From: Zingiber officinale | Taxonomy: Eukaryota > Streptophyta > Magnoliopsida > Zingiberales > Zingiberaceae | DNA length: 64,000 nt | NCBI RefSeq assembly: GCF_018446385.1 | Contig: NC_056004.1 | Coordinates: forward strand, 24,062,492-24,126,491 | Reading direction: 5' to 3' | Shown: in pieces, positions 1 through 64,000 of the stretch | Position numbering within the stretch: the stretch's first letter is position 1 | Layout: each line of letters begins with the position of its first letter | Program-made: the position numbers and the translations under genes | The notes under the pieces: model-generated | What the model was told of the DNA's origin: nothing | Databases searched by the model: none | What the model saw: the letters and a program-made list of their open reading frames with translations, nothing else

Positions 1-569
1 CACTTGAAATTCATTGACCATGGGTCTCAAAAATACTCTTTGAGCTCCCCCTAAAGCTCTTAAGCTTAGCCACCTCCTTAGGTGACTCATCCACTATGGC
101 TAGGCCACTTCAGTGCACCGTGGGTGATATTTAGTCTATAAACCTTACCTTCTTAACCTTAGATATCTTGTTCTTGGTTAATTTTTCCTTATCTTTAAAT
201 GATTTTCCCTTGTCATTTCTTGACCTCTCCTTACTATAATCATATATCACCCTAGCATATTTCTTTTCATGGGCTTTAGATGATATTCCCTTTCCCTTGG
301 TCACTCCTCTCCTATCAATGTCATGTGTCATCCTAGCACTTGTCCTCCTTTTGGTCTTGGAGGGACCTAAATTGACATTTTTGAGTCTTTGACCACCCAA
401 ATACTTTTTAAGTCCCTCGGTCCAATAATGAATCTATCTAGGACTTTCTCCATTTCCTCAAGCCTTGCTTTCAAGGCTTGATTTTTCAATTCTAGGGTTA
501 TAATCCTAGAATCAATATGTTTACCTTGGATATTCCTAGATCTATCCTTCCTAGGCATATGTCTCCCCT
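1..569 (-). pseudogene. Copia-type gag-pol remnant, downstream part
   Basis: On the minus strand, two overlapping frames read a lysine-rich gag-pol linker typical of plant copia polyproteins. One begins MPRKDRSRN and includes LEEMEKVLDRF; the other contains LGPSKTKRRTSARM and ends KVKKVRFID. They are offset by a frameshift near 370-400, and stops follow below 131, so the copy is dead. It continues, in the right order and strand, the gag that ends at 10507: the 9.9 kb between is inserted DNA. The element runs off the window at position 1. The link between the two halves is inferred from order and strand; the copia assignment rests on the gag start and PBS near 11.6 kb. Confidence 0.65.
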
Positions 570-760
570 TTTTGGGATTATGGATGCAATTTTCCCTGTG
601 GGTTCGGGGCCCCGCGGGGAAAACCCGAAATGGGGACGAAGATCCCTAATTTATTCGGGGATAGGGACGAGTTCAGGATTTTTTTCGAGGATGGAGCGGG
701 TTCGGGGCGGGTATGGGGATATTGTCCCCATCCCCTAACCCGCCTCGAAAATAATAATAA
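570..760. mobile_element. GC-rich dispersed repeat, left half
   Basis: G/C-rich DNA with repeated GGGGAT and CCCCAT words separates the copia remnant from the Tat-A LTR. Its right half lies at 10194-10506 beyond Tat-A. The right half's outer end, read on the minus strand, starts TAGGGATGACAATGGGG, and the left end starts with a loosely similar GGGAT..CAAT stretch. This suggests a short inverted-terminal DNA element, perhaps hAT-like. I see no clean target duplication, so the class is uncertain. An (AAT)n run at 751-760 is the target of Tat-A. Confidence 0.4.
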
Positions 761-1521
761 TGATCTGGTGATAAGGAGGGGTCTCGGTCAGCAGGGTGGT
801 CAATGACATGGTGGAGGTCAAAGTCAAGCTGGTCAACGTCCCAGTGTTATCGTCCGATCGGGCAACCCCCTTTTCCTACCGGGAGGAAGAATCGTCGAGT
901 CTACATGAAGCAGACATTAGCACAGCTCGGCCAGGTACCGAGCTTCCGATGCTCAGACAGACAAGGCATGCGCTGAGTGGCCAGCCCGCTCGGACTCACA
1001 CAAGCAAAATAGTGAAGACCGAGCAGATTATATTCAGACACAGCTTCTCCGTTCTACATAGCAGCGGAGCCTGGACAGTGGATGCTGGCCGAGCAGCCAT
1101 TCCGCTCAGCCCGAGGACAAGATCACCCGGACGACTGATAGCTGGCCTAGCGGCTCTTCCCCTCGACCTGTAACAGACAAAAGGAGGATAAGAGGATATC
1201 CTTTTGGGAACCTGTGTCACTGACAGACAGCATGCTTGGTGGCATGGTCAGGCAGAATATCGTACGATAGAAGCTTCCGCTGTCTTGTCAGAGATATGCT
1301 CGGGTCATTAAGGTATGGTGTCAGGGATACTTTTCTGACACGCCTCTTCAGGGTATGTTTTGAGGAGCGTGCATGCATCGGGGAGCGTGCATGCGCTCCC
1401 AAGGAGTCCTATATAAAGACCCTCAAGCTTCGATGGAGGCTTCATTGACGAGGAGTCCACTAGCGGTCAACGGGAGCGCCACGTCCCCATCATCCATTGC
1501 CTCAACTCTCGGACAGAATTA
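761..1521 (+). repeat. Tat-A 5' LTR
   Basis: Starts TGATCTGGTGATAAGG and ends ..GGACAGAATTA just before the PBS. It aligns along its length with 9429-10188 and with the split copy 2191-2647 plus 3271-3573. A TATA box (CTATATAAAG, 1409-1418) lies about 110 bp before the LTR end, so the transcript would start near 1440. Confidence 0.88.
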
Positions 1522-1525
1522 AATT

Positions 1526-1543
1526 TGGCGCCGTCTGTGGGAA
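1526..1543 (+). other. Tat-A primer binding site
   Basis: TGGCGCCGTCTGTGGGAA lies 4 nt after the 5' LTR. The TGGCGCCGT start fits the 3' end of a plant tRNA-Asp. The tRNA assignment is from memory and not verified. Confidence 0.7.
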
Positions 1544-1567
1544 TGCACCTGCATCTGAGCCGGGAAA

Positions 1568-2190
1568 ATGGAAGAAGCTAGACGACTTCACACCGTGACG
1601 CCCACTCAAGAAGAGCTCGACGCGCTAATACAAGTGTGAGCGGCAAAGATCGTCGAGCAACATCAGCAAAAGGCACTAGCTGACCGACTAGCGCAACAAG
1701 CAACGTCGACCTCTGGAGGTTGAGCGGCTCATGACGACCGACCGGAGCAGTATTCTATTTGTGGACAAAATAAGCTTCTGACCGACACGCATGGAGAAGC
1801 TCCACCCGCGTCTATTCCATTTCATCGGGCTCTGTTTCAAACGCCCTCAGAGATTACGCAAGCAAATCAGGAGAAGGGATCTTCTTCAGACGAAGCGCCC
1901 GTTCAAGACGCAAGGAAGGACAAGGCGCCCCGAGCCGATGCATCTCCCGAGCGGATCAACCGTCAGTTCTTCGAAGCAATACTACAAGACCCATTGTCGA
2001 GGCACTACGCTCCATTGGCAATCGGAGAGTACAACGAATCGATCGATCCGGATGATCATTTGGGAAAGTTCGATAACACTGCTACACTTCACCAATACAT
2101 AGATGGGGGGAAGTGCCGAGTCTTTCTCACAATGCTATCCGGCTCGGCCCAGGGATGGTTCAGGAGGCTGTCGGACATGATCAAATTTTG
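1568..2190 (+). pseudogene. Tat-A gag, truncated and broken
   Basis: Starts MEEARRL at 1568 after the PBS, continues with TPTQEELDALIQ, then hits stops and frame changes. At 1994-2190 another frame reads the conserved gag core (HYAPLAIGEYN, DDHLGKFDN, GSAQGWFRRLSD), matching the Tat-B gag at 16222-16430. Coding sequence ends abruptly at the LTR starting at 2191. The zinc knuckle and the 3' part of gag are missing. Confidence 0.75.
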
Positions 2191-2647
2191 TGATCCGGTG
2201 ATAAGGAGGGGCCCCGGTCAGTAGGGTGGTCAATGACATGGTGGAGGTCAAAGTCAAGCTGGTTAATGCCCCGGTGTTATCGTCCGATCGAACAACCCCC
2301 TTTTCTGATCGGGAGGAAGAACCACTGAGCCTACATGAAGCAGACGTTAGTACATCTCGGCCAGGTATCGAGCTTCCGATGCTTAGACAGACAAGGTATG
2401 CCCCCGAGCGGCCAGCCTGCTCGAACTCACACCGGTAAAACAGTGACGACCAAGCAAATTACATTTAGACACAACTTCTCTGTTCTACATAACAGCGGAG
2501 CCTGGACAGCTGATGCTAGCCGAGTGGCCATTCCACTTATCCCGAGGACAAGATCGCCCGGACGACCGATAGTTGGCCGAGCGGCTCTTCTGCTCGGCCT
2601 CTAATAGACAAAAGGAGGATCAGAGGATATCCTTCTGGGAACTTGTG

Positions 2648-3270
2648 TTATAACGGCCCAGCCCGGGCGGGCCCCACCCGGACCGAACCAGGAACGCCAC
2701 CAAAATTGCCCATCGGGTTGACAACTAGCTCCACAGACCACCGGAGGTCCTTTCAGTGTGCTTTGTCCTCACTCGCACGCACACTTAACCAGAATCTTAA
2801 AACCGGGGTATTACAGTAACCCCCACTTAAAGACACAACGTCCTCATTGTGTAACCATGAATCACATCACAGACAAATCTCAGAATCTCCCTCGCTAGGT
2901 GGTGCCCTGGGTGCTTCTGCCACAGGTGCACTCACGGTCGCAAGGTCGTTCTGATACCATATGTAACGCCCCGGCCGGGCAAGCCCCACCCGGACCGAAC
3001 AGGGAACACCACTAGAATTGCCCATCAAGTTGACGACTAGCTCCACGGACCATCGGAAGTCCTTTCAGCGTGTTTTGTTCTCACTCGCATGCACCCTGAA
3101 AAACTTCCCAGGAGGTCACCCATCCTCAGAGTTCTCCAAGCCAAGCACGCTTAATTTTGGAGTTCTTAAGTTTGGGCTTCCGAAAAGGAAGGTGCACCTT
3201 GGTGATATGAATAGTATCATCTAACCTTTTAAGTCATACTTAACTAGAATCTCAGAACCAGGGTATTACA
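2648..3270 (-). mobile_element. Cassandra TRIM retrotransposon
   Basis: A tiny LTR element lying antisense. The right LTR (2962-3270, 309 bp) starts TGTAACGCCCCGG and ends TATTACA. The left LTR (2648-2815, 168 bp) starts TTATAACGG and has the same end. Between them, read on the minus strand, are a tRNA-Met type PBS (GGTATCAGAAC, complement of 2947-2957) and a G-rich polypurine tract near 2816-2828. There is no coding region. TGTG flanks both sides. The right LTR carries a 5S rRNA-like block, the hallmark of Cassandra; the left LTR has lost it. Confidence 0.9.
3090..3199 (-). other. 5S rRNA-derived segment within the Cassandra LTR
   Basis: Read on the minus strand this holds the landmarks of plant 5S rRNA in order: a GGTGCA start, GAACTCC, TTAAGCGTGCTTGG, then GATGGGTGACCTCCTGGGAA and GGGTGCA at the end. 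The middle is diverged. It is a captured 5S sequence with remnants of the RNA polymerase III internal promoter, not a functional 5S gene. Confidence 0.85.
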
Positions 3271-3573
3271 TGTGCCGTCGACAGACGCATGTTTGGCGGC
3301 ATGGTCAGGCAGAAGATCGTACAATAGAAGCTTCCGCTTTCTTGTCAGAGATATGCTCGAGTCGTTAAGGTATGTTGTCAGGGACACTTTTCTAACACGT
3401 CTCTTCATGGTATGCTTTGAGGAGCGTGCACACATCAGGGAGCATGCACGCGCTCCCAGGGAGTCCTATATAAAGATCCCCAAACTTTGACGGAGGTTTC
3501 ATTGACGAGGAGTCCACCAGCGGTTAACGTGTCACGTCCCCAACATCCATTGCCTCGACTCTCGGACAGGATG

Positions 3574-5222
3574 CGGTTGTCCGTTCGGTTAGACTACCGA
3601 GCAACCAACAATGAAGCCAAATATGAAGAACTTATAGCTGACCTACAGGTTGCCTGGCACATCGGAGCCATCAAGGTCCTCATCCACTCGGATTCATAGT
3701 TGGCTGCTTAACAGCTAAATTGGACGTTTGAGATAAGCAACGCGCAACTCAGGCTCTACGCGGAGGCTTTTGAAAAGCTTAAGGCCAACTTTCGGGAGGT
3801 CATAATATAGAAGGTCCCCCGAGCGGAGAACCAAGCTGTAGACGAATTGGCTAAACTATCCAGCTCGTTATCACTGATCGTCATATCGCAGCGGATCGTG
3901 CAGGTAGCTTTAGTGGCCCATATTAACCGGATAGAGGGACTTACCTTCCTAGACGATTGGAGGACAGCGTTGACGGAATTTCTGCGATCGGGAACTACAC
4001 CGTCCAATCGGGAGGAGGTCCGCTTATTAAGAAAGAGGGTTGGTCGATTTACCCTGATCAGAGATCAGCTCTACAAGAAGGCTTTCTCGAGTCCCCTACT
4101 TAATTGCGTAGGGTCGAAGGATGCCGATTACATAATACAGGAGGTACACCAAGGGTCTTGTGGAGGACATCCAGGCGACCGCTTATTGGCAAGGAAGATT
4201 TTAGTTGTCGGATACTTCTGGCGGACCCTCCAGGATGATGCCAGTCGGATGGTTGCCACCTGCTTATCTTGTCAGAAGTATCACAATCTCTCGCACCAAC
4301 CGACCGAGGAGATGAAGACATCCACAGTGACTTGTCCGTTCGACCAGTGGGGCGTGGACATCATGGGGCCCTTCCCCATGGCTACGGGTTAGAGGAGGTT
4401 CCTGCTCGTCGCGGTGGACTATTTCTCCAAATGGGTCGAAGCCGAGCCGCTGGCGAGGATAACCGAGCAGATGGTCATGAAGTTCATTTGGCAGCACATC
4501 ATTTACCGATTCGGGATCCCGCGTCGGCTCGTCTCCCGAACCGACGCAGGATCCCGAACCGGTTATCCTCGGTAGCCTACCGGGATCCCTACCGATAATG
4601 GGAGACAATTCATGGTCAGAGGCTCAAGGAGTGGTGCGAAGGGTACCACATTCAGTAAGCCTTCACTTCGGTAGCCTACCCTCAGAGCAATGGGCAAGTG
4701 GAGGTCGCCAATCGTGGAATACTTTTGATCCTGCGCATTCGGCTCGACCACGTCGGAGGGAGCTAGGTAGATGAGCTCCCCAGCGTACTATGGACGATCT
4801 GCATGACTCCCAAGGAAGGGACCGGGGCAACGCCCTTCCACCTTCTATATGGTGGCGAAGCGGTCGTCCCCGTCGAAGTCGGGGTTGAATTCGACCGGAT
4901 ACAACACTACAACGAAGACAACGCCGAGCGGAGGCTTTTGGAGCTGAACTTGGTGGACGAAGTGCACGCTAAAGCAGTCGTCCGACTGATGGCGTACTGA
5001 CAGAGAATGAGACAAAGATACAACCGAAGGGTGATCCCAAGATTGTTTCAGGTCGGTGACTTGGTGTGGAAGAAAGTAAAGCCGGTCGACGAAGTCACCA
5101 AGCTGGAAGCTCCGTGGGCTGGACCCTTCAAGGTCGTAGAAAAGCTTCGCTCGGGCGCCCACTATTTACAGGATGAGGACGGGCAGCGATTAGAACGACC
5201 GTGGAGTGTGAACCATCTCTAG
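3574..5222 (+). pseudogene. Tat-A RNase H and integrase (pol 3' part)
   Basis: Reading starts in the middle of the extra RNase H domain (ATNNEAKYEELIADLQ). Next comes the spacer ending ENQAVDELAKLSSS and the integrase zinc-binding module (HQGSCGGHPGD..CLSCQKYH, about 4140-4290). The catalytic core follows: VDIMGPFP near 4350, SKWVEAEPL, TDNGRQF near 4597. The C-terminal module ends RRVIPRLFQVGDLVWK and a stop at 5222. In-frame stops occur at 4390 (TAG), near 3698 and 4999. A short insertion of about 58 bp disrupts the core at 4538-4596. No RT or protease is present upstream. Confidence 0.82.
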
Positions 5223-5339
5223 CCTTACCGAGCCGGATGAGAGGTGCGCTGATGTGATCAATGTACCTTTATATCCCTGTGTTCCTTCGTTGCAGGACAA
5301 GAAATAAAAGATTAAGCTTCCAATCTTTGTTCCGAATGG

Positions 5340-6200
5340 CATGTCGAATCATCGAGCGACGACGTTAAACTCCTGTCTTCATCGAACCGTCGAGCGACGA
5401 CGTTAAACCCCGATCTTGACCAACCGTCGAGTGGTGATGTTAAATCTTGGTCTTCATCGACAGTCGAGCGGCAACCTTAAACCCCGATCTTTATCGACGG
5501 TCGAGCGGCGACCTTAAACCCCGGTCTTGACCAACCGTCGAATGGCGACGTTAAACCCCGGTCTTCATCGATGGTCGAGCGACGACCTTAAACCCCGGTC
5601 TTCATTGACGGTCGAGCGACGACCTTAAACCCCTGTCTTCACCAACCATCGAGCAGTGACGTTAAACCCCGATCTTCATCAATCGTTGAGCGGAGACGTT
5701 AAACACTGGTCTTCATTGACGGTCGAGCGGCAACCTTAAACTCCTGTCTTCACCGAACCTTCGACGTCGAGCGGCGACGTTAAACCCCTGTCTTCACCGA
5801 ATCATCAAGCGGTGACGTTAAACCCTTGTCCTCATCGACGATCGAGCGGCGACCTTAAATCCACGTCTTCGTCAAATCGTCGAGCGGCGACGTTAAATCC
5901 CGGTCTTCATCGACGGTCAAGCGGCGACTTTAAACCCCTGTCTTCACCGAACCGTCGACGTCGAGCAGCGACATTAAACCCCTGTCTTCACTGAACAATC
6001 GAGCGGCGACATTAAACCCCTGTCTTCACCGAACTATCAAGCGGCGACGTTAAACCTCTGTCTTCACTGAACCATCGAGCGGCGACGTTAAACCCTTGTC
6101 CTCATCGGCGGTCGAGCAGCGACCTTAAACCCACGTCTTCGTCAAATTGTCTAGCGATGACGTTAAACCCCGGTCTCCAATGAAGATCGAGAGGTGACCT
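5340..6200 (+). repeat. Tandem array, about 37-38 bp unit, Tat-A 3' untranslated region
   Basis: About 22 degenerate copies of a unit with GTCGAGCGGCGACGTTAAAC and GTCTTCATCGA, period 37-38 bp. The same unit occurs in Tat-B at 20975-21116 and 29030-29140. Arrays between integrase and the antisense gene are common in Tat elements. There is no spacer diversity and no cas gene, so it is not CRISPR. Confidence 0.88.
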
Positions 6201-6435
6201 TAAATCCAAGAGAAGGTATGAACCTTGTTTGAACTCGTCAAATGGCCGATCGACGACCCACAAGTCATCGGGATAGCCTTGATTATAGCCGAGCGGAAAA
6301 ACTGGTGCCAAGCATGGAAGCAAACAAATCACAAGGAAAAGCCCCGTTGAACGGGCGAACCATTCATTTTACAAAAGGATGCTGCCGAGCGGCAGGATTA
6401 CATTTAAGACTTAAAAACTTTTATAGGACTTCAAC

Positions 6436-8683
6436 TCACTCTATATAGTCGAATACATCATCAGGCATGGAGTCGTTCAGATGATTGCGGCTGATAACGC
6501 CATCTGTCAGGGCTTTGGGAAGGTGACCGCCCGCCTTGAGCTGCTGGAGGGTCCCATCAATGTCTAACTCGAATGCTCGGACGATCCACTAGACAACTTT
6601 TTTAGTAAACTGGTCCAAGCGGAGATACTCCTATTTCATCACGACAAATCAGCTTGGCTCTTCCTGTTGGTAGACCGTCAAGGCAGAACGGGAGGCCTTT
6701 AGGGCATCTTCAGCATCCTTGAGCTTCTTATTTAGAGACTCCTCTCCAGCCCTCGGCAGGCTCGCTCGGCGATCAAATAGTCCTCAGCTTCTTTATACTT
6801 TTGGGCGAGTCGTCTAGCCTCCTGGTTCTTCAGTTCCAGGTCGGCGATGGCTCGCTGCTTTCTTGTGGAGGCAAGCTCGAGCTTTCTGTCGTAGGTCTTC
6901 AACTGAGTCTCGATCTGGCCCAACCTACTAGTCTGATCGCTAACTTCTGCTGCTTTGCCGCGAGGAGTTGTTGGGCCTTTTCCAGATCGGCCTGCAGCTG
7001 GGCGACTGATGGCCCCTGGGAGGAAGAGGCGCCGCCAAAAATCTTGAGCTTCTTCAGTTCTTCCTCCACAAGGGCGAGCCGTTGGCACATAGTCACGCTC
7101 TCCACCCAGTACTACAAGGGAACAGAAAAATATTAACGTCGATCGAAAGAAAATTATGAAATGATGAAATACGTACCCTAGTGGACATCTGTAGATGGTT
7201 GTTCCCGAGTGCTCCTGGCGATATCGTTGCCGCTCGGGGTTGTGCTTCCTCCCAAACGCCGATAAGTGGCCCGCAAATTATAATCTTGTGTTCGGGGATA
7301 GTCGGACGGGCGCACTGCTCAAGATAGTCCTCCGTCGGAAGGTTGATAGTCGCTGTCACAGATCGCCGGCTGCTCGGGTCCGACGAGGAGGAGACCGCCA
7401 GACCCAGAGGAGCGACGACAGATGCCGGATCGATCCTGGACACCCATGGTCTTCGTAGGGTACGGGGCGGCGGCAAAAAGGAGACCAGGGGAGCAGTGAT
7501 GGCCTCTGACGGCGTTTCAGTTAGGGATGGAGTTCGATCAAACGAGGTGGCTTCCACTGTTGGGACAACTACAGGAGACGAAGTGCCCTTGGCGGTACCC
7601 ATGGCCGAGGTGGCGGATCGGGAGGTGTTTTTCGTACGGCGCCTCTTGCGCTTGATGAGTTGCAACCCCTCATTAGAAGACTCGATACCCTCGGTCTGAG
7701 CGGTGGGCTATGCTTCGAGAGTTGGGAGTGGCTCAGCAACTTCTTCGATGCTGGCTGTCTGAACGGCGGTGGGGGTCTCCTTGCTCTCAGCTTACGTGCC
7801 TTCATGGGAGTCAATCGGCGCCAGGCCAAGGCTCGCCATTTCCTTGGCAGCAGCCGCTTCGATTTCGACATCCTTCAGCTTCGTCAGGCCGGCCGCGCGC
7901 GCTCGCATCATGATCTTGGCTGCAAAAGGAAAAAAAACAAATCAGTTAGACTCAAAAGAAAGGAGCCGAGAAATTTCATACCAAGCCGCTCGGGAGGCTC
8001 GTGCGAATCGAACTTAGCCCAAAGATGTACATAACACCCTCCAGCAATATCTTATGGATGTCGTACTTCTGACTAGCCAGCATGTTCGCTACATGAAGAT
8101 AATCTGGTTGACTCTTGTACTTCTTCAGGTTCGGCTGAGGTGGTAGTCCGACCTGCCATTGGGTCTGGAAGCTTGGCCGTTCAGGAAGCCGCATGAAGAA
8201 GAAATACTCCTTCCAATATTTATTCGAAGTAGGTATCTTATCAAAAAATACTAGACCGATCTGAGACTGAAAGAGATAGGCCCCTAGCTTAGACTGCTTG
8301 GGGTAATAGAAATAATGAAAAACTTGAGGGGTTAAAGGGATGTCGTGCAGCCAAAACAGGATGACAACGCTGCACAACAGATGAAAGGAATTGGGTACTA
8401 GTTGGGGGAGAGGAACACGGAAGTAATTACAAACTTCAAGGATAAAAGGATGGATTGGGAAGCGAAGACCAGTCATAAACTAGTCTCTGAACAGACATAT
8501 TGTGCCGATCGGCGGATCATTAGGCCGGTCGGACGAAGAGGCCAAAATGATTTCATTGTCAGGGGGGATTTCGAAAGCGTTTCGGAGGTTCTCGGCGTCT
8601 CCCTCGTCAAACCTGGTCTTCATGGTGGTGTACCAGAGGTCAGGAGCGGGGTCAGAGGGTCGGGAAGAGCTCGCTATCGCCAG
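6436..8683 (-). pseudogene. Antisense gene of Tat-A, PF04195-like, with two short introns
   Basis: It runs opposite to pol. Exon 1 (8683-7982) holds DLWYTTMKTRFDEGD, a stop (Q to TAG near 8478), then TGLRFPIHPFILEV and FFDKIPTSNKYWKEY, resembling 'putative gypsy type transposon' (PF04195) proteins. Intron 1 (7981-7920) has GTATGA..TTTGCAG; intron 2 (7176-7112) has GTACGT..CTTGTAG. Exon 2 starts near MMRARAAGLTKLKDVE and includes a basic KRKRRR patch. Exon 3 is a coiled coil (VEEELKKLKIF, LQADLEKAQQLLAAK) ending DGTLQQLKAGG..FDYIE and a stop at 6436. The ancestral start codon now reads CTG (8683). Stops and a frameshift near 6955 make it non-functional. Tat-B carries the same gene at 29417-32780. 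Function is unknown. Confidence 0.7.
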
Positions 8684-8943
8684 AAAATGCGTCGGAAAAT
8701 GAAAAACAGGAGGTTCGACGGAAGTTTAATGGAATAGTAAGCAGGAAACACAAAACGGACACTAGGAAAACTGCAAGGAACGAAGAGGGCTGCGAGCAAT
8801 TGGAGAGAGGAAGGAATGAGAGAGCTTACAGGAGAAGAAGAGGTCGCCGAAAATAGGAGCGAAGCATCGTCGGAGCACCAACTGCACAGGAACTCGCCGA
8901 CAATCTTCACAGAAAACGCGAGAGGAAGAAGCCAACACCGCGG

Positions 8944-8953
8944 CTTTATAAAG
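8944..8953 (-). promoter_or_regulatory. TATA-like box upstream of the Tat-A antisense gene
   Basis: CTTTATAAAG lies about 260 bp before the (lost) start codon of the antisense gene. Tat-B has TTATAAAC in the equivalent place (32938-32945). The word is palindromic, so strand is inferred from position. Confidence 0.4.
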
Positions 8954-9412
8954 CTTGAGATCGGCCAACCGGGGCCATCCGATCCAGGTCACGGAAGCCG
9001 GAGCGTAGATCTAGCCGTTGAATTCAAACCACCAAATATCACATCAACATCTGTCGCTTCGGGCGTGCGATGATGACGGCTGTGACACGTGGCACACGCC
9101 TACAGGGTAGCATTTAATGAACGCCATTAACAGGCATGGGCACGTGCTCGGCTTTAATGAAGATGATTTGCACGAATTCTGAAGGGATTTGGATGATGTC
9201 AGCATTGACTGCTCTCATCCAAAGACAGAAACTATAAATTTCTCCAAATATGAATTAGCGAAGTACCGATCGGCCTCAAAGAGCAATCTCAGGGCTGCCC
9301 GACACCCTCAGGCAAGCCGGTCGGGGTCCAACCAGTATCACGGCCGATCGACCAACCAATCTTTAGACTAGCTCGTCCAGTTAGTCGGACTTACAGCCTG
9401 ATTCGATTAGAC

Positions 9413-9424
9413 TTGAGGGGGAGG
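9413..9424 (+). other. Tat-A polypurine tract
   Basis: TTGAGGGGGAGG stands just before the 3' LTR. Tat-B has the near-identical GAGGGGGAGA at 33461-33470. Confidence 0.75.
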
Positions 9425-9428
9425 CATG

Positions 9429-10188
9429 TGATTCGGTGATAAGGAGGGGCCCCGGTCAGCAGGGTGGTCAATGACATGGTGGAGGTCAAAGTCAAGCTGG
9501 TCAACGTCCCAGTGTTATCGCTCGATCGAGAAACCCCTTTTCCGACCGAGAGGAAGAACCGCCAAGCCTACATGAAGCAGACGTTAACATAGCTCGACCA
9601 GGTACCGAGCTTCCGACGCTCAGACAGACAAGGTATGTGCCGAGCGGCCAGCCCTCTCGGACTCACACTGGCAAAATAGTGACGACCGAGCAGACTACAT
9701 TCAAACACAACTTCTCCGTTCTACATAGCAGCGGAGCCTGGACAGTGGATGCTGGTTGAGCGGTCATTCCGCTCAACCCGAGGAAAAGATCGCCCAGACG
9801 GCCGATAGCTGGCCGAGCAGCTCTTCTGCTCGGCCTATAACAGACAAAAGGAGGATCAGAGGATATCCTTCTGGGTACCTGTGCCGCCGACAGACGTCAT
9901 GCTTGGCGGCATGGTTAGGCAGAAGATCGTATGATGGAAGCTTTCGCTGTCTTGTCAGAGATATGCTCGGGTCGTTAAGGTATGGTGTCAGGGACACTTT
10001 TCTGACACGTCTCTTCATGGTATTCTTTGAGGAGTGTGCATACATCGGGGAGCGTGCACACACTCCCAAGGAGTCCTATATAAAGATCCCCATGCTTCGA
10101 CAGAGGCTTCATTGACGAGGAGTCCACCAACGATCAACGGGAGTGTCACGTCCCCAACATCCATTGCCTCGACTCTCGAACATGATCA
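9429..10188 (+). repeat. Tat-A 3' LTR
   Basis: Starts TGATTCGGTGATAAGG and ends CGAACATGATCA, followed by the target duplication AATAA (10189-10193). It carries the same TATA box (TATATAAAG near 10078) as the 5' LTR. Many scattered substitutions separate the two LTRs, so the insertion is not recent. Confidence 0.88.
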
Positions 10189-10193
10189 AATAA

Positions 10194-10506
10194 TATTAAT
10201 ATTAATATTATTATAATATTATTTTTAAAAATATTAATAATAATATTGATAATAATATTAATATTAAAAATTTTTAAAATATTAATAATGATATTAATAA
10301 TAATAATAATAAATTAATAATAATATAAAATTAATTTGGGCATGAAAGCGGGGATGGGGATTTGATCCCCGATGGTTCGAGTTCGGGGATTCCTTGAACT
10401 CAAAAAAGTGGGGATGGGGGCGGGGATGGGGACATGGATGAAATTCGGGGGTGGGGATGGGGATGTCAAACCCGTCCCCGCCCCGCCCCGCCCCATTGTC
10501 ATCCCT
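10194..10506. mobile_element. GC-rich dispersed repeat, right half, with AT-rich stretch
   Basis: 10194-10335 is an AAT/ATT-rich simple repeat continuing the target site of Tat-A. 10336-10506 is G/C-rich (GGGGATGGGG words) and ends CCCATTGTCATCCCTAC. It pairs with 570-760 as the other half of the element into which Tat-A jumped. Copia gag coding sequence resumes directly at 10507. Confidence 0.45.
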
Positions 10507-11606
10507 ACTTGCCTAATTTTTTAACTACCTTCCTCTCCTTAGTCAAGGTGGATTATTTTTTGCTAGGTTTATCATTTGAATGCTTTCCTAAGGTTATTAT
10601 CTACATTAATCCTATTCCTATTATTAAATTTAAAACCATGATTTTGCATGGGTAAATAAAAATTATTTCTACTATACATAGAAGAATTTAAATTTAAATT
10701 AGGGTATAGCTCCCTTATCCTTGAAGCCCCCCCTCCCCTTGGCATGAGTCTCTCTTCTTCTCCCATTTCTTCAAGTGTGCCAACTTCTTGAGTTCTTCCT
10801 TCCTTGGATACTTTGTGTGGTAGTGTCCCCACTCATCACATGTGAAGCATCAAATGTGTCTTTTCTCCTCAGCACTATCCCTACAACCCACGTTAGTTTT
10901 CAAAAGAACTTTACCGGATTTAGAATTTACCTCCTTTACCATCTTGAGCAATGAACATATACTCTTGTACTTGTAGTGTCCCATCTCACCACATTTAAAG
11001 CACTTGATGTGAGCTTTCCTGCTCTTCTTGGTAGTTGAGGCTGAGAGTTGAGCTTCCAAGACTTTTTCCTCACTCGTCTTGGATTTTTCTCTCTCCTTTG
11101 AAGATGTGGGCATTTCCACTTCCTCCTCCTCCGAAGATGTCGCTGATTCCACTTCTTCCTCCTCAACAAATGTTGAGCTCGTCTCCACATCTGATTGGTC
11201 ATTCTCCTCCTCTTGAACTAATGAGCTCATCTCCTTGGGGTCTTCCACTTCTTAGACTTATGCAGGGCCTTTATGAAGTGTAATCACTTTGCTCCATAGC
11301 TCATGAGCACACTTGTACTCACCTACATACGACACAATATTAGAAGGTAATAAATTTAATACAATTCTAGTTACCTCTTTATCCATCTCCGATTACTAGC
11401 TCCCTCTTCTCCTTGGTCCAATACCGAGGTTGGAGACGCTTCCCCTTCTTGTCTGTTAGAACTTTAAAAGGAACTTCCAACATAGTCCAATGGTTCCAAT
11501 CTATTTGGAACCACATCTCCAACCGCTTCCTTTAATTCTCAAAATCATCTCGATTGTATGGAGGTGGGATTTGGATATCCCATCCTAGCGGACCTTTCAA
11601 CTCCAT
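10507..11606 (-). pseudogene. Copia-type gag (UBN2/DUF4219-like) with zinc knuckle
   Basis: Starts at 11606 with MELKGPLGWDIQIPPPYN, about 55 bp after the PBS. The UBN2-like core reads VLNLLPSNIVSYVGEYK and AHELWSK near 11370-11290. A long acidic linker (VEEEEVESATSSEEEE) precedes a zinc knuckle, CFKCGEMGHY followed by C after six residues instead of four. A second CFTCDEWGHYHTKYP motif lies near 10850-10800. The C-terminal piece (HGFKFNNRNRINVDNN) continues into the segment at 569-1 across the insertion. Several stops show it is dead. Confidence 0.78.
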
Positions 11607-11660
11607 CTTCTTCCTCTAGCATTTGCTCCTTTCGACGATTAGTCCTTTAAGAGCGCTTCT

Positions 11661-11673
11661 CACTTTGATACCA
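11661..11673 (-). other. Copia primer binding site
   Basis: On the minus strand TGGTATCAAAGTG follows the LTR end after a few bases. It fits the tRNA-Met primer usual for plant copia elements. Confidence 0.7.
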
Positions 11674-11678
11674 ATTAT

Positions 11679-12683
11679 TGGAGATCTTTGGACCTTGATG
11701 CTTGGTAAGAGGTGGTGAATAGCCAATCACCCACTTCGTTTGCTTTCTACGTATTCGTTAGCACAACGGAATACAAAAACAAACATGAATACAAAAGCTA
11801 AACCTAGAAGATAAGAAAGAACAGACTGACACATTGCGTTTAATGTGATTTAGAGATTAGAGTTCCTACTGCATGACTATCCGTAAGATGGATGATCCCA
11901 ATCTATCGGTGGATGACTCCTCGGAAAACCTTGGCTAGCTCAAGCAACTCATTATGGGTGAAGAAATCTCGCCACAACCTCGCACAAGAACGCTTGATCA
12001 CACGAGAACTTAGAAGACTCTAATAGACTTTAACCAAGTCTATTTCGTCAACCATGGTCGGCCACCCCGAGCTCTATTAAATAGAGCTCGGGAGAAAACA
12101 TAGACTATATTTCTCGCCACCAGTCAACTGATGTATGTACCAGTCACTGGTCTTCTATGGAATTCGACCATTATAACTCAACGACTCGATACCAGTCGAC
12201 TGATGTACTTTGATTGAGAGAATAGAACTATTTTGTTCTCTCCGAGTCCAACTACCAATTGATTGGTACATACACCAGTCAACTGATAAACCCTAAACAT
12301 AGGGGTTTACCCCGAGTATAATCTCTCAGCACTCGTCCTCGCCCGCACAACCTTGACCTTGCCTTCTAGCCTTCTTCATCAGCCTTGAGTACCTCAGATG
12401 CTTCCCCATTCTTCACACTTTGCCTTCAAGAGCGTCCTTCGTCCTTGTCCTTGTTGTCAGGTCTTCCATTGCCAAGAGACTTCTCACCTCCGGAACTTCA
12501 TCCTTTGTCAAGTCACACTTGAACTTACGTTGCCAAGACTACATACTTGGACTTACACTGCCAAGAGTTACCCTTGGACTTTCCTCCTTTACGAAGATAA
12601 CACTTAGACTTTTTTGTACCTGTACACTCAAAGGAACACCAAATATAATAATAAACCTAATTTAAACTTTTACCCAAATATCA
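11679..12683 (-). repeat. Copia 5' LTR
   Basis: On the minus strand this ends ..AAGATCTCCA before the PBS. It has an AT-rich TATA-like site near 12072-12082 (TCTATTTAATAGAG inside a short palindrome) and several CAGTCGACTG-type words. The outer edge at 12683 (TGATATTTGGG on the minus strand) is a best guess: the second LTR is outside the window. Confidence 0.6.
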
Positions 12684-12699
12684 AAAGGGTACCTAGAAT

Positions 12700-13960
12700 G
12701 CTTCAACTGACTTAATTGAAAACTAGGCGATAGAAGTCTTAGTTAAGAACTAGGTAATGGAAGTCCTAGCCTGGCTAGGAGGTGGAAGACCTAGTTAGGA
12801 ACTAGGCAATGAAGTCCTAACAAGGCTAGGTGGTGAAAGACCTAATTGAGAACTAGGCAATGAAAATCCTAGTTGAGAACTATGCAATGAAAATCCTAGC
12901 GGGGCTAGGTGGTGGAAGACCTAATTGAGAACTAGGCAAACCTAGTTGGAAATTAAGTTAAGTCCAAAGTGGGTTAGATGGGAGTTGAATACTTGGCACG
13001 AGATGAAAAGTCCAAGTGGGTCATGGTTGACCTAACACTTAGCGGTCGGAAATCCAACAGAGAGTTGGCATGAAACGAGGAAGTTCTGACATATCAAACT
13101 TCTGAATGTCATTGACTTGGATATTAGAATGAGGTGATTTTCGTTGTGAAATGGAACTCGTTCAGAGATCTATATTTGTCAAACTCATGTATCAGTCGAT
13201 TGATGACTTTAAAAATCGAACAGAAGCAAGTCGATTCAGTTGCTAGATTCAACTGATAAAATCAGTCGACTGATGACTTTAGAAACTGAACAGAAGCGAG
13301 TTAAATTTATCTGATTTAATTTGATTGATGGAATCAATCGATTGATAGTTCACATTAATCAACTGATGTCAAATTACAAAGAACAGAAATAGATGGGTCC
13401 TGCTTGTTTTGTTCAACTAATGAGATCAACTAACTGATGCCGAATTAAAGAGCACATGAGTGAGTGGGACTCGTGTGCTTTGTTTAACTGATACTCTTAG
13501 TCGACTAATGTTTAAATTATTGATAAAATTAGACAGATTTTAGAAAGTTTAGATGTTGTTCAATAGTCAAGGACTATATCAATTGATTAATAGGTAAGAT
13601 CAGTCCACTGATAGACTGAAATCAGCCATAACTAAAAGCTTTAAAAGAGAGATTTCAAGGAGTTTTCGTTGTTAGTTCTTGGGGGTTTTGGAGGATAGTG
13701 TTGCTGTATTTCCGGACCATCAAGAAGCATTTCTAAATTACAAAAGATTAAAAAAAATAAGGTTTTCAATTGTAAAATGTTATTGCTTTCATATTCATTT
13801 GTGTCTTGTATTCCTTGTCTTTGTTCTTGTAAGAACACATTGTAAGATGCTTTTTTCCTTTAATGGATGTGATTATTAGAAGTGGACTCTTGAATTAATT
13901 ATCTTAGGAGATGAATATTAAGTAAATTCTAGAATTATGTGGAGTAGATTGAAATAAAAT
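12700..13960 (+). repeat. LTR-like fragment with short tandem repeats
   Basis: 12711-12960 is a degenerate tandem repeat of about 27-35 bp built on AACTAGGCAATGAAAGTCCTAG. From 13180 there are repeated CAGTCGATTGATGAC words, like those in the copia LTR at 11.7-12.7 kb and usual in LTRs of this superfamily. I find no complete ends or coding region; the right edge is approximate. Confidence 0.45.
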
Positions 13961-14858
13961 TTCCACTATACATTCAATGATAAGTACAAAACATCGAAGT
14001 GTCCCCTCGAGTTTGCAGTGGTCCTAACGTATATATAAATATCTTTTTATTATTTATTGTTATTGATACTACTTTTTAATATGCTGGTGTGAATTTTGTT
14101 GATTGTTTAAAGAGGCAAAATGCCTCCCTAAATGTATTAAATTAAATGTTGTATATGCAGTACGTAAACTTTTTAAAGTTAAAAATATTTAATTTTTTAA
14201 AGGTCCCCCAAACCACTTCTACTAGCTACCACAAAAACCCTTTTCATAAGTATTAAAAACTTAATTGCGTGACATCGTCGTGTTGTTGCAAATTGCAATG
14301 GTGTTGTAAATTTTCATTCTTATATATGGCACTTTCATAGTTGCGTAATACTTTCGAGTTCATAAAACAAAATATATATGTAGCCAAAGACATACCTAAA
14401 TTCTATCTTGTTTTTAGATAATTATGTTAATTAAGGACAACTATTGTTGCAAAATTTCTAATTAGTTCGTGTGGCCCAATAAGGGGCCTCATGTTTAGTT
14501 GGCTCTTCTTGGTAATTCTATCTAATATTCTAATACAAGATTGAGAGAGCAAGCGTATGAATAAGTTACTCAGAAGATGTCAAAAATACAAGGCATGACA
14601 ATATTATTTGATCAACTTTAAACTTTTTTAGGCCAACATTAATTTGATTAACATAAAGAAATAATATTTATTATTAGCTCAACTTTAATTGTTTTAGGTC
14701 AACATTAATTTAGCATTAATTTGTGACTATTCGCAAGGGAAAAAAACGGAGAAACGAAACAAACAAACAAAAAAAAAAAGAGAATGATTCGTTATGTGTC
14801 GGCAAATTTAGTAAAAACTTTTAACATCGGCTCTAATAATAATTAATTTAATATCAGG
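13961..14858. other. AT-rich intergenic DNA, no gene seen
   Basis: No open frame with recognisable sequence. Only an A-rich run near 14740-14780 is notable. Confidence 0.6.
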
Positions 14859-15748
14859 TGATGCAGCGATAGATGGAAGCCTACTTGTCACGGGATCAAC
14901 GGTAAAGATGGAGGTCAAAGTCAAGGGAATCAATGTCTAGATATCAAAGGGTTGAACGGAGGACAATTGCGATGGATGATCGGGACAGTCAGGGCCTGAC
15001 CGGCGGGAGACATGTCCGAGCGGATCACCCGTCCAGCTCCGGATGATACGTAAGACAGCCGACGTTCGGCACAGAGCAGCAAGACGCCAAAAGAGACCAG
15101 ATAGCTTGTCTGAACAGAGGAGGGCATGTTACTACACAGTCACCGCATGGAAGAGCAACTGAGGTAGACAGAGAGGAGGGGTCCCGGTCGAGCGGCTTCC
15201 TCGCTCGGCCATGCAATGGGACCTGGTCAAGGACGGAGCGGAGTCCCGGCCGAGCGGCTATCTCGCTCGGCCAAGCAACGGGACCACTATAGTATCTCTC
15301 GATATCCTTTTGGGAGATAGTGTTGCTGACACGAGGTATGGTCGACAAATTGATCGTATGGCGGAAGCTTCTACTGTCTTGTCAGGAATATGCATGCCCT
15401 GTTAAGGTATGGTGTCAGAGGTACTTTCCTAACAGGTCCTTTCATATGATGTATTGGAGAACGCACCCACACCTTGAGAAGCGTTCATGTCACCCACCAG
15501 AGCTCTATATAAAGGGGGTCTATCACTGGCGGAGGTATGCGTTATTACTATTTGGTGCTAGTTCTACTGTTGCTCCACTTCTTCTACAATTCCGATGATT
15601 GACTTGAGCGTCGGAGGGCCAACGTGGGAACCCTTTCCCTGACTCGGCACTGACGTTACTTGTTTTGCAGAGCGGAGCGAGATCTACAGTCGGTCAGCGA
15701 AGCCGCCACATCCCTAGCTTTCCACCTTCCCGCCTTCGGATATAATCA
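14859..15748 (+). repeat. Tat-B 5' LTR
   Basis: Starts TGATGCAGCGATAG and ends CGGATATAATCA. It contains a TATA box (CTATATAAAG near 15504) about 240 bp before the end. It aligns with 33475-34360. Confidence 0.87.
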
Positions 15749-15751
15749 TTT

Positions 15752-15769
15752 TGGCGTCGTCTGTGGGAA
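15752..15769 (+). other. Tat-B primer binding site
   Basis: TGGCGTCGTCTGTGGGAA lies 3 nt after the LTR and differs from the Tat-A site at one base. Confidence 0.7.
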
Positions 15770-15793
15770 CGTAGCCTGCATCCGAACAAGAAG

Positions 15794-17390
15794 ATGGAGG
15801 ATGCTGGATGATTCACCACGGTGGTGCTGACACAAGAAGAGCTCAACATGTTGGTACAATCTCGAGCGGCCAAGATAGTGGAGCAGCAACAACAACAGGT
15901 GCTGGCCGAAAGCCAAGCGCAGGAACCTGCAACATCAACCGCTGGTCGACTGGCTGAACGAGGTGATCGAGCGGATCAAATATCCGCTCAAGGGAATAAG
16001 AAGAAGCCAACAACACGCATGAGGAAGCACCCAATGCGCCTATTCCCTTCCACCGAGCGCTGTTCAGGACTCCATCGAAGGAACGGGGCCGAGCGGACAA
16101 GGAGGGGGAATCTTCATTGGACGATGCGCCTGTTCGGGACGCAAGGAAAGGGAAAGCGCCGAGGGATGATGATTCGCCCGAGCGGATCAATTAGCAAATT
16201 TCAGAAGGGATTCTGAACGATCCCTTGCCCCGACATTATATTCCGTTGGCGATCGAAGAATACAACGGATCTACCAACCTGGATGACCATCTGGCCAAAT
16301 TTGATAATGCGGCCACACTTCACTATATAGTATACCGACGGGGTGAAATGTCAGGTCTTCCTCACCACCCTCTCTGGATCAGCGCAACGTTGGTTCAAGA
16401 GACTGCTGATCAGTTCCTTCCACAACTTCAAGGACTTCTGGGTGGCGTTTCTACACCATTTCGCGAGCAGCCATCACCACCAAAAGACGAGCGTAAACTT
16501 ATTCTCACTGAAGCAAGGGTCCAGGGAAGCATTGAGGGTCTACATCTAGCGCTTCAATCAGGTGGTCATGGACATTCCAACAGTCTCCTAAGATGTATTG
16601 CTGAATGCCTTCACCTAGGGGCTTACCGAGGGGGAGTTCTTCCAATCGCTGATTCGGATGTGGCCGAGAGACTTCGACCACTTGCAAAGGAAGGCCATAT
16701 AATACATAAATGTAGAAGAAGCTCAAACGACCAGAAGAAGAGAGGTGTCGGTTGAACCCGTAGTAGCGCCTGAGCGTCGTTTGTCGAGCAGCTATCAGCC
16801 TCTCAAGGGGCCTCGATCGGGGGGAGCACAGCCACATAACAAGCCAAGGACGCATACCGTGCAGCATGTGGTTGCTAGTTGCCCAAAAGCTGCAAAAAGG
16901 AAAGTGCGGACGCCAATGTTCGTTCCTTTCATCAATCGGCGACGCACAACACGGGACTGCTATAACCTGACGCCAATAGCTAGCGAAGGGAGGAAGAAAG
17001 GACGGTGGCCGAACCACGGCCTCATCAATCTCAGAGGGGGAACAACCGGAGTCCTACTCGAGCTTCGATCGAGCGGAGCATACCTTTAGCTCGAGAGGAA
17101 GAGAACAGGAGTAACACCGCTCGGGGAGAAATAGGAATGATCGTTAGGGGGCCGACCGGCGGTGATTCCAACCGAGTGAGGAAGTCGCATGCTCGGCGAC
17201 TCAAGATCCATGCTGTGGGTTGTAGCAAAGAGAGGGCTGAAGGACCCGAGATCAATTTCGGCCCGAGGAACTTAAAGGGAGTGGATATCATATTCAAGAA
17301 GGCATTCGATCAGCTACAAATTGATCGGAGTGATTTGTTGCCCATGACAACTCCGCTCTACGGATTCAAGGCAACGAAGTATTGTTGATC
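15794..17390 (+). pseudogene. Tat-B gag
   Basis: Starts MEDAG at 15794, with a TGA stop as sixth codon, then VVLTQEELNMLVQSRAAK, a glutamine run, and the gag core HYIPLAIEEYNGST / DDHLAKFDNAATLH. The core continues in another frame as GSAQRWFKRLL and NFKDFWVAFLHHFASS. At least three frameshifts and several stops are present. The last part runs into the protease region without a clear boundary; 17390 is approximate. Confidence 0.75.
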
Positions 17391-20300
17391 GACCAAGTCC
17401 ACCTGGCCGTCTCACTCGGGGAGGAGCCGCTAAAGAGGACAAGGACTACAAATTTTATTGTAGTGGATGTGTCATCGGCCTACAACGTCATATTGGGTCG
17501 ACCAGCACTCGATGAGTTTCAAGCAGTGGTGTCCAACTTTCGCCAGAAGATCAAATTCCCGGTGGATAACAAGGTAGGCGAAGTCAAAGGTGACCAGTTG
17601 GTCGCTCGGCGATGCTACGTCGAGATGGTTAAATTCGAAGCAAGAGCCGCTCGGAAGAACCCGCGCTTGGAGGTGAACGCTATCACAGAGAAACCTCCTA
17701 CGCTGGTATATGACGAAAAGGAGGAGTTGCAAATTCACCCAAGCCAGTCAGAGACAAACTACCTTTGTCACTGCCGACCTGGAGAACAAGGAGAAAGAAG
17801 AGTTAGTCACCTACCTCAAACAAAATCACGACATGTTCACCTGGTTAACACTTGAGCTCCTTGGGATTTCGCCAAGCATGGCTCAACATAAGCTTCATGT
17901 CTGACCGGATGCTAGGCTCGTGAAGCAGAAAAAGAGAGACTTCAGCGCGGAGCAAAACCTGATCATCCAGGCGGAGATCGAAAAATTGCTGGAGGCTGGA
18001 CACATCCGGGAAGTCCAATTCTCGAGCTGACTCGCTAATGTCATGCTAGTCTCCCAGCCGGGCAATAAGTGGAGTGTCTGCATCGACTTCCACGACTTGA
18101 ATAAGGCATGCCCAAAGGATTTGTACCCGCTGCCAAGGATCGATTAAATGGTGGACTCTATGGCAGGCTACGAGTTGATCAGTATCAAGGATACCACCAA
18201 GTACTGCTCGTCCGGAAGGATCAGGAAAAGGTCAGCTTCATCATGATCGACGGAATGTACTGCTACAACATGATGTCGTTCAGATTGAAGAACGCCGGCG
18301 CCACCTACTAGAGGTTGATAAAAAAGTATTCCGTTGGCAGATCGGCTGAGACATGAAAGTATATGTCGATGACATATTAATCAAATCCATCTGAGCTGCT
18401 AATCTTTGTGTAGATATCGAGGAAACATGTCGAACCTTAAGGGCATATAGGATAAAGCTAAATCCAAATTCGGCGTGAAGAATGGCCACTTCCTCGGATA
18501 CATTATCATCGAACGGGGCATCGACGCGAATCTGAGCAAGGTGAAGGCGCTACAGGATATACTCCCGCCCCACAATTTGAAGGAGGCCCAACGGCTGATC
18601 GGACGGATCACAACGCTGTCAAGGTTCATCTCTAAGTAATCCGACTAAAGCCAACCATTCTTCAAGGTGTCACGCCAAACGACAAAATTCCAATGGGACG
18701 TGGAGTGCAACAAGGCACTGGAAGAGCTTAAGGAGTAGCTCAACTCCTTGCTTGTATTGGCAAAGCCGAGCGCTGGTGAGCCGCTCTGAATCTACCTGTC
18801 ATCCACCAGGTATGCGGTTGGCTCGACATTGGTAAAGTAGAATGGCCATGAACAACAACCCGTGTATTTTTTGAGTCATATATTGAAAGATGTAAAGTCC
18901 CGCTACACCTGTCTTGAAAAATTAGCATACACATTGGTGCTAGCTGCTCGAAGACTTTGTCCGTATTTCCTGGCTCACCCGATTGTTGTGACGACCAACA
19001 ACGCCCTGGGAAGAGTCCTTCTAAACCCTGAGATGTCCGGATAGCTTATCAAGTGGACGACCAAGCTTAGTGAGTTCGACATTCAGTACCAGCCTCAAAC
19101 AACAATTAAAGCCCAAGCCTTGGCTGATTTCATCACAAAGGTCCAGAACACCGAGCCAGATGCAACTTGGAAGATATACGTCGACGGCTCATTCACTCAG
19201 CAAGGCAGCGGATCGACATTCTGTTGATTTCACTTCAGGAGGACCGGATGCAGATGTCCGTTCGGCTAGTTTATGAGCGACGAATAATGAAGTTGAATAC
19301 GAAGCCTTGATAGTCGGCCTACAGGTACCTTGGCACGTCGGAGCTACAAAAATCCTCATCAACTCGGACTCTCAATTAGTCGCTTAGCAGCTATCGGGGG
19401 CATTCGAAATAAGTAGCTCCTGACTCCAGCTATATGCAGAAGCCTTCGAGAAGCTGAAAGTAAATTTCCAAGAAGTCATTATATAGAAGATCTCCCGCTC
19501 AGACAACCAGGCAACAGACAAACTGGCTAAGTTAGGTAGTTCATTATCTCCGGTTGTGATAAACCATCCAATCGAGCAAGTCTCACTAGTGGCGCACATT
19601 GATCAGATGGAGAGAGTATCCTTCCCAAGCAATTGGAGGACACCGTTGATTGAATCCCTCCGATTAGGAAGCACACCGTTCGATCAAGAAGTAGTTCGTC
19701 TATTGAAAAGGAGGGCTGGACGATTTACGTTCCGGGATCAGCATTATAAGCGGGTTTTCTCGAGGACGCTACTCAAGTGTGTTGGATCAGAAGACACAGA
19801 GTACATCCTTTAAGAAGTACATCAAGGCTCCTGCAGAAGTCATCCGGGCGGCCGATCACTAGCATGGAAGATCCTTCTAGCTGGATATTTTTGACCCATG
19901 CTTCAGGAAGACGCTACTTGGGTAGTGGCCACTTGCTTGTTGCGCCAAAAATATCATAATATCCTGCATCGACCGACCAAGGAGATGAAGGCGTCCACGG
20001 TATCTTGCCCGTTCGACCAATGGGGCATGAACATCATTGGACCGTTTCTAATGGCGACCGCTCAACGAAGATTCCTACTCGTCGCTGTAGATTATTTTTT
20101 AAAATGGGTGGAAGCCGAGCCGTTAGCAAAGATAACCGAGAAGATGGTCATCAAATTCGTCTGGTAGAACATCTTGTGTCGGTTTAGTATCCCCCGCCGA
20201 CTCGTCTCAAACAACAGAAGGCAGTTCGCCGGTCAAAAGCTCAGGGAGTGGTGTGAAGGCCATAGTATTCAGCAAGTCTTCACCTTAGTGGCTTACCCCC

Positions 20301-20870
20301 AGATCAACGACCAAGCGGAAGTCACCAATTGGGAGATCCTCAGAGGTATACAAGCTCGGCTCGACCACGTAGGAGGCAGCTGGGTCGACGAGCTCCCCAA
20401 CGTCCTGTGGGCCCTTCGCACGACTCCAAAGGAGACGACTAGTGTAACACCATTTCATCTGGCGTACGACGGTGAAGCGTTAGTCCCGGTGGAAGTCGGA
20501 GTAGAATTCGATCGGGTGTAACTCTATGATGAGGGGAAGGCCGAGCGAAGGCTTCTGGAACTTGATTTGGTGGACGAGGCACCGGATAAGGCTGCTATTC
20601 GATTGATGGTGTACCAACAGTGGATGAAGTAGAACTACAATCAGAGGGTGATCCCGAGGTCCTTCCAGGTCGCCGATCTGGTGTGGAAGAGAATAAAGTC
20701 GGTCAGCGACGTTACCAAACTCGAAGCCCTATGGGTGGGACCCTATAAGATCATGCAGAAGCTTCACTCTGGAGCCTACTATTTAGAGGATGAAGACAGA
20801 AGATAGCTCAAGTGGTCGTGGAATGCGAATAATCTCCAACTTTATAGGGTTGGGTGAGAAGTGCGTCAAT
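17261..20870 (+). pseudogene. Tat-B pol: protease, RT, RNase H, extra RNase H, integrase
   Basis: Protease-like part: FDQLQIDRSDLLPMTTPLYGF, then NFIVVDVSSAYNVILGRPAL; the expected catalytic DSG-type motif is not seen before FDQL, where it reads GVDIIFKKAF. RT: KWSVCIDFHDLNKACPKD near 18070 and the catalytic YVDD at 18362-18373. First RNase H: RYTCLEKLAYTLVLAARRL near 18900. Extra RNase H: WKIYVDGSFTQQGSG near 19170 and ATNNEVEYEALIVGLQ. Integrase: zinc module CLLRQKYHN (second Cys replaced by Arg), core WGMNIIGPF and YFLKWVEAEPL near 20020-20130. Stops are mainly TAG and TGA at sites where relatives have Gln or Arg. The double RNase H supports the Tat lineage. Confidence 0.82.
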
Positions 20871-20974
20871 AAATATAAATGTACATGTATAAGTGCATAT
20901 ATGACTTCTAGATGCAGGATAAATATGAATAAAATCACAAGTATTTCAGACTCTTGAGCCAATGGGCCACGTTA

Positions 20975-21116
20975 AAAGTAGAGCGGTGACCTTAAACCCT
21001 CGTCTATGTCAGCGATCGAGTGACGATCTTAAACCCTCGTCTTCATCGACGGTTGAGCACAACTTTAAACTCTCATTTTCATTGATGGTCGAGCGGCGAC
21101 CTTAAACCCTCGTCTT
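20975..21116 (+). repeat. Tat-B tandem array, left part
   Basis: Degenerate units with GTCGAGCGGCGACCTTAAAC, as in Tat-A 5340-6200. The array is cut by the nested LTR element at 21117 and resumes at 29030. Confidence 0.8.
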
Positions 21117-22198
21117 TATTGGTGCGGTTAGCACTAACGATTTAACCCAGGTTTTGATGAATGACAAATCAGGTTAAGTTAGTTTGTTATTGTCTAACAC
21201 TCTGATCGAGTGTGCAGGAGAAGTTCAGACAGGTCGACGGGCTGACCGAATGTCTGGCACGAAGCCCAGCTAGGTCGACAGGCTGACTGGATAGCTAGCA
21301 CAAAGTCCAAGCGGGTCAACGGGCTGACCGGACACTTAGGCACGAAGTCCAGCTAGGTCGACGGGCTGACCGGATAGCTGGCACGAAGTCCAGACGGGTC
21401 AACGGGCTGACCAGATGTCTGGCAGGTAAGTAAGGTAAGTCACTGGAGGGGAGTGACTGCGAGGACGCGTTCCCGGGAAGGGAACATTAGGTGTCGATCC
21501 GGCTTAGATCCATTTCGGATATCTAAGTCGAGATCGTGACTAGATTCCGGTCTCGGAAAGACGGAATCTAAGTCATACTCCTTTTTGCTAATTCATACTC
21601 ACTTTGCTTTTGCTAACAATCTGTGTTGCAGGGTAAATTTGCCTCCGGACTAACGTTTGTCTTGCAGGGACGGATTCTGCGGGAAAATAGGGTCCGGGCG
21701 CCCGGGAGGCAAACTTCATCTAAACTCGCGCGTCGCCACATGGAGCATCTCGGTTTGAGCAGCTACGTCACATTCCAGGCGCCCGGAAGGAATCCAGGCG
21801 CCCGGAGCAACATATAAAAGAAGCCCCAGGCAGGAGCTTCAAAATCAACCTTTCACATCTGAGAACTTTGAGATTACTCGCTTTGCTGCTCTGCGCTCCA
21901 ACGACGCTCACAAAGCTCCGACGACACGATCCCGCTCTTTTAAATTCCTTGTCTGTCGGTACATCTTTGTTTTTCTTTTCATTAGCATCTTTTTGTACTT
22001 AAATTGTAATTATCCGAATTGCTAGTGAATTGTCCAACGAAAGTACTCAAGGAGTACGGGCCTTCGAGTAGGAGTCGTCACAGGCTCCGAACGAAGTAAA
22101 AACCCTTGTGTCTACTTTACTTTTCCGCTGCGCTTATACTCGATATTTTCGAATCGATATTCACCCCCCCCCCCTCTATCGAATCTAACGGTCCTACA
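21117..22198 (+). repeat. 5' LTR of the non-autonomous element
   Basis: Starts TATTGGTGCGGTTAGC (the 3' copy has TGTTGG, so the second base mutated here) and ends GGTCCTACA. TATA-like CATATAAAAG near 21809. The region 21215-21425 repeats GGTCGACGGGCTGACCGGA five times at about 45-50-bp spacing. Confidence 0.9.
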
Positions 22199-22200
22199 AG

Positions 22201-22212
22201 TGGTATCAGAGC
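22201..22212 (+). other. Primer binding site (tRNA-Met type)
   Basis: TGGTATCAGAGC two bases after the 5' LTR complements the 3' end of plant initiator tRNA-Met, the usual copia primer. Confidence 0.85.
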
Positions 22213-22560
22213 AGGTACCGCTCTGATTTGGTGCAACCACCAATCAGGCAAAGGGGGAACTTTTTGAAAGAAAAATTAGATATCATTTGTCTTTAAAATA
22301 AAATCTTACGCCTTTCGTTTTTTCCCTCCAAAATGGTTTTTGAAAAATACATCGCCATCTTTTCACCATTGTTTAGTATTTAAAAAATATTACATTTTCA
22401 AAATTTTTGAAATAATATTTTTTTTTCAAATATTTTATTAATATTTTAATAATATTTTATTATTCTTTCTGAAAATAGTGAAATATTATTTTTTTCAGCA
22501 CTGCTAATCCAAGACCAAGTCTTGGGATCTTTTTGTTTGTTTCTCTGTGTGCAAGAAATT

Positions 22561-23748
22561 ATGACTCTTCTAGAAGGACGGAACCCCTGCGAACCACCAC
22601 CATACGATCATGAAGACTTCAACTACTGGAAGCGATTAATGGAATGCTTCTTAGGAAGCGTAGACATCGATTATATGCTAATTTTGAGGAAACCTTCTCA
22701 AAACTCAGAACTGAACAAAAAGGTAAGTAACATTATTTGTAATGTTTTACCTAACAATATTTTATGCAGATTAGAAAAGTACAAGAATGCATATGAGTTG
22801 TGGACCCAGTTGATCAAGCTTCACGACACGCCAATGGAGCTAGAGGATCAAGTTAAAGTCAAATATGGACTCGAGTCAAATCCAACGGAAAAGCCTACTG
22901 AATTAGGGGTTGCGCTCAAGGTTAGTACTATTTACCAAAATACCCCTGCTAATAGTAGTTTAAATAATCAGCATGATGATAAGTATGAAATTAGTCCAAG
23001 TATGGTGCATGATAATATAGATTTAAATGATTTAAATTCAAAATCACAAAATAATCTAGACTCTGATCAAGTCAATCAAGACCCTGATCAATTTGGCATC
23101 AACATTGACTTGGTCAAACTGAACAATGACCAAATCAATTCAAATAATTTAATTAATCCAGAAAATGTGAAATTAGGTGAGCATTTAGACATAAATAAAT
23201 CAAACATTAAAATAAATTTGAATTTAAATGCTAAGAATGAGAAAATGGATAAAATCAATAAATACTTTGATAAAATATTTAATAATCAAGATAAAATCAG
23301 TCTAGAAAATGCTATCCAAAATCAAGATAATTTAATTAATAAAAAATTAAACTTTAAAGATAAAACTAATCTAATAAATTCAATTAACCATATCAATTTA
23401 AAAGGCAAAGAAAATATAAGGATAAAATCAAACACTTTGATAAAATCAAAACGGAATTTAACAAACTTAAAATTAAATGTTAAAGATAACATATTAAACA
23501 AAAATAATCTAGAAATTTCAAAATCAACAATTAATAAAAAGCTAAAAGATAAACCGTTAAGAAAATATAATTCAAACAGTTTAGATTTAAAAATAAATAA
23601 AAACTTAAACTTTATAAATAAACTATTAAAGAAAGATAATTCAATTAACCCAATAAAATTGAAATTGAAAGAAAATTCAAATATTAAATACACTCTCTTA
23701 AAGAAAGATAATTTAACCAATTTAATTAATTCAAAATTAAAAACTTAA
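22561..23748 (+). CDS. Gag-like ORF of the non-autonomous LTR element, 395 residues
   Basis: I chose the start MTLLEGRNPCEPPPY because it matches the usual start of copia gag in this superfamily (compare GPLGWDIQIPPPYN at 11.6 kb). An in-frame ATG at 22522 would add 13 residues. Residues 1-125 look like the DUF4219/UBN2 gag N-terminus: FNYWKRLMECFL, VSNIICNVLPNNILCRLE, AYELWTQLIKLHD. From about residue 140 the sequence turns into a low-complexity tail very rich in Asn, Lys, Leu and Ile (NKLNFKDKTNLIN, KLKENSNIKYTLL). No zinc knuckle is seen. The frame is fully open for 1.2 kb in very AT-rich DNA, which hints at selection or recent origin. Its role, presumably particle formation, is inferred. 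Confidence 0.7.
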   Translation: MTLLEGRNPCEPPPYDHEDFNYWKRLMECFLGSVDIDYMLILRKPSQNSELNKKVSNIICNVLPNNILCRLEKYKNAYELWTQLIKLHDTPMELEDQVKVKYGLESNPTEKPTELGVALKVSTIYQNTPANSSLNNQHDDKYEISPSMVHDNIDLNDLNSKSQNNLDSDQVNQDPDQFGINIDLVKLNNDQINSNNLINPENVKLGEHLDINKSNIKINLNLNAKNEKMDKINKYFDKIFNNQDKISLENAIQNQDNLINKKLNFKDKTNLINSINHINLKGKENIRIKSNTLIKSKRNLTNLKLNVKDNILNKNNLEISKSTINKKLKDKPLRKYNSNSLDLKINKNLNFINKLLKKDNSINPIKLKLKENSNIKYTLLKKDNLTNLINSKLKT

Positions 23749-24339
23749 ATTTAAATTACAAATAAAACATTAAAACTTAACTAAAACCAACTCTAATTAT
23801 ACAAAAATCTTAAATTAAAAGCCAATAATTCAGGGGAGGCTCCAGAATAGCTGGCACCTCCAAAATTAATCTACCCGACAAGGGTAAAATAAGAGTAGAC
23901 TACCTGGCATGGTAGTTAGGAATAGAATAAATAGGGACAAAAAGTTTAACTTGACAAGTAGTACTGGTGAAGTTTTGGTTGATAGTACGTTGGGGAAGCT
24001 TGGGCATCGCATGTCTAGAAAGATATGGCTCCGATCTGGTGCATTTGGCCAAGTGGAACTGACCGAAGCTACCCCTTACAGATCCTAACTAGGTAGACCA
24101 AGGTTTAGTACTAAGCTCCGTGGATAGAACTATTCGGAAAACCTCGAAGGGTTGGTTACTTCTAATGATGTCCAGGTGACTCACCAAGCTTAGAAGTTTA
24201 TCCGAAGAATGCCTATTTGTTGAGACCAAAGCTAAACCTGAATCTAACACAAGTTAAACCAAACTCTGTAATTAAATCAAATTCATCTCACAAAACTATA
24301 GGATTCCCTGATTGATAATCTAGATCGGGTGAGATGAAT

Positions 24340-26110
24340 AAGGATTAATTAATTTTCAAATTAAATTAAAATAAATTAAAATTAAATTTCGAATTCCAAA
24401 TTAAAATTAAATTTCGAATTTCAAATTAAAATTAAATTTCGAATTAAAAAAAAATTATTTTAAAATTAAATTAACATTAAAAATTATATTAAAAATTAAA
24501 TTAACTTTAAAAAATTATTTCAAAAATTAAATTAACTTTAAAAAAATTATTTTCAAAATTAAATTAACTTTAAAAAAAATTATTTTAAAACTAAATTAAC
24601 TTTAAAAATTATTTTAAAATTTAACTTTAAAAGTTATTTTAAACTTAAAAATTTTATATTTAACTTAAAAATTTAACTTTAAAAATTTTATTCTAAACTT
24701 AAAAATTATTTTAAAATTCTTTAAAAACTATTTTAAAATTCTTTAAAAAACTATTTTAAATTTTTTTTAAAAACTAATTTAAAAATTCTTTAAAAATTAT
24801 TTTAAAATTCTTTAAAAACTATTTTAAAATTCTTTAAAAACTATTTTAAAAATTCTTTAAAAACTATTTAAAAATTCTTAAAAAACTATTTAAAAATTCT
24901 TTAAAAACTATTTTAAAAATTCTTTAACAACTATTTAAAAATTCTTTAAAAACTATTTTAAAAATTCTTTAACAACTATTTTAAAAACTCTTTAAAAACT
25001 ATTTTAAAAAAATCTTTAAAATAAAACTATTTTAAAAATTCTTTAAAAACTATTTTAAAAACTCTTTTAAAAAAAAAGTATTTTAAAAACTCTTTAAAAA
25101 CTATTTTAAAAAAACAATTCTTTAAAAACTATTTAAAAAAAAATTCTTTAAAAACAATTTTTTTAAAAAAAAAAATTTCTTTAAAAACTATTTTAAAAAA
25201 TTATTTAAAAACTATTTTAAAAATTCTTTAAAAACTATTTTAAAAAATTATTTAAAAACTATTTTAAAATTTTTTTAAAAACTATTTAAAATATTCTTTA
25301 AAAACTATTTTAAAAAATTATTTAAAAACTATTTTAAAAATTCTTTAAAACCTATTTTAAAACTATTTTAAAAATTCTTGAAAACCTATTTTAAAAATTA
25401 TTTTAAAAATTATTTTAAAATTTCTTTAAAACCTATTTTAAAAATTATTTTAAAAATTCTTTAAAAAATAAATTTAAAAATTCTTTAAAACCTATTTTAA
25501 AAATTCTTTAAAAACTATTTTAAAAAATTCTTTAAAAACTATTTTAAAAATTCTTTAAAACCTATTTTAAAAATTATTTAAAAACTATTTAAATATTCTT
25601 TAAAAACAATTTTTTTTAAAAAAAAATTCTTTAAAAAATTCTTTTAAAAATCTTTTAAATATTATTTTAAAAACTCATTTAAAAATTATTTTAAAAACTC
25701 TTTTAAAATTATTTTAACATAAAAATTATTTTAACTTAAAATTTTTTTTTAACTTAAAAAATATTTTTAAAATCATTTTAACTTAAAAATTATTTAAAAT
25801 TATTTTAACATAAAAATTATTTTAACTTAATTTTTTTTTAACTTAAAAAATATTTTTAAAATCTTTTAACTTATAAATTATTTTATTTTAAAAATTATTT
25901 TAACTTAAAAATTATTTTAACTTAAAAATTATTTTAACTTAAAATTATTTTAATATAAAAATTATTTTAATTAATTTAAAAATATTTTTAAAATTATTTT
26001 AACTTAAAAATTATTTCAAAAATTATTTTAAAACTTTTAAAAAATCATTTAAAAAAAACTATTTTAAAAATTGTTTTAAAACTATTTTTTTTTAAAAAAA
26101 ATCATTCTTA
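24340..26110 (+). repeat. AT-rich tandem array, TTCTTTAAAAACTATTTTAAAA unit
   Basis: About 1.7 kb almost without G, built from degenerate units of TTCTTTAAAAACTATT and TTTAAAAA of about 20-24 bp, with blocks of TTAACTTAAAAATTATT toward the right. It lies between the gag-like ORF and the 3' region of the non-autonomous element. No frame is open. Confidence 0.9.
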
Positions 26111-27971
26111 TTTTTTCACTATAATAAAATTCTGTTATCTTAAAAAAATAAAAAAAAATAGTAATAATAATAAATTATTTCTATAAATTCTTTTGACTTT
26201 AAAAATTATTATTTTGATTTTAAACTCATTTTTAATTTTAAACATCACTTTAAGCTTAAAATTAATTTTTAATTTAACTTAACTAAAAATTAAATCTTAA
26301 ATTAAAACTTAATATTGAAATTACAATTGAAATTAAAAATTTTAACTTAATCTTTAAATTAATCCTAAACTTAAATTAATCAATGATATTAATTTAAACT
26401 GAATCAAACATATGTTAATTGACATAAAACATATTATAAAAATCATTTTAAATTCCTTTTGAATGTGGTTTTAGAAATCCCTTTAAAAAAAAATTAAATA
26501 AATAAAAATAATAATAATAATTATAACTAACTCTTTCATTGACCAACTCAATCAAGTAATATGAAATTTAAATTATTTCACTAAGTATTAAATTATTAAA
26601 TCAAGTAAAAACTAATCAATAAATTATTGATAATGCTTAACTGTTATTGAATTAATAAAATCTTATCTTATTTAACCTTAAACTAAAGTTAAGCACCTGA
26701 ATCTAAAATTAATTAATAATTGATTAATCAAATTCAAATAAACAGTTATACCAAGGATACAGAGATAATAATATATGTATTACTAAATTAGACAAATGTG
26801 TTAGGGCTTTAAAATTTAACACAACCAAACCTTAGTATTAAAGGGGTGATATTAAATTAAGGGGAGTAACCAATTCAGGGGAGGTTCATTTTTTTTTAAA
26901 TCCCCTAGAAAAATTAATAAATAAGGGGATTAATAAATTAAAGGAATATCAAATTCAGGGGGAGATTTATTTTTTAATTATCTCCTTAAGCGTTATTTTT
27001 TAATCTTCTCTTTAAAATCTCTCTAGAAAATTCTACCTCATTTAAAAAAAATTTACTTTGAATATTTTTAGCAAATATTTTCAAAATTTTATGTTAGGTT
27101 CAGGGGGAGGAATTAATTAAAATTTTCCCTTTATTTAAAATATTTTAAAATTTGTGTTTGAAAAATGTTTTCTTAAAAATTTCTTAAAACTATTTTTGAA
27201 AACTAACTCTTATAAAACTAAGTTGTTTTTAAGAATTGGGCTTTACTTTTTATTGAAAATTGATTTTGAAAATTAGACTATCTACACTTGAAATTTAAAA
27301 ATCTAGTTCTTAAAATTTGATTTTACTTAATTTTGACAATTTGATTTGAAAGTTAAATTTTACAAAAATTAGTTTTAAAAAAAAATTGCTTTGTTATTGA
27401 AAATTGTGGAGATTAGACTTTTCAAAACTTAAGTTCACAAACTAAACTTCTCAAAATCATTTTCCTTAATTTTGAAAATTGAATCTTTTACAAACTTAGT
27501 GTTGAAAAATAAATTTCAATCAGTTTTGAAAAATAGATTTTTCAAACTTAATTTTGGAATTTTGATTCTGAAAACTTATGTTTGAAATGCGTTTTAAAGT
27601 TGAAACCTGTTTTGAAAATTTAAAACTTGATCTTGAAATTTAGAACTTATACACTTATGCTTGAAAATTAGACTATCTACACTTAGCTATTTTTCTAAAA
27701 GCTAAAAGATAATACTTTAAACAAGTTTTCAAAAGTTTAAACTCCCCCAGATTAACTTGACATTATTTCTTACTTTGTCTGAAATCTATGTGTATGCTTA
27801 CTTAATCCATGCTTATTTTTGATGAATGCCAAAGGGGGAGGGTTAGGTGGTTAAGTTAGCTAAACCAATTTGAAAATACTAACTAACTTAAAACCACATA
27901 AATGCATGTTGTTACTTGCATATGTTTTCACTAACTTAACCAGGTTGTCATTCCATCAAAAAGGGGGAGAT
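26111..27971 (+). other. Non-coding 3' region of the non-autonomous element, with polypurine tracts
   Basis: AT-rich, no open frame. It contains several purine runs resembling copia polypurine tracts: TTCAGGGGGAG words near 26875, 26955 and 27098, CCAAAGGGGGAGGG near 27830, and the terminal AAAAAGGGGGAGA (27959-27971) that directly abuts the 3' LTR and is the likely functional tract. Confidence 0.7.
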
Positions 27972-29029
27972 TGTTGGTGCGGTTAGCACTAACGATTTAA
28001 CCCAGGTTTTGATGAATGACAAATCAGGTTAAGTTAGTTTGTTATTGTCTGACACGTTGATCAAGTGTGCAGGAGAAGTCCAGACAGGTCGACGGGCTGA
28101 CCGGATGTCTGGCACGAAGCCCAGCTAGGTCGACGGGCTGACCGGATAGCTAGCACGAAGTCCAAGCGGGTCGACGGGCTGACCGGACGCTTAGGCACGA
28201 AGTCCAGCTAGGTCGACGGGCTGACCGGATAGCTAGCACGAAGTCCAGACGGGTCGACGGGCTGACCGGACGTCTGGCAGGTAAGTAAGGTAAGTCACTG
28301 GAGGGAAGTGACTGCGAGGACGCGTTCCCAGGAAGGGAACATTAGGCGTCGATCCGGCTTAGATCCATTTCGGATATCTAAGTCGAGATCGTGACTAGAT
28401 TCCGGTCTCGGAAAGACGGAATTTAAGTCATACTCCTTTTTGCTAATTCATACTCACTTTGCTTTTGCTAACAATCTGTGTTGCAGGGTAAATTTGCCTC
28501 CGGACTAACGTTTGCTTTGCAGGACGGATTCTGCGGGAAAATAGGGTCCGGGCGCCCGGAAGGCAAACTTCATCCAAACTCGCGCGTCGCCACGTGGAGC
28601 ATCTCGGTTTGAGCAGCTACGTCACATTCCAGGCGCCCGGAGCAACATATAAAAGAAGCCCCAGGCAGGAGCTTCAAAATCAACCTTTCACATCTGAGAA
28701 CTTTGAGATTACTCGCTTTGCTGCTCTGCGCTCCAACGACGCTCACAAAGCTCCGACGACACGATCCCGCTCTTTTAAATTCCTTGTCTGTCGGTACATC
28801 TTTGTTTTTCTTTTCATTAGCATCTTTTTGTACTTAAATTGTAATTATCCGAATTGCTAGTGAATTGCCCAACGAAAGTACTCAAGGAGTACGGGCCTTC
28901 GAGTAGGAGTCGTCACAGGCTCCGAACGAAGTAAAAAACCTTGTGTCTACTTTACTTTTCCGCTGCGCTTATACTCGATATTTTCGAATCGATATTCACC
29001 CCCCCTCTATCGAATCTAACGGTCCTACA
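27972..29029 (+). repeat. 3' LTR of the non-autonomous element
   Basis: Starts TGTTGGTGCGG and ends GGTCCTACA, followed by GTCTT. It lacks a 19-bp piece present in the 5' LTR near 21788, where a CCAGGCGCCCGGA repeat is doubled, and has a shorter C-run near the end. Confidence 0.9.
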
Positions 29030-29140
29030 GTCTTCATCAACGGTCGAGTGGCGACTTTAAACTCGTGTCTACGCATTTCAATTGTCGAGTGGCGACGTTA
29101 AACCCTGGTCTTCGTCAACAGTCGAGCAATGACTTTAAAC
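29030..29140 (+). repeat. Tat-B tandem array, right part
   Basis: Continues the 37-38-bp units interrupted at 21116: CGGTCGAGTGGCGACTTTAAAC and relatives. Confidence 0.75.
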
Positions 29141-29416
29141 TCGAGATTACAATAAAAAAACAACTGATCGAGCACTCTAAAGCTAAGCCTACTACGAATA
29201 AAGATGATTGACGAATATAATGTCGTTGATCGGTAGTCCATGGAGCCACACTTAAGAAATTTTTCGCAAAAACAGCAAGTGGTTCATAGTCCTACTTGAA
29301 GCAGAGCGGAGATTAATGCATAAAAGGAAAAGCACGCCGAATAGGCGATCTTCCATTAACACTTAGAAAAATTCTAAGGAGCAATATGAAATTAGACAAG
29401 ATTCACAGGAGCAGGT

Positions 29417-32400
29417 TCACTCAAGGTAATCCAGCACATGATCGGGCAGCGACTCGGTCATCTTATCCTGGCTGATGACCTTGTTTGTCAGAGCGGTTGG
29501 GATATAGCTGCCGCTCTTCAACTGGTTGAGCGTCCCATCGACGACAATGTTGAAAAGACGGAGCGCTCGATCGATGAGCTGGTCATTGTGTTGGACCTCG
29601 TGGTAGTTTTGATGTGATCAACCAAGTTAGTTAGGTCCTGCGTTGTGTCTGAACCCTGTGTCTGAGTGTGCAGGAACTTAGGAGCGTAGGAAGTCGTGCG
29701 GAAGACGCAGCTAGCGAGAAGGACGGCACGGGAAGGGAGCCGACGGGCTCGATGCGTCCGAAGGACGAGAGAGCTACGGAAGAGTACTCCGGTGGAGCGA
29801 GAAGAACGTGCGCGGCGTTCGAGGGACGAGAAGCCGGACGGAAGCCTGCTCGAGGAGAAGGCTAGGAACTGGGTTCGGGTGAGCCCTATTCCGGATGGCC
29901 GCAATCACCCAAGGAGCCGAACCGGAGCAAGTCAACTGGAGTTGACTTGTCAACGGTTCGATCGACCGAACCTATTGATCGGTCGACCGAACCCTTCATT
30001 AACCGAAGTCAATCAGCAGCCAACCGCCAATGTCACGTCAGAAGCTGACCGTTGGTAAAGCTAATCGGTCGACCAAACCAAAGTTAATCCACAGACTTAG
30101 TCGAGCAAACTGATCGGGCCAACTCAGCTGGAGACCGTTGGCCGATCGGTCGACCGAACATAAGGATCGGTCGACCGAACAAAAGCTTATCCTCAGAGAC
30201 TGCACCTGGACGGAAGACTGGGCAGGTACAGCAGGTTCGGTCGACCGAACCTGGGGATCGGTCGACCGATCCCTCTCGAGTCAAACCTGATCCCGAAGGA
30301 TCAGGTGATCTAATAAGCTCGAGAACCCCTATATAAAGAGGGTCTCGGGCAGCTTTAGAGAACAACGATTTCATACGAAAAACCAACTTTGTAATTCATC
30401 TTCTGCAACTTCTGTGCTTTCAAAGTGTAAAAGGCTTCTCCGCCTTCAGAGAAGGAGTTTTCTTACTGAGCCTTTCATCGCCCTGGATTAACAACCCTCT
30501 TGGTTGTAACCAGGTTAAATTTGTGTGTCTATTTCTCTGATTATTTTATTCTCAATATACTTTCATTTATTTTAGAGTTGAAATTGCTTGAGGAGGGTAT
30601 AGTTTCACTTGCAGGCAATTCACCCCCCTCTTGCCGATCCCCGTTGCACCATCACATTGAAGGCGTTTGAGCGGAGGTAGTATCGCTTCATGAGCTCGAA
30701 CCAGCTACTCTCAGCACCCTAATAAACCTCGAGGGCCACTAAAGATGCTTCCAGGTCTGCTTTTAACTTGGCATCTCCTCATCCTTTGCGGCAAGCTAGG
30801 TCTTCGTGGAAGAGCGCTCGATCGATCGACCCTCCCATTCGACATTCAGGGAGGCCTCTGTCTCCTTCAAACTCTGAGCCAACACCCGAAACTCCTTGTT
30901 CTTGATTTCCAAATCCTTGATAGATCAGAGGTTCCTAGTTTGGCCGAGTGGATCTTCGCTTCAAAGGAGGTGGCCTGCTTATTGAGCCTCACTAGCTGCG
31001 TTGCCTGCGCAGCACTCTTGCCCTTTTCTGCCTCCAGTAGCTCGGAGCTCCTCTGCAGGTCAGCCTTCAATTAGATCACTTCAGCGCTCATCTGCTCCGA
31101 GCGCGCCTGTGAAGCAGATAATTGGTTGCTTGGAGCATGCAACTGCTGGACTTCGTACTCCAAATAGGCGAGTTTGTGGCACATGGCTAGACTCTCTTTC
31201 CAGAATTACAGCAACAGGAAAATTGTAAAATGCTAAACGGATAAAAAAAGTAAATGCAAAAGAAGCATACATACCCCAGTGGACATCTGAGTGTGACTGT
31301 TGGCTAGCTCCCTCAGAGAGATGACGGACGCATGGGGTCGGGCATCTACCCATATCTGTGTGAGCAGCCCTTGGATCCTTATCTGGTGCTCGAGGGTGAG
31401 GGGCGTCGAGTCGTCTGCACTATAATAGAGGGGTCTGAAGTCGTCCTGCCTAGAGACGGAGACGTCAGAACTAGTCGGATCTGGGACACTTGGGTCGTCA
31501 GCAAAGATGGTGGTATGAAGGCGACCGACGACGCGTAAATTGTCCTCTGAGGCAGCATGGACAACGAGGGTGTCCAATTGGATGATATGGAAGCAAGGAG
31601 CTCTGTGACTCCCTACTCGAGAGGAGGAATGGAGGTCTCGCCCCTCTCGGAGGAGGGTCGGGAGACAACCGGTGTTGGGTTTTGTTAGGTAAAAGTTGTA
31701 GATTAGGAGGACTCTTCCGCTCGACGTCTCTTGCGATGTTGCAGCGGTTCGCCGGAAGTAGCTGACTTTGAAGCCACAGCGATTGGAAGCATCGAAAACT
31801 ATTCTGGAGGAAGGTCCGCTGTGTCAGCCGCTACATCACTCGGCGCGATCGGGCTTCTCCCACAACTAGCTAGTGCTTGCGTCTCCTCGGCTTCGCCGAG
31901 CGAATCCAAGTGAGAGTCGACCAGGTGCAGGCCACGACTCTCCAACTTGGTCACGACCACAACGTTGATCTCTGTGTCCGTGAGCTTGCACTTGCCGGCC
32001 AGACGTGCTCGCAACATGATTCAAGCTGCAAAAGAGGAGGAAAAATCAGCTAGATTCAAAGATTGGGGAAAGAAAGAGCATACCTAGGCTGGACGGAAGC
32101 TTTGTTCGGATCAGACTCAATCCAAACACGTAGAGGACGCTCTCCAGCAGCAACTTATGGATGTAGTACTTTTAACCGGCCAAGCTTGAGGCTACCTGTT
32201 GATAGTCCGATCGACTTTTGTACTTTTTGAGTAGTGGTGGGTTTGTCACTTCTAACTACCAGCTGGTCGGAAAATCTGGACACTCGGGAAAGCGAACGAA
32301 GAAGTTGTGGTCCCTCTAATGCTTATTGGAGGACGACATTTTATCAAAGAAAACCAAGCCCACTCGGGCTTGGAACAGAAAGGTCCCCGGCTCTGACAGT

Positions 32401-32780
32401 TTTGGGTAATAGAAGTAATGGAAGAGCCGAGGAGTCAAAGGAATGTCATGCAGGCGGAATAAAACTACAACCCCGCACAACAACCGAAAGGAGTTCAACA
32501 CTAATTAATTAAGAGAAATACGAAAATATATACAGATTGTGGAGGAGAAAGGGTGAACAGGGAACCGCAGACCCACGGTGAACTGATCCTTAAAGAAACA
32601 CAAAAAACCTGGTGGAGGGGCGTACGACCAATTGTACGCAGAAGAAATGACAACTTCGTAGTTGGATGGAAACTCATAGATGGATTTCAGACTTTCAATA
32701 TCGTCCTCGTCGAACTTGGACTCGGTGGAAGTATACCAGAGCGCAAGGACAGGGATAGGAGGTTGCGAGGAACTGACCAT
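29417..32780 (-). pseudogene. Antisense gene of Tat-B, PF04195-like, split by a solo LTR
   Basis: Homologue of 6436-8683 in Tat-A. Exon 1 starts MVSSSQPPIPVLALWYTS at 32780 and contains FFKDQFTVGLRFPVHPF and VVLFRLHDIPLTPRLFHY. Intron 1 (32083-32026) has GTATGC..TTTGCAG. Exon 2 starts near MLRARLAGKCKLTDTE. Intron 2 lies near 31274-31210 with donor GTATGT; its acceptor now reads TAAT where Tat-A has TAG. Exon 3 is a coiled coil (MKADLQRSSELLEAEK, ATQLVRLNKQATSFEAK). It is interrupted by the solo LTR at 29613-30656 and ends DGTLNQLKSGSYIPTAL..DYLE with a stop at 29417. Several nonsense codons occur. Shared exon-intron layout with Tat-A implies an ancestral spliced gene. Confidence 0.7.
29613..30656 (+). 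mobile_element. Solo LTR (copia-like) with repeated palindromes
   Basis: Starts TGTGATCAACC and ends GCACCATCACA (inverted termini TGTGAT/ATCACA), with TTGA directly on both sides. TATA box CTATATAAAG near 30331. 29950-30275 carries about eight copies of TCGGTCGACCGA-type palindromes. No PBS or coding region is attached, so it is a solo LTR left by recombination. Confidence 0.82.
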
Positions 32781-32937
32781 TGAAAACAGAGGCGAGGAAG
32801 AACAACGAACATATTCAAATGAGAAAAAGTAAAGGAGCTTACAGGAAAGATCACCGGAGAAGAAGAAGCAGCGAGGTGTAGCGGAGAAAGCTTGAAGACG
32901 AAAGCGTGAAGAAGGAAGAAGATGGCGACGCATGCGG

Positions 32938-32945
32938 GTTTATAA
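32938..32945 (-). promoter_or_regulatory. TATA-like box upstream of the Tat-B antisense gene
   Basis: TTATAAAC on the minus strand, about 160 bp before the start codon at 32780. It is the counterpart of the Tat-A site at 8944-8953. Confidence 0.4.
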
Positions 32946-33460
32946 GCCTCGCGGCCGATCGACCTGAGCCGTTTGATCCAAGGTTGCGAGAAACTAGGAG
33001 AGGATCCAGTCGTCGAATTTGAAAATGCACCTGTCATGTTGCCAACGAATATCCACCTGTCACGTTAAACGTGTAGTGGTAGAAAGGGGGACACGTGACG
33101 TTCAATCACCGGGAGTCATTAATGAGACTTAATTAAAAGGTATGGTCGTGTGCTTAGCCATAATGATCGAAGATTTGCACGGTCTTCAAGAAATTTGGAT
33201 GACGTCAAGACATTCAGCCAAGGAGGCGCAAGGAAAGAAGAAAATTCACTAAGTGTTGTCGTTTACCGTCCCGACCAGGTACAGATAAAGGATTAGCACA
33301 CAGCTGAACGACCGAGGCACAATCTGTTTTGAAAGGCGTGGTCCGAGCAGCATTTGCAGGCTTAGCCTGGTGATATAAAGCCGAATGGCGAAACTGTGGA
33401 AGTCGTCAAAGACTCTACTGGCCTAGTCAGTCGGACTTGCAGCCTCTTTCGACTAGACTT

Positions 33461-33470
33461 GAGGGGGAGA
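33461..33470 (+). other. Tat-B polypurine tract
   Basis: GAGGGGGAGA four bases before the 3' LTR start. Confidence 0.75.
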
Positions 33471-33474
33471 CTTG

Positions 33475-34360
33475 TGATGCGGCGATAGAGGGAGGCCAAC
33501 TGCTAAGGTTGAGGTAAAAGTCAATGGGGTCAATGCCTAGGTGTCAAAGGGTCAAACGAAGGACAATTGCGACGAACGGTCAGGACAGTAAGGGCCCGAT
33601 CGGCGGGAGACATGTCTGAGTGGACCACCTGTCCAGCTCAGGATGATACGTAAGACAACTGACATTCAATACGGAGTAGCAGGACGACAAAGGAGATCGG
33701 ATAACTTGTCAAAACGGAGGAGGGCATGTTACTACACAGTCACCGTACGGAAGAGCAACTGAGGTCGACAGAGTGGAGGGGTCCTAGCCGAGCAGCTACC
33801 TCGCTTGGCCAAGCAACGGGACTTGGTCAAGGACGGAGCGTAGTCCTGGCTAGGTGGCTATCCCGCTCGGCTAAGCAACGAGACCACTATAGTATCTCTC
33901 GACATCCTTTTGGGAGATAGTGTCACTAACACGAGACATGTGGTTGACAGGTGGATCGTACGGGAAAAGTTTCTACTGTCTTGTCAGAGATATGCATACC
34001 CTGTTAAGGTATGATATTAGAGGTACTTTCTTGATAGGTCCTTTCATAGGATGTATTGGAGAACGTATCCACATTTCGAGAAGCGTACACGTCGCCCACC
34101 AGGGTTTAATATAAAGGGGGGTCCATCATCGGTGGAGTCATGGAGGTACGCGTTATTACTGTTTGGTGCTAATTCTACTGTTGATCCACTTCTTCTACAG
34201 TTCTAGTGACTGACTTAAGTATCAGAGGGTCAACGCCGAAGGCCCCTTCCCTAACTTAGCACTGACGTTATTTATTTTATAGAGCGGAACAAGATTTACT
34301 GTCGATCAATGAAGCTATCATATCCCTAACTTTTCATCTTTATATCTTCGGATAGGATCA
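33475..34360 (+). repeat. Tat-B 3' LTR
   Basis: Starts TGATGCGGCGATAG and ends GATAGGATCA. The LTR TATA has decayed here: the equivalent of CTATATAAAG in the 5' copy reads TTAATATAAAG near 34106. Confidence 0.86.
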
Positions 34361-36860
34361 TTAATTAAATAAAATAATGTGTAGTTAATGATAATCTAAA
34401 TATTTCTAGCTAGTGGTGATGTTGATGATTCTGGTGAGGTGGCACCTAAAACTACGTATTAAATAATTCTAATAATATTGCCTTGAATTTTATTCGCCAT
34501 TGTATTTTTTTATTTTAATATTTTAAACCAACTGCTTTTATAAAATATCAGTATATGTGATATTTTATCCTCTGGAATTGGGGTACCATAGTTAAAATAT
34601 AAAATATTATCATATTGAATTGTAGAATCAAAATTTGATGCATTTGAGTATGTTTTTTCTCATATCTTGATCATTTATTAATGATTAACTGTTATTCGTA
34701 ATTTATCTTTTTTATAATGAATTTAGAAATTCAAGTATAGAGGGACGATCACGATGAATAAGGAGCGGTATCCTCCATTTCCATCGGTGGAATCTCCTAA
34801 TACTAGAGGTTTCACCGTCGACAAGGAGAGTGATCGCCGATGCCGCCTTCTCACTGGATCCGCTCTTGACCTTCTCCATATTGATATAAGGATGAATTGA
34901 TGATGCCACCTTAGTATATGTGATATTTTTCTATAATAAATATATTTATAGGAAAATAATTACGAGTTTTAAGTGTTAAAAATTTGTAAATTGTATATAT
35001 ATTTTTCATATATGTATAGAGCAGGGTGTAAACCTATATACCCGAGAGTTATCCACGAGTTGCCCATCGACTTGGATGTGCAGGATAACACCATTATATA
35101 CATGAATCCAGGGACCTAGATTTCATTTTATTTTTTCTAATATTAACGACTTTTTTATAAAAAAATAATACTCCTAAAAGTAATAATAATATATCTAGTG
35201 AAATCTATATTTTTTTCCCTTATACACTATTACTTAAAAAGGAAGCATAAATTTTAGAAGAAAAATTTTATTAACTTAAATTCAATATAATTTAACCTCT
35301 AAATTTTAAAATTTTAAATGTTAAATACATATAATATATCTGTAAGTATCTAAAATTTTTATTTTAAAACACTATAACATAAAAGGAAAATTTTGAATCC
35401 TAGACGAAAAATCTTATTTGCTCAAACTCATTATAACTTAACTTCTAAATTCTAAAATTTTAAACCATAAATATATATAATATATTTAAAAAATAATATA
35501 TATATATATATACGAGACATTACGGATCAAAATCTAATTTAAATATATATTCGACAAATAAAAATATTAGAATTTTTTAGCGAATGTTTTTTTTTTAAAA
35601 GCAAACACATCTTCAGCTTTATAAACACCTACGAAGTTGCAATGGATGATAACATAATGTTCTAAAGTAGGACCCAATTGCTCCCGCTGGGGCATAGGCT
35701 GATATTGACAGGATCTGTCTCTTTGAGATGATACGAGGATTAAGATGTGAGATGTTAAGTCAAAATTTAATAATTATTAATAATTAATAATTTTTCATGA
35801 TTTATCTATATTGATCTAGGGACGGATTAATAAAAATATTAGAGTAAATGAATCATTTTTTATCACATAATATTGACAGGATCCCATAATTAAGGATAGA
35901 GTTTAACTAAGTTAATAGATAATTATTTTTAATGGATGATTAATTTTAAAATATTAAATTGATGGACCACCTGTCATCAACACTTTCATTATTATTATAT
36001 TTATCAGTAGAACTTTTCACACGAATGAATCCATCATCCCATAATTAATCAACATATTAAATATATAATGACAACTAAAATAAATAAATAAATAAGTAAA
36101 TAAAAATAATCACCCCTCTCTTAAGCTGGGAAAGGCAGACTTGGTCGATTGCCATTACAAACATAATTCATATTTTATTTAAGTATAATAAATATATTAG
36201 AAAATAATAAATTTACTATTCCGTAAATTGTAAAAAAATAAAAAATACACCATATTTATAAAATATTTTAGTAGTTGTAAAAATTTGATTTAAGTATATA
36301 TGCAAAATTTATTCATTAACACTCATCTATTAAAATGAATATAGAATCCAAACCTATTTTATCTTTAACTAATTGAATCTTTAAGACTTCAATTTATATT
36401 AAAAATATACCTAACTAGATGGTGCCCGACTTAAGAATATACATCATTAAAAACTTTGACACTTTATTATAATATTTACTCTAAATAGTAAAATTGAGGA
36501 AGATGAATCGGATGCAAGTTGGATCTCCTATTGCATACTATATTATATTTTTAGCGTGTGTTTTATTTATTTTATTATTATTATTTTCAGCACTTTATCA
36601 TTTTAGTAGTATTGTTCACATGCTCACTCATAATTTAACTTTATGTTTAAATGTACGTACTTCGAAAGAATAATTCCAATGGAGATTAATTAACAACCAT
36701 CTTTATTTTAAAAGGATTTTAAATTTTAAATTTTAAATTTTTATTTAAAAATCAGAGTTTCTAATTTTACGGCTGATTTGGTAAAGCGTTTAGTAATTTG
36801 ATTATATCTAATAAATATTTATATAATATTTTTACTCGTGTAAAGCTTCTTCTTCCTTTC
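34361..36860. other. AT-rich intergenic DNA, no gene seen
   Basis: No convincing coding sequence on either strand. A (TA)n run lies near 35490-35512. A minus-strand frame at 34712-34909 (65 codons, MASSIHPYINMEK) has no recognisable relatives and no splice context. Confidence 0.6.
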
Positions 36861-36870
36861 CTTATAAATA
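36861..36870 (+). promoter_or_regulatory. TATA box of the HGSNAT-like gene
   Basis: CTTATAAATA lies about 150 bp before the start codon. Transcription would begin near 36895, giving a leader with a GA-rich run (36920-36942). Confidence 0.6.
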
Positions 36871-37013
36871 GCAGAAGACACGGCGCTTCAAATACACCGT
36901 TCCATCTGTAACGCAAGTAGAAGAGAGAGAAAGAGAGAGAGATTTGTCCCTCGCTTCTTCCTCTTCTCCTCTTCTTACGTTTACAGTGGGAAGAAAGACA
37001 CCAATCGAGCGAG

Positions 37014-40000
37014 ATGGAGGCCTATGAACTCATTAAGGGAGAAGAAAACGCCGCCGCCGCAGCCGCCGCTTCTCAGGCGCTGGAGGACCTAGAGGCCGGT
37101 CGCGACGCCTCGCGGAAGAAGGATAAACCTTCCGCATCCGCCTTCGCCGCGAGGAACCGCCTCGTCTCGCTCGACGTATTCCGGGGGCTCACCGTCGCGG
37201 TAAACACACCTCCAGATCCACATTGTTTCCTTTTCGGGCTCCCCTGTTTCTTTTTCTTCCTTCCATTACTGATTTATTAAGTAAGATACTTAAAACTTAT
37301 GATCATTTTTGGAGTTATCACAGCTGTGCCTACATTTTGGAAATCGTAGGGGAAGACAATTTTCTGAGATTTGCTATTTTTGATATTCATTTTTTTAATA
37401 AATTTAATAAGTTTGTCATTCAATCGAATCCTATGGATTTGATTTGATCGATAAAATTATATTCTCTTTTTATTGCCTCGCCTTGTTTTTTCTCTTGTTC
37501 CTTTATCTGCTATTTTTTCATTCTAGTCAGGATACTGAACAAAAAGTTTTTTTTTAAAAATGTTTTGAAGAAAAATAAATTAGAATTGCCGACTGATTCA
37601 CGGATTTATTGTGGTACACTGTTTAGAGTACTAGAATTGCATTTTTGGTTATTCGGATAGAAATGAAATGAGTTGAATTTGGAAGAACATAACGCATTTA
37701 TTTTCTTTCCTCCAAATAAAAACGGAGTAAAAAGACAGAGTACGATGGGGGGACAAAGGGAAATTGTAGTTTAGAGAGAGCACAGTAATCAGAGCAGATA
37801 AATATTTTAATTTGAATAGCCATAAATGTACTTTAATTCATCAACTATTATTATTCTGAATCATACTTATGTCACTAAAGATACAATATTAAATGAGGAA
37901 TCTTCATCTTCAGTATGATGTCACATTTTACCAAAATTATCAGCTATGGCTGTCCCTTGCTTCATGGCAGACTCACCTCCAGTAAGAAACACATAATCTG
38001 ACAGTCCTAACATTTTGTCTTGTATAACCTTCTGATTTTATTTCTTGAGGACTTGCAGTGTCGATTGATAATGATGCTTAGGATGCCCTTCACATTTTTG
38101 TACCATTTGCTCGTTGCATATCTTTTTTTTCTATCTAAACCCTTTGAGTAATTTCAATAGTGTAGGTCTACTGCCTCTGCTCCATTGCCACAGGGTCAAA
38201 TGTTCCTTCTTCATTTGCAGACTTGTGAAAATAGGACTGCTGCTAAACTACCCCAAACATGGCCTATTTTTCCATCAAAGGAAGGAAGCTTTGTGTTTTA
38301 ACAAATAATTTAGTTTTTTTTAATCTCAATTAGGGGGATTTTTAAGCCAATTCTGAATTTTCTGAAATACTGCACACACTTGCACTCAGATCATCTTCCC
38401 TTCGCTCACTATAAACATTTCTTACCAAATTATCAAAAAACATACATAAAGTCAATGTTCTCATCTGTATTATATAAATTTACTCTAATTTTGACCAAAT
38501 CATTCTTATCATTAGATATCATTCTTCTCTGTTCTGTCATACCATATGCATAAATTTGTTTAATGACAGTAATGACCAACAAATCTCTTTATGCAGCTCA
38601 TGATATTTGTAGATTATTCTGGAGGATTTCTTCCGGCCATCGATCATTCTCCTTGGAATGGCATTGCACTTGCTGATTTTGTCATGCCATTTTTCTTGTT
38701 TATAGTGGGAGTTGCACTTTCCCTCGCATATAAGGTAAGCCATGCAGTTTCACAAAATTCCTAATCCTTCGGTTTGAAGCATCAATTTCTGTAAACTGAA
38801 AAATAAGTTTGCTTAGTAATTACTGTGTGTTAAAGAATCAAAGTCAGTTTTTTTTTAATACAAAAACATGCTATCTACTTTCAAATTTTTGTTCAGAGAG
38901 TCCCAAACAAAGTTGTCGCAACCAAGAAGGCGATACTCAGAGCCTCAAAGATGTTTTTTGTAGGTCTTTTTGTCCAAGGTATACAACTCTTTCTTTTTGC
39001 ATTCCTAAATACATTATTCATATATTTGGATTGTTCATATGATGTTATTGCATTGAGTGTAGGTGGATATTTTCATGGTCTTCACAATTTAACTTATGGA
39101 GTGGACATATCAAAAATCAGATGGATGGGAGTACTACAGGTTGGATATCCACCATTGCTAAATTTAATTCCTTTTTGGCTATGAACTCATTAAGCTTTTT
39201 AATGCTTAGAACAAAATATGTATTTTTCTAATGCTTCTATATTATAATTTCATTGTCCACACCAAATAGACATGTGCTATCTTTTCCTTAGAAAAGCCCA
39301 CATTATGAACTAAATTAACATGCAAAATGTGATATGAGGTAATGGTTTGGGGCTTTTAAAAGCTATGTTCAAAAGGTCATAATATGTAAATGTTATACAT
39401 TTTTTTTTTTTTTTTGCGAAAACAGCATTATGTGAACGTATAAGTTGATTTGATCAATTAGAGTGATCTTTATTGCAGAGAATTGCAGTAGCCTATTTGT
39501 TTGCTGCTATGTGTGAAATCTGGCTCAAAAGTGATGATAATATCAATTCTGAAAGTTCAGTATCTAGGCCTGGCAAACTTCAATTGTAAGTGTATGCTAA
39601 AAACTGCAACATTTTCAAACAACAATTTTAGTGCATGATCCTATCACAAATCAATAAATAAGCAGTTTTTGTTTCATAAACTTGAGATGCTTTAGTGATT
39701 ACAGAATGTGCTTAATTATTAAAATAAAACTAGAAGAGATTCTTTTTTGACCAGGCAATTTTCATTTACATCCAACTTCTTTTGGCATAGGTTGCTGTGC
39801 TTGATTCTTGCTTCCATTTACACGGTTCTATTATATGGATTACATGTTCCTGATTGGCAATATGAGATACCTTCTGAAGGTTCCACAACCAAATCCTTCG
39901 TTGTAAGAATCACTTTGTTATATTCCTTGTATAAAGATTTCCAAGATCTGTTTTTCACATTCTAGTATCCACTTTCCTCAAACCCAGGTGAAGTGTGGGG

Positions 40001-41158
40001 TGAGGGGTGACATAGGGCCTGCATGCAATGCTGTGGGAATGATTGATCGCAAAATCCTCGGCATCCAACATCTGCATCGTCGCCCTGTTTACGAAAGAAC
40101 CAAGGTTTTATTCACCTACATCACTCATGTGTCATGAAGTAATCCTTTTTTCTTCCCTTTTATTTGATCACATCTAATTCCATGAACTTTCTTCAGCAAT
40201 GCAGCATTGATTCACCAGCAAGTGGCCCCCTTCCTTTTGATGCTCCTTCATGGTGCCAAGCTCCTTTTGATCCTGAAGGACTACTCAGGTCAGCAGTTGC
40301 ATGCACTTCCCTAATTGTCATTAGTGCCCACTTTCCACACTCATTTTTGGGGAACTTATAATGGTACTAATTCAATGATACAGCTCTGTCATGGCAATTG
40401 TTACTTGTTTGATTGGGTTGCAATTTGGGCACGTAATTATACAAATGAAGGTACTACTTGTTAAATCTGATCATCTCAAGAACACATATGTGAGTTCACA
40501 GTGTGACACCCTGACTATTGTTGCAGCATCACTATGATAGAATCATCCATTGGGTTATTCCTTCATTGTTTCTGATTGCATTGGCCTGTATCATGGAAGC
40601 CACTGGTATAGACTGATATTCATCTTTATGTTTTTGACGTCATTTTGATTAAGTTGAGACTTAAACTTCCAACTTTGTAATCGAACCTTTTATTCTCATA
40701 GGAATGCAAATCAACAAGTCTCTATACACAGTAAGTTACACTTGCATCACTGCTGGGGCTGCAGGCATGCTGTTCACTGCAACATATGTGTTGGTTAGAA
40801 AGAAACTCCCTTTCTTCCATATCCCAACATTTCTATCTTTATCAAAAAAGAGATCAAATTCTGAGACTCCACTGTTCTTGATGCCTACAGGTTGATGTGT
40901 TTGGCTACAGGAGGCCAACCCTCGCTATGGAATGGCTGGGGAAGCATGCACTCATGGTGTATATTCTCATAGGCTGCAACATTTTGCCTGTTCTTGTTCA
41001 GGGATTCTACTGGGAGGAGCCTCGGAACAATCTGGTGAGCAAAGTCGGATTTCAATAGTCTTTTTGGTTTCTTTTTGTGATTGCTGACTAAAGAATGGAT
41101 GTTGAATTGTTCTCTGTTCCTTGATTTTGATCAGTTGAGGCTCATTGGCATTCACTAG
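37014..41158 (+). CDS. HGSNAT-like heparan-alpha-glucosaminide N-acetyltransferase family membrane protein
   Basis: Thirteen exons by reading frame and GT-AG sites: 37014-37199, 38597-38734, 38897-38978, 39063-39139, 39479-39585, 39755-39902, 39988-40104, 40197-40288, 40384-40450, 40527-40605, 40702-40793, 40891-41034, 41135-41158; 450 residues, phases consistent throughout. The N-terminus is cytosolic-looking with an Ala run (residues 13-19). The family signature starts at RLVSLDVFRGLTVALMIFVD and continues IDHSPWNGIALADFVMPFF (His79). The equivalent His in human HGSNAT carries the acetyl group in transfer from acetyl-CoA across the lysosomal membrane. Many hydrophobic segments follow, for about ten membrane spans. 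It ends RNNLLRLIGIH. Plants lack heparan sulfate, so the true substrate is unknown. The least certain boundary is the start of exon 6. Confidence 0.88.
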
Positions 41159-42430
41159 ACCTTAATCACCGAGCTTTTGTGAAGATATAGGATCTGCTTT
41201 TCTTTTAAGAAGCTTGCTTTTGGTGCAAGTTCTCCACATCACAGAACAAAGTTTCTTCTGGACCCGTGAAGTTTTTCCTTCCCCCTTTTTTAAGAAGGAT
41301 AAAGTTAAACTTAGTAGAGGAACTGCTCTATGCCTCCTCAGGAAATGTTAGATGTACATACAATGTAATAAGCATTTTGGTTTATGATGTGAAAACTAGA
41401 GTTTGATTTATATAGCTGTTTATTTTGTTGTTTACTTAAACTTTGATCTCTCCATCTTTCTGAACATCATAGATTTAAGTTTATGATGTGAAAACTATAA
41501 GTCAAATGAGCTCTTCCAAAAAAACTGAGCATCCCTTATACTAAAAATACCATTAGATTTAACGTTATTGTAAAAATTACTGGCTAGCTTCTATAGCGTA
41601 TAAAGTATTGACTAGTTTTTACAATATGTAGAAGTTAGTCGGTAGCTGCTACACATTGTAAAAGTTATATATTAGTATAAAATCTTCAGGTAGAAGATAA
41701 CAATTAACTTCTATAATTGTAGAAGCTAGAGAACCTAGATGCTAGTTTTTATACATGGTAGAAACTAGCATTTAGTTTCTACCGAATGATCAAATAATTT
41801 AAAATTATTTTTCGATGAATCAGTTTAAAGGATTATAGAGAAATGTTCATTCGACTTTAATAAGAAATGAAACGCTCATCCGAGAATGTAAATGATGGGC
41901 AGTAATTTGATTTTTATTTTTTGTCCCTGCTTTGAGATTTTTTTTGGAAGTTATTTAATTTGCAATATTATAACGATAAATCGATTTTAAAGATACTCGT
42001 TGACTTTAAATCTAATTTAATTCCAATTAGTGAGAGAATAAATCAAGACAAAAAAGGGTTAATAGAAATATTTAAGATGATGGACCGACGCCGACGTTTA
42101 ACTATAATTAAAATTTAAAAAACGATTTATTTGATGATTTTGAAGAATAAAAAGGCACCAGCATTGGAATTCTCTGTTTCTCCTCTGTTTCCTTCTTCTT
42201 CTTCCCGGCGGGAATCGTTTTATAATAATAATAATAATTATTATTATTTTTTTCTGAAAACGACTCGATTAAATCAAGGAGTTGACTGGCATTATTATAT
42301 ATTATAGGGCGGAGACCGTGTAATAACGGTTCTCCGGTCGTTCTGTGATAAATCATCGTCCGCCGCCGCTCTGCTGCCGGAGAAGGAAACTAAAGGACGA
42401 CCGGCGACGCGTTCCGGGGAAGAAACTAAA
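41159..42430. other. 3' UTR of the HGSNAT-like gene and intergenic DNA
   Basis: The 3' UTR probably ends within about 230 bp (AATGTAATAAGC near 41361). 41540-41790 holds a degenerate repeat of TAGAAGTTAG / TAGCTGCTAC words similar in style to 60240-60450. An (AAT)n/(ATT)n run lies at 42223-42250. Confidence 0.5.
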
Positions 42431-42975
42431 AGAAAAGAATTCTAGGAATATCGGATCGCCAGTTCCGTTCCAAAGATTCAATCTTTAACGGTTCACCGGG
42501 CCTATCAAGGAATCGACGCATCCTTTTGATCAAAGTCGGTTTGTTTCTCCTCTCGTTCCTTTCGATTTGTTCTCGCATCTTTAGTTCTTCGATTCCTCTG
42601 CTCCAGACGAATCAAAACTTTTACGAAGAAGGTTCTGCCAACGTTCTCTTTAAGGCATTTGCAGGTCTGCTTATTTCAAATCTGAGTTTTTTTTTCCTCC
42701 CTACCCCTCTCCTGTAGGCTTTTATCTGAGTTTTATCCATCCATGAATTATTAGTGTTACCATTCTCCTGTGGGGTTTATCCATCTCAGATACAGACATC
42801 TTTCTTTCGAGTATTTTGCGATATCTCTGCAAGTTTCAACCTTCCTTCAGAAAAAAAAGGTATTCTAGATTTTGATCTTCTTGAAACGGTAACCAGTAAA
42901 AAGAAGGAAAATTTGAACTTTGTGAGTTTTATTTATTTATTTTCTTCAGAGGAAAAGAAAGAAACCAATTGCAGA

Positions 42976-45016
42976 ATGCCAAGGTACAGACCATCATGTT
43001 CTTCGTCATCTTCTATGTTGAGGAACTACCGCATTAAACGACCAGTTCTGGTGGCAAAGAGGAGAAGATCAACTACTCCAGTTTCCTCGTGGAGAGTGAA
43101 CGATAGACCTTCATGTCTTACACCAAGCATTACTGAAACATCTTGGTATCGGTCATTGGAAGGTACTGCCAGGGATACTCAAGCGACAGTGTCAGCTCGG
43201 AAACTAGCAAATGCTTTTCATGCATTGAGTTTCATTTCTTCACCAATAACTGACAAGAACCAACGTGAAAGGGCCTTCCCTTCTAATATGAAGATAAGAA
43301 ATCACCAATCAAAGTTCAACCCTTCACGTAGCCCAATCACAGAAGTAAGCATATGGTTCCTTGTTTATTTTTCCTCTCTTTTATTTTTCCTAACTTCAAT
43401 TTATGGTCGTGTTGTAGGTAGGTGATCATGGATCGAGGAATTACAATAGAATATGCAAAGAGGCAAGTGAGGCAAACCCCATGGAGGTAAGCTACTTAGT
43501 ATCAGTTCGTTGAAATTTTAAGTTCATGTGGTTGTTTTGATTAATAGATTATGATCCTTCGAGTGATAGCTAAGCGACTAATAGCACTATGTGAACTTAG
43601 GAACGGATGCAAGCAACCATGTTCTTACTTTTGAGAATTTTGTGAAGATCAAAGTCATATAATATTCTCTTCAGTTCAATAACAATCGCCCTACAATCTA
43701 GTAGTACTTCACAAGTAGCTACTGTTTCTACAAAAATCATTTTTTTTTTATCTCAAATGCATAAATTTCAAATATGAAAAGTTTAACGAATAGAGATAAA
43801 TTTGTTAAGACCATTAACTTTCGATTCATCACTTGTGCAGCTTCAAAGATGTTTCCCAGGAATCGTTTCAGGAAGCAAGAAGTGTTTGAAGGACCTGCGA
43901 AGTTTTTTGGTGTCATCGAAAAAGCTGCTCAAGATGTTGATACGTTTTGGTGGAATCGACAAGCAGCTATCACCAGTAGTTTCTCTCGCTACAGCGGTTT
44001 CTTGTAAGCTAGACCAGGCCCTCGTCCAGGTGGATCAGTTTGTCCTTGAAAAGAATTCTGCTAACGATGAAATCAGATATCTCTTGAAAGAGCACGCAAC
44101 AAGGAGGCACAAAGAACAGGAAAGAGTAAGAACTCCACTCAAATCCGTGATTGACGAGCTTGAGCTAGAAAAGAAGTTGAGAAGAGTTGAGCGGATGAAC
44201 AAGAGGCTCGAAGTTGAATTAATGCAAACGAAGACCTTACTAGCAAAAACAGTTCAAGAACTCAAGAATGAGCGGAAAACAAAAGAAATATTTGAAACTA
44301 GTTACGAAATATTAAAGCGAGTCGTCGAGGATAAGAATCACGTAGAAAAACTGAAGAAAGAGTCTGCCGAGGCACTAGAGTTGGGGGAGAAGGAAATGCT
44401 TCAGCCTGCAGCTGAATGGCGTGAAGAAAAAGTTCATATGAAGTTATCTGAAGCAAAATGCCAATTTGAGCAGAAAAATTCAGCTGTAAATCGATTGAGA
44501 TATGAGCCTGAAGCATTTCTTGCAGCCAAAGGGAAGGAGAAACTTGCAAGTGTGCAAACTGATGTTGCAAATTATAAGGAAAACGATTGCCACAGAATCA
44601 CCAATAGAAGCGATATTGATGAAGAAGACGGCCGAGAACATAACAATGGGACTGAATCAGAAGTTAGTGGTTCGCATTCCACCGAACTCGATATTAACAG
44701 TAGCTATAACCGGAGCAATGCTTGGGTAGCTGATAAAGGTGAAGATAGAAGTGCTCTAACAAACGAAAAGAACAAATTGATAGACAAAAACTTCACAGGA
44801 AACTCAAGGGCTTTAGGACCGAGGAACAAAATCTCAGATGGATACTGGATTGCTCTACCCCACGGGCTATTGAACTCAACAAGACAAAATCAAGCTCAAC
44901 AAGATCCGCTTATTAACCAAGTTTGTGCAGGATCTAAGGTCGCCGGCATGGTTGGAAGCATTAGGGAAGGCGGATCGAAGGCAAGTTTCGTTAGGAAGGA
45001 CAAAGTTCACTCCTAG
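42976..45016 (+). CDS. Coiled-coil protein, USO1-like / BRANCHLESS TRICHOME-related family
   Basis: Three coding exons: 42976-43344, 43418-43486, 43841-45016; 537 residues. The start MPRYRPSCSSSSS was chosen as the first ATG after likely 5' UTR introns; an upstream in-frame ATG at 42754 would add 74 unlikely residues. The first 120 residues are basic and Ser-rich (RIKRPVLVAKRRR). Residues about 145-400 match the plant 'intracellular protein transport protein USO1-like' family: SSKKLLKMLIRFGGIDKQ, ELEKKLRRVERMNKRLEVEL, EVEL-type heptads, then EKEMLQPAAEWREEKVHM and KLSEAKCQFEQKNSAVNRLR. The family also includes the trichome-branching regulator BRANCHLESS TRICHOME. The C-terminus is polar and acidic. 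Role here is inferred only from family; some usually conserved positions differ, so a diverged paralogue is possible. Confidence 0.78.
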
Positions 45017-45321
45017 TTGCAGAGAACCCCAATTCAGTAATTCTTCTGTCATTGCATTCTGATATTTATCTTACAATTTTATGCTCGCTTCAATGAAAGT
45101 ACCAATTTCAAAGAAGTAATCAGCGAGCGTGTGCTTGTCCGGTATCATCTGAATAAGATGATACAAACTGAATTGATCGCAAATATGCAAGAAGCGACTG
45201 TAGTTATAAAAACATGATATCCTCAGGGAACGATATAAGCACTACTAAAACACACGGGTGGAGATAGAAGGAGCTATGGTGGGGGCTTCGTGCATGTCGC
45301 CGAAGCTGGAGCGTGGAAGTG
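45017..45321. other. 3' UTR and spacer after the USO1-like gene
   Basis: No coding sequence seen; a short 3' UTR followed by spacer. Confidence 0.5.
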
Positions 45322-45444
45322 AAGATCTTCATCGGCAACTTAGCTTAGGGAGCATTCCAGCTCTTTTGGTCCGGTGCTAAGAGCGTGTACATCGTGTTTG
45401 ACAAGGATGAAGAGCGTTCAAGAGGGTTTGGTTTCGTCATGTGG
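45322..45444 (+). pseudogene. RRM-domain fragment (chloroplast RNP-like)
   Basis: One frame reads an RNP2 motif KIFIGNLA, an in-frame stop, then VYIVFDKDEERSRGFGFVM with the RNP1 core RGFGFV. Spacing is shorter than in a full RRM, and neither end continues as a domain. It resembles the RRM of chloroplast ribonucleoproteins. It is a decayed fragment between two intact genes; whether it is a retrocopy cannot be told. Confidence 0.65.
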
Positions 45445-45873
45445 GTGTGGGGCCACTCCTCCGGCGAGTTACGAGGCGCGTCACAGCATCTGGAACCTAC
45501 TGCACCGGCGCATGGTGGAGGAGCTACCGGAGTTTCGACTTGAGAGTTTTCCTGATGGAGAGTATCCCTGCCAACACTAAGCTCACGGTGAAAGGATGCA
45601 TCTTCAACCTAGGAATGCGGGTGATTGCTGCGCCGGCTTGGACGAGCGGAGGCAACTTTCCGGAGTTCAGCTCCGAAGATCGGGGTCCTCTGATGATGGT
45701 GACGCCATGACCGATGGAGGGGCAGCAAGGGAGCTTGGTTTATAAGCTGATCCGTCGTGGACCTGAGCCGGGCCCCGCTTGCGCTTGCTCCCTTTAACAC
45801 TTGGGATGTGGCGGTAACGGAACTCCAATTGTCCACGTGGATGGTTTTCATTGGAAGCTGCCTCGGAAGCTAT

Positions 45874-45883
45874 CTTCCCGCGC
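45874..45883 (+). promoter_or_regulatory. Possible E2F site upstream of RBR
   Basis: CTTCCCGCGC differs by one base from the E2F consensus TTTCCCGC and lies about 460 bp upstream of the RBR start codon. RBR genes are known E2F targets in plants, so the position is suggestive; a single site is weak evidence. Confidence 0.35.
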
Positions 45884-46339
45884 TAAAGCTGGGACTATTA
45901 AGTTAACGCATCTTAACCTTCATCCTCCAACAAGAAAGGAAAAAATATAAAATATAAAAGAAATCCGAAAACGCACGAGGGAGAGAGAAAAAGGAGAGAG
46001 GAGGGGAAAAAAAAGGAAAGAGGGTAATCAAGAGCGAGGTTAAAGCGATAGATAAAGATTCGAGGACGAGGGACCAGGGACCTGAGAAGCCGAGCTCGAG
46101 AGAGAACGGAAGCCAGCGAAGTATTGATTATTCGGTACTGTCCTCGCGTCTATCACACTTCCGGATTTGCCTCCGCCCGTCGGTTAAGGATTTGGACTGT
46201 CCGCTAGTCAGGAATCTCACGCGATCTATCGTGCTCCCCCTGCTTGGATCCGTCTTATTGCTACCGCGACGCCTGCCCACCCACTTTAGCAGTCCATGAT
46301 CGGTCTTTTAGGGTTTGGGTTACCGAAAAATTTGAACCG

Positions 46340-49300
46340 ATGAGCCCCGGCGTCGGTGCCGCGCGCATGGAGGAACCCGCGTTGCCGGTTTCTTCTTCAG
46401 ATCCGCAGGAGACGGATGGAGTCATCGTTCGGTTTGCGGATCTGTGCCAGGTTTGAGCTGACTTGAATTGTATGTGATTCAATTATTGCGTATTTTGTGT
46501 GTGCTTATCTAAATTGATTGTGGTTGAGCTAAAGGAGTTGGCCCTTGGGGAGTGTGTGAAGAGAGACGCCATGGATGTATTCAGAAAGGGTAAAAATTTG
46601 TTTTTTGCCAGCTCAACGTCACTGGGGACTAGATCAGTAATTCGCCTCCTGTCTCTCTCGTGTTTTTACCTCAATTTGGTTTGGCTTCTCCTAAAAATTT
46701 GAAATTTTCAGCCGGAGGAGATGGGAAGATACTGGTCAGCATTTGTTCTTTTCAGTGTGCCAAGATTAATCGAGGGCGAGGTAAAGGAAGGCCAGAAAAA
46801 GGAGAGGGCTAGTCTGTGTTGGATCTTAAGTGCTTGTAAATTGAAGTAAGCCTTTCATGATCGTCTTAGAAACATTTGTTTTCTAATGGCATAGCATTGA
46901 TTCATGGTCTCAACTATAGAATTGTGGATTTCTTCAATGAGTTTCCGCTTCTTTCTCTCAAGGCGGGCCATATTTTTTGTGAGTTGTATGGCTCAGATTG
47001 GGAGAAGAGGCTTAAGGTATGCATTTGGGGGTCCTTATTCTTTGTTGAAAACTTTACCATTATTATCCCTGATTCCTTTTCTGATACTGATGCTTAGGTG
47101 AAGGAATTGCAGGAGAATGTTTTACAATTAATTGACATGAGCAGGTAAGCAACCTGATACTTTTTCTTTTCTAGCAATGTGGGTCTTGTCAGTCTTATCA
47201 GTGAACATAATTTCTGGCTCATGTAGTGTTTGTAACAGAGTTAACTTTGTGGGACTTAGATAAAGCTTGATCTGATACCTTGTTTTAGTTTGATTTGATA
47301 CATTTCACTGTTTTGTTGCACTAAAGGCTTCAGCCTAAGTTCAATCACATCGTTTCTTTTCAGATGGTGGTTTGAGCAAGCCTTCAAGAAAAAATAATGA
47401 ACTAACATGATACACTCCACTATTTGTGACCTAAAGGCTTCATCTTAAGTTGGACTACACGTTTCCATTCAGATGGTGGTTTGAGCAAGCTTGCAAGAGA
47501 AAAAACAGAAGAAATTATTAAAACAGAATCAGGCCATCATGTCCTAGTAGTTTATTTCCTTTTCTATTTACCTTTTATTTTATAAATATGCGTACACATG
47601 ATTAACAACCCAACGGCCAATTTTATACATTAAAAATGTGTTGTGTGGCATGAACAATGTTTATACTTGATTATGACTATGATTAGTGATCCTGAAAGCT
47701 GGAGAGATGGCGCGCTGGGTAGGTGACTGTGATGTTGACTGTGCGAAAACGTTGAGCTGACAAAGATGATGGGAAAAGGATATGAACTAGCAAAAAAAGG
47801 AGCTGCTTCTTTTTCCCTGTGCAGTGGGTAGACAAACGACGCCAAAACTAGGGTGGGGTCCCTGGTGTAAGCCATCCGACATTCAAGTCAGTGGAATGGT
47901 CGAGTGGAAATTAGAAAGATGAACAGTAGATGCGTGCAGCATGTAAAGTATATTGCCTCGCATAACTTCCCAACGGAGAGAACCTCCTTTATATACCACC
48001 TCTCATAACCTCCTTTATATGCCACCTCATGATTGCTGCGGTTATGACAGGTGGTAGATAACGTCAAGAGTCAGAGGTTGTCGAGTGAGGGAAGACGTAT
48101 AGCCTCGGAGAGGTACAGTCATTTTCGTTACCCATATGTGCACCCCTTTTGTACTTATGCCATTGATGAGGCGGTTACAGGAATATGCTGTCATATTGTG
48201 TCGGTTGATGGCCGGTGTAGTCACCTTCGAAGAAGGTTCCATTGAATGCATTTGTTGCGATGAAAGAATATTCTCTGACAAATGGTTGTTACACTCTGAC
48301 CGTTTGTTGTGATTCTCTGATAAGGTTGTCCCTTGAATATATCTTGGTCGGACATTTAGCCAACTGGTTGAACATTGTAGTGGCAGACCGATACATAAGC
48401 AAGGTATTGAGTCCTGTAAAAATGTTCTAGCTGTAAGCAGCCTGGCTATATGTCATGTGATGCTGGAGATCTGATTATGAAGTAATAGAGGGCCAAGTCC
48501 TATAGGTTCAGCCGAGTCTATGACCAATTGGCTAGATGCTGGGATACTCGCTTCTGAAGGATGGGAAACCAAGCCTCGAGAGACTCGACTGGTGCCTTAA
48601 GCCGATCGTCTTTGCACTCGGAGGCTTGTCCCTGAAGTGATAACCTGAGCTCTGGAAGTTCGGTCGGGTTCCTTCTGAGATTTGCCTTGTATATTTACTC
48701 TGAGATAAGGACGCTGGACCATATAAATTTGATCAATATTATAACCGGCCACTTATATGAGAGAGGACGGGTGCATGAGCAGTGAAGGCCCATAAACCCG
48801 ACCGACTATTGGGTCGACTAGGTATATACTGAATCGTAAGTTGAGAGTGAAAGGCTAGGTTCTCGAGTCCAGGCCAAATATATTCCCGGCCGGCCTTGTG
48901 GTAAGCCGGTCCTCTCATAAACCCGAGCGGCTCATGGATGCTCGGATATACACTAGGTGTCTTGGCAGGAGTGAAATACTAGGTCCATTAGGTCCGGCCG
49001 GCTCTCGGACCGGTCGTCCTTGGATTGAGGGCCTTAGCGTTGGGTGAGGAGCAAAGGTCCTGTCAGGAGTGACACGCTGGCTGTCACCTCTCCTTGATTT
49101 TGACCGCCATGTCACCTTGACCTTGACCACCACATCACCCCGGGGTCCGTGTTTAACATCCCATATCAATTAACATATTTCTTTAGGGATTTCATTTCAA
49201 ATGCAGAAAGGGTGTGTATGTGTGGAAAGCTTTTATATATTTATATTCAACAATCAACATTCCCATTACGTATTGCATATGGTGTTGAACATGGCCAATG

Positions 49301-52300
49301 TATGCATTATAGGCAGCATGAGCGGTTCTGTATCTCTAAAATGCTCCTTTCCCATTTTTTTCAACATTTGCAATATATATTTATCTTTTTGATGATTAGT
49401 AGCTTACTTATTTGACTTAATTTAATGCAACAGTTCACCTAATACTCATGATAGTATTATCTTATGAACTTTGCTTGGACACAGGTTCTATAAGACAGGG
49501 TTCCAGGAATTATTTTCTATGAATAACATGATGAACAAAGATCGAGATTCTACAGATTATGGAAGTTCTGAAAATGTCCTAGATTTTTACCGTTTTGGGT
49601 GGATGCTTTTCTTAGCACTTCGTCCGCAATCATTGAGCCACTGTAAAAATGTTGTGACGTGCAAAAATGAGCTGGTTTCTGTGTTGGTCAGTTTCTTCTT
49701 TAACTTTTTTTAAATGTTTAGATGGAAATTTGAATTTGTTCTTGTTCCACGGTTACATATGTTGTTTAGATATTTGGATTATTCATGTTAGAATTGATTA
49801 AAAATTGCACTTTGATATGACAGGCAATACTCATTCTCCACATTCCTCCAAAATTCAGGAAGTTCTGTGTCCAAGAAACCTCCATATTATGTAATGTTTC
49901 TTTTGTATCATATCAAATTTTTTTTCTTGTTATTCTTGTTTAGACAGGCTTCTAGCATCATTGATAACATTCATCTTCTACAGTTAAGCAATCCCACAAA
50001 AAAGTGAATCTTCTTGCTTCATTATCTGAAATTTATCATACCTCGGAAGATGAACTGAAGAGGACAATGGAAAAAATTCATTCTTTGATAGTGGATGTTT
50101 TAAAAAAGAAACCTTACTCGGCTTCAGAATTCAAATCAGAAAGTTTAGACAACATTGATACAGGTAAGAAGTTTGCTACTGCTGTCTTTGACTTGTATTC
50201 TTATTTGTTTTTTCACCTCATCATTTTATAGACGTAATCTAATTGCTTTTGAACCATAACTCAACAGATGGATTGACATATTTCGAAGATTTATTGGAGA
50301 GAGAGTCATTAAATTCGAGTTTGGCAATTTTGGAGAAAATTTATGACGAGTCATTGAGCATAAGAGGAGAATTGGATGAGCGCATTTTCATAAATACTGA
50401 AGTTAATATACTTAGTTCTGAAAGCGCTGGAGGTACAACAAGCTTATACAATGCTGAGGTATGTTAGTCTAAGGTTTCATGTGTAACTCTATTGCTACTT
50501 TGAGTTTCTTTGAGTATTTAACTGCATGTAAATTTGCAGTGCAATGCCTCACCTTCAAAGACGATAGCATGTCACTTGGCTCCAAATTCCCCAACATCTT
50601 TAAATGGTTCTCTTGTTCATAACTCTAAGATGACTCTTACACCAGTGAGCACTGCCATGACAACAGCAAGGTGGCTACGAGATATCATTTCCCCTCTTCC
50701 TTCAGAACCCTCGGCAGAGCTTCAGTGTTTTTTTTCATCTTGCAATCAAGATATCATGAACATTGTGACCCACAGGGCAAGCATTATACTGGAGACAATT
50801 TTTCCAAGTCCTTTTGGAGAATGTTCAATTTCTGGGAGTTTCCAGAGTGCAAACCTGTCTGAAGACATAGCATGGGCACATGAGAGGAAAATGGAAGCTC
50901 TTAAATTATACTATAAAGTTTTGAAAGCAATTTCTCTAGCAGAATCACGGTTGTTGAATCACAATAATCTTACACCATTGTTATCCAACGAACGTTTTCA
51001 TCGCTGCCTGCTTGCTTGTGCTGCTGAACTAGTTCTAGCTACACATAAGACAGTCATTTTGATGTTCCCAGCTGTATTGGATAGAACTGGATTAACAGCT
51101 TTTGATATGAGTAAGGTGATTGAGACTTTCATTAGATACGAAGAAACTTTGCCAAGAGAGTTGAAGAGACATCTTAATTCTTTAGAAGAACGGCTTCTGG
51201 AAAGCATGGCATGGGAAAGAGGTTCGTCACTGTACAATTCTTTGATACTTGCAAGGCCAGCCCTTGCTGGTGAAATAAACAGCCTGGGACTATTAGCTGA
51301 GCCAATGCCATCTCTGGATGCAATTGCAATGCATCAAGATATTTCAAATGGATGCATGCTACCTAAGGTTTCACAGAAGATAGATGCTTTTCCAGGTATC
51401 TTTCCTATTCAGATGGCGGCCCATAATTTTGTACTAGTGATATACTCCTAAAAAAAAAAGATTTTGCAGAAGATAGATTCATATAGCCAACTCCAAATTG
51501 TTGGGCTCGTTGTTTGTTGTTTATGAAGTTATTTCTCATCAGTAAGCTTGGCAGTCTATGCTCAGAATCACATTAGATTCATCCGAAGCAAATGTGCATT
51601 AAATGTTACCTGTGCTTGTGAATTTGTTTCTTTTGAGGATTTTTATTTTTTTTCACTTTTCATCCAATTTGGAAAACATTATATGTCATTGCCCCTATTT
51701 CTTTTTTTTTTGAAATATATAAGATTATGTGCATTTTAGTCCCTAAAATATAGTGGATTTCAAACTTGTTACTTGTATTTCTATTTTGAAATATATAAAA
51801 TTATTATCATTCTGGGCTCTAAACCATGTAGAGTTTGGGCTCTTCATTTGTGTCGACTAGTTTTGAGAAAATGTAGAGAAGATTCAAGAAAAAGAAATCA
51901 CCAGCTTTGACCACCCTTCTATTGTATGTTGTCAATCAGGAAATTGACATTCGACTCCTAGTGAAGGAGAAGACATTTAGGCAAAAACAGTTGAAGTTGA
52001 GCAAAACCATTCGAATTATTCGTGTCTGCTTCATGAATGTTTTAGTCTGCTGAAGCTGTAGCAAGAGCAGTATAGCTTATCCTAGGAATTCAGTATTTCC
52101 TTCTGCAAATGCCACCATTAACTAAAATTATTTCTTTCATCACGGCTAAATTTTCTTTCTTTTGATTCCTTCAAATGAGATAAGTTTTTTAAACTTGCCC
52201 AACATTTCAATTCATTAGTCAACAAGGCTTGCTAGCTATGTAGTTGTAATAGAATGTTAATATGACGAGTTTGATATATATATTTTTTCTGTGCTAAACT

Positions 52301-54143
52301 ACTAATGTGTTGTTTTCTTATATACATACCATTGCAGATAACAGGGGGGAACCTAGATCCCCAAAGAGACTATGTACCGAAAGCAAAAGTTTACTGCCGC
52401 AGTGTGGTTCTACACCAACTGGCAAGAAACATATATTGAGCTTTAGTTGTTTCAAATTTAAGTCACCATCACTCCAGTCCAAATTTGCAAGGTTTGCACG
52501 TATTTTGTCTGATTGATGCTCTAGTTGTATTTGCATCTAGTGACAGCATTTATTTTTTGGTTCTTATTTGTAGTCCTTCACAGTCTAACCCTGCTGGAGG
52601 GGAAATATATGCTGAAACAGGAATTAAAGTTTTCTTCAACAAGGTAAAGTTACTTTGGAAATTGTCTTTTCTTGTCTTACTTTTGCGTTTGTTTTGTAAC
52701 TTTTCATACCCATAGATTTTAAAACTAGCTGCTATAAGGATCAAAAGCTTGTGTGAGAAGATAGAGCTGCCTCAGCAAATTTTGGAGCATGTCTTCTGCC
52801 TGTTCCAACAAATCCTTGCTCACAGGACAGCTCTTTTTTTTAACCGTCATATTGATCAAATTATTTTATGTAGCTTGTATGGAGTTGTTAAGGTAGGCCA
52901 ATTCCTCCAAAGTGACTTCTTCTGACTTTACAATTTTTATTTCCAGGAAATAATCTGTCAGTTTGAGTTCATAGGTTAATTTTCTTCATACAGGTTTGCC
53001 GTATCGGTCTGACCTTTATGAGTATAATTGACTGCTACCAAAAACAACCTCAGTGTAAACCTCAAGTTTTTAAAAGCATTTTTGTTGCTCTACCATCAGA
53101 TAATAGGAATGGGGTAATATACGATTGCTAGTCCATCTGATTTGATTTCTTTTTTTAGTTTCTAATTTCCTGCTATTTATGTAAACAGAGAATGGTCCAG
53201 GAGCATGTAGATATTATTACCTTCTACAATCAAATATTTGTTCCATCTGTAAAGCCCTTGTTGGTGGAAATTCAAACTAATGGAGTTACTGCAGAAGAGA
53301 AGAATCACACTGATGGTATGCCACTATATTGGTTGTTGTTTGTCCCTCTTTTGGATGGAGGATGAATTCTTTCTTCCCACTGCTGAATCTGTTTCTTGCA
53401 TTTTTCTTGTACCTATAGGTCAAACTCCTAATTCACCCAAATTGTGCCAATTCCCAAGTCTTCCTGATATGTCCCCAAAGAAGGTTTCTGCTGCTCATAA
53501 TGTCTATGTTTCCCCCATGAGGCAGACAAAGGTGAGTCCGTTTGACCTTGTATATACTATGCAATGACTTATCCAAATGTATTTTAACGGTAGACTGCTT
53601 TAAAGACTTTAGCTTTAATTCTGAGACAAAACGCCGGTATAGAAAAACATTGGCGTCTTTCTATGTAAGGGCTTCACAGAAATTGTTATAGATTCCTCAA
53701 CGATTGAGATTTAATCTAGTGTGTATCAGATGGTGGTAGAGAAACTGCATTCATGCCTTTTGCAGAATGAACATGTGTAATATAACACGCTGTTTCAACA
53801 GATGGATGCTCTGCTTTCTCCGAGTTCCAGGAGTTACTATGCTTGCATCGGCGAGAGCACTCGTGCATATCGGAGCCCCTCCAGCGACTTACTTGACATC
53901 AATAACTGCCTAAACGGGTATTGAATCGAACCAAACTTGTGAATTCCTACTTATTAGTCCCGGATGCTCACCCTCTTTTAATCCAGCAGCAATCGTAGGA
54001 GGATCAGTGGCAGACTCAATTTCGACTTTGTAAGCGACGCTGTGGTAGCTCGATTTCTCAGCTCTCAGAATGACAGTTGTGTTTCTTCAAATGTTCATGA
54101 GACACCAAACTTGCCCATGAAGCGTGAGGAACCCGACTCGTAA
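46340..54143 (+). CDS. RBR: RETINOBLASTOMA-RELATED protein
   Basis: Eighteen exons: 46340-46450, 46529-46636, 46712-46845, 46920-47016, 47098-47144, 49485-49686, 49824-49890, 49984-50163, 50268-50458, 50540-51395, 52338-52491, 52574-52643, 52716-52892, 52994-53113, 53189-53315, 53419-53531, 53802-53917, 53987-54143. All phases join, giving 1008 residues, normal for plant RBR. The N-terminal domain reads [13 protein letters not shown] and [16 protein letters not shown]. Pocket A starts at [16 protein letters not shown] (about residue 413); pocket B has [18 protein letters not shown] and [17 protein letters not shown] (about 732-855). The C-terminus has SP sites (MSPKK, SPMRQTK), likely CDK targets. 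RBR binds E2F and LxCxE proteins and restrains entry to S phase in the nucleus. Intron 5 (2.3 kb) holds a solo LTR. A second ATG at 46367 is possible. The exon 2 acceptor (46528) lacks a strong pyrimidine tract. Confidence 0.93.
47325..47512 (+). repeat. Direct duplication in RBR intron 5
   Basis: AAAGGCTTCA..TAAGTT followed by TTTTCAGATGGTGGTTTGAGCAAGC occurs twice, near 47325-47395 and 47441-47512. The copies differ at several bases, so this is an old tandem duplication of about 115 bp. Confidence 0.7.
47687..49168 (+). mobile_element. Solo LTR in RBR intron 5
   Basis: 1482 bp, inverted ends TGATCC..CATATCA, flanked by ATTAG (47682-47686) and ATTAA (49169-49173), a one-mismatch 5-bp duplication. 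It shares CCGACATTCAAGTCAGT and the overall order with the solo LTR at 57873-60095. Likely gypsy type because it is long and has TGAT/ATCA ends like the Tat LTRs; the lineage is not certain. Strand is nominal. Confidence 0.72.
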
Positions 54144-55215
54144 GCAGCTAGCTCGTCACACCGAGAGAATTCTGTAATCCCCATAATGCTTTCTACAAAG
54201 CTGTTTATTTGTAGATAAATGGAAAGAAATAAAGGAATAAGAGGACTACGAAAGTTCTCTCTTAAATCGGCTACGATCTTATTTACTTGGACCATGCTTA
54301 ATCAAGGAAATCAGAAGCAAAGAAATTAAAGATGATAAAAATTGTGTTTCCACTATTCAAAAGTGGCTTAACTTTTCATTTTTTTTTTTATTTAACTGGC
54401 TTAGCCATCATCGGATCCTGTTTTCTAAAGTTGGCAGAGGTGGCTCTTTGTTCCTGGATGCATCAGAGTTCAGAGGACCAGCAATCCACAGAGTCGGTGT
54501 CCAAAAAGTTCAGTGGCCAGTTGCCACTGCCACGACCCATGAGTGGAGGATCATTGCTACTGTCCCAAACTGTGCTCAGCCCACGCTCCCATGCCTTCAA
54601 CCCCACCCAACTCTAAAGGCTGTCACACGCCATCACGCCACAGGTTTAGGTGCCCCCAAACCAGCACTCCCCTACAACATCTCCTAACACTGAATACCTC
54701 CTTCTCTTCATGCTTTGTTCCTAGGATAACCCCTACAGCAATATGGCGATCATCACCTTTTAACATGCACAAGAGAAGCTGCTGACTGCTTATTTATTTG
54801 CCGTCTCTTGATCCGAGTCCTGTTGTTTGATCTGGATCTGTCATCTTCTAGTTTATGGCGAAGTGGTCCTGAAGCAAGAGTGCAAGACAGTGGTCCTCCT
54901 TCCACAACTTTATAATTTTAAGCTAGCACAAGCCTGACTAGTGTTTTTTTTTTAAATGTATTTTTTTGCTTCTCACGAGCAGATAAAATACATGAAAACG
55001 AAGAAAGGAAACAGGTTCAGAATAGTAATATACAGGCAATGAGAGGGGTTAAAAAACCTTGGACTGATAGTTAAAGACTGGTTCTGATAAGAATACTTAT
55101 ATTACAACATAAAGGAGACTGCCACCCGGAAGAAAAGCATGATCTGTCTTATGATGCTCAAAAGCTCTTGCACTTTTGAAACTGTGTGATGCTGAAAAAC
55201 CATGTCGAGTTGAAT
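54144..55215. other. Convergent 3' regions of RBR and the HMA gene
   Basis: The RBR 3' UTR lies at the left and that of the minus-strand HMA gene at the right. No further coding sequence is recognised; frames at 54332-54785 look like chance. Confidence 0.5.
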
Positions 55216-55950
55216 TCATGAGCATGGCCAGAACTCAGCCTTTTTCACCTTTGATATGCTCTCCAGGACCCCAACAGGGGACACATGCCCCATCACTGTT
55301 ACTCTCTTGGATTCCAGATCTATGCTGAAGGATGTCACACCTATCAGATTTATCGTTTGTCAGATTTTTTCTGAAGGAAAATAAATTCAGCAGTGATTTA
55401 ATGAGATTTATATCAACATGGCAATGGAGGCAAGTCCTTTAGCATTACCTTCCATTTTAGAGATATGTTTTCTCACTTTTCCTGCGCATCCTTGACAATG
55501 GATTGAAACTCTCATGACCACCACCTTCAACAAACAAGTTAATTGGACAGTGGAAACAAGAAGGAAAGTTGAAAAAAAAAAAAGAGAGGAATAATTGCAG
55601 GCAAAGTTTAAATTACAAGGAAAACCCTGAATTTGTAGCTAAAAGTTCAAATTTTATTTACTACTCACTTGGAAGATATGTTCATTGGCTGTAGTAGTAG
55701 CAGCAGCAGCAGCAGAAACAGCAGTGGGCCATGGCCGCAAATCGGACCTTTGCTTCTTTGTGACCATCGGGAGGGTGACTGCTCGATTCCGGTCACCGGA
55801 GTTGAGTCTCCGGGAGTCGACAAGGCGGGAATACTTCAAGTCGATGAGTGCCTGTTCCGGTCGACATGGCACTATCATCGACAGCGGATCGCCGGGGATG
55901 CAAACCGCCGTCGAGGCTTGCGACCGGCAGAGGAATCCACTGGCCTTCAT
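55216..55950 (-). CDS. Heavy-metal-associated (HMA) domain protein, NaKR/HIPP-like
   Basis: Three exons on the minus strand: 55950-55669, 55524-55449, 55340-55216; 160 residues, phases consistent. The N-terminus reads MKASGFLCRSQASTAVCIPG and LKYSRLVDSRRLN, a conserved patch of plant SODIUM POTASSIUM ROOT DEFECTIVE-like proteins. Then comes an Ala-rich stretch (residues about 79-87). The HMA domain begins VVVMRVSIHCQGCAGKVRKH with both metal-binding Cys of the CxxC motif, continues MEGVTSFSIDLESKRVTVMG, and ends KVKKAEFWPCS. Such proteins bind Cu, Zn or similar ions through the CxxC; the NaKR relatives act in phloem and ion balance. There is no C-terminal CaaX isoprenylation box, unlike typical HIPPs. 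A coding GCA repeat encodes the Ala run. Confidence 0.88.
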
Positions 55951-56524
55951 GAGCGGGGCAGAGACGAAGAGGCTGCACTAAGACAGGGGAAGGATATAAA
56001 GCCAAGAGGACTGGTACTTAAAAAGAGAAGGAGAGTTTCTGGTGTTCCTGCTGAACTTTGTGAGTTTGCAGGTTACTGAGGTGGAAAGAAGAAAGTCTAA
56101 TTAAGTTTTAAATTAGACAATTAATTTTATTAATTACTGAATTAAACCTTCGCAATTAAAAGAACTGCTGATAAATACCACACTGACACTGCTGTCTGCA
56201 CTAGATAAGCTGACGTTCCCTGCCGGAATTCTGCTCTCAAGTCAAGCGGATGAGTTCAAATAATGGCCTAAGCAAGTATTGAGAGGAGGAACAGTGTAGT
56301 GCAATGGGAAGTGAAACAGTGTGCTTGGGAGAAGTGTAAAGGAGGCAATGGTCAATGGATGCATGCCTTCCAAACCTGTTTGTTGGGGAGTAAAGTAAAA
56401 TACAGGAAGAAAAGAAAGAGGGAAAGGAAATTAGAGTGAGAGATAGTGAGGCATTAGATGAAGCTGCTACATATGATTTGGAACTGTGAAAGGGTGGTCA
56501 AAAGAACCAAAACTGCAGGGTGGA

Positions 56525-56527
56525 GGA

Positions 56528-56569
<42 letters not shown>
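56525..56569. repeat. (GA)n microsatellite
   Basis: A pure GA run of about 40 bp, CT on the strand of the HMA gene and about 600 bp before its start codon. It may belong to its promoter or leader. Confidence 0.85.
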
Positions 56570-56571
<2 letters not shown>

Positions 56572-57872
56572 GGAGGAAAGCTAAGGAGGTAAGGATTCAG
56601 TTAAAGTTCAGTCCAATTAATGCTGCAAACAGAGGGAAAGATTCTGTGAGTGAAGACAGTGGGGGGCCACCTGACGCATCACTGTGCCTTCTTCCTAAGT
56701 TTCGAGTTTAATTCTTCTGCTTTCTTCTTCTTTTCCTCTCTTTTCTCTTTTACCGCGCTGAACCGTGAGATAAAAGCTCCAGTTACTCTACTGTAAGTTT
56801 GAACTCCTTTGCGTGCAGTTGAAATTGCCTGGCTGTTCGACGACCATTTCAACTTATTCCTGTAGTGAGGCTCGTGTTAGAACAGAATGATGAAGTATCA
56901 ATTTAACTTGTTTGAAGATAAAATTTCATCAAGTGAACCAAGAGGAAGATTCTAAAGAAGATAGAGGCAAAGTGGGTTGATCCAACCCTTTTTATTAAGA
57001 GTTTGGTTGGAAGCTAAATGACTTTGAGATGTATCGGTAAAGAATATTTTTGTAATTTCCTAGTGAAATCAAAGCATAGATGTCTCAATTCATTGCAAAA
57101 TTTGTCACATTAGCTTGTCTACAAAATGGGCACTGTCGACTCATTTGGCATTTTGGTGGCACTATGTTGGACCAGATTGGATGATCAATAACTTCCATGT
57201 CTCATCTAATTGTTTGTATCGTTTTAGTGATTTATGTTTTGAAAATAGTGGTTTTTTTTAGTGTGCATATAATGAGTCAAGAATAATTCACAATGACATT
57301 ATGATTGGCACAATAAAAATCAGATGAGGAAATGTAATAGAAAGACTATAAATTCAAGGCTTCATTCAATTGAATGGTTCTAATATTTAATTTTATCATC
57401 TACTAATAAAAAACGACTCAACTTGACAATTCAAATTTATTGATTGGATTAGTTAGTTCAATGTGATTTAACATTAGACAATCATAATTTTCATTGCCAA
57501 AAAATATGTTATTTAAAAAGACAAAAAAGAAGGTACGTATATATGACAAATAAATAGTTCAAATAGACAAATATGAAAATCACATAGCAAATATTGAGAA
57601 GCATATATATTTGGGCAAAAATTAAAAAGAGTGTTTTTTTTTTTTCTAAATCATCCGTCCACTTTAAATTTTTTTTATCAAAAGATATCCTTCCCCCGGT
57701 AAAATAATACAACTATCCTTTAGTATTGTTTATCTTCTACCTAAAATCTTAAACTTGGTTGAGTGCGTTGTAGTAACTATGAAAACATAGGTGCTATAAC
57801 ACGATTTTTTTTTTTTTTGCAAAAGTAAAAAGAGCACCCCTTTTTTCTAAATCATCAAGATGTTTTGATATA
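56570..57872. other. AT-rich intergenic DNA, no gene seen
   Basis: No recognisable coding sequence on either strand. Homopolymer T runs lie near 57635-57645 and 57805-57820. Confidence 0.55.
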
Positions 57873-58439
57873 TGATCCTGTCTGAAGGCGATGAGACTAT
57901 GCGCTAGCTTCGATAGGTGATTGCTCAACGAATAATAAGCTTCTTGAGATCTGAAGAGAACTCCTTAACGATCCTGTGTACAATTAAACGAGCCAACAAA
58001 GCGTTAGTGACCTAAGTCTGGGGTAGGAATCCCTGGCTAGGCCCTCCGACATTCAAGTCAGTTTCTTCTCTTGGAAAGTGGAAGAAGAACAGTAACAGAA
58101 ATGCAGGAAAATAGGTTTCAAATGCAAATGCTTGTGTTTGCGTACTTTACTAACGGAGAGAATTCGCCTTTTTATACCACTTCACATAACCTCCGCGATT
58201 GTGAGGTGGTCCCCGGTTTGTTAGAGTTTATTAGAATATGAGAGAAGTACAACCTAGACATCGTGCAATAATCTTCCGAGAAATCTTTTTTCTACCCCAG
58301 ATGCACCTCCTTTGTCGTTTATAACTTGGACCCTTGATGAAATATTTAAAGGGGTATATCACTGTAACTGAAGAAGCTTCGAGAGAATATTTCCCGACAA
58401 ATTTGCTAGGTTGTCATAAGGTTGTCGACTACTTGTCTA

Positions 58440-58750
58440 CTAAATGCATTTTGAGCAGTCATTAAGCCAATCGTATATTGAAAATAACCTCTGTTGAATA
58501 TATCGCAGTCGATCATTAAGCTAGTCGTATATTGAGAATACCTTCTGTTAAATATATCTCGACCGATTATTTGGTCGGTCGTATATTGAGCATACCTTCT
58601 ATTGGGAATATATCCTAGCTGGTCGTTAAGCCGGTCATACATTGAGAATACCTTCTGTTGAATATATCTTGGTCGGTCATTAAGTTGATCGTATTTGAGC
58701 ATACCTTCTGTTGAATATATCTCGGTCGGTCGTTAAACCGATCGTATATT
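58440..58750 (+). repeat. Tandem array, about 54-bp unit
   Basis: Six or so units with CGGTCGTTAAGCCGATCGTATATTGAG and ACCTTCTGTTGAATATATCT. CTGTTGAATA-type words start at 58491, 58545, 58599, 58655 and 58708, giving spacings of 53-56 bp. Confidence 0.85.
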
Positions 58751-60015
58751 GAGAGTTTTATAGGATTGAGTACCCTTAAACTCGGCCGGGCTTTGCTCAA
58801 TCGAGCACACACAAGAAGCTTTATATTCAATCGACCTTCACCCGACCACTTATATATTAAGAATCTTATGAAGTTAAGTATCTCTAGGCCGACCCGGGCT
58901 ATGCTCGATCGGGTGTTCATAGAGAATCTTACATTCATTCAACCTTTGCCCAGCTGAACGTGTATTGAGAACTATGTAAGTTTAAGTATCTCTGGGCTCG
59001 TCCGGGCTATGCCCCGCCAAGTGTTCACAAAGAATCTTAGGTTCATTCAGCTTTTATCCGGTCGAACACATATCAAGAACTATAGAAGGTTAAGTGTCTC
59101 TGGGCCCGTCCGGGCTATGTCCGGCCTGGTGTTCACAAAGAAGCTTAGGCTCGTTTAGTTTTTACCCGGTCGAACGCGTATCAAGAACTATAGAAGATTA
59201 AGTATATCTGAGCTCGCCCGGGCTATGCCCGGTTGAGTGTTCACAGAGAATTTTACGTTCGTTCAGCCTTTACTCAGTCGAACGCGTATCAAGAACTATA
59301 GAAGATTAAGTATCTCTGGACCCGTCAGGGCTATGCCCAGCCGGGTGTTCACAGAGAATCTTATATTCGTTTAGCCTTTACCCAATCGAACACGTATCAA
59401 GAACTATAGAAGATTAAGTATCTCTAGGTCTGCCCGGGCTATGCTCGACCGGATGTTCACAAAGAATCTTACGTTTAATCGGTCCTTATCTAACCGCTCG
59501 TATCTTAGGAACCTGACCAAGTTAAGCGTCTTTAGGCTCGGTCGACCTTTCTCGGTCGAGCATATATAGAGAACCCTACATTTTGGCCGGTCTCCCTTCA
59601 GCCGTTCGTATATTAAAGAATTTACAAGATTGGATGCTTTTTGTCCCGGCCAGACTTATGTCCATCCAGGTGCATACATAGAGTCCTTGGGTCGGTCGGC
59701 CTTTACGTGGCCCTTTGTATGATACGAACTTGATAAGGCTAAGTATCTTTGGACCTGACCGATCTTTCTTGTCTGGGCCTATGCAGAGAGCCTTGTATTC
59801 GGTCATCCATCACCCGACTGATCATACGTTATAGACTAGATAAGGCTAAGTATCTTTGGGCCCGACCGGTCTTTCCCGTCCGGGCCTATGCAGAGAACCT
59901 TGTATTTGGTCGGCCATCACCTGGCCGATCATACATTATTAACTAAATAAGGCTTAGCATCTCTAGGCCCGGTCGGTCTTTCTCCTCCGGGTGTATGCAA
60001 AGAGCCTTATGCTCG
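58751..60015 (+). repeat. Tandem array, 108-bp unit
   Basis: About ten or eleven units containing AAGAACTATAGAAG, TTAAGTATCTCTGG, CCGGGCTATGCCC and GTGTTCACA. The word GAAC(T/C) recurs at 58969, 59077, 59185, 59293, 59401 and 59509, exactly 108 bp apart. Later units diverge. Confidence 0.88.
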
Positions 60016-60119
60016 ACTAGGTTTGGGCGGCACCCCATCATCTTGACTTTGGCTTCCACGTTACTTGAAGGACTCGCTCACCATAATCTGTATCAATATC
60101 CTATGTTGTTTTTTTATTA

Positions 60120-61240
60120 AAAGGGTGGCCCACCTCCATGTATAATTACCCAACTACCCTCCGCTATATAGTAGAAGCTTATTATCATTATTATCTCTCT
60201 CCTATTTCTTCCTTGTCTAAATCGACGTATTATAATAGCTATGAACCTGCGATTGCTACACAGTTGTAATAGTTACGATTTCATAGCTGCTACAATTGAG
60301 CTGTCATATAATTGTAGTAGCTACGGCTTCATAGTTATTTTAACTGAGTTGTCATACATTTATAGTAGCTATGCCTTCATAACTACTACAACTGAGCTAT
60401 CGCATAGTTGTAGTAGTTATAGTTCCAAAGTTGTTATAATATGATTTTTTTTAAGATTAAAATTGTTCAAAGCCTCTGAAAATGATTTAAATGATATTTT
60501 TGAATCTAAAATCTGCCCGTTACGAGTTCCATCTCATAGCTAGTTGTAGATTTCTGAATGAGCTTCAATTTGATATATTGTGCGTTATATGGTTCAACTT
60601 AAGTCAAAAGTTATGGTCTCTCAAATTTAGGATTTAACTTCATGTTGTAGCAGCTACGAAATACAATTTAACTGCCATGTATTCATAGTAGCTACGGTTT
60701 CATAGTTGCTATAAGATGAATGCTAAACCCTAAATTTTGAGAGGTCAAAAAATTTTTAAGACAAATTGTAAAGAGCTTCAAACGATATTTTTTGAGTTTG
60801 AAACTAGATTGTTACAAGTTTTACCTTATAACTAATTGTAGATTTCTGAACGAGCTTCGATTTAATATATTGTATATCTCGTGGTTCAACCTGAGTAAAA
60901 AAATTATAACATCTTAAAATTTATATGTTGTAGTAGCTACGGTTTAATAACTATTACACAATTGTAGCAACTATGATTTCGTAGTTGTTTCAACGTGAAT
61001 GCTAAATCCTAAACTTTGAGAGATTATAACTTCTGACTCGAGTTAAATAACAAGACGCATAATATATTAAACTAAAGATTGTTCTGAGATCTACAACTAA
61101 TTATAGGATAGAGTCCATAATAGTCGGGTTTCAAACTAAAAAAAATATCATTTCAATTTTTTTAAGAGACTTTAAACAATTTTTTTTTTCAGGTTATAAC
61201 AACTATAATGTCCTAATTAGTTTAGAATTTAGATAGAAGA
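60120..61240. repeat. Block of three related copies, two direct and one inverted
   Basis: A segment with AGTTGTAGATTTCTGAA and TTCAATTTGATATATTG occurs at 60477-60632, again directly at about 60735-60925, and inverted at 61009-61162. Between and before them are many TAGTAGCTACGG / CATAGTTGCTA words (60225-60440). The outer inverted pair could form a hairpin with arms of about 150 bp, as in foldback or MULE-type elements. No transposase is seen. Confidence 0.65.
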
Positions 61241-61313
61241 TAAATAATACTTAAGAATAACTATGTTATTTTAAAGGACATGTGCGTCTTTTATAAAAAA
61301 AAAAATTAAAGTG

Positions 61314-61316
61314 GAA

Positions 61317-61339
<23 letters not shown>
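61314..61339. repeat. (TA)n microsatellite
   Basis: Uninterrupted TA run between the two inverted-repeat structures. Confidence 0.85.
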
Positions 61340-61351
<12 letters not shown>

Positions 61352-61383
61352 ATTTAGGATTTGAAAAAAAAATAGGATGCCAT

Positions 61384-61783
61384 TTAACCTGACTTCAAAT
61401 CTCCTGTCCCCAATATTATCTGTCTCCGTATCCTACTCATCGTCCCAGTTCATCATCGGCGGCCTCTAGCCGTCGTCCCGACCAACACTATAATCCTTAG
61501 GGAAGGTGAACCCAAGGGAGTCGCCATCTGCACGATCAGCGTCGGAATTCGACAGAATCTGAGCAGATTTTCCTTTGCCGTCAATCTGAGCCCTTGCTCA
61601 GATCCGGGAGAATTCCGGCGCCGATCGTGCCGATGACGACCTCCTTGAGTACCTTCTCCAAGGGTTATAGTGTTGATCGGGATGACAGTCGGAGGCCGTT
61701 GATGATGGATTGGGACGATGAGTGAGACACGAGGACAGGTGATATTAAGGATAGAAGATTTGAACTAGTTTAACCTACGTATT
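61384..61783. repeat. Long imperfect inverted repeat (foldback or MITE-like)
   Basis: Left arm landmarks (CTCATCGTCCCA, CATCATCGGCGGCCTC, AACACTATAA, CGGAATTC) return in reverse complement and reverse order in the right arm (GGGACGATGAG, GAGGCCGTTGATGATGG, TTATAGTGTT, GAATTCCG). Arms are about 190 bp, centre near 61580. Composition is GC-rich against AT-rich flanks. A transcript would fold into a long hairpin. No terminal duplication was found. Confidence 0.8.
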
Positions 61784-63153
61784 TTTTATGTTAAAATAAT
61801 GGAAAAGAGCCGGTCAATAGAGGGAAGGCCTGAAGTCATAGACGACTCGTCTTAGTAATGCATAGACAACCTGAAATATAACAGGCCAAGAGGCAAATAG
61901 TCAAATTATTATTATTTTTAATTTTTTTTCCATATGCACTGATTCTGTCAGCAGAAGAAGAAATTAAAAAAAAAAATCGTACCACTCACTGGATATTAAA
62001 TTTTAATTTTGATCCTATAAAATTTTTTATCAATCACAATCAACAAGTACTCAGAATGGATGACTTATCCATCTATAAAAAAAAAATCATCCTAAATACT
62101 TGAAAAACATCATTTAAAGCATCATTAAACAACATAATCCACGTTGAAATCGAACAAATCTTCGTTCAATATATTATGGAGGTTCTTAGACAATTTTTGA
62201 AGGCATATAAATTGTACTTTGAATAAAGTATTGAAAATTTGACAATTATCAAAAAAAGTAATGCTAAGCTTTAGAAACCACGGCGTAGCCATGAGAAAGC
62301 ACGTGCTTAAGTAACCAGCCACCATCTTAAAGGAACACTAACACACCTTCTTAAAACACGAGTAGAATATGGTAAAGAGTACAATTATTTAGTTTAGGAT
62401 CTATTTAAAGTGAAACACTTGCCCCGATAGGGTGATAGGGTGTTGCGGTTAAGTCCAATGATAAATTAGGTATATGAAATTTGAGATTCAATTATAGTAT
62501 ATTATAGAAGATTTTTTTTTCATTGGATAGTAAATCCGAGAATATTTGCAGTTAGGATATGTCTCCATATGTGCTTTCTTAATTTACTCTGATAGTGAAT
62601 AAAATTTTTTGATAAGATCAAATTAATCATCCTCAATTTACCCTCTAGTGCTTTTCAAATTCTAATATATTTAAAAATTTTCTTAAAACTCTAGTTTTCA
62701 AATTTTAAAATAATTTGACAATTTTTTTCCAGAAAATTCATAACTTCACGTATTTTTAGAAGTTCATTTAAAAAATTAAACAGTTAAACTTCAAAATATT
62801 TTATTAAAAAATATATATATTTTTAACTATATATATATTTAAAATTCTAAGTGTTATTTAAAAATTGTTCCACATACTTCTAATTGCATAAAAATATTTT
62901 TTTTCTTAACTACTTAATAATGTTTTTCACTCCTACTAATTCCTAATGTATGTGAAAAGGAGAAAGAATAATATTAAAAGTTAAAGTTCCCTATGACCTT
63001 AATTTTAAGAGGAGAAATTAAGTTAAGAGGGAACATTTCTTCTATTTAGCTTATTTGCTTTATATATATTTCTTCTATTTAGCTTATTTGCTTTATATAT
63101 ACTTTATAATTACTTAACTTTGAACTATTTGTAATTATAAAAAAGGAAAAAAT
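61784..63153. other. AT-rich intergenic DNA, no gene seen
   Basis: No supported gene. A minus-strand frame at 62125-62325 (66 codons) has no recognised relatives. A direct duplication TTCTTCTATTTAGCTTATTTGC lies at 63038 and 63070. Confidence 0.55.
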
Positions 63154-64000
63154 TACTGGTGCTGAGAGCACAAGAAAATTAAACATAGTTTTGATGTTGG
63201 CAAAAATTTAAAGTTAAAGTTAATTGTTATCTAATGAGCTTAACTAAGTGTGTAGGAAAGTTTTAGTTGAGGCTAGGCAAAGAAGTCCTGATTGAGTGAA
63301 TTATGCAAGAAGTTATGGTCAAGTGGATCGGGCAAGAAGTCCTAGTTGAGTGGATTGGGTAAAAGTATTGGCAGATCGAGGGCATCAGGTAGAAACTCTA
63401 GAGGTCGAAGACACTAGGTGGAAAGCCCTGGGGGCGTGGACACTAAGCAGAAGTCTAGGCGGGTCGAAGAAGTCTAGGTAGGTCGAGTACTAGATGTCTA
63501 GCGGGAAGTCTTGAAGGTTAAGATCAGATGCTGAGCAAAAGTCCAAATAGATTTGAAGGACTGGATGTTTAGTAAACAAGTAATCTCTCCTGAGAGAAAT
63601 GAGGACGGATTCCTTTGAAGGGAATAGTAAACGTCAGTTCAACTTAGGGTTTCAACAAAATCCAAAAGTCAAAACTATTTTACATATGTTTTATATGCTT
63701 GTGTGCTAACTCTATGTTTTAGAGACATATGTAGATCTTCAAATTCCATAAGCATGACCACCGACATAGCTTGATTCTGAGTTTCGAATCTAAAGGTATG
63801 ACTTCAGGAAGATTGTTGCGTCAAACAGTAGATTGGGCGCACCCTAGGATGATTGGAGGCATCTTGGATGGTTAGAGGCACCTCGGATGCTTGGAAGCAT
63901 CCCGAAACAACCAGGGTGCCCTGAAACTAGAAAATTATCAAGTTAATCGAATAAGCTTCATTGAAGGTGCCCTGGGTTGATCCGAGGCACCTCGGATACC
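63154..64000 (+). repeat. Partial LTR at the right window edge
   Basis: Starts TACTGGTGCTGAGAGCAC and continues with TTTTGATGTTGGCAAAA and TGAGCTTAACTAAGTGTGTAGG, parallel to the head of the LTR at 21117 (TATTGGTGCGGTTAGCAC, TTTTGATGAATGACAAA, GTGTGCAGG). It contains AAGTCCTAGTTGAGTGGATT and AGGCACCTCGGAT repeats. It is cut by the window end, so whether an element follows is unknown. Confidence 0.6.

Follow-up and report, generated by a model that had tools for sequence, protein, structure and literature searches.

The window, a 64-kb stretch of the Zingiber officinale genome (assembly GCF_018446385.1, NC_056004.1, positions 24,062,492 to 24,126,491), contains two damaged Tat LTR retrotransposons, Tat-A and Tat-B, each with an antisense gene downstream of pol (Table 1). 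In Tat-A this gene is located on the minus strand between the integrase and the 3' LTR, and consists of three coding blocks separated by two gaps of 62 and 65 nt with GT..AG ends, exactly as the preliminary description had it.

Table 1. Features of Tat-A and Tat-B and their positions in the 64-kb window
Feature	Position	Strand	Remarks
Tat-A 5' LTR	761..1515	+	88.6% identity to 9429-10182 across 755 columns
Tat-A integrase remains, fragmented	3811..5219	+	PF17921, E 1.4e-7
Tat-A 37-bp tandem array, pol to antisense gene	5352..6176	.	21.7 copies
Tat-A exon 3	6436..7111	-	conserved C-terminus, TGA stop included, internal frameshifts
Tat-A intron 2	7112..7176	-	65 nt, GT..AG
Tat-A exon 2	7177..7919	-	basic cluster near 7653, two in-frame stops
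Tat-A intron 1	7920..7981	-	62 nt, GT..AG
Tat-A exon 1, PF04195 domain	7982..8677	-	ATA at start codon position, one in-frame stop
TATAAA upstream of Tat-A antisense gene	8945..8950	-	candidate promoter element
Tat-A 3' LTR	9429..10182	+	paired with 761-1515
Tat-B 5' LTR	14905..15750	+	81.2% identity to 33505-34362 across 858 columns
Tat-B RNase H (PF17917), then second RNase H (PF13456)	18841..19384	+	5' of integrase
Tat-B exon 3	29417..31205	-	broken by foreign-looking DNA, about 29620-30650
Tat-B second intron-like stretch	31206..31274	-	GTATGT start, TAA end (Tat-A: TAG), AG absent
Tat-B exon 2	31275..32025	-	basic cluster near 31738, stops, frame change
Tat-B intron 1	32026..32083	-	58 nt, GT..AG
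Tat-B exon 1	32084..32780	-	starts with ATG, four in-frame stops
TATAAA upstream of Tat-B antisense gene	32939..32944	-	candidate promoter element
Tat-B 3' LTR	33505..34362	+	paired with 14905-15750

The two Tat elements

A second RNase H (aRH) between the RNase H and the integrase marks the Ogre/Retand-type elements of the Tat clade (PMC6317226). Tat-B shows this domain order, with PF17917 at 18841-19041 and PF13456 at 19277-19384, followed by the integrase, and in Tat-A a weak trace of PF13456 was detected 5' of the integrase (E 0.011). The reverse transcriptase of Tat-B is reduced to short remnants, one of which (18031-18144) is without a Pfam match, and the corresponding part is gone from Tat-A. 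The integrase fragments of the two elements are 61.5, 68.8 and 58.9% identical and a piece of gag is 66.4% identical. Judged from the 59-69% identity of the integrase fragments, Tat-B is a family distinct from Tat-A.

Besides the outer pair, Tat-A has a third LTR (2189-3572) in the interval between gag and integrase, broken by an insertion into two parts (2189-2648 and 3267-3572). These parts are 86-89% identical to the outer LTRs; Tat-A is rearranged. Tat-B hosts a nested element (21116-29029) bounded by direct repeats (21116-22198 and 27971-29029, 95.3% identity), which holds a dense array of tandem and inverted repeats at 24424-26110 and an ORF (22453-23745) without a Pfam match at E 0.001. 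Elsewhere in the window a Retinoblastoma A domain (PF01858, 50522-51448, plus strand, E 7.3e-62) identifies a host retinoblastoma-related gene. A search against Rfam gave no match anywhere in the 64 kb.

Structure and decay of the antisense genes

Both antisense genes are dead. The copy in Tat-A lacks the ATG that is present in Tat-B, has stops in exons 1 and 2 and frameshifts in exon 3, and its reading frame slips close to the end of exon 1. In the Tat-B copy, exons 1 and 2 contain stops, one of them directly past the first exon junction; exon 2 also changes frame, and exon 3 is interrupted. The interrupting DNA (29620-30650) is approximately 1 kb long, contains many GGTCGACCGATC-like repeats and is not present in Tat-A. 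The layout of the encoded protein is the same in both families, with a PF04195 domain followed by a basic cluster and a conserved C-terminus, and the basic clusters are located at matching places in exon 2. A plus-strand ORF in Tat-A (7525-8034) was considered as a gene and rejected, its best match in Tat-B having an E value of 0.021 over 51 residues.

The explanation that we favour, and hold to be probable both as to gene structure and as to the gene being an accessory of the elements' own, is a decayed antisense accessory gene belonging to Retand-type Tat LTR retrotransposons. The comparison behind it covers two broken copies at the level of sequence.

Coding constraint

Exon 1 of Tat-A and Tat-B aligns over 688 columns without a single gap, and the 268 differences are distributed 82/50/136 over codon positions 1/2/3 (chi-square p 6.5e-10; dN 0.32 with dS saturated, from two copies). 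In the region upstream of the TATA motif the corresponding numbers are 60/55/54, with nine gap runs in 488 columns. The codon-position bias is weak in exon 2 (104/130/147, p 0.025), and none was found between the exon 3 sequences of Tat-A and Tat-B (56/57/57). A plus-strand frame over exon 1 has a likewise low dN/dS (0.17), yet contains 16 and 14 stops in the two copies. The exon 1 proteins are 60.2% identical over 166 residues, ungapped, and their conservation is about that of the integrase fragments (58.9-68.8%) and of the gag piece (66.4%). By its codon-position bias and ungapped alignment, exon 1 shows coding constraint on the minus strand.

A role for the RNA has been put forward as a possibility alongside a protein in a 2020 review, which also reports antisense transcription of such regions in Grande and Retand (PMC7264820). 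A reading in which the antisense RNA is what matters, pairing with the genomic RNA and leading to dsRNA silencing while the protein is incidental, can draw on that transcription, but the conservation of exon 1 as a protein, its codon-position bias and its ungapped alignment would be needless for a pure RNA role, and we regard this reading as improbable.

Relation to the antisense genes of Retand elements

The antisense accessory gene that we favour has close counterparts in the literature. The exon 1 piece of Tat-A matched PF04195 (Transposase_28) with an E value of 1.3e-5 and 25.7 bits, just below the cut-off of 26.2, and that of Tat-B gave a sub-threshold match (E 0.05). Among five pieces searched against NCBIfam there was a single match, also sub-threshold. 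The PF04195 domain and the antisense position between pol and the 3' LTR are those of the antisense TRP28 genes described from Retand elements. The likeness includes the tandem repeats in the same interval, and the distance from pol to the 3' LTR, here about 4.2 kb, is within the reported range (PMC11963269). That survey, of recently active elements, reports antisense PF04195 ORFs for 97% of the Retand clusters, and tandem arrays for about half of them. The occurrence of antisense extra ORFs and PF04195 proteins in plant Tat elements is also stated in the preliminary description. The same description spoke of a host-like gene. This is not supported: according to the survey, PF04195 is confined to proteins of flowering plants and nothing similar was found outside transposable elements (PMC11963269).

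No relative of the exon 1 protein was found among viral and genome contigs, plasmids or solved structures, nor of a 63-column Tat-A/Tat-B alignment among viral and genome contigs, nor of the integrase among viral contigs; these collections cover prokaryotes, viruses, plasmids and structures, and little was to be expected from them.

The Pfam name Transposase_28 hints at a DNA transposon, and the introns would point to acquisition at the level of DNA rather than mRNA. A gene of foreign origin, from a DNA transposon or otherwise, that was inserted once in an ancestor and has been passive cargo since is nevertheless a poor candidate, and we give it little credence: the conservation equals that of the integrase, the two families here and most Retand clusters have the gene at one site and on one strand (PMC11963269), and the author of the survey reports no similar known transposon (PMC11963269). 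A foreign insertion as the origin of the gene is compatible with an accessory gene of the elements' own; it is as passive cargo that it is incompatible.

Probable introns at shared positions

Protein matches between Tat-A and Tat-B end at the junctions. The exon 1 match reaches 32085 in Tat-B, that of the end of exon 2 reaches 31278, and exon 3 matches from 31205. The C-terminus of the Tat-A protein matches Tat-B at 29563-29420, and the middle of exon 2 gives a weak protein match (E 0.053). As far as the broken frames permit, the intron phases agree in both copies, intron 1 being in phase 1 and intron 2 in phase 0. The GT donor is present in all four stretches, and the full GT-AG ends in three. 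The preliminary description had placed gaps in Tat-B at the same places as in Tat-A; this holds in full for the first, of 58 nt with GT..AG ends, whereas for the second the place and the donor agree and the acceptor does not, since the AG is absent. The T content of the introns is 0.47-0.53, compared to means of 0.22 and 0.25 outside (the interval for intron 2 of Tat-B includes one extra exon base). The aligned introns (identity 0.61 and 0.60) have not diverged further than exon 1 (0.61), which does not help the case for introns.

Both strands of the window were scanned for stretches of 50-120 nt with a GTANG donor, a (C/T)AG acceptor after a pyrimidine-rich run, and at least 42% T. These criteria were fixed after the introns were known, and the scan is a consistency check, not a blind test. 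On the minus strand of the gene bodies there were two matches in Tat-A and one in Tat-B; on the plus strand of either gene body there were none, nor were there any in 500 shuffles of each. Over the entire 64 kb, the minus strand gave three matches, namely both introns of Tat-A and the first of Tat-B, and the plus strand four, starting at 34146, 39903, 50164 and 53316.

That the intron-like segments are chance GT and AG ends in frameshifted, decayed coding or linker DNA might be argued from the degeneracy of both copies, the one end in four without AG and the post hoc criteria of the scan, but is very improbable in view of the identical places and phases in two families, the GT at four of four donors, the T-rich composition, the lack of matches in 500 shuffles per copy and the fact that these are the sole minus-strand matches in 64 kb. 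The junctions, and the protein blocks that end there, support the earlier proposal of an ancestral gene on the antisense strand whose two introns are common to both Tat families.

Upstream region

TATAAA motifs are found at aligned places upstream of both antisense genes, within the element, and the one in Tat-A is located outside the 3' LTR. They fit the suggestion, made in advance of this analysis, that the gene was read from a promoter of its own; the motifs are what both copies share, while use of the promoter is something we infer from them.

Both leaders contain the donor-like 12-mer TCCTGTAAGCTC (8833-8822 and 32846-32835, minus strand). It may mark a third intron, in the leader, but was left unassigned, there being no convincing acceptor before the ATG of Tat-B. 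Further upstream, TGACGTCA is present at 33200-33207 on the minus strand of Tat-B, and CACGTG on the minus strand upstream of both genes, at 9146, 9091 and 33097. We take TGACGTCA and CACGTG to be possible bZIP sites.

Possible function and comparison with known systems

The antisense gene would be transcribed from its own TATA promoter in the interval between the gene and the 3' LTR, and the transcript would be spliced by the ordinary plant spliceosome. In the sense genomic RNA the introns would be present as their reverse complement, and would be copied along by reverse transcription. The introns may thus survive copying through the sense RNA because their splice signals sit on the other strand. 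In plants, splicing is said to promote the export of mRNAs and their translation (PMC8892269).

Among plant LTR retrotransposons, which generally lack introns, a 2025 review singles out Ogre and EVADE as notable exceptions (PMC12786077). Their functional introns are the counterpart of those proposed here, but are located in the sense gag-pol RNA and not on the antisense strand (PMC12786077, PMC6317226). The passages on Ogre and EVADE in these two sources name no antisense intron case.

Antisense accessory genes with their own promoter are represented by gene23 of Grande (Gomez-Orte 2013), for which a nuclear product has been reported as well (PMC7264820, PMC11963269). The likeness to gene23 is that of being an antisense accessory gene; the reported promoter and nuclear product are those of gene23 itself (PMC7264820). 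HBZ of HTLV-1 and the APH genes of HTLV-2 to -4 are spliced antisense genes whose products lower expression from the sense promoter (PMC10186651). What they have in common with the gene described here is being an antisense gene of a retroelement, the spliced transcripts and nuclear regulator being reported for the HTLVs (PMC10186651). The HBZ promoter is located within the 3' LTR (PMC10186651), whereas the candidate TATA here is inside the element, and homology is not claimed. The bZIP domain is present in HBZ and absent from the APH proteins (PMC10186651). No bZIP domain was found among the Pfam matches of ten pieces at E values up to 1, so the gene is not placed in an HBZ-like group and the comparison is limited to a similar way of working.

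By analogy, the likeliest function, at somewhat less than an even chance, would be that of a nuclear protein controlling how the element family to which it belongs is transcribed or silenced, loosely in the manner of HBZ. Silencing control and mobilisation had been named as possible functions in the preliminary description. A structure prediction for exon 1 had a mean pLDDT of 37.9, too low for use. Heptad periodicity in five pieces of exon 3 was reached by 166, 35, 352, 164 and 375 of 500 shuffles, so that no coiled coil is shown there; the corresponding numbers are 91 and 9 for two C-terminal pieces and 379 and 218 for exons 1 and 2.

Implications

Antisense PF04195 genes as such are known from the Retand lineage; less familiar are introns at places shared between families. 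The Retand survey used ORF Finder and lists 104 antisense ORFs in 63 clusters, with PF04195 plus Smc-like or unnamed proteins (PMC11963269). The TRP28 genes were published as single ORFs, whereas the protein described here needs two introns. The word "intron" does not occur in the main text of the survey (PMC11963269), and none of the listings and passages covered by our literature search describes introns in this antisense gene, which is not to claim that no such description is in print. A search for spliced antisense transcripts has been urged in a review by the author of the survey (PMC7264820). It is conceivable, though we would put it at somewhat less than an even chance, that the multiple antisense ORFs of Retand elements belong, as exons, to a single spliced gene whose intron positions are old and lineage-wide. 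This lineage-wide layout is a prediction made from two copies.

If true, Retand elements would have a gene with introns that outlast retrotransposition because the gene is read solely from the opposite strand. Antisense genes are widespread among Retand elements. Should their transcripts be spliced, surveys based on ORFs would have split one gene into several and the protein would be longer than believed. Conserved introns would then also be a sign, at the level of sequence, that the antisense strand is itself the message.
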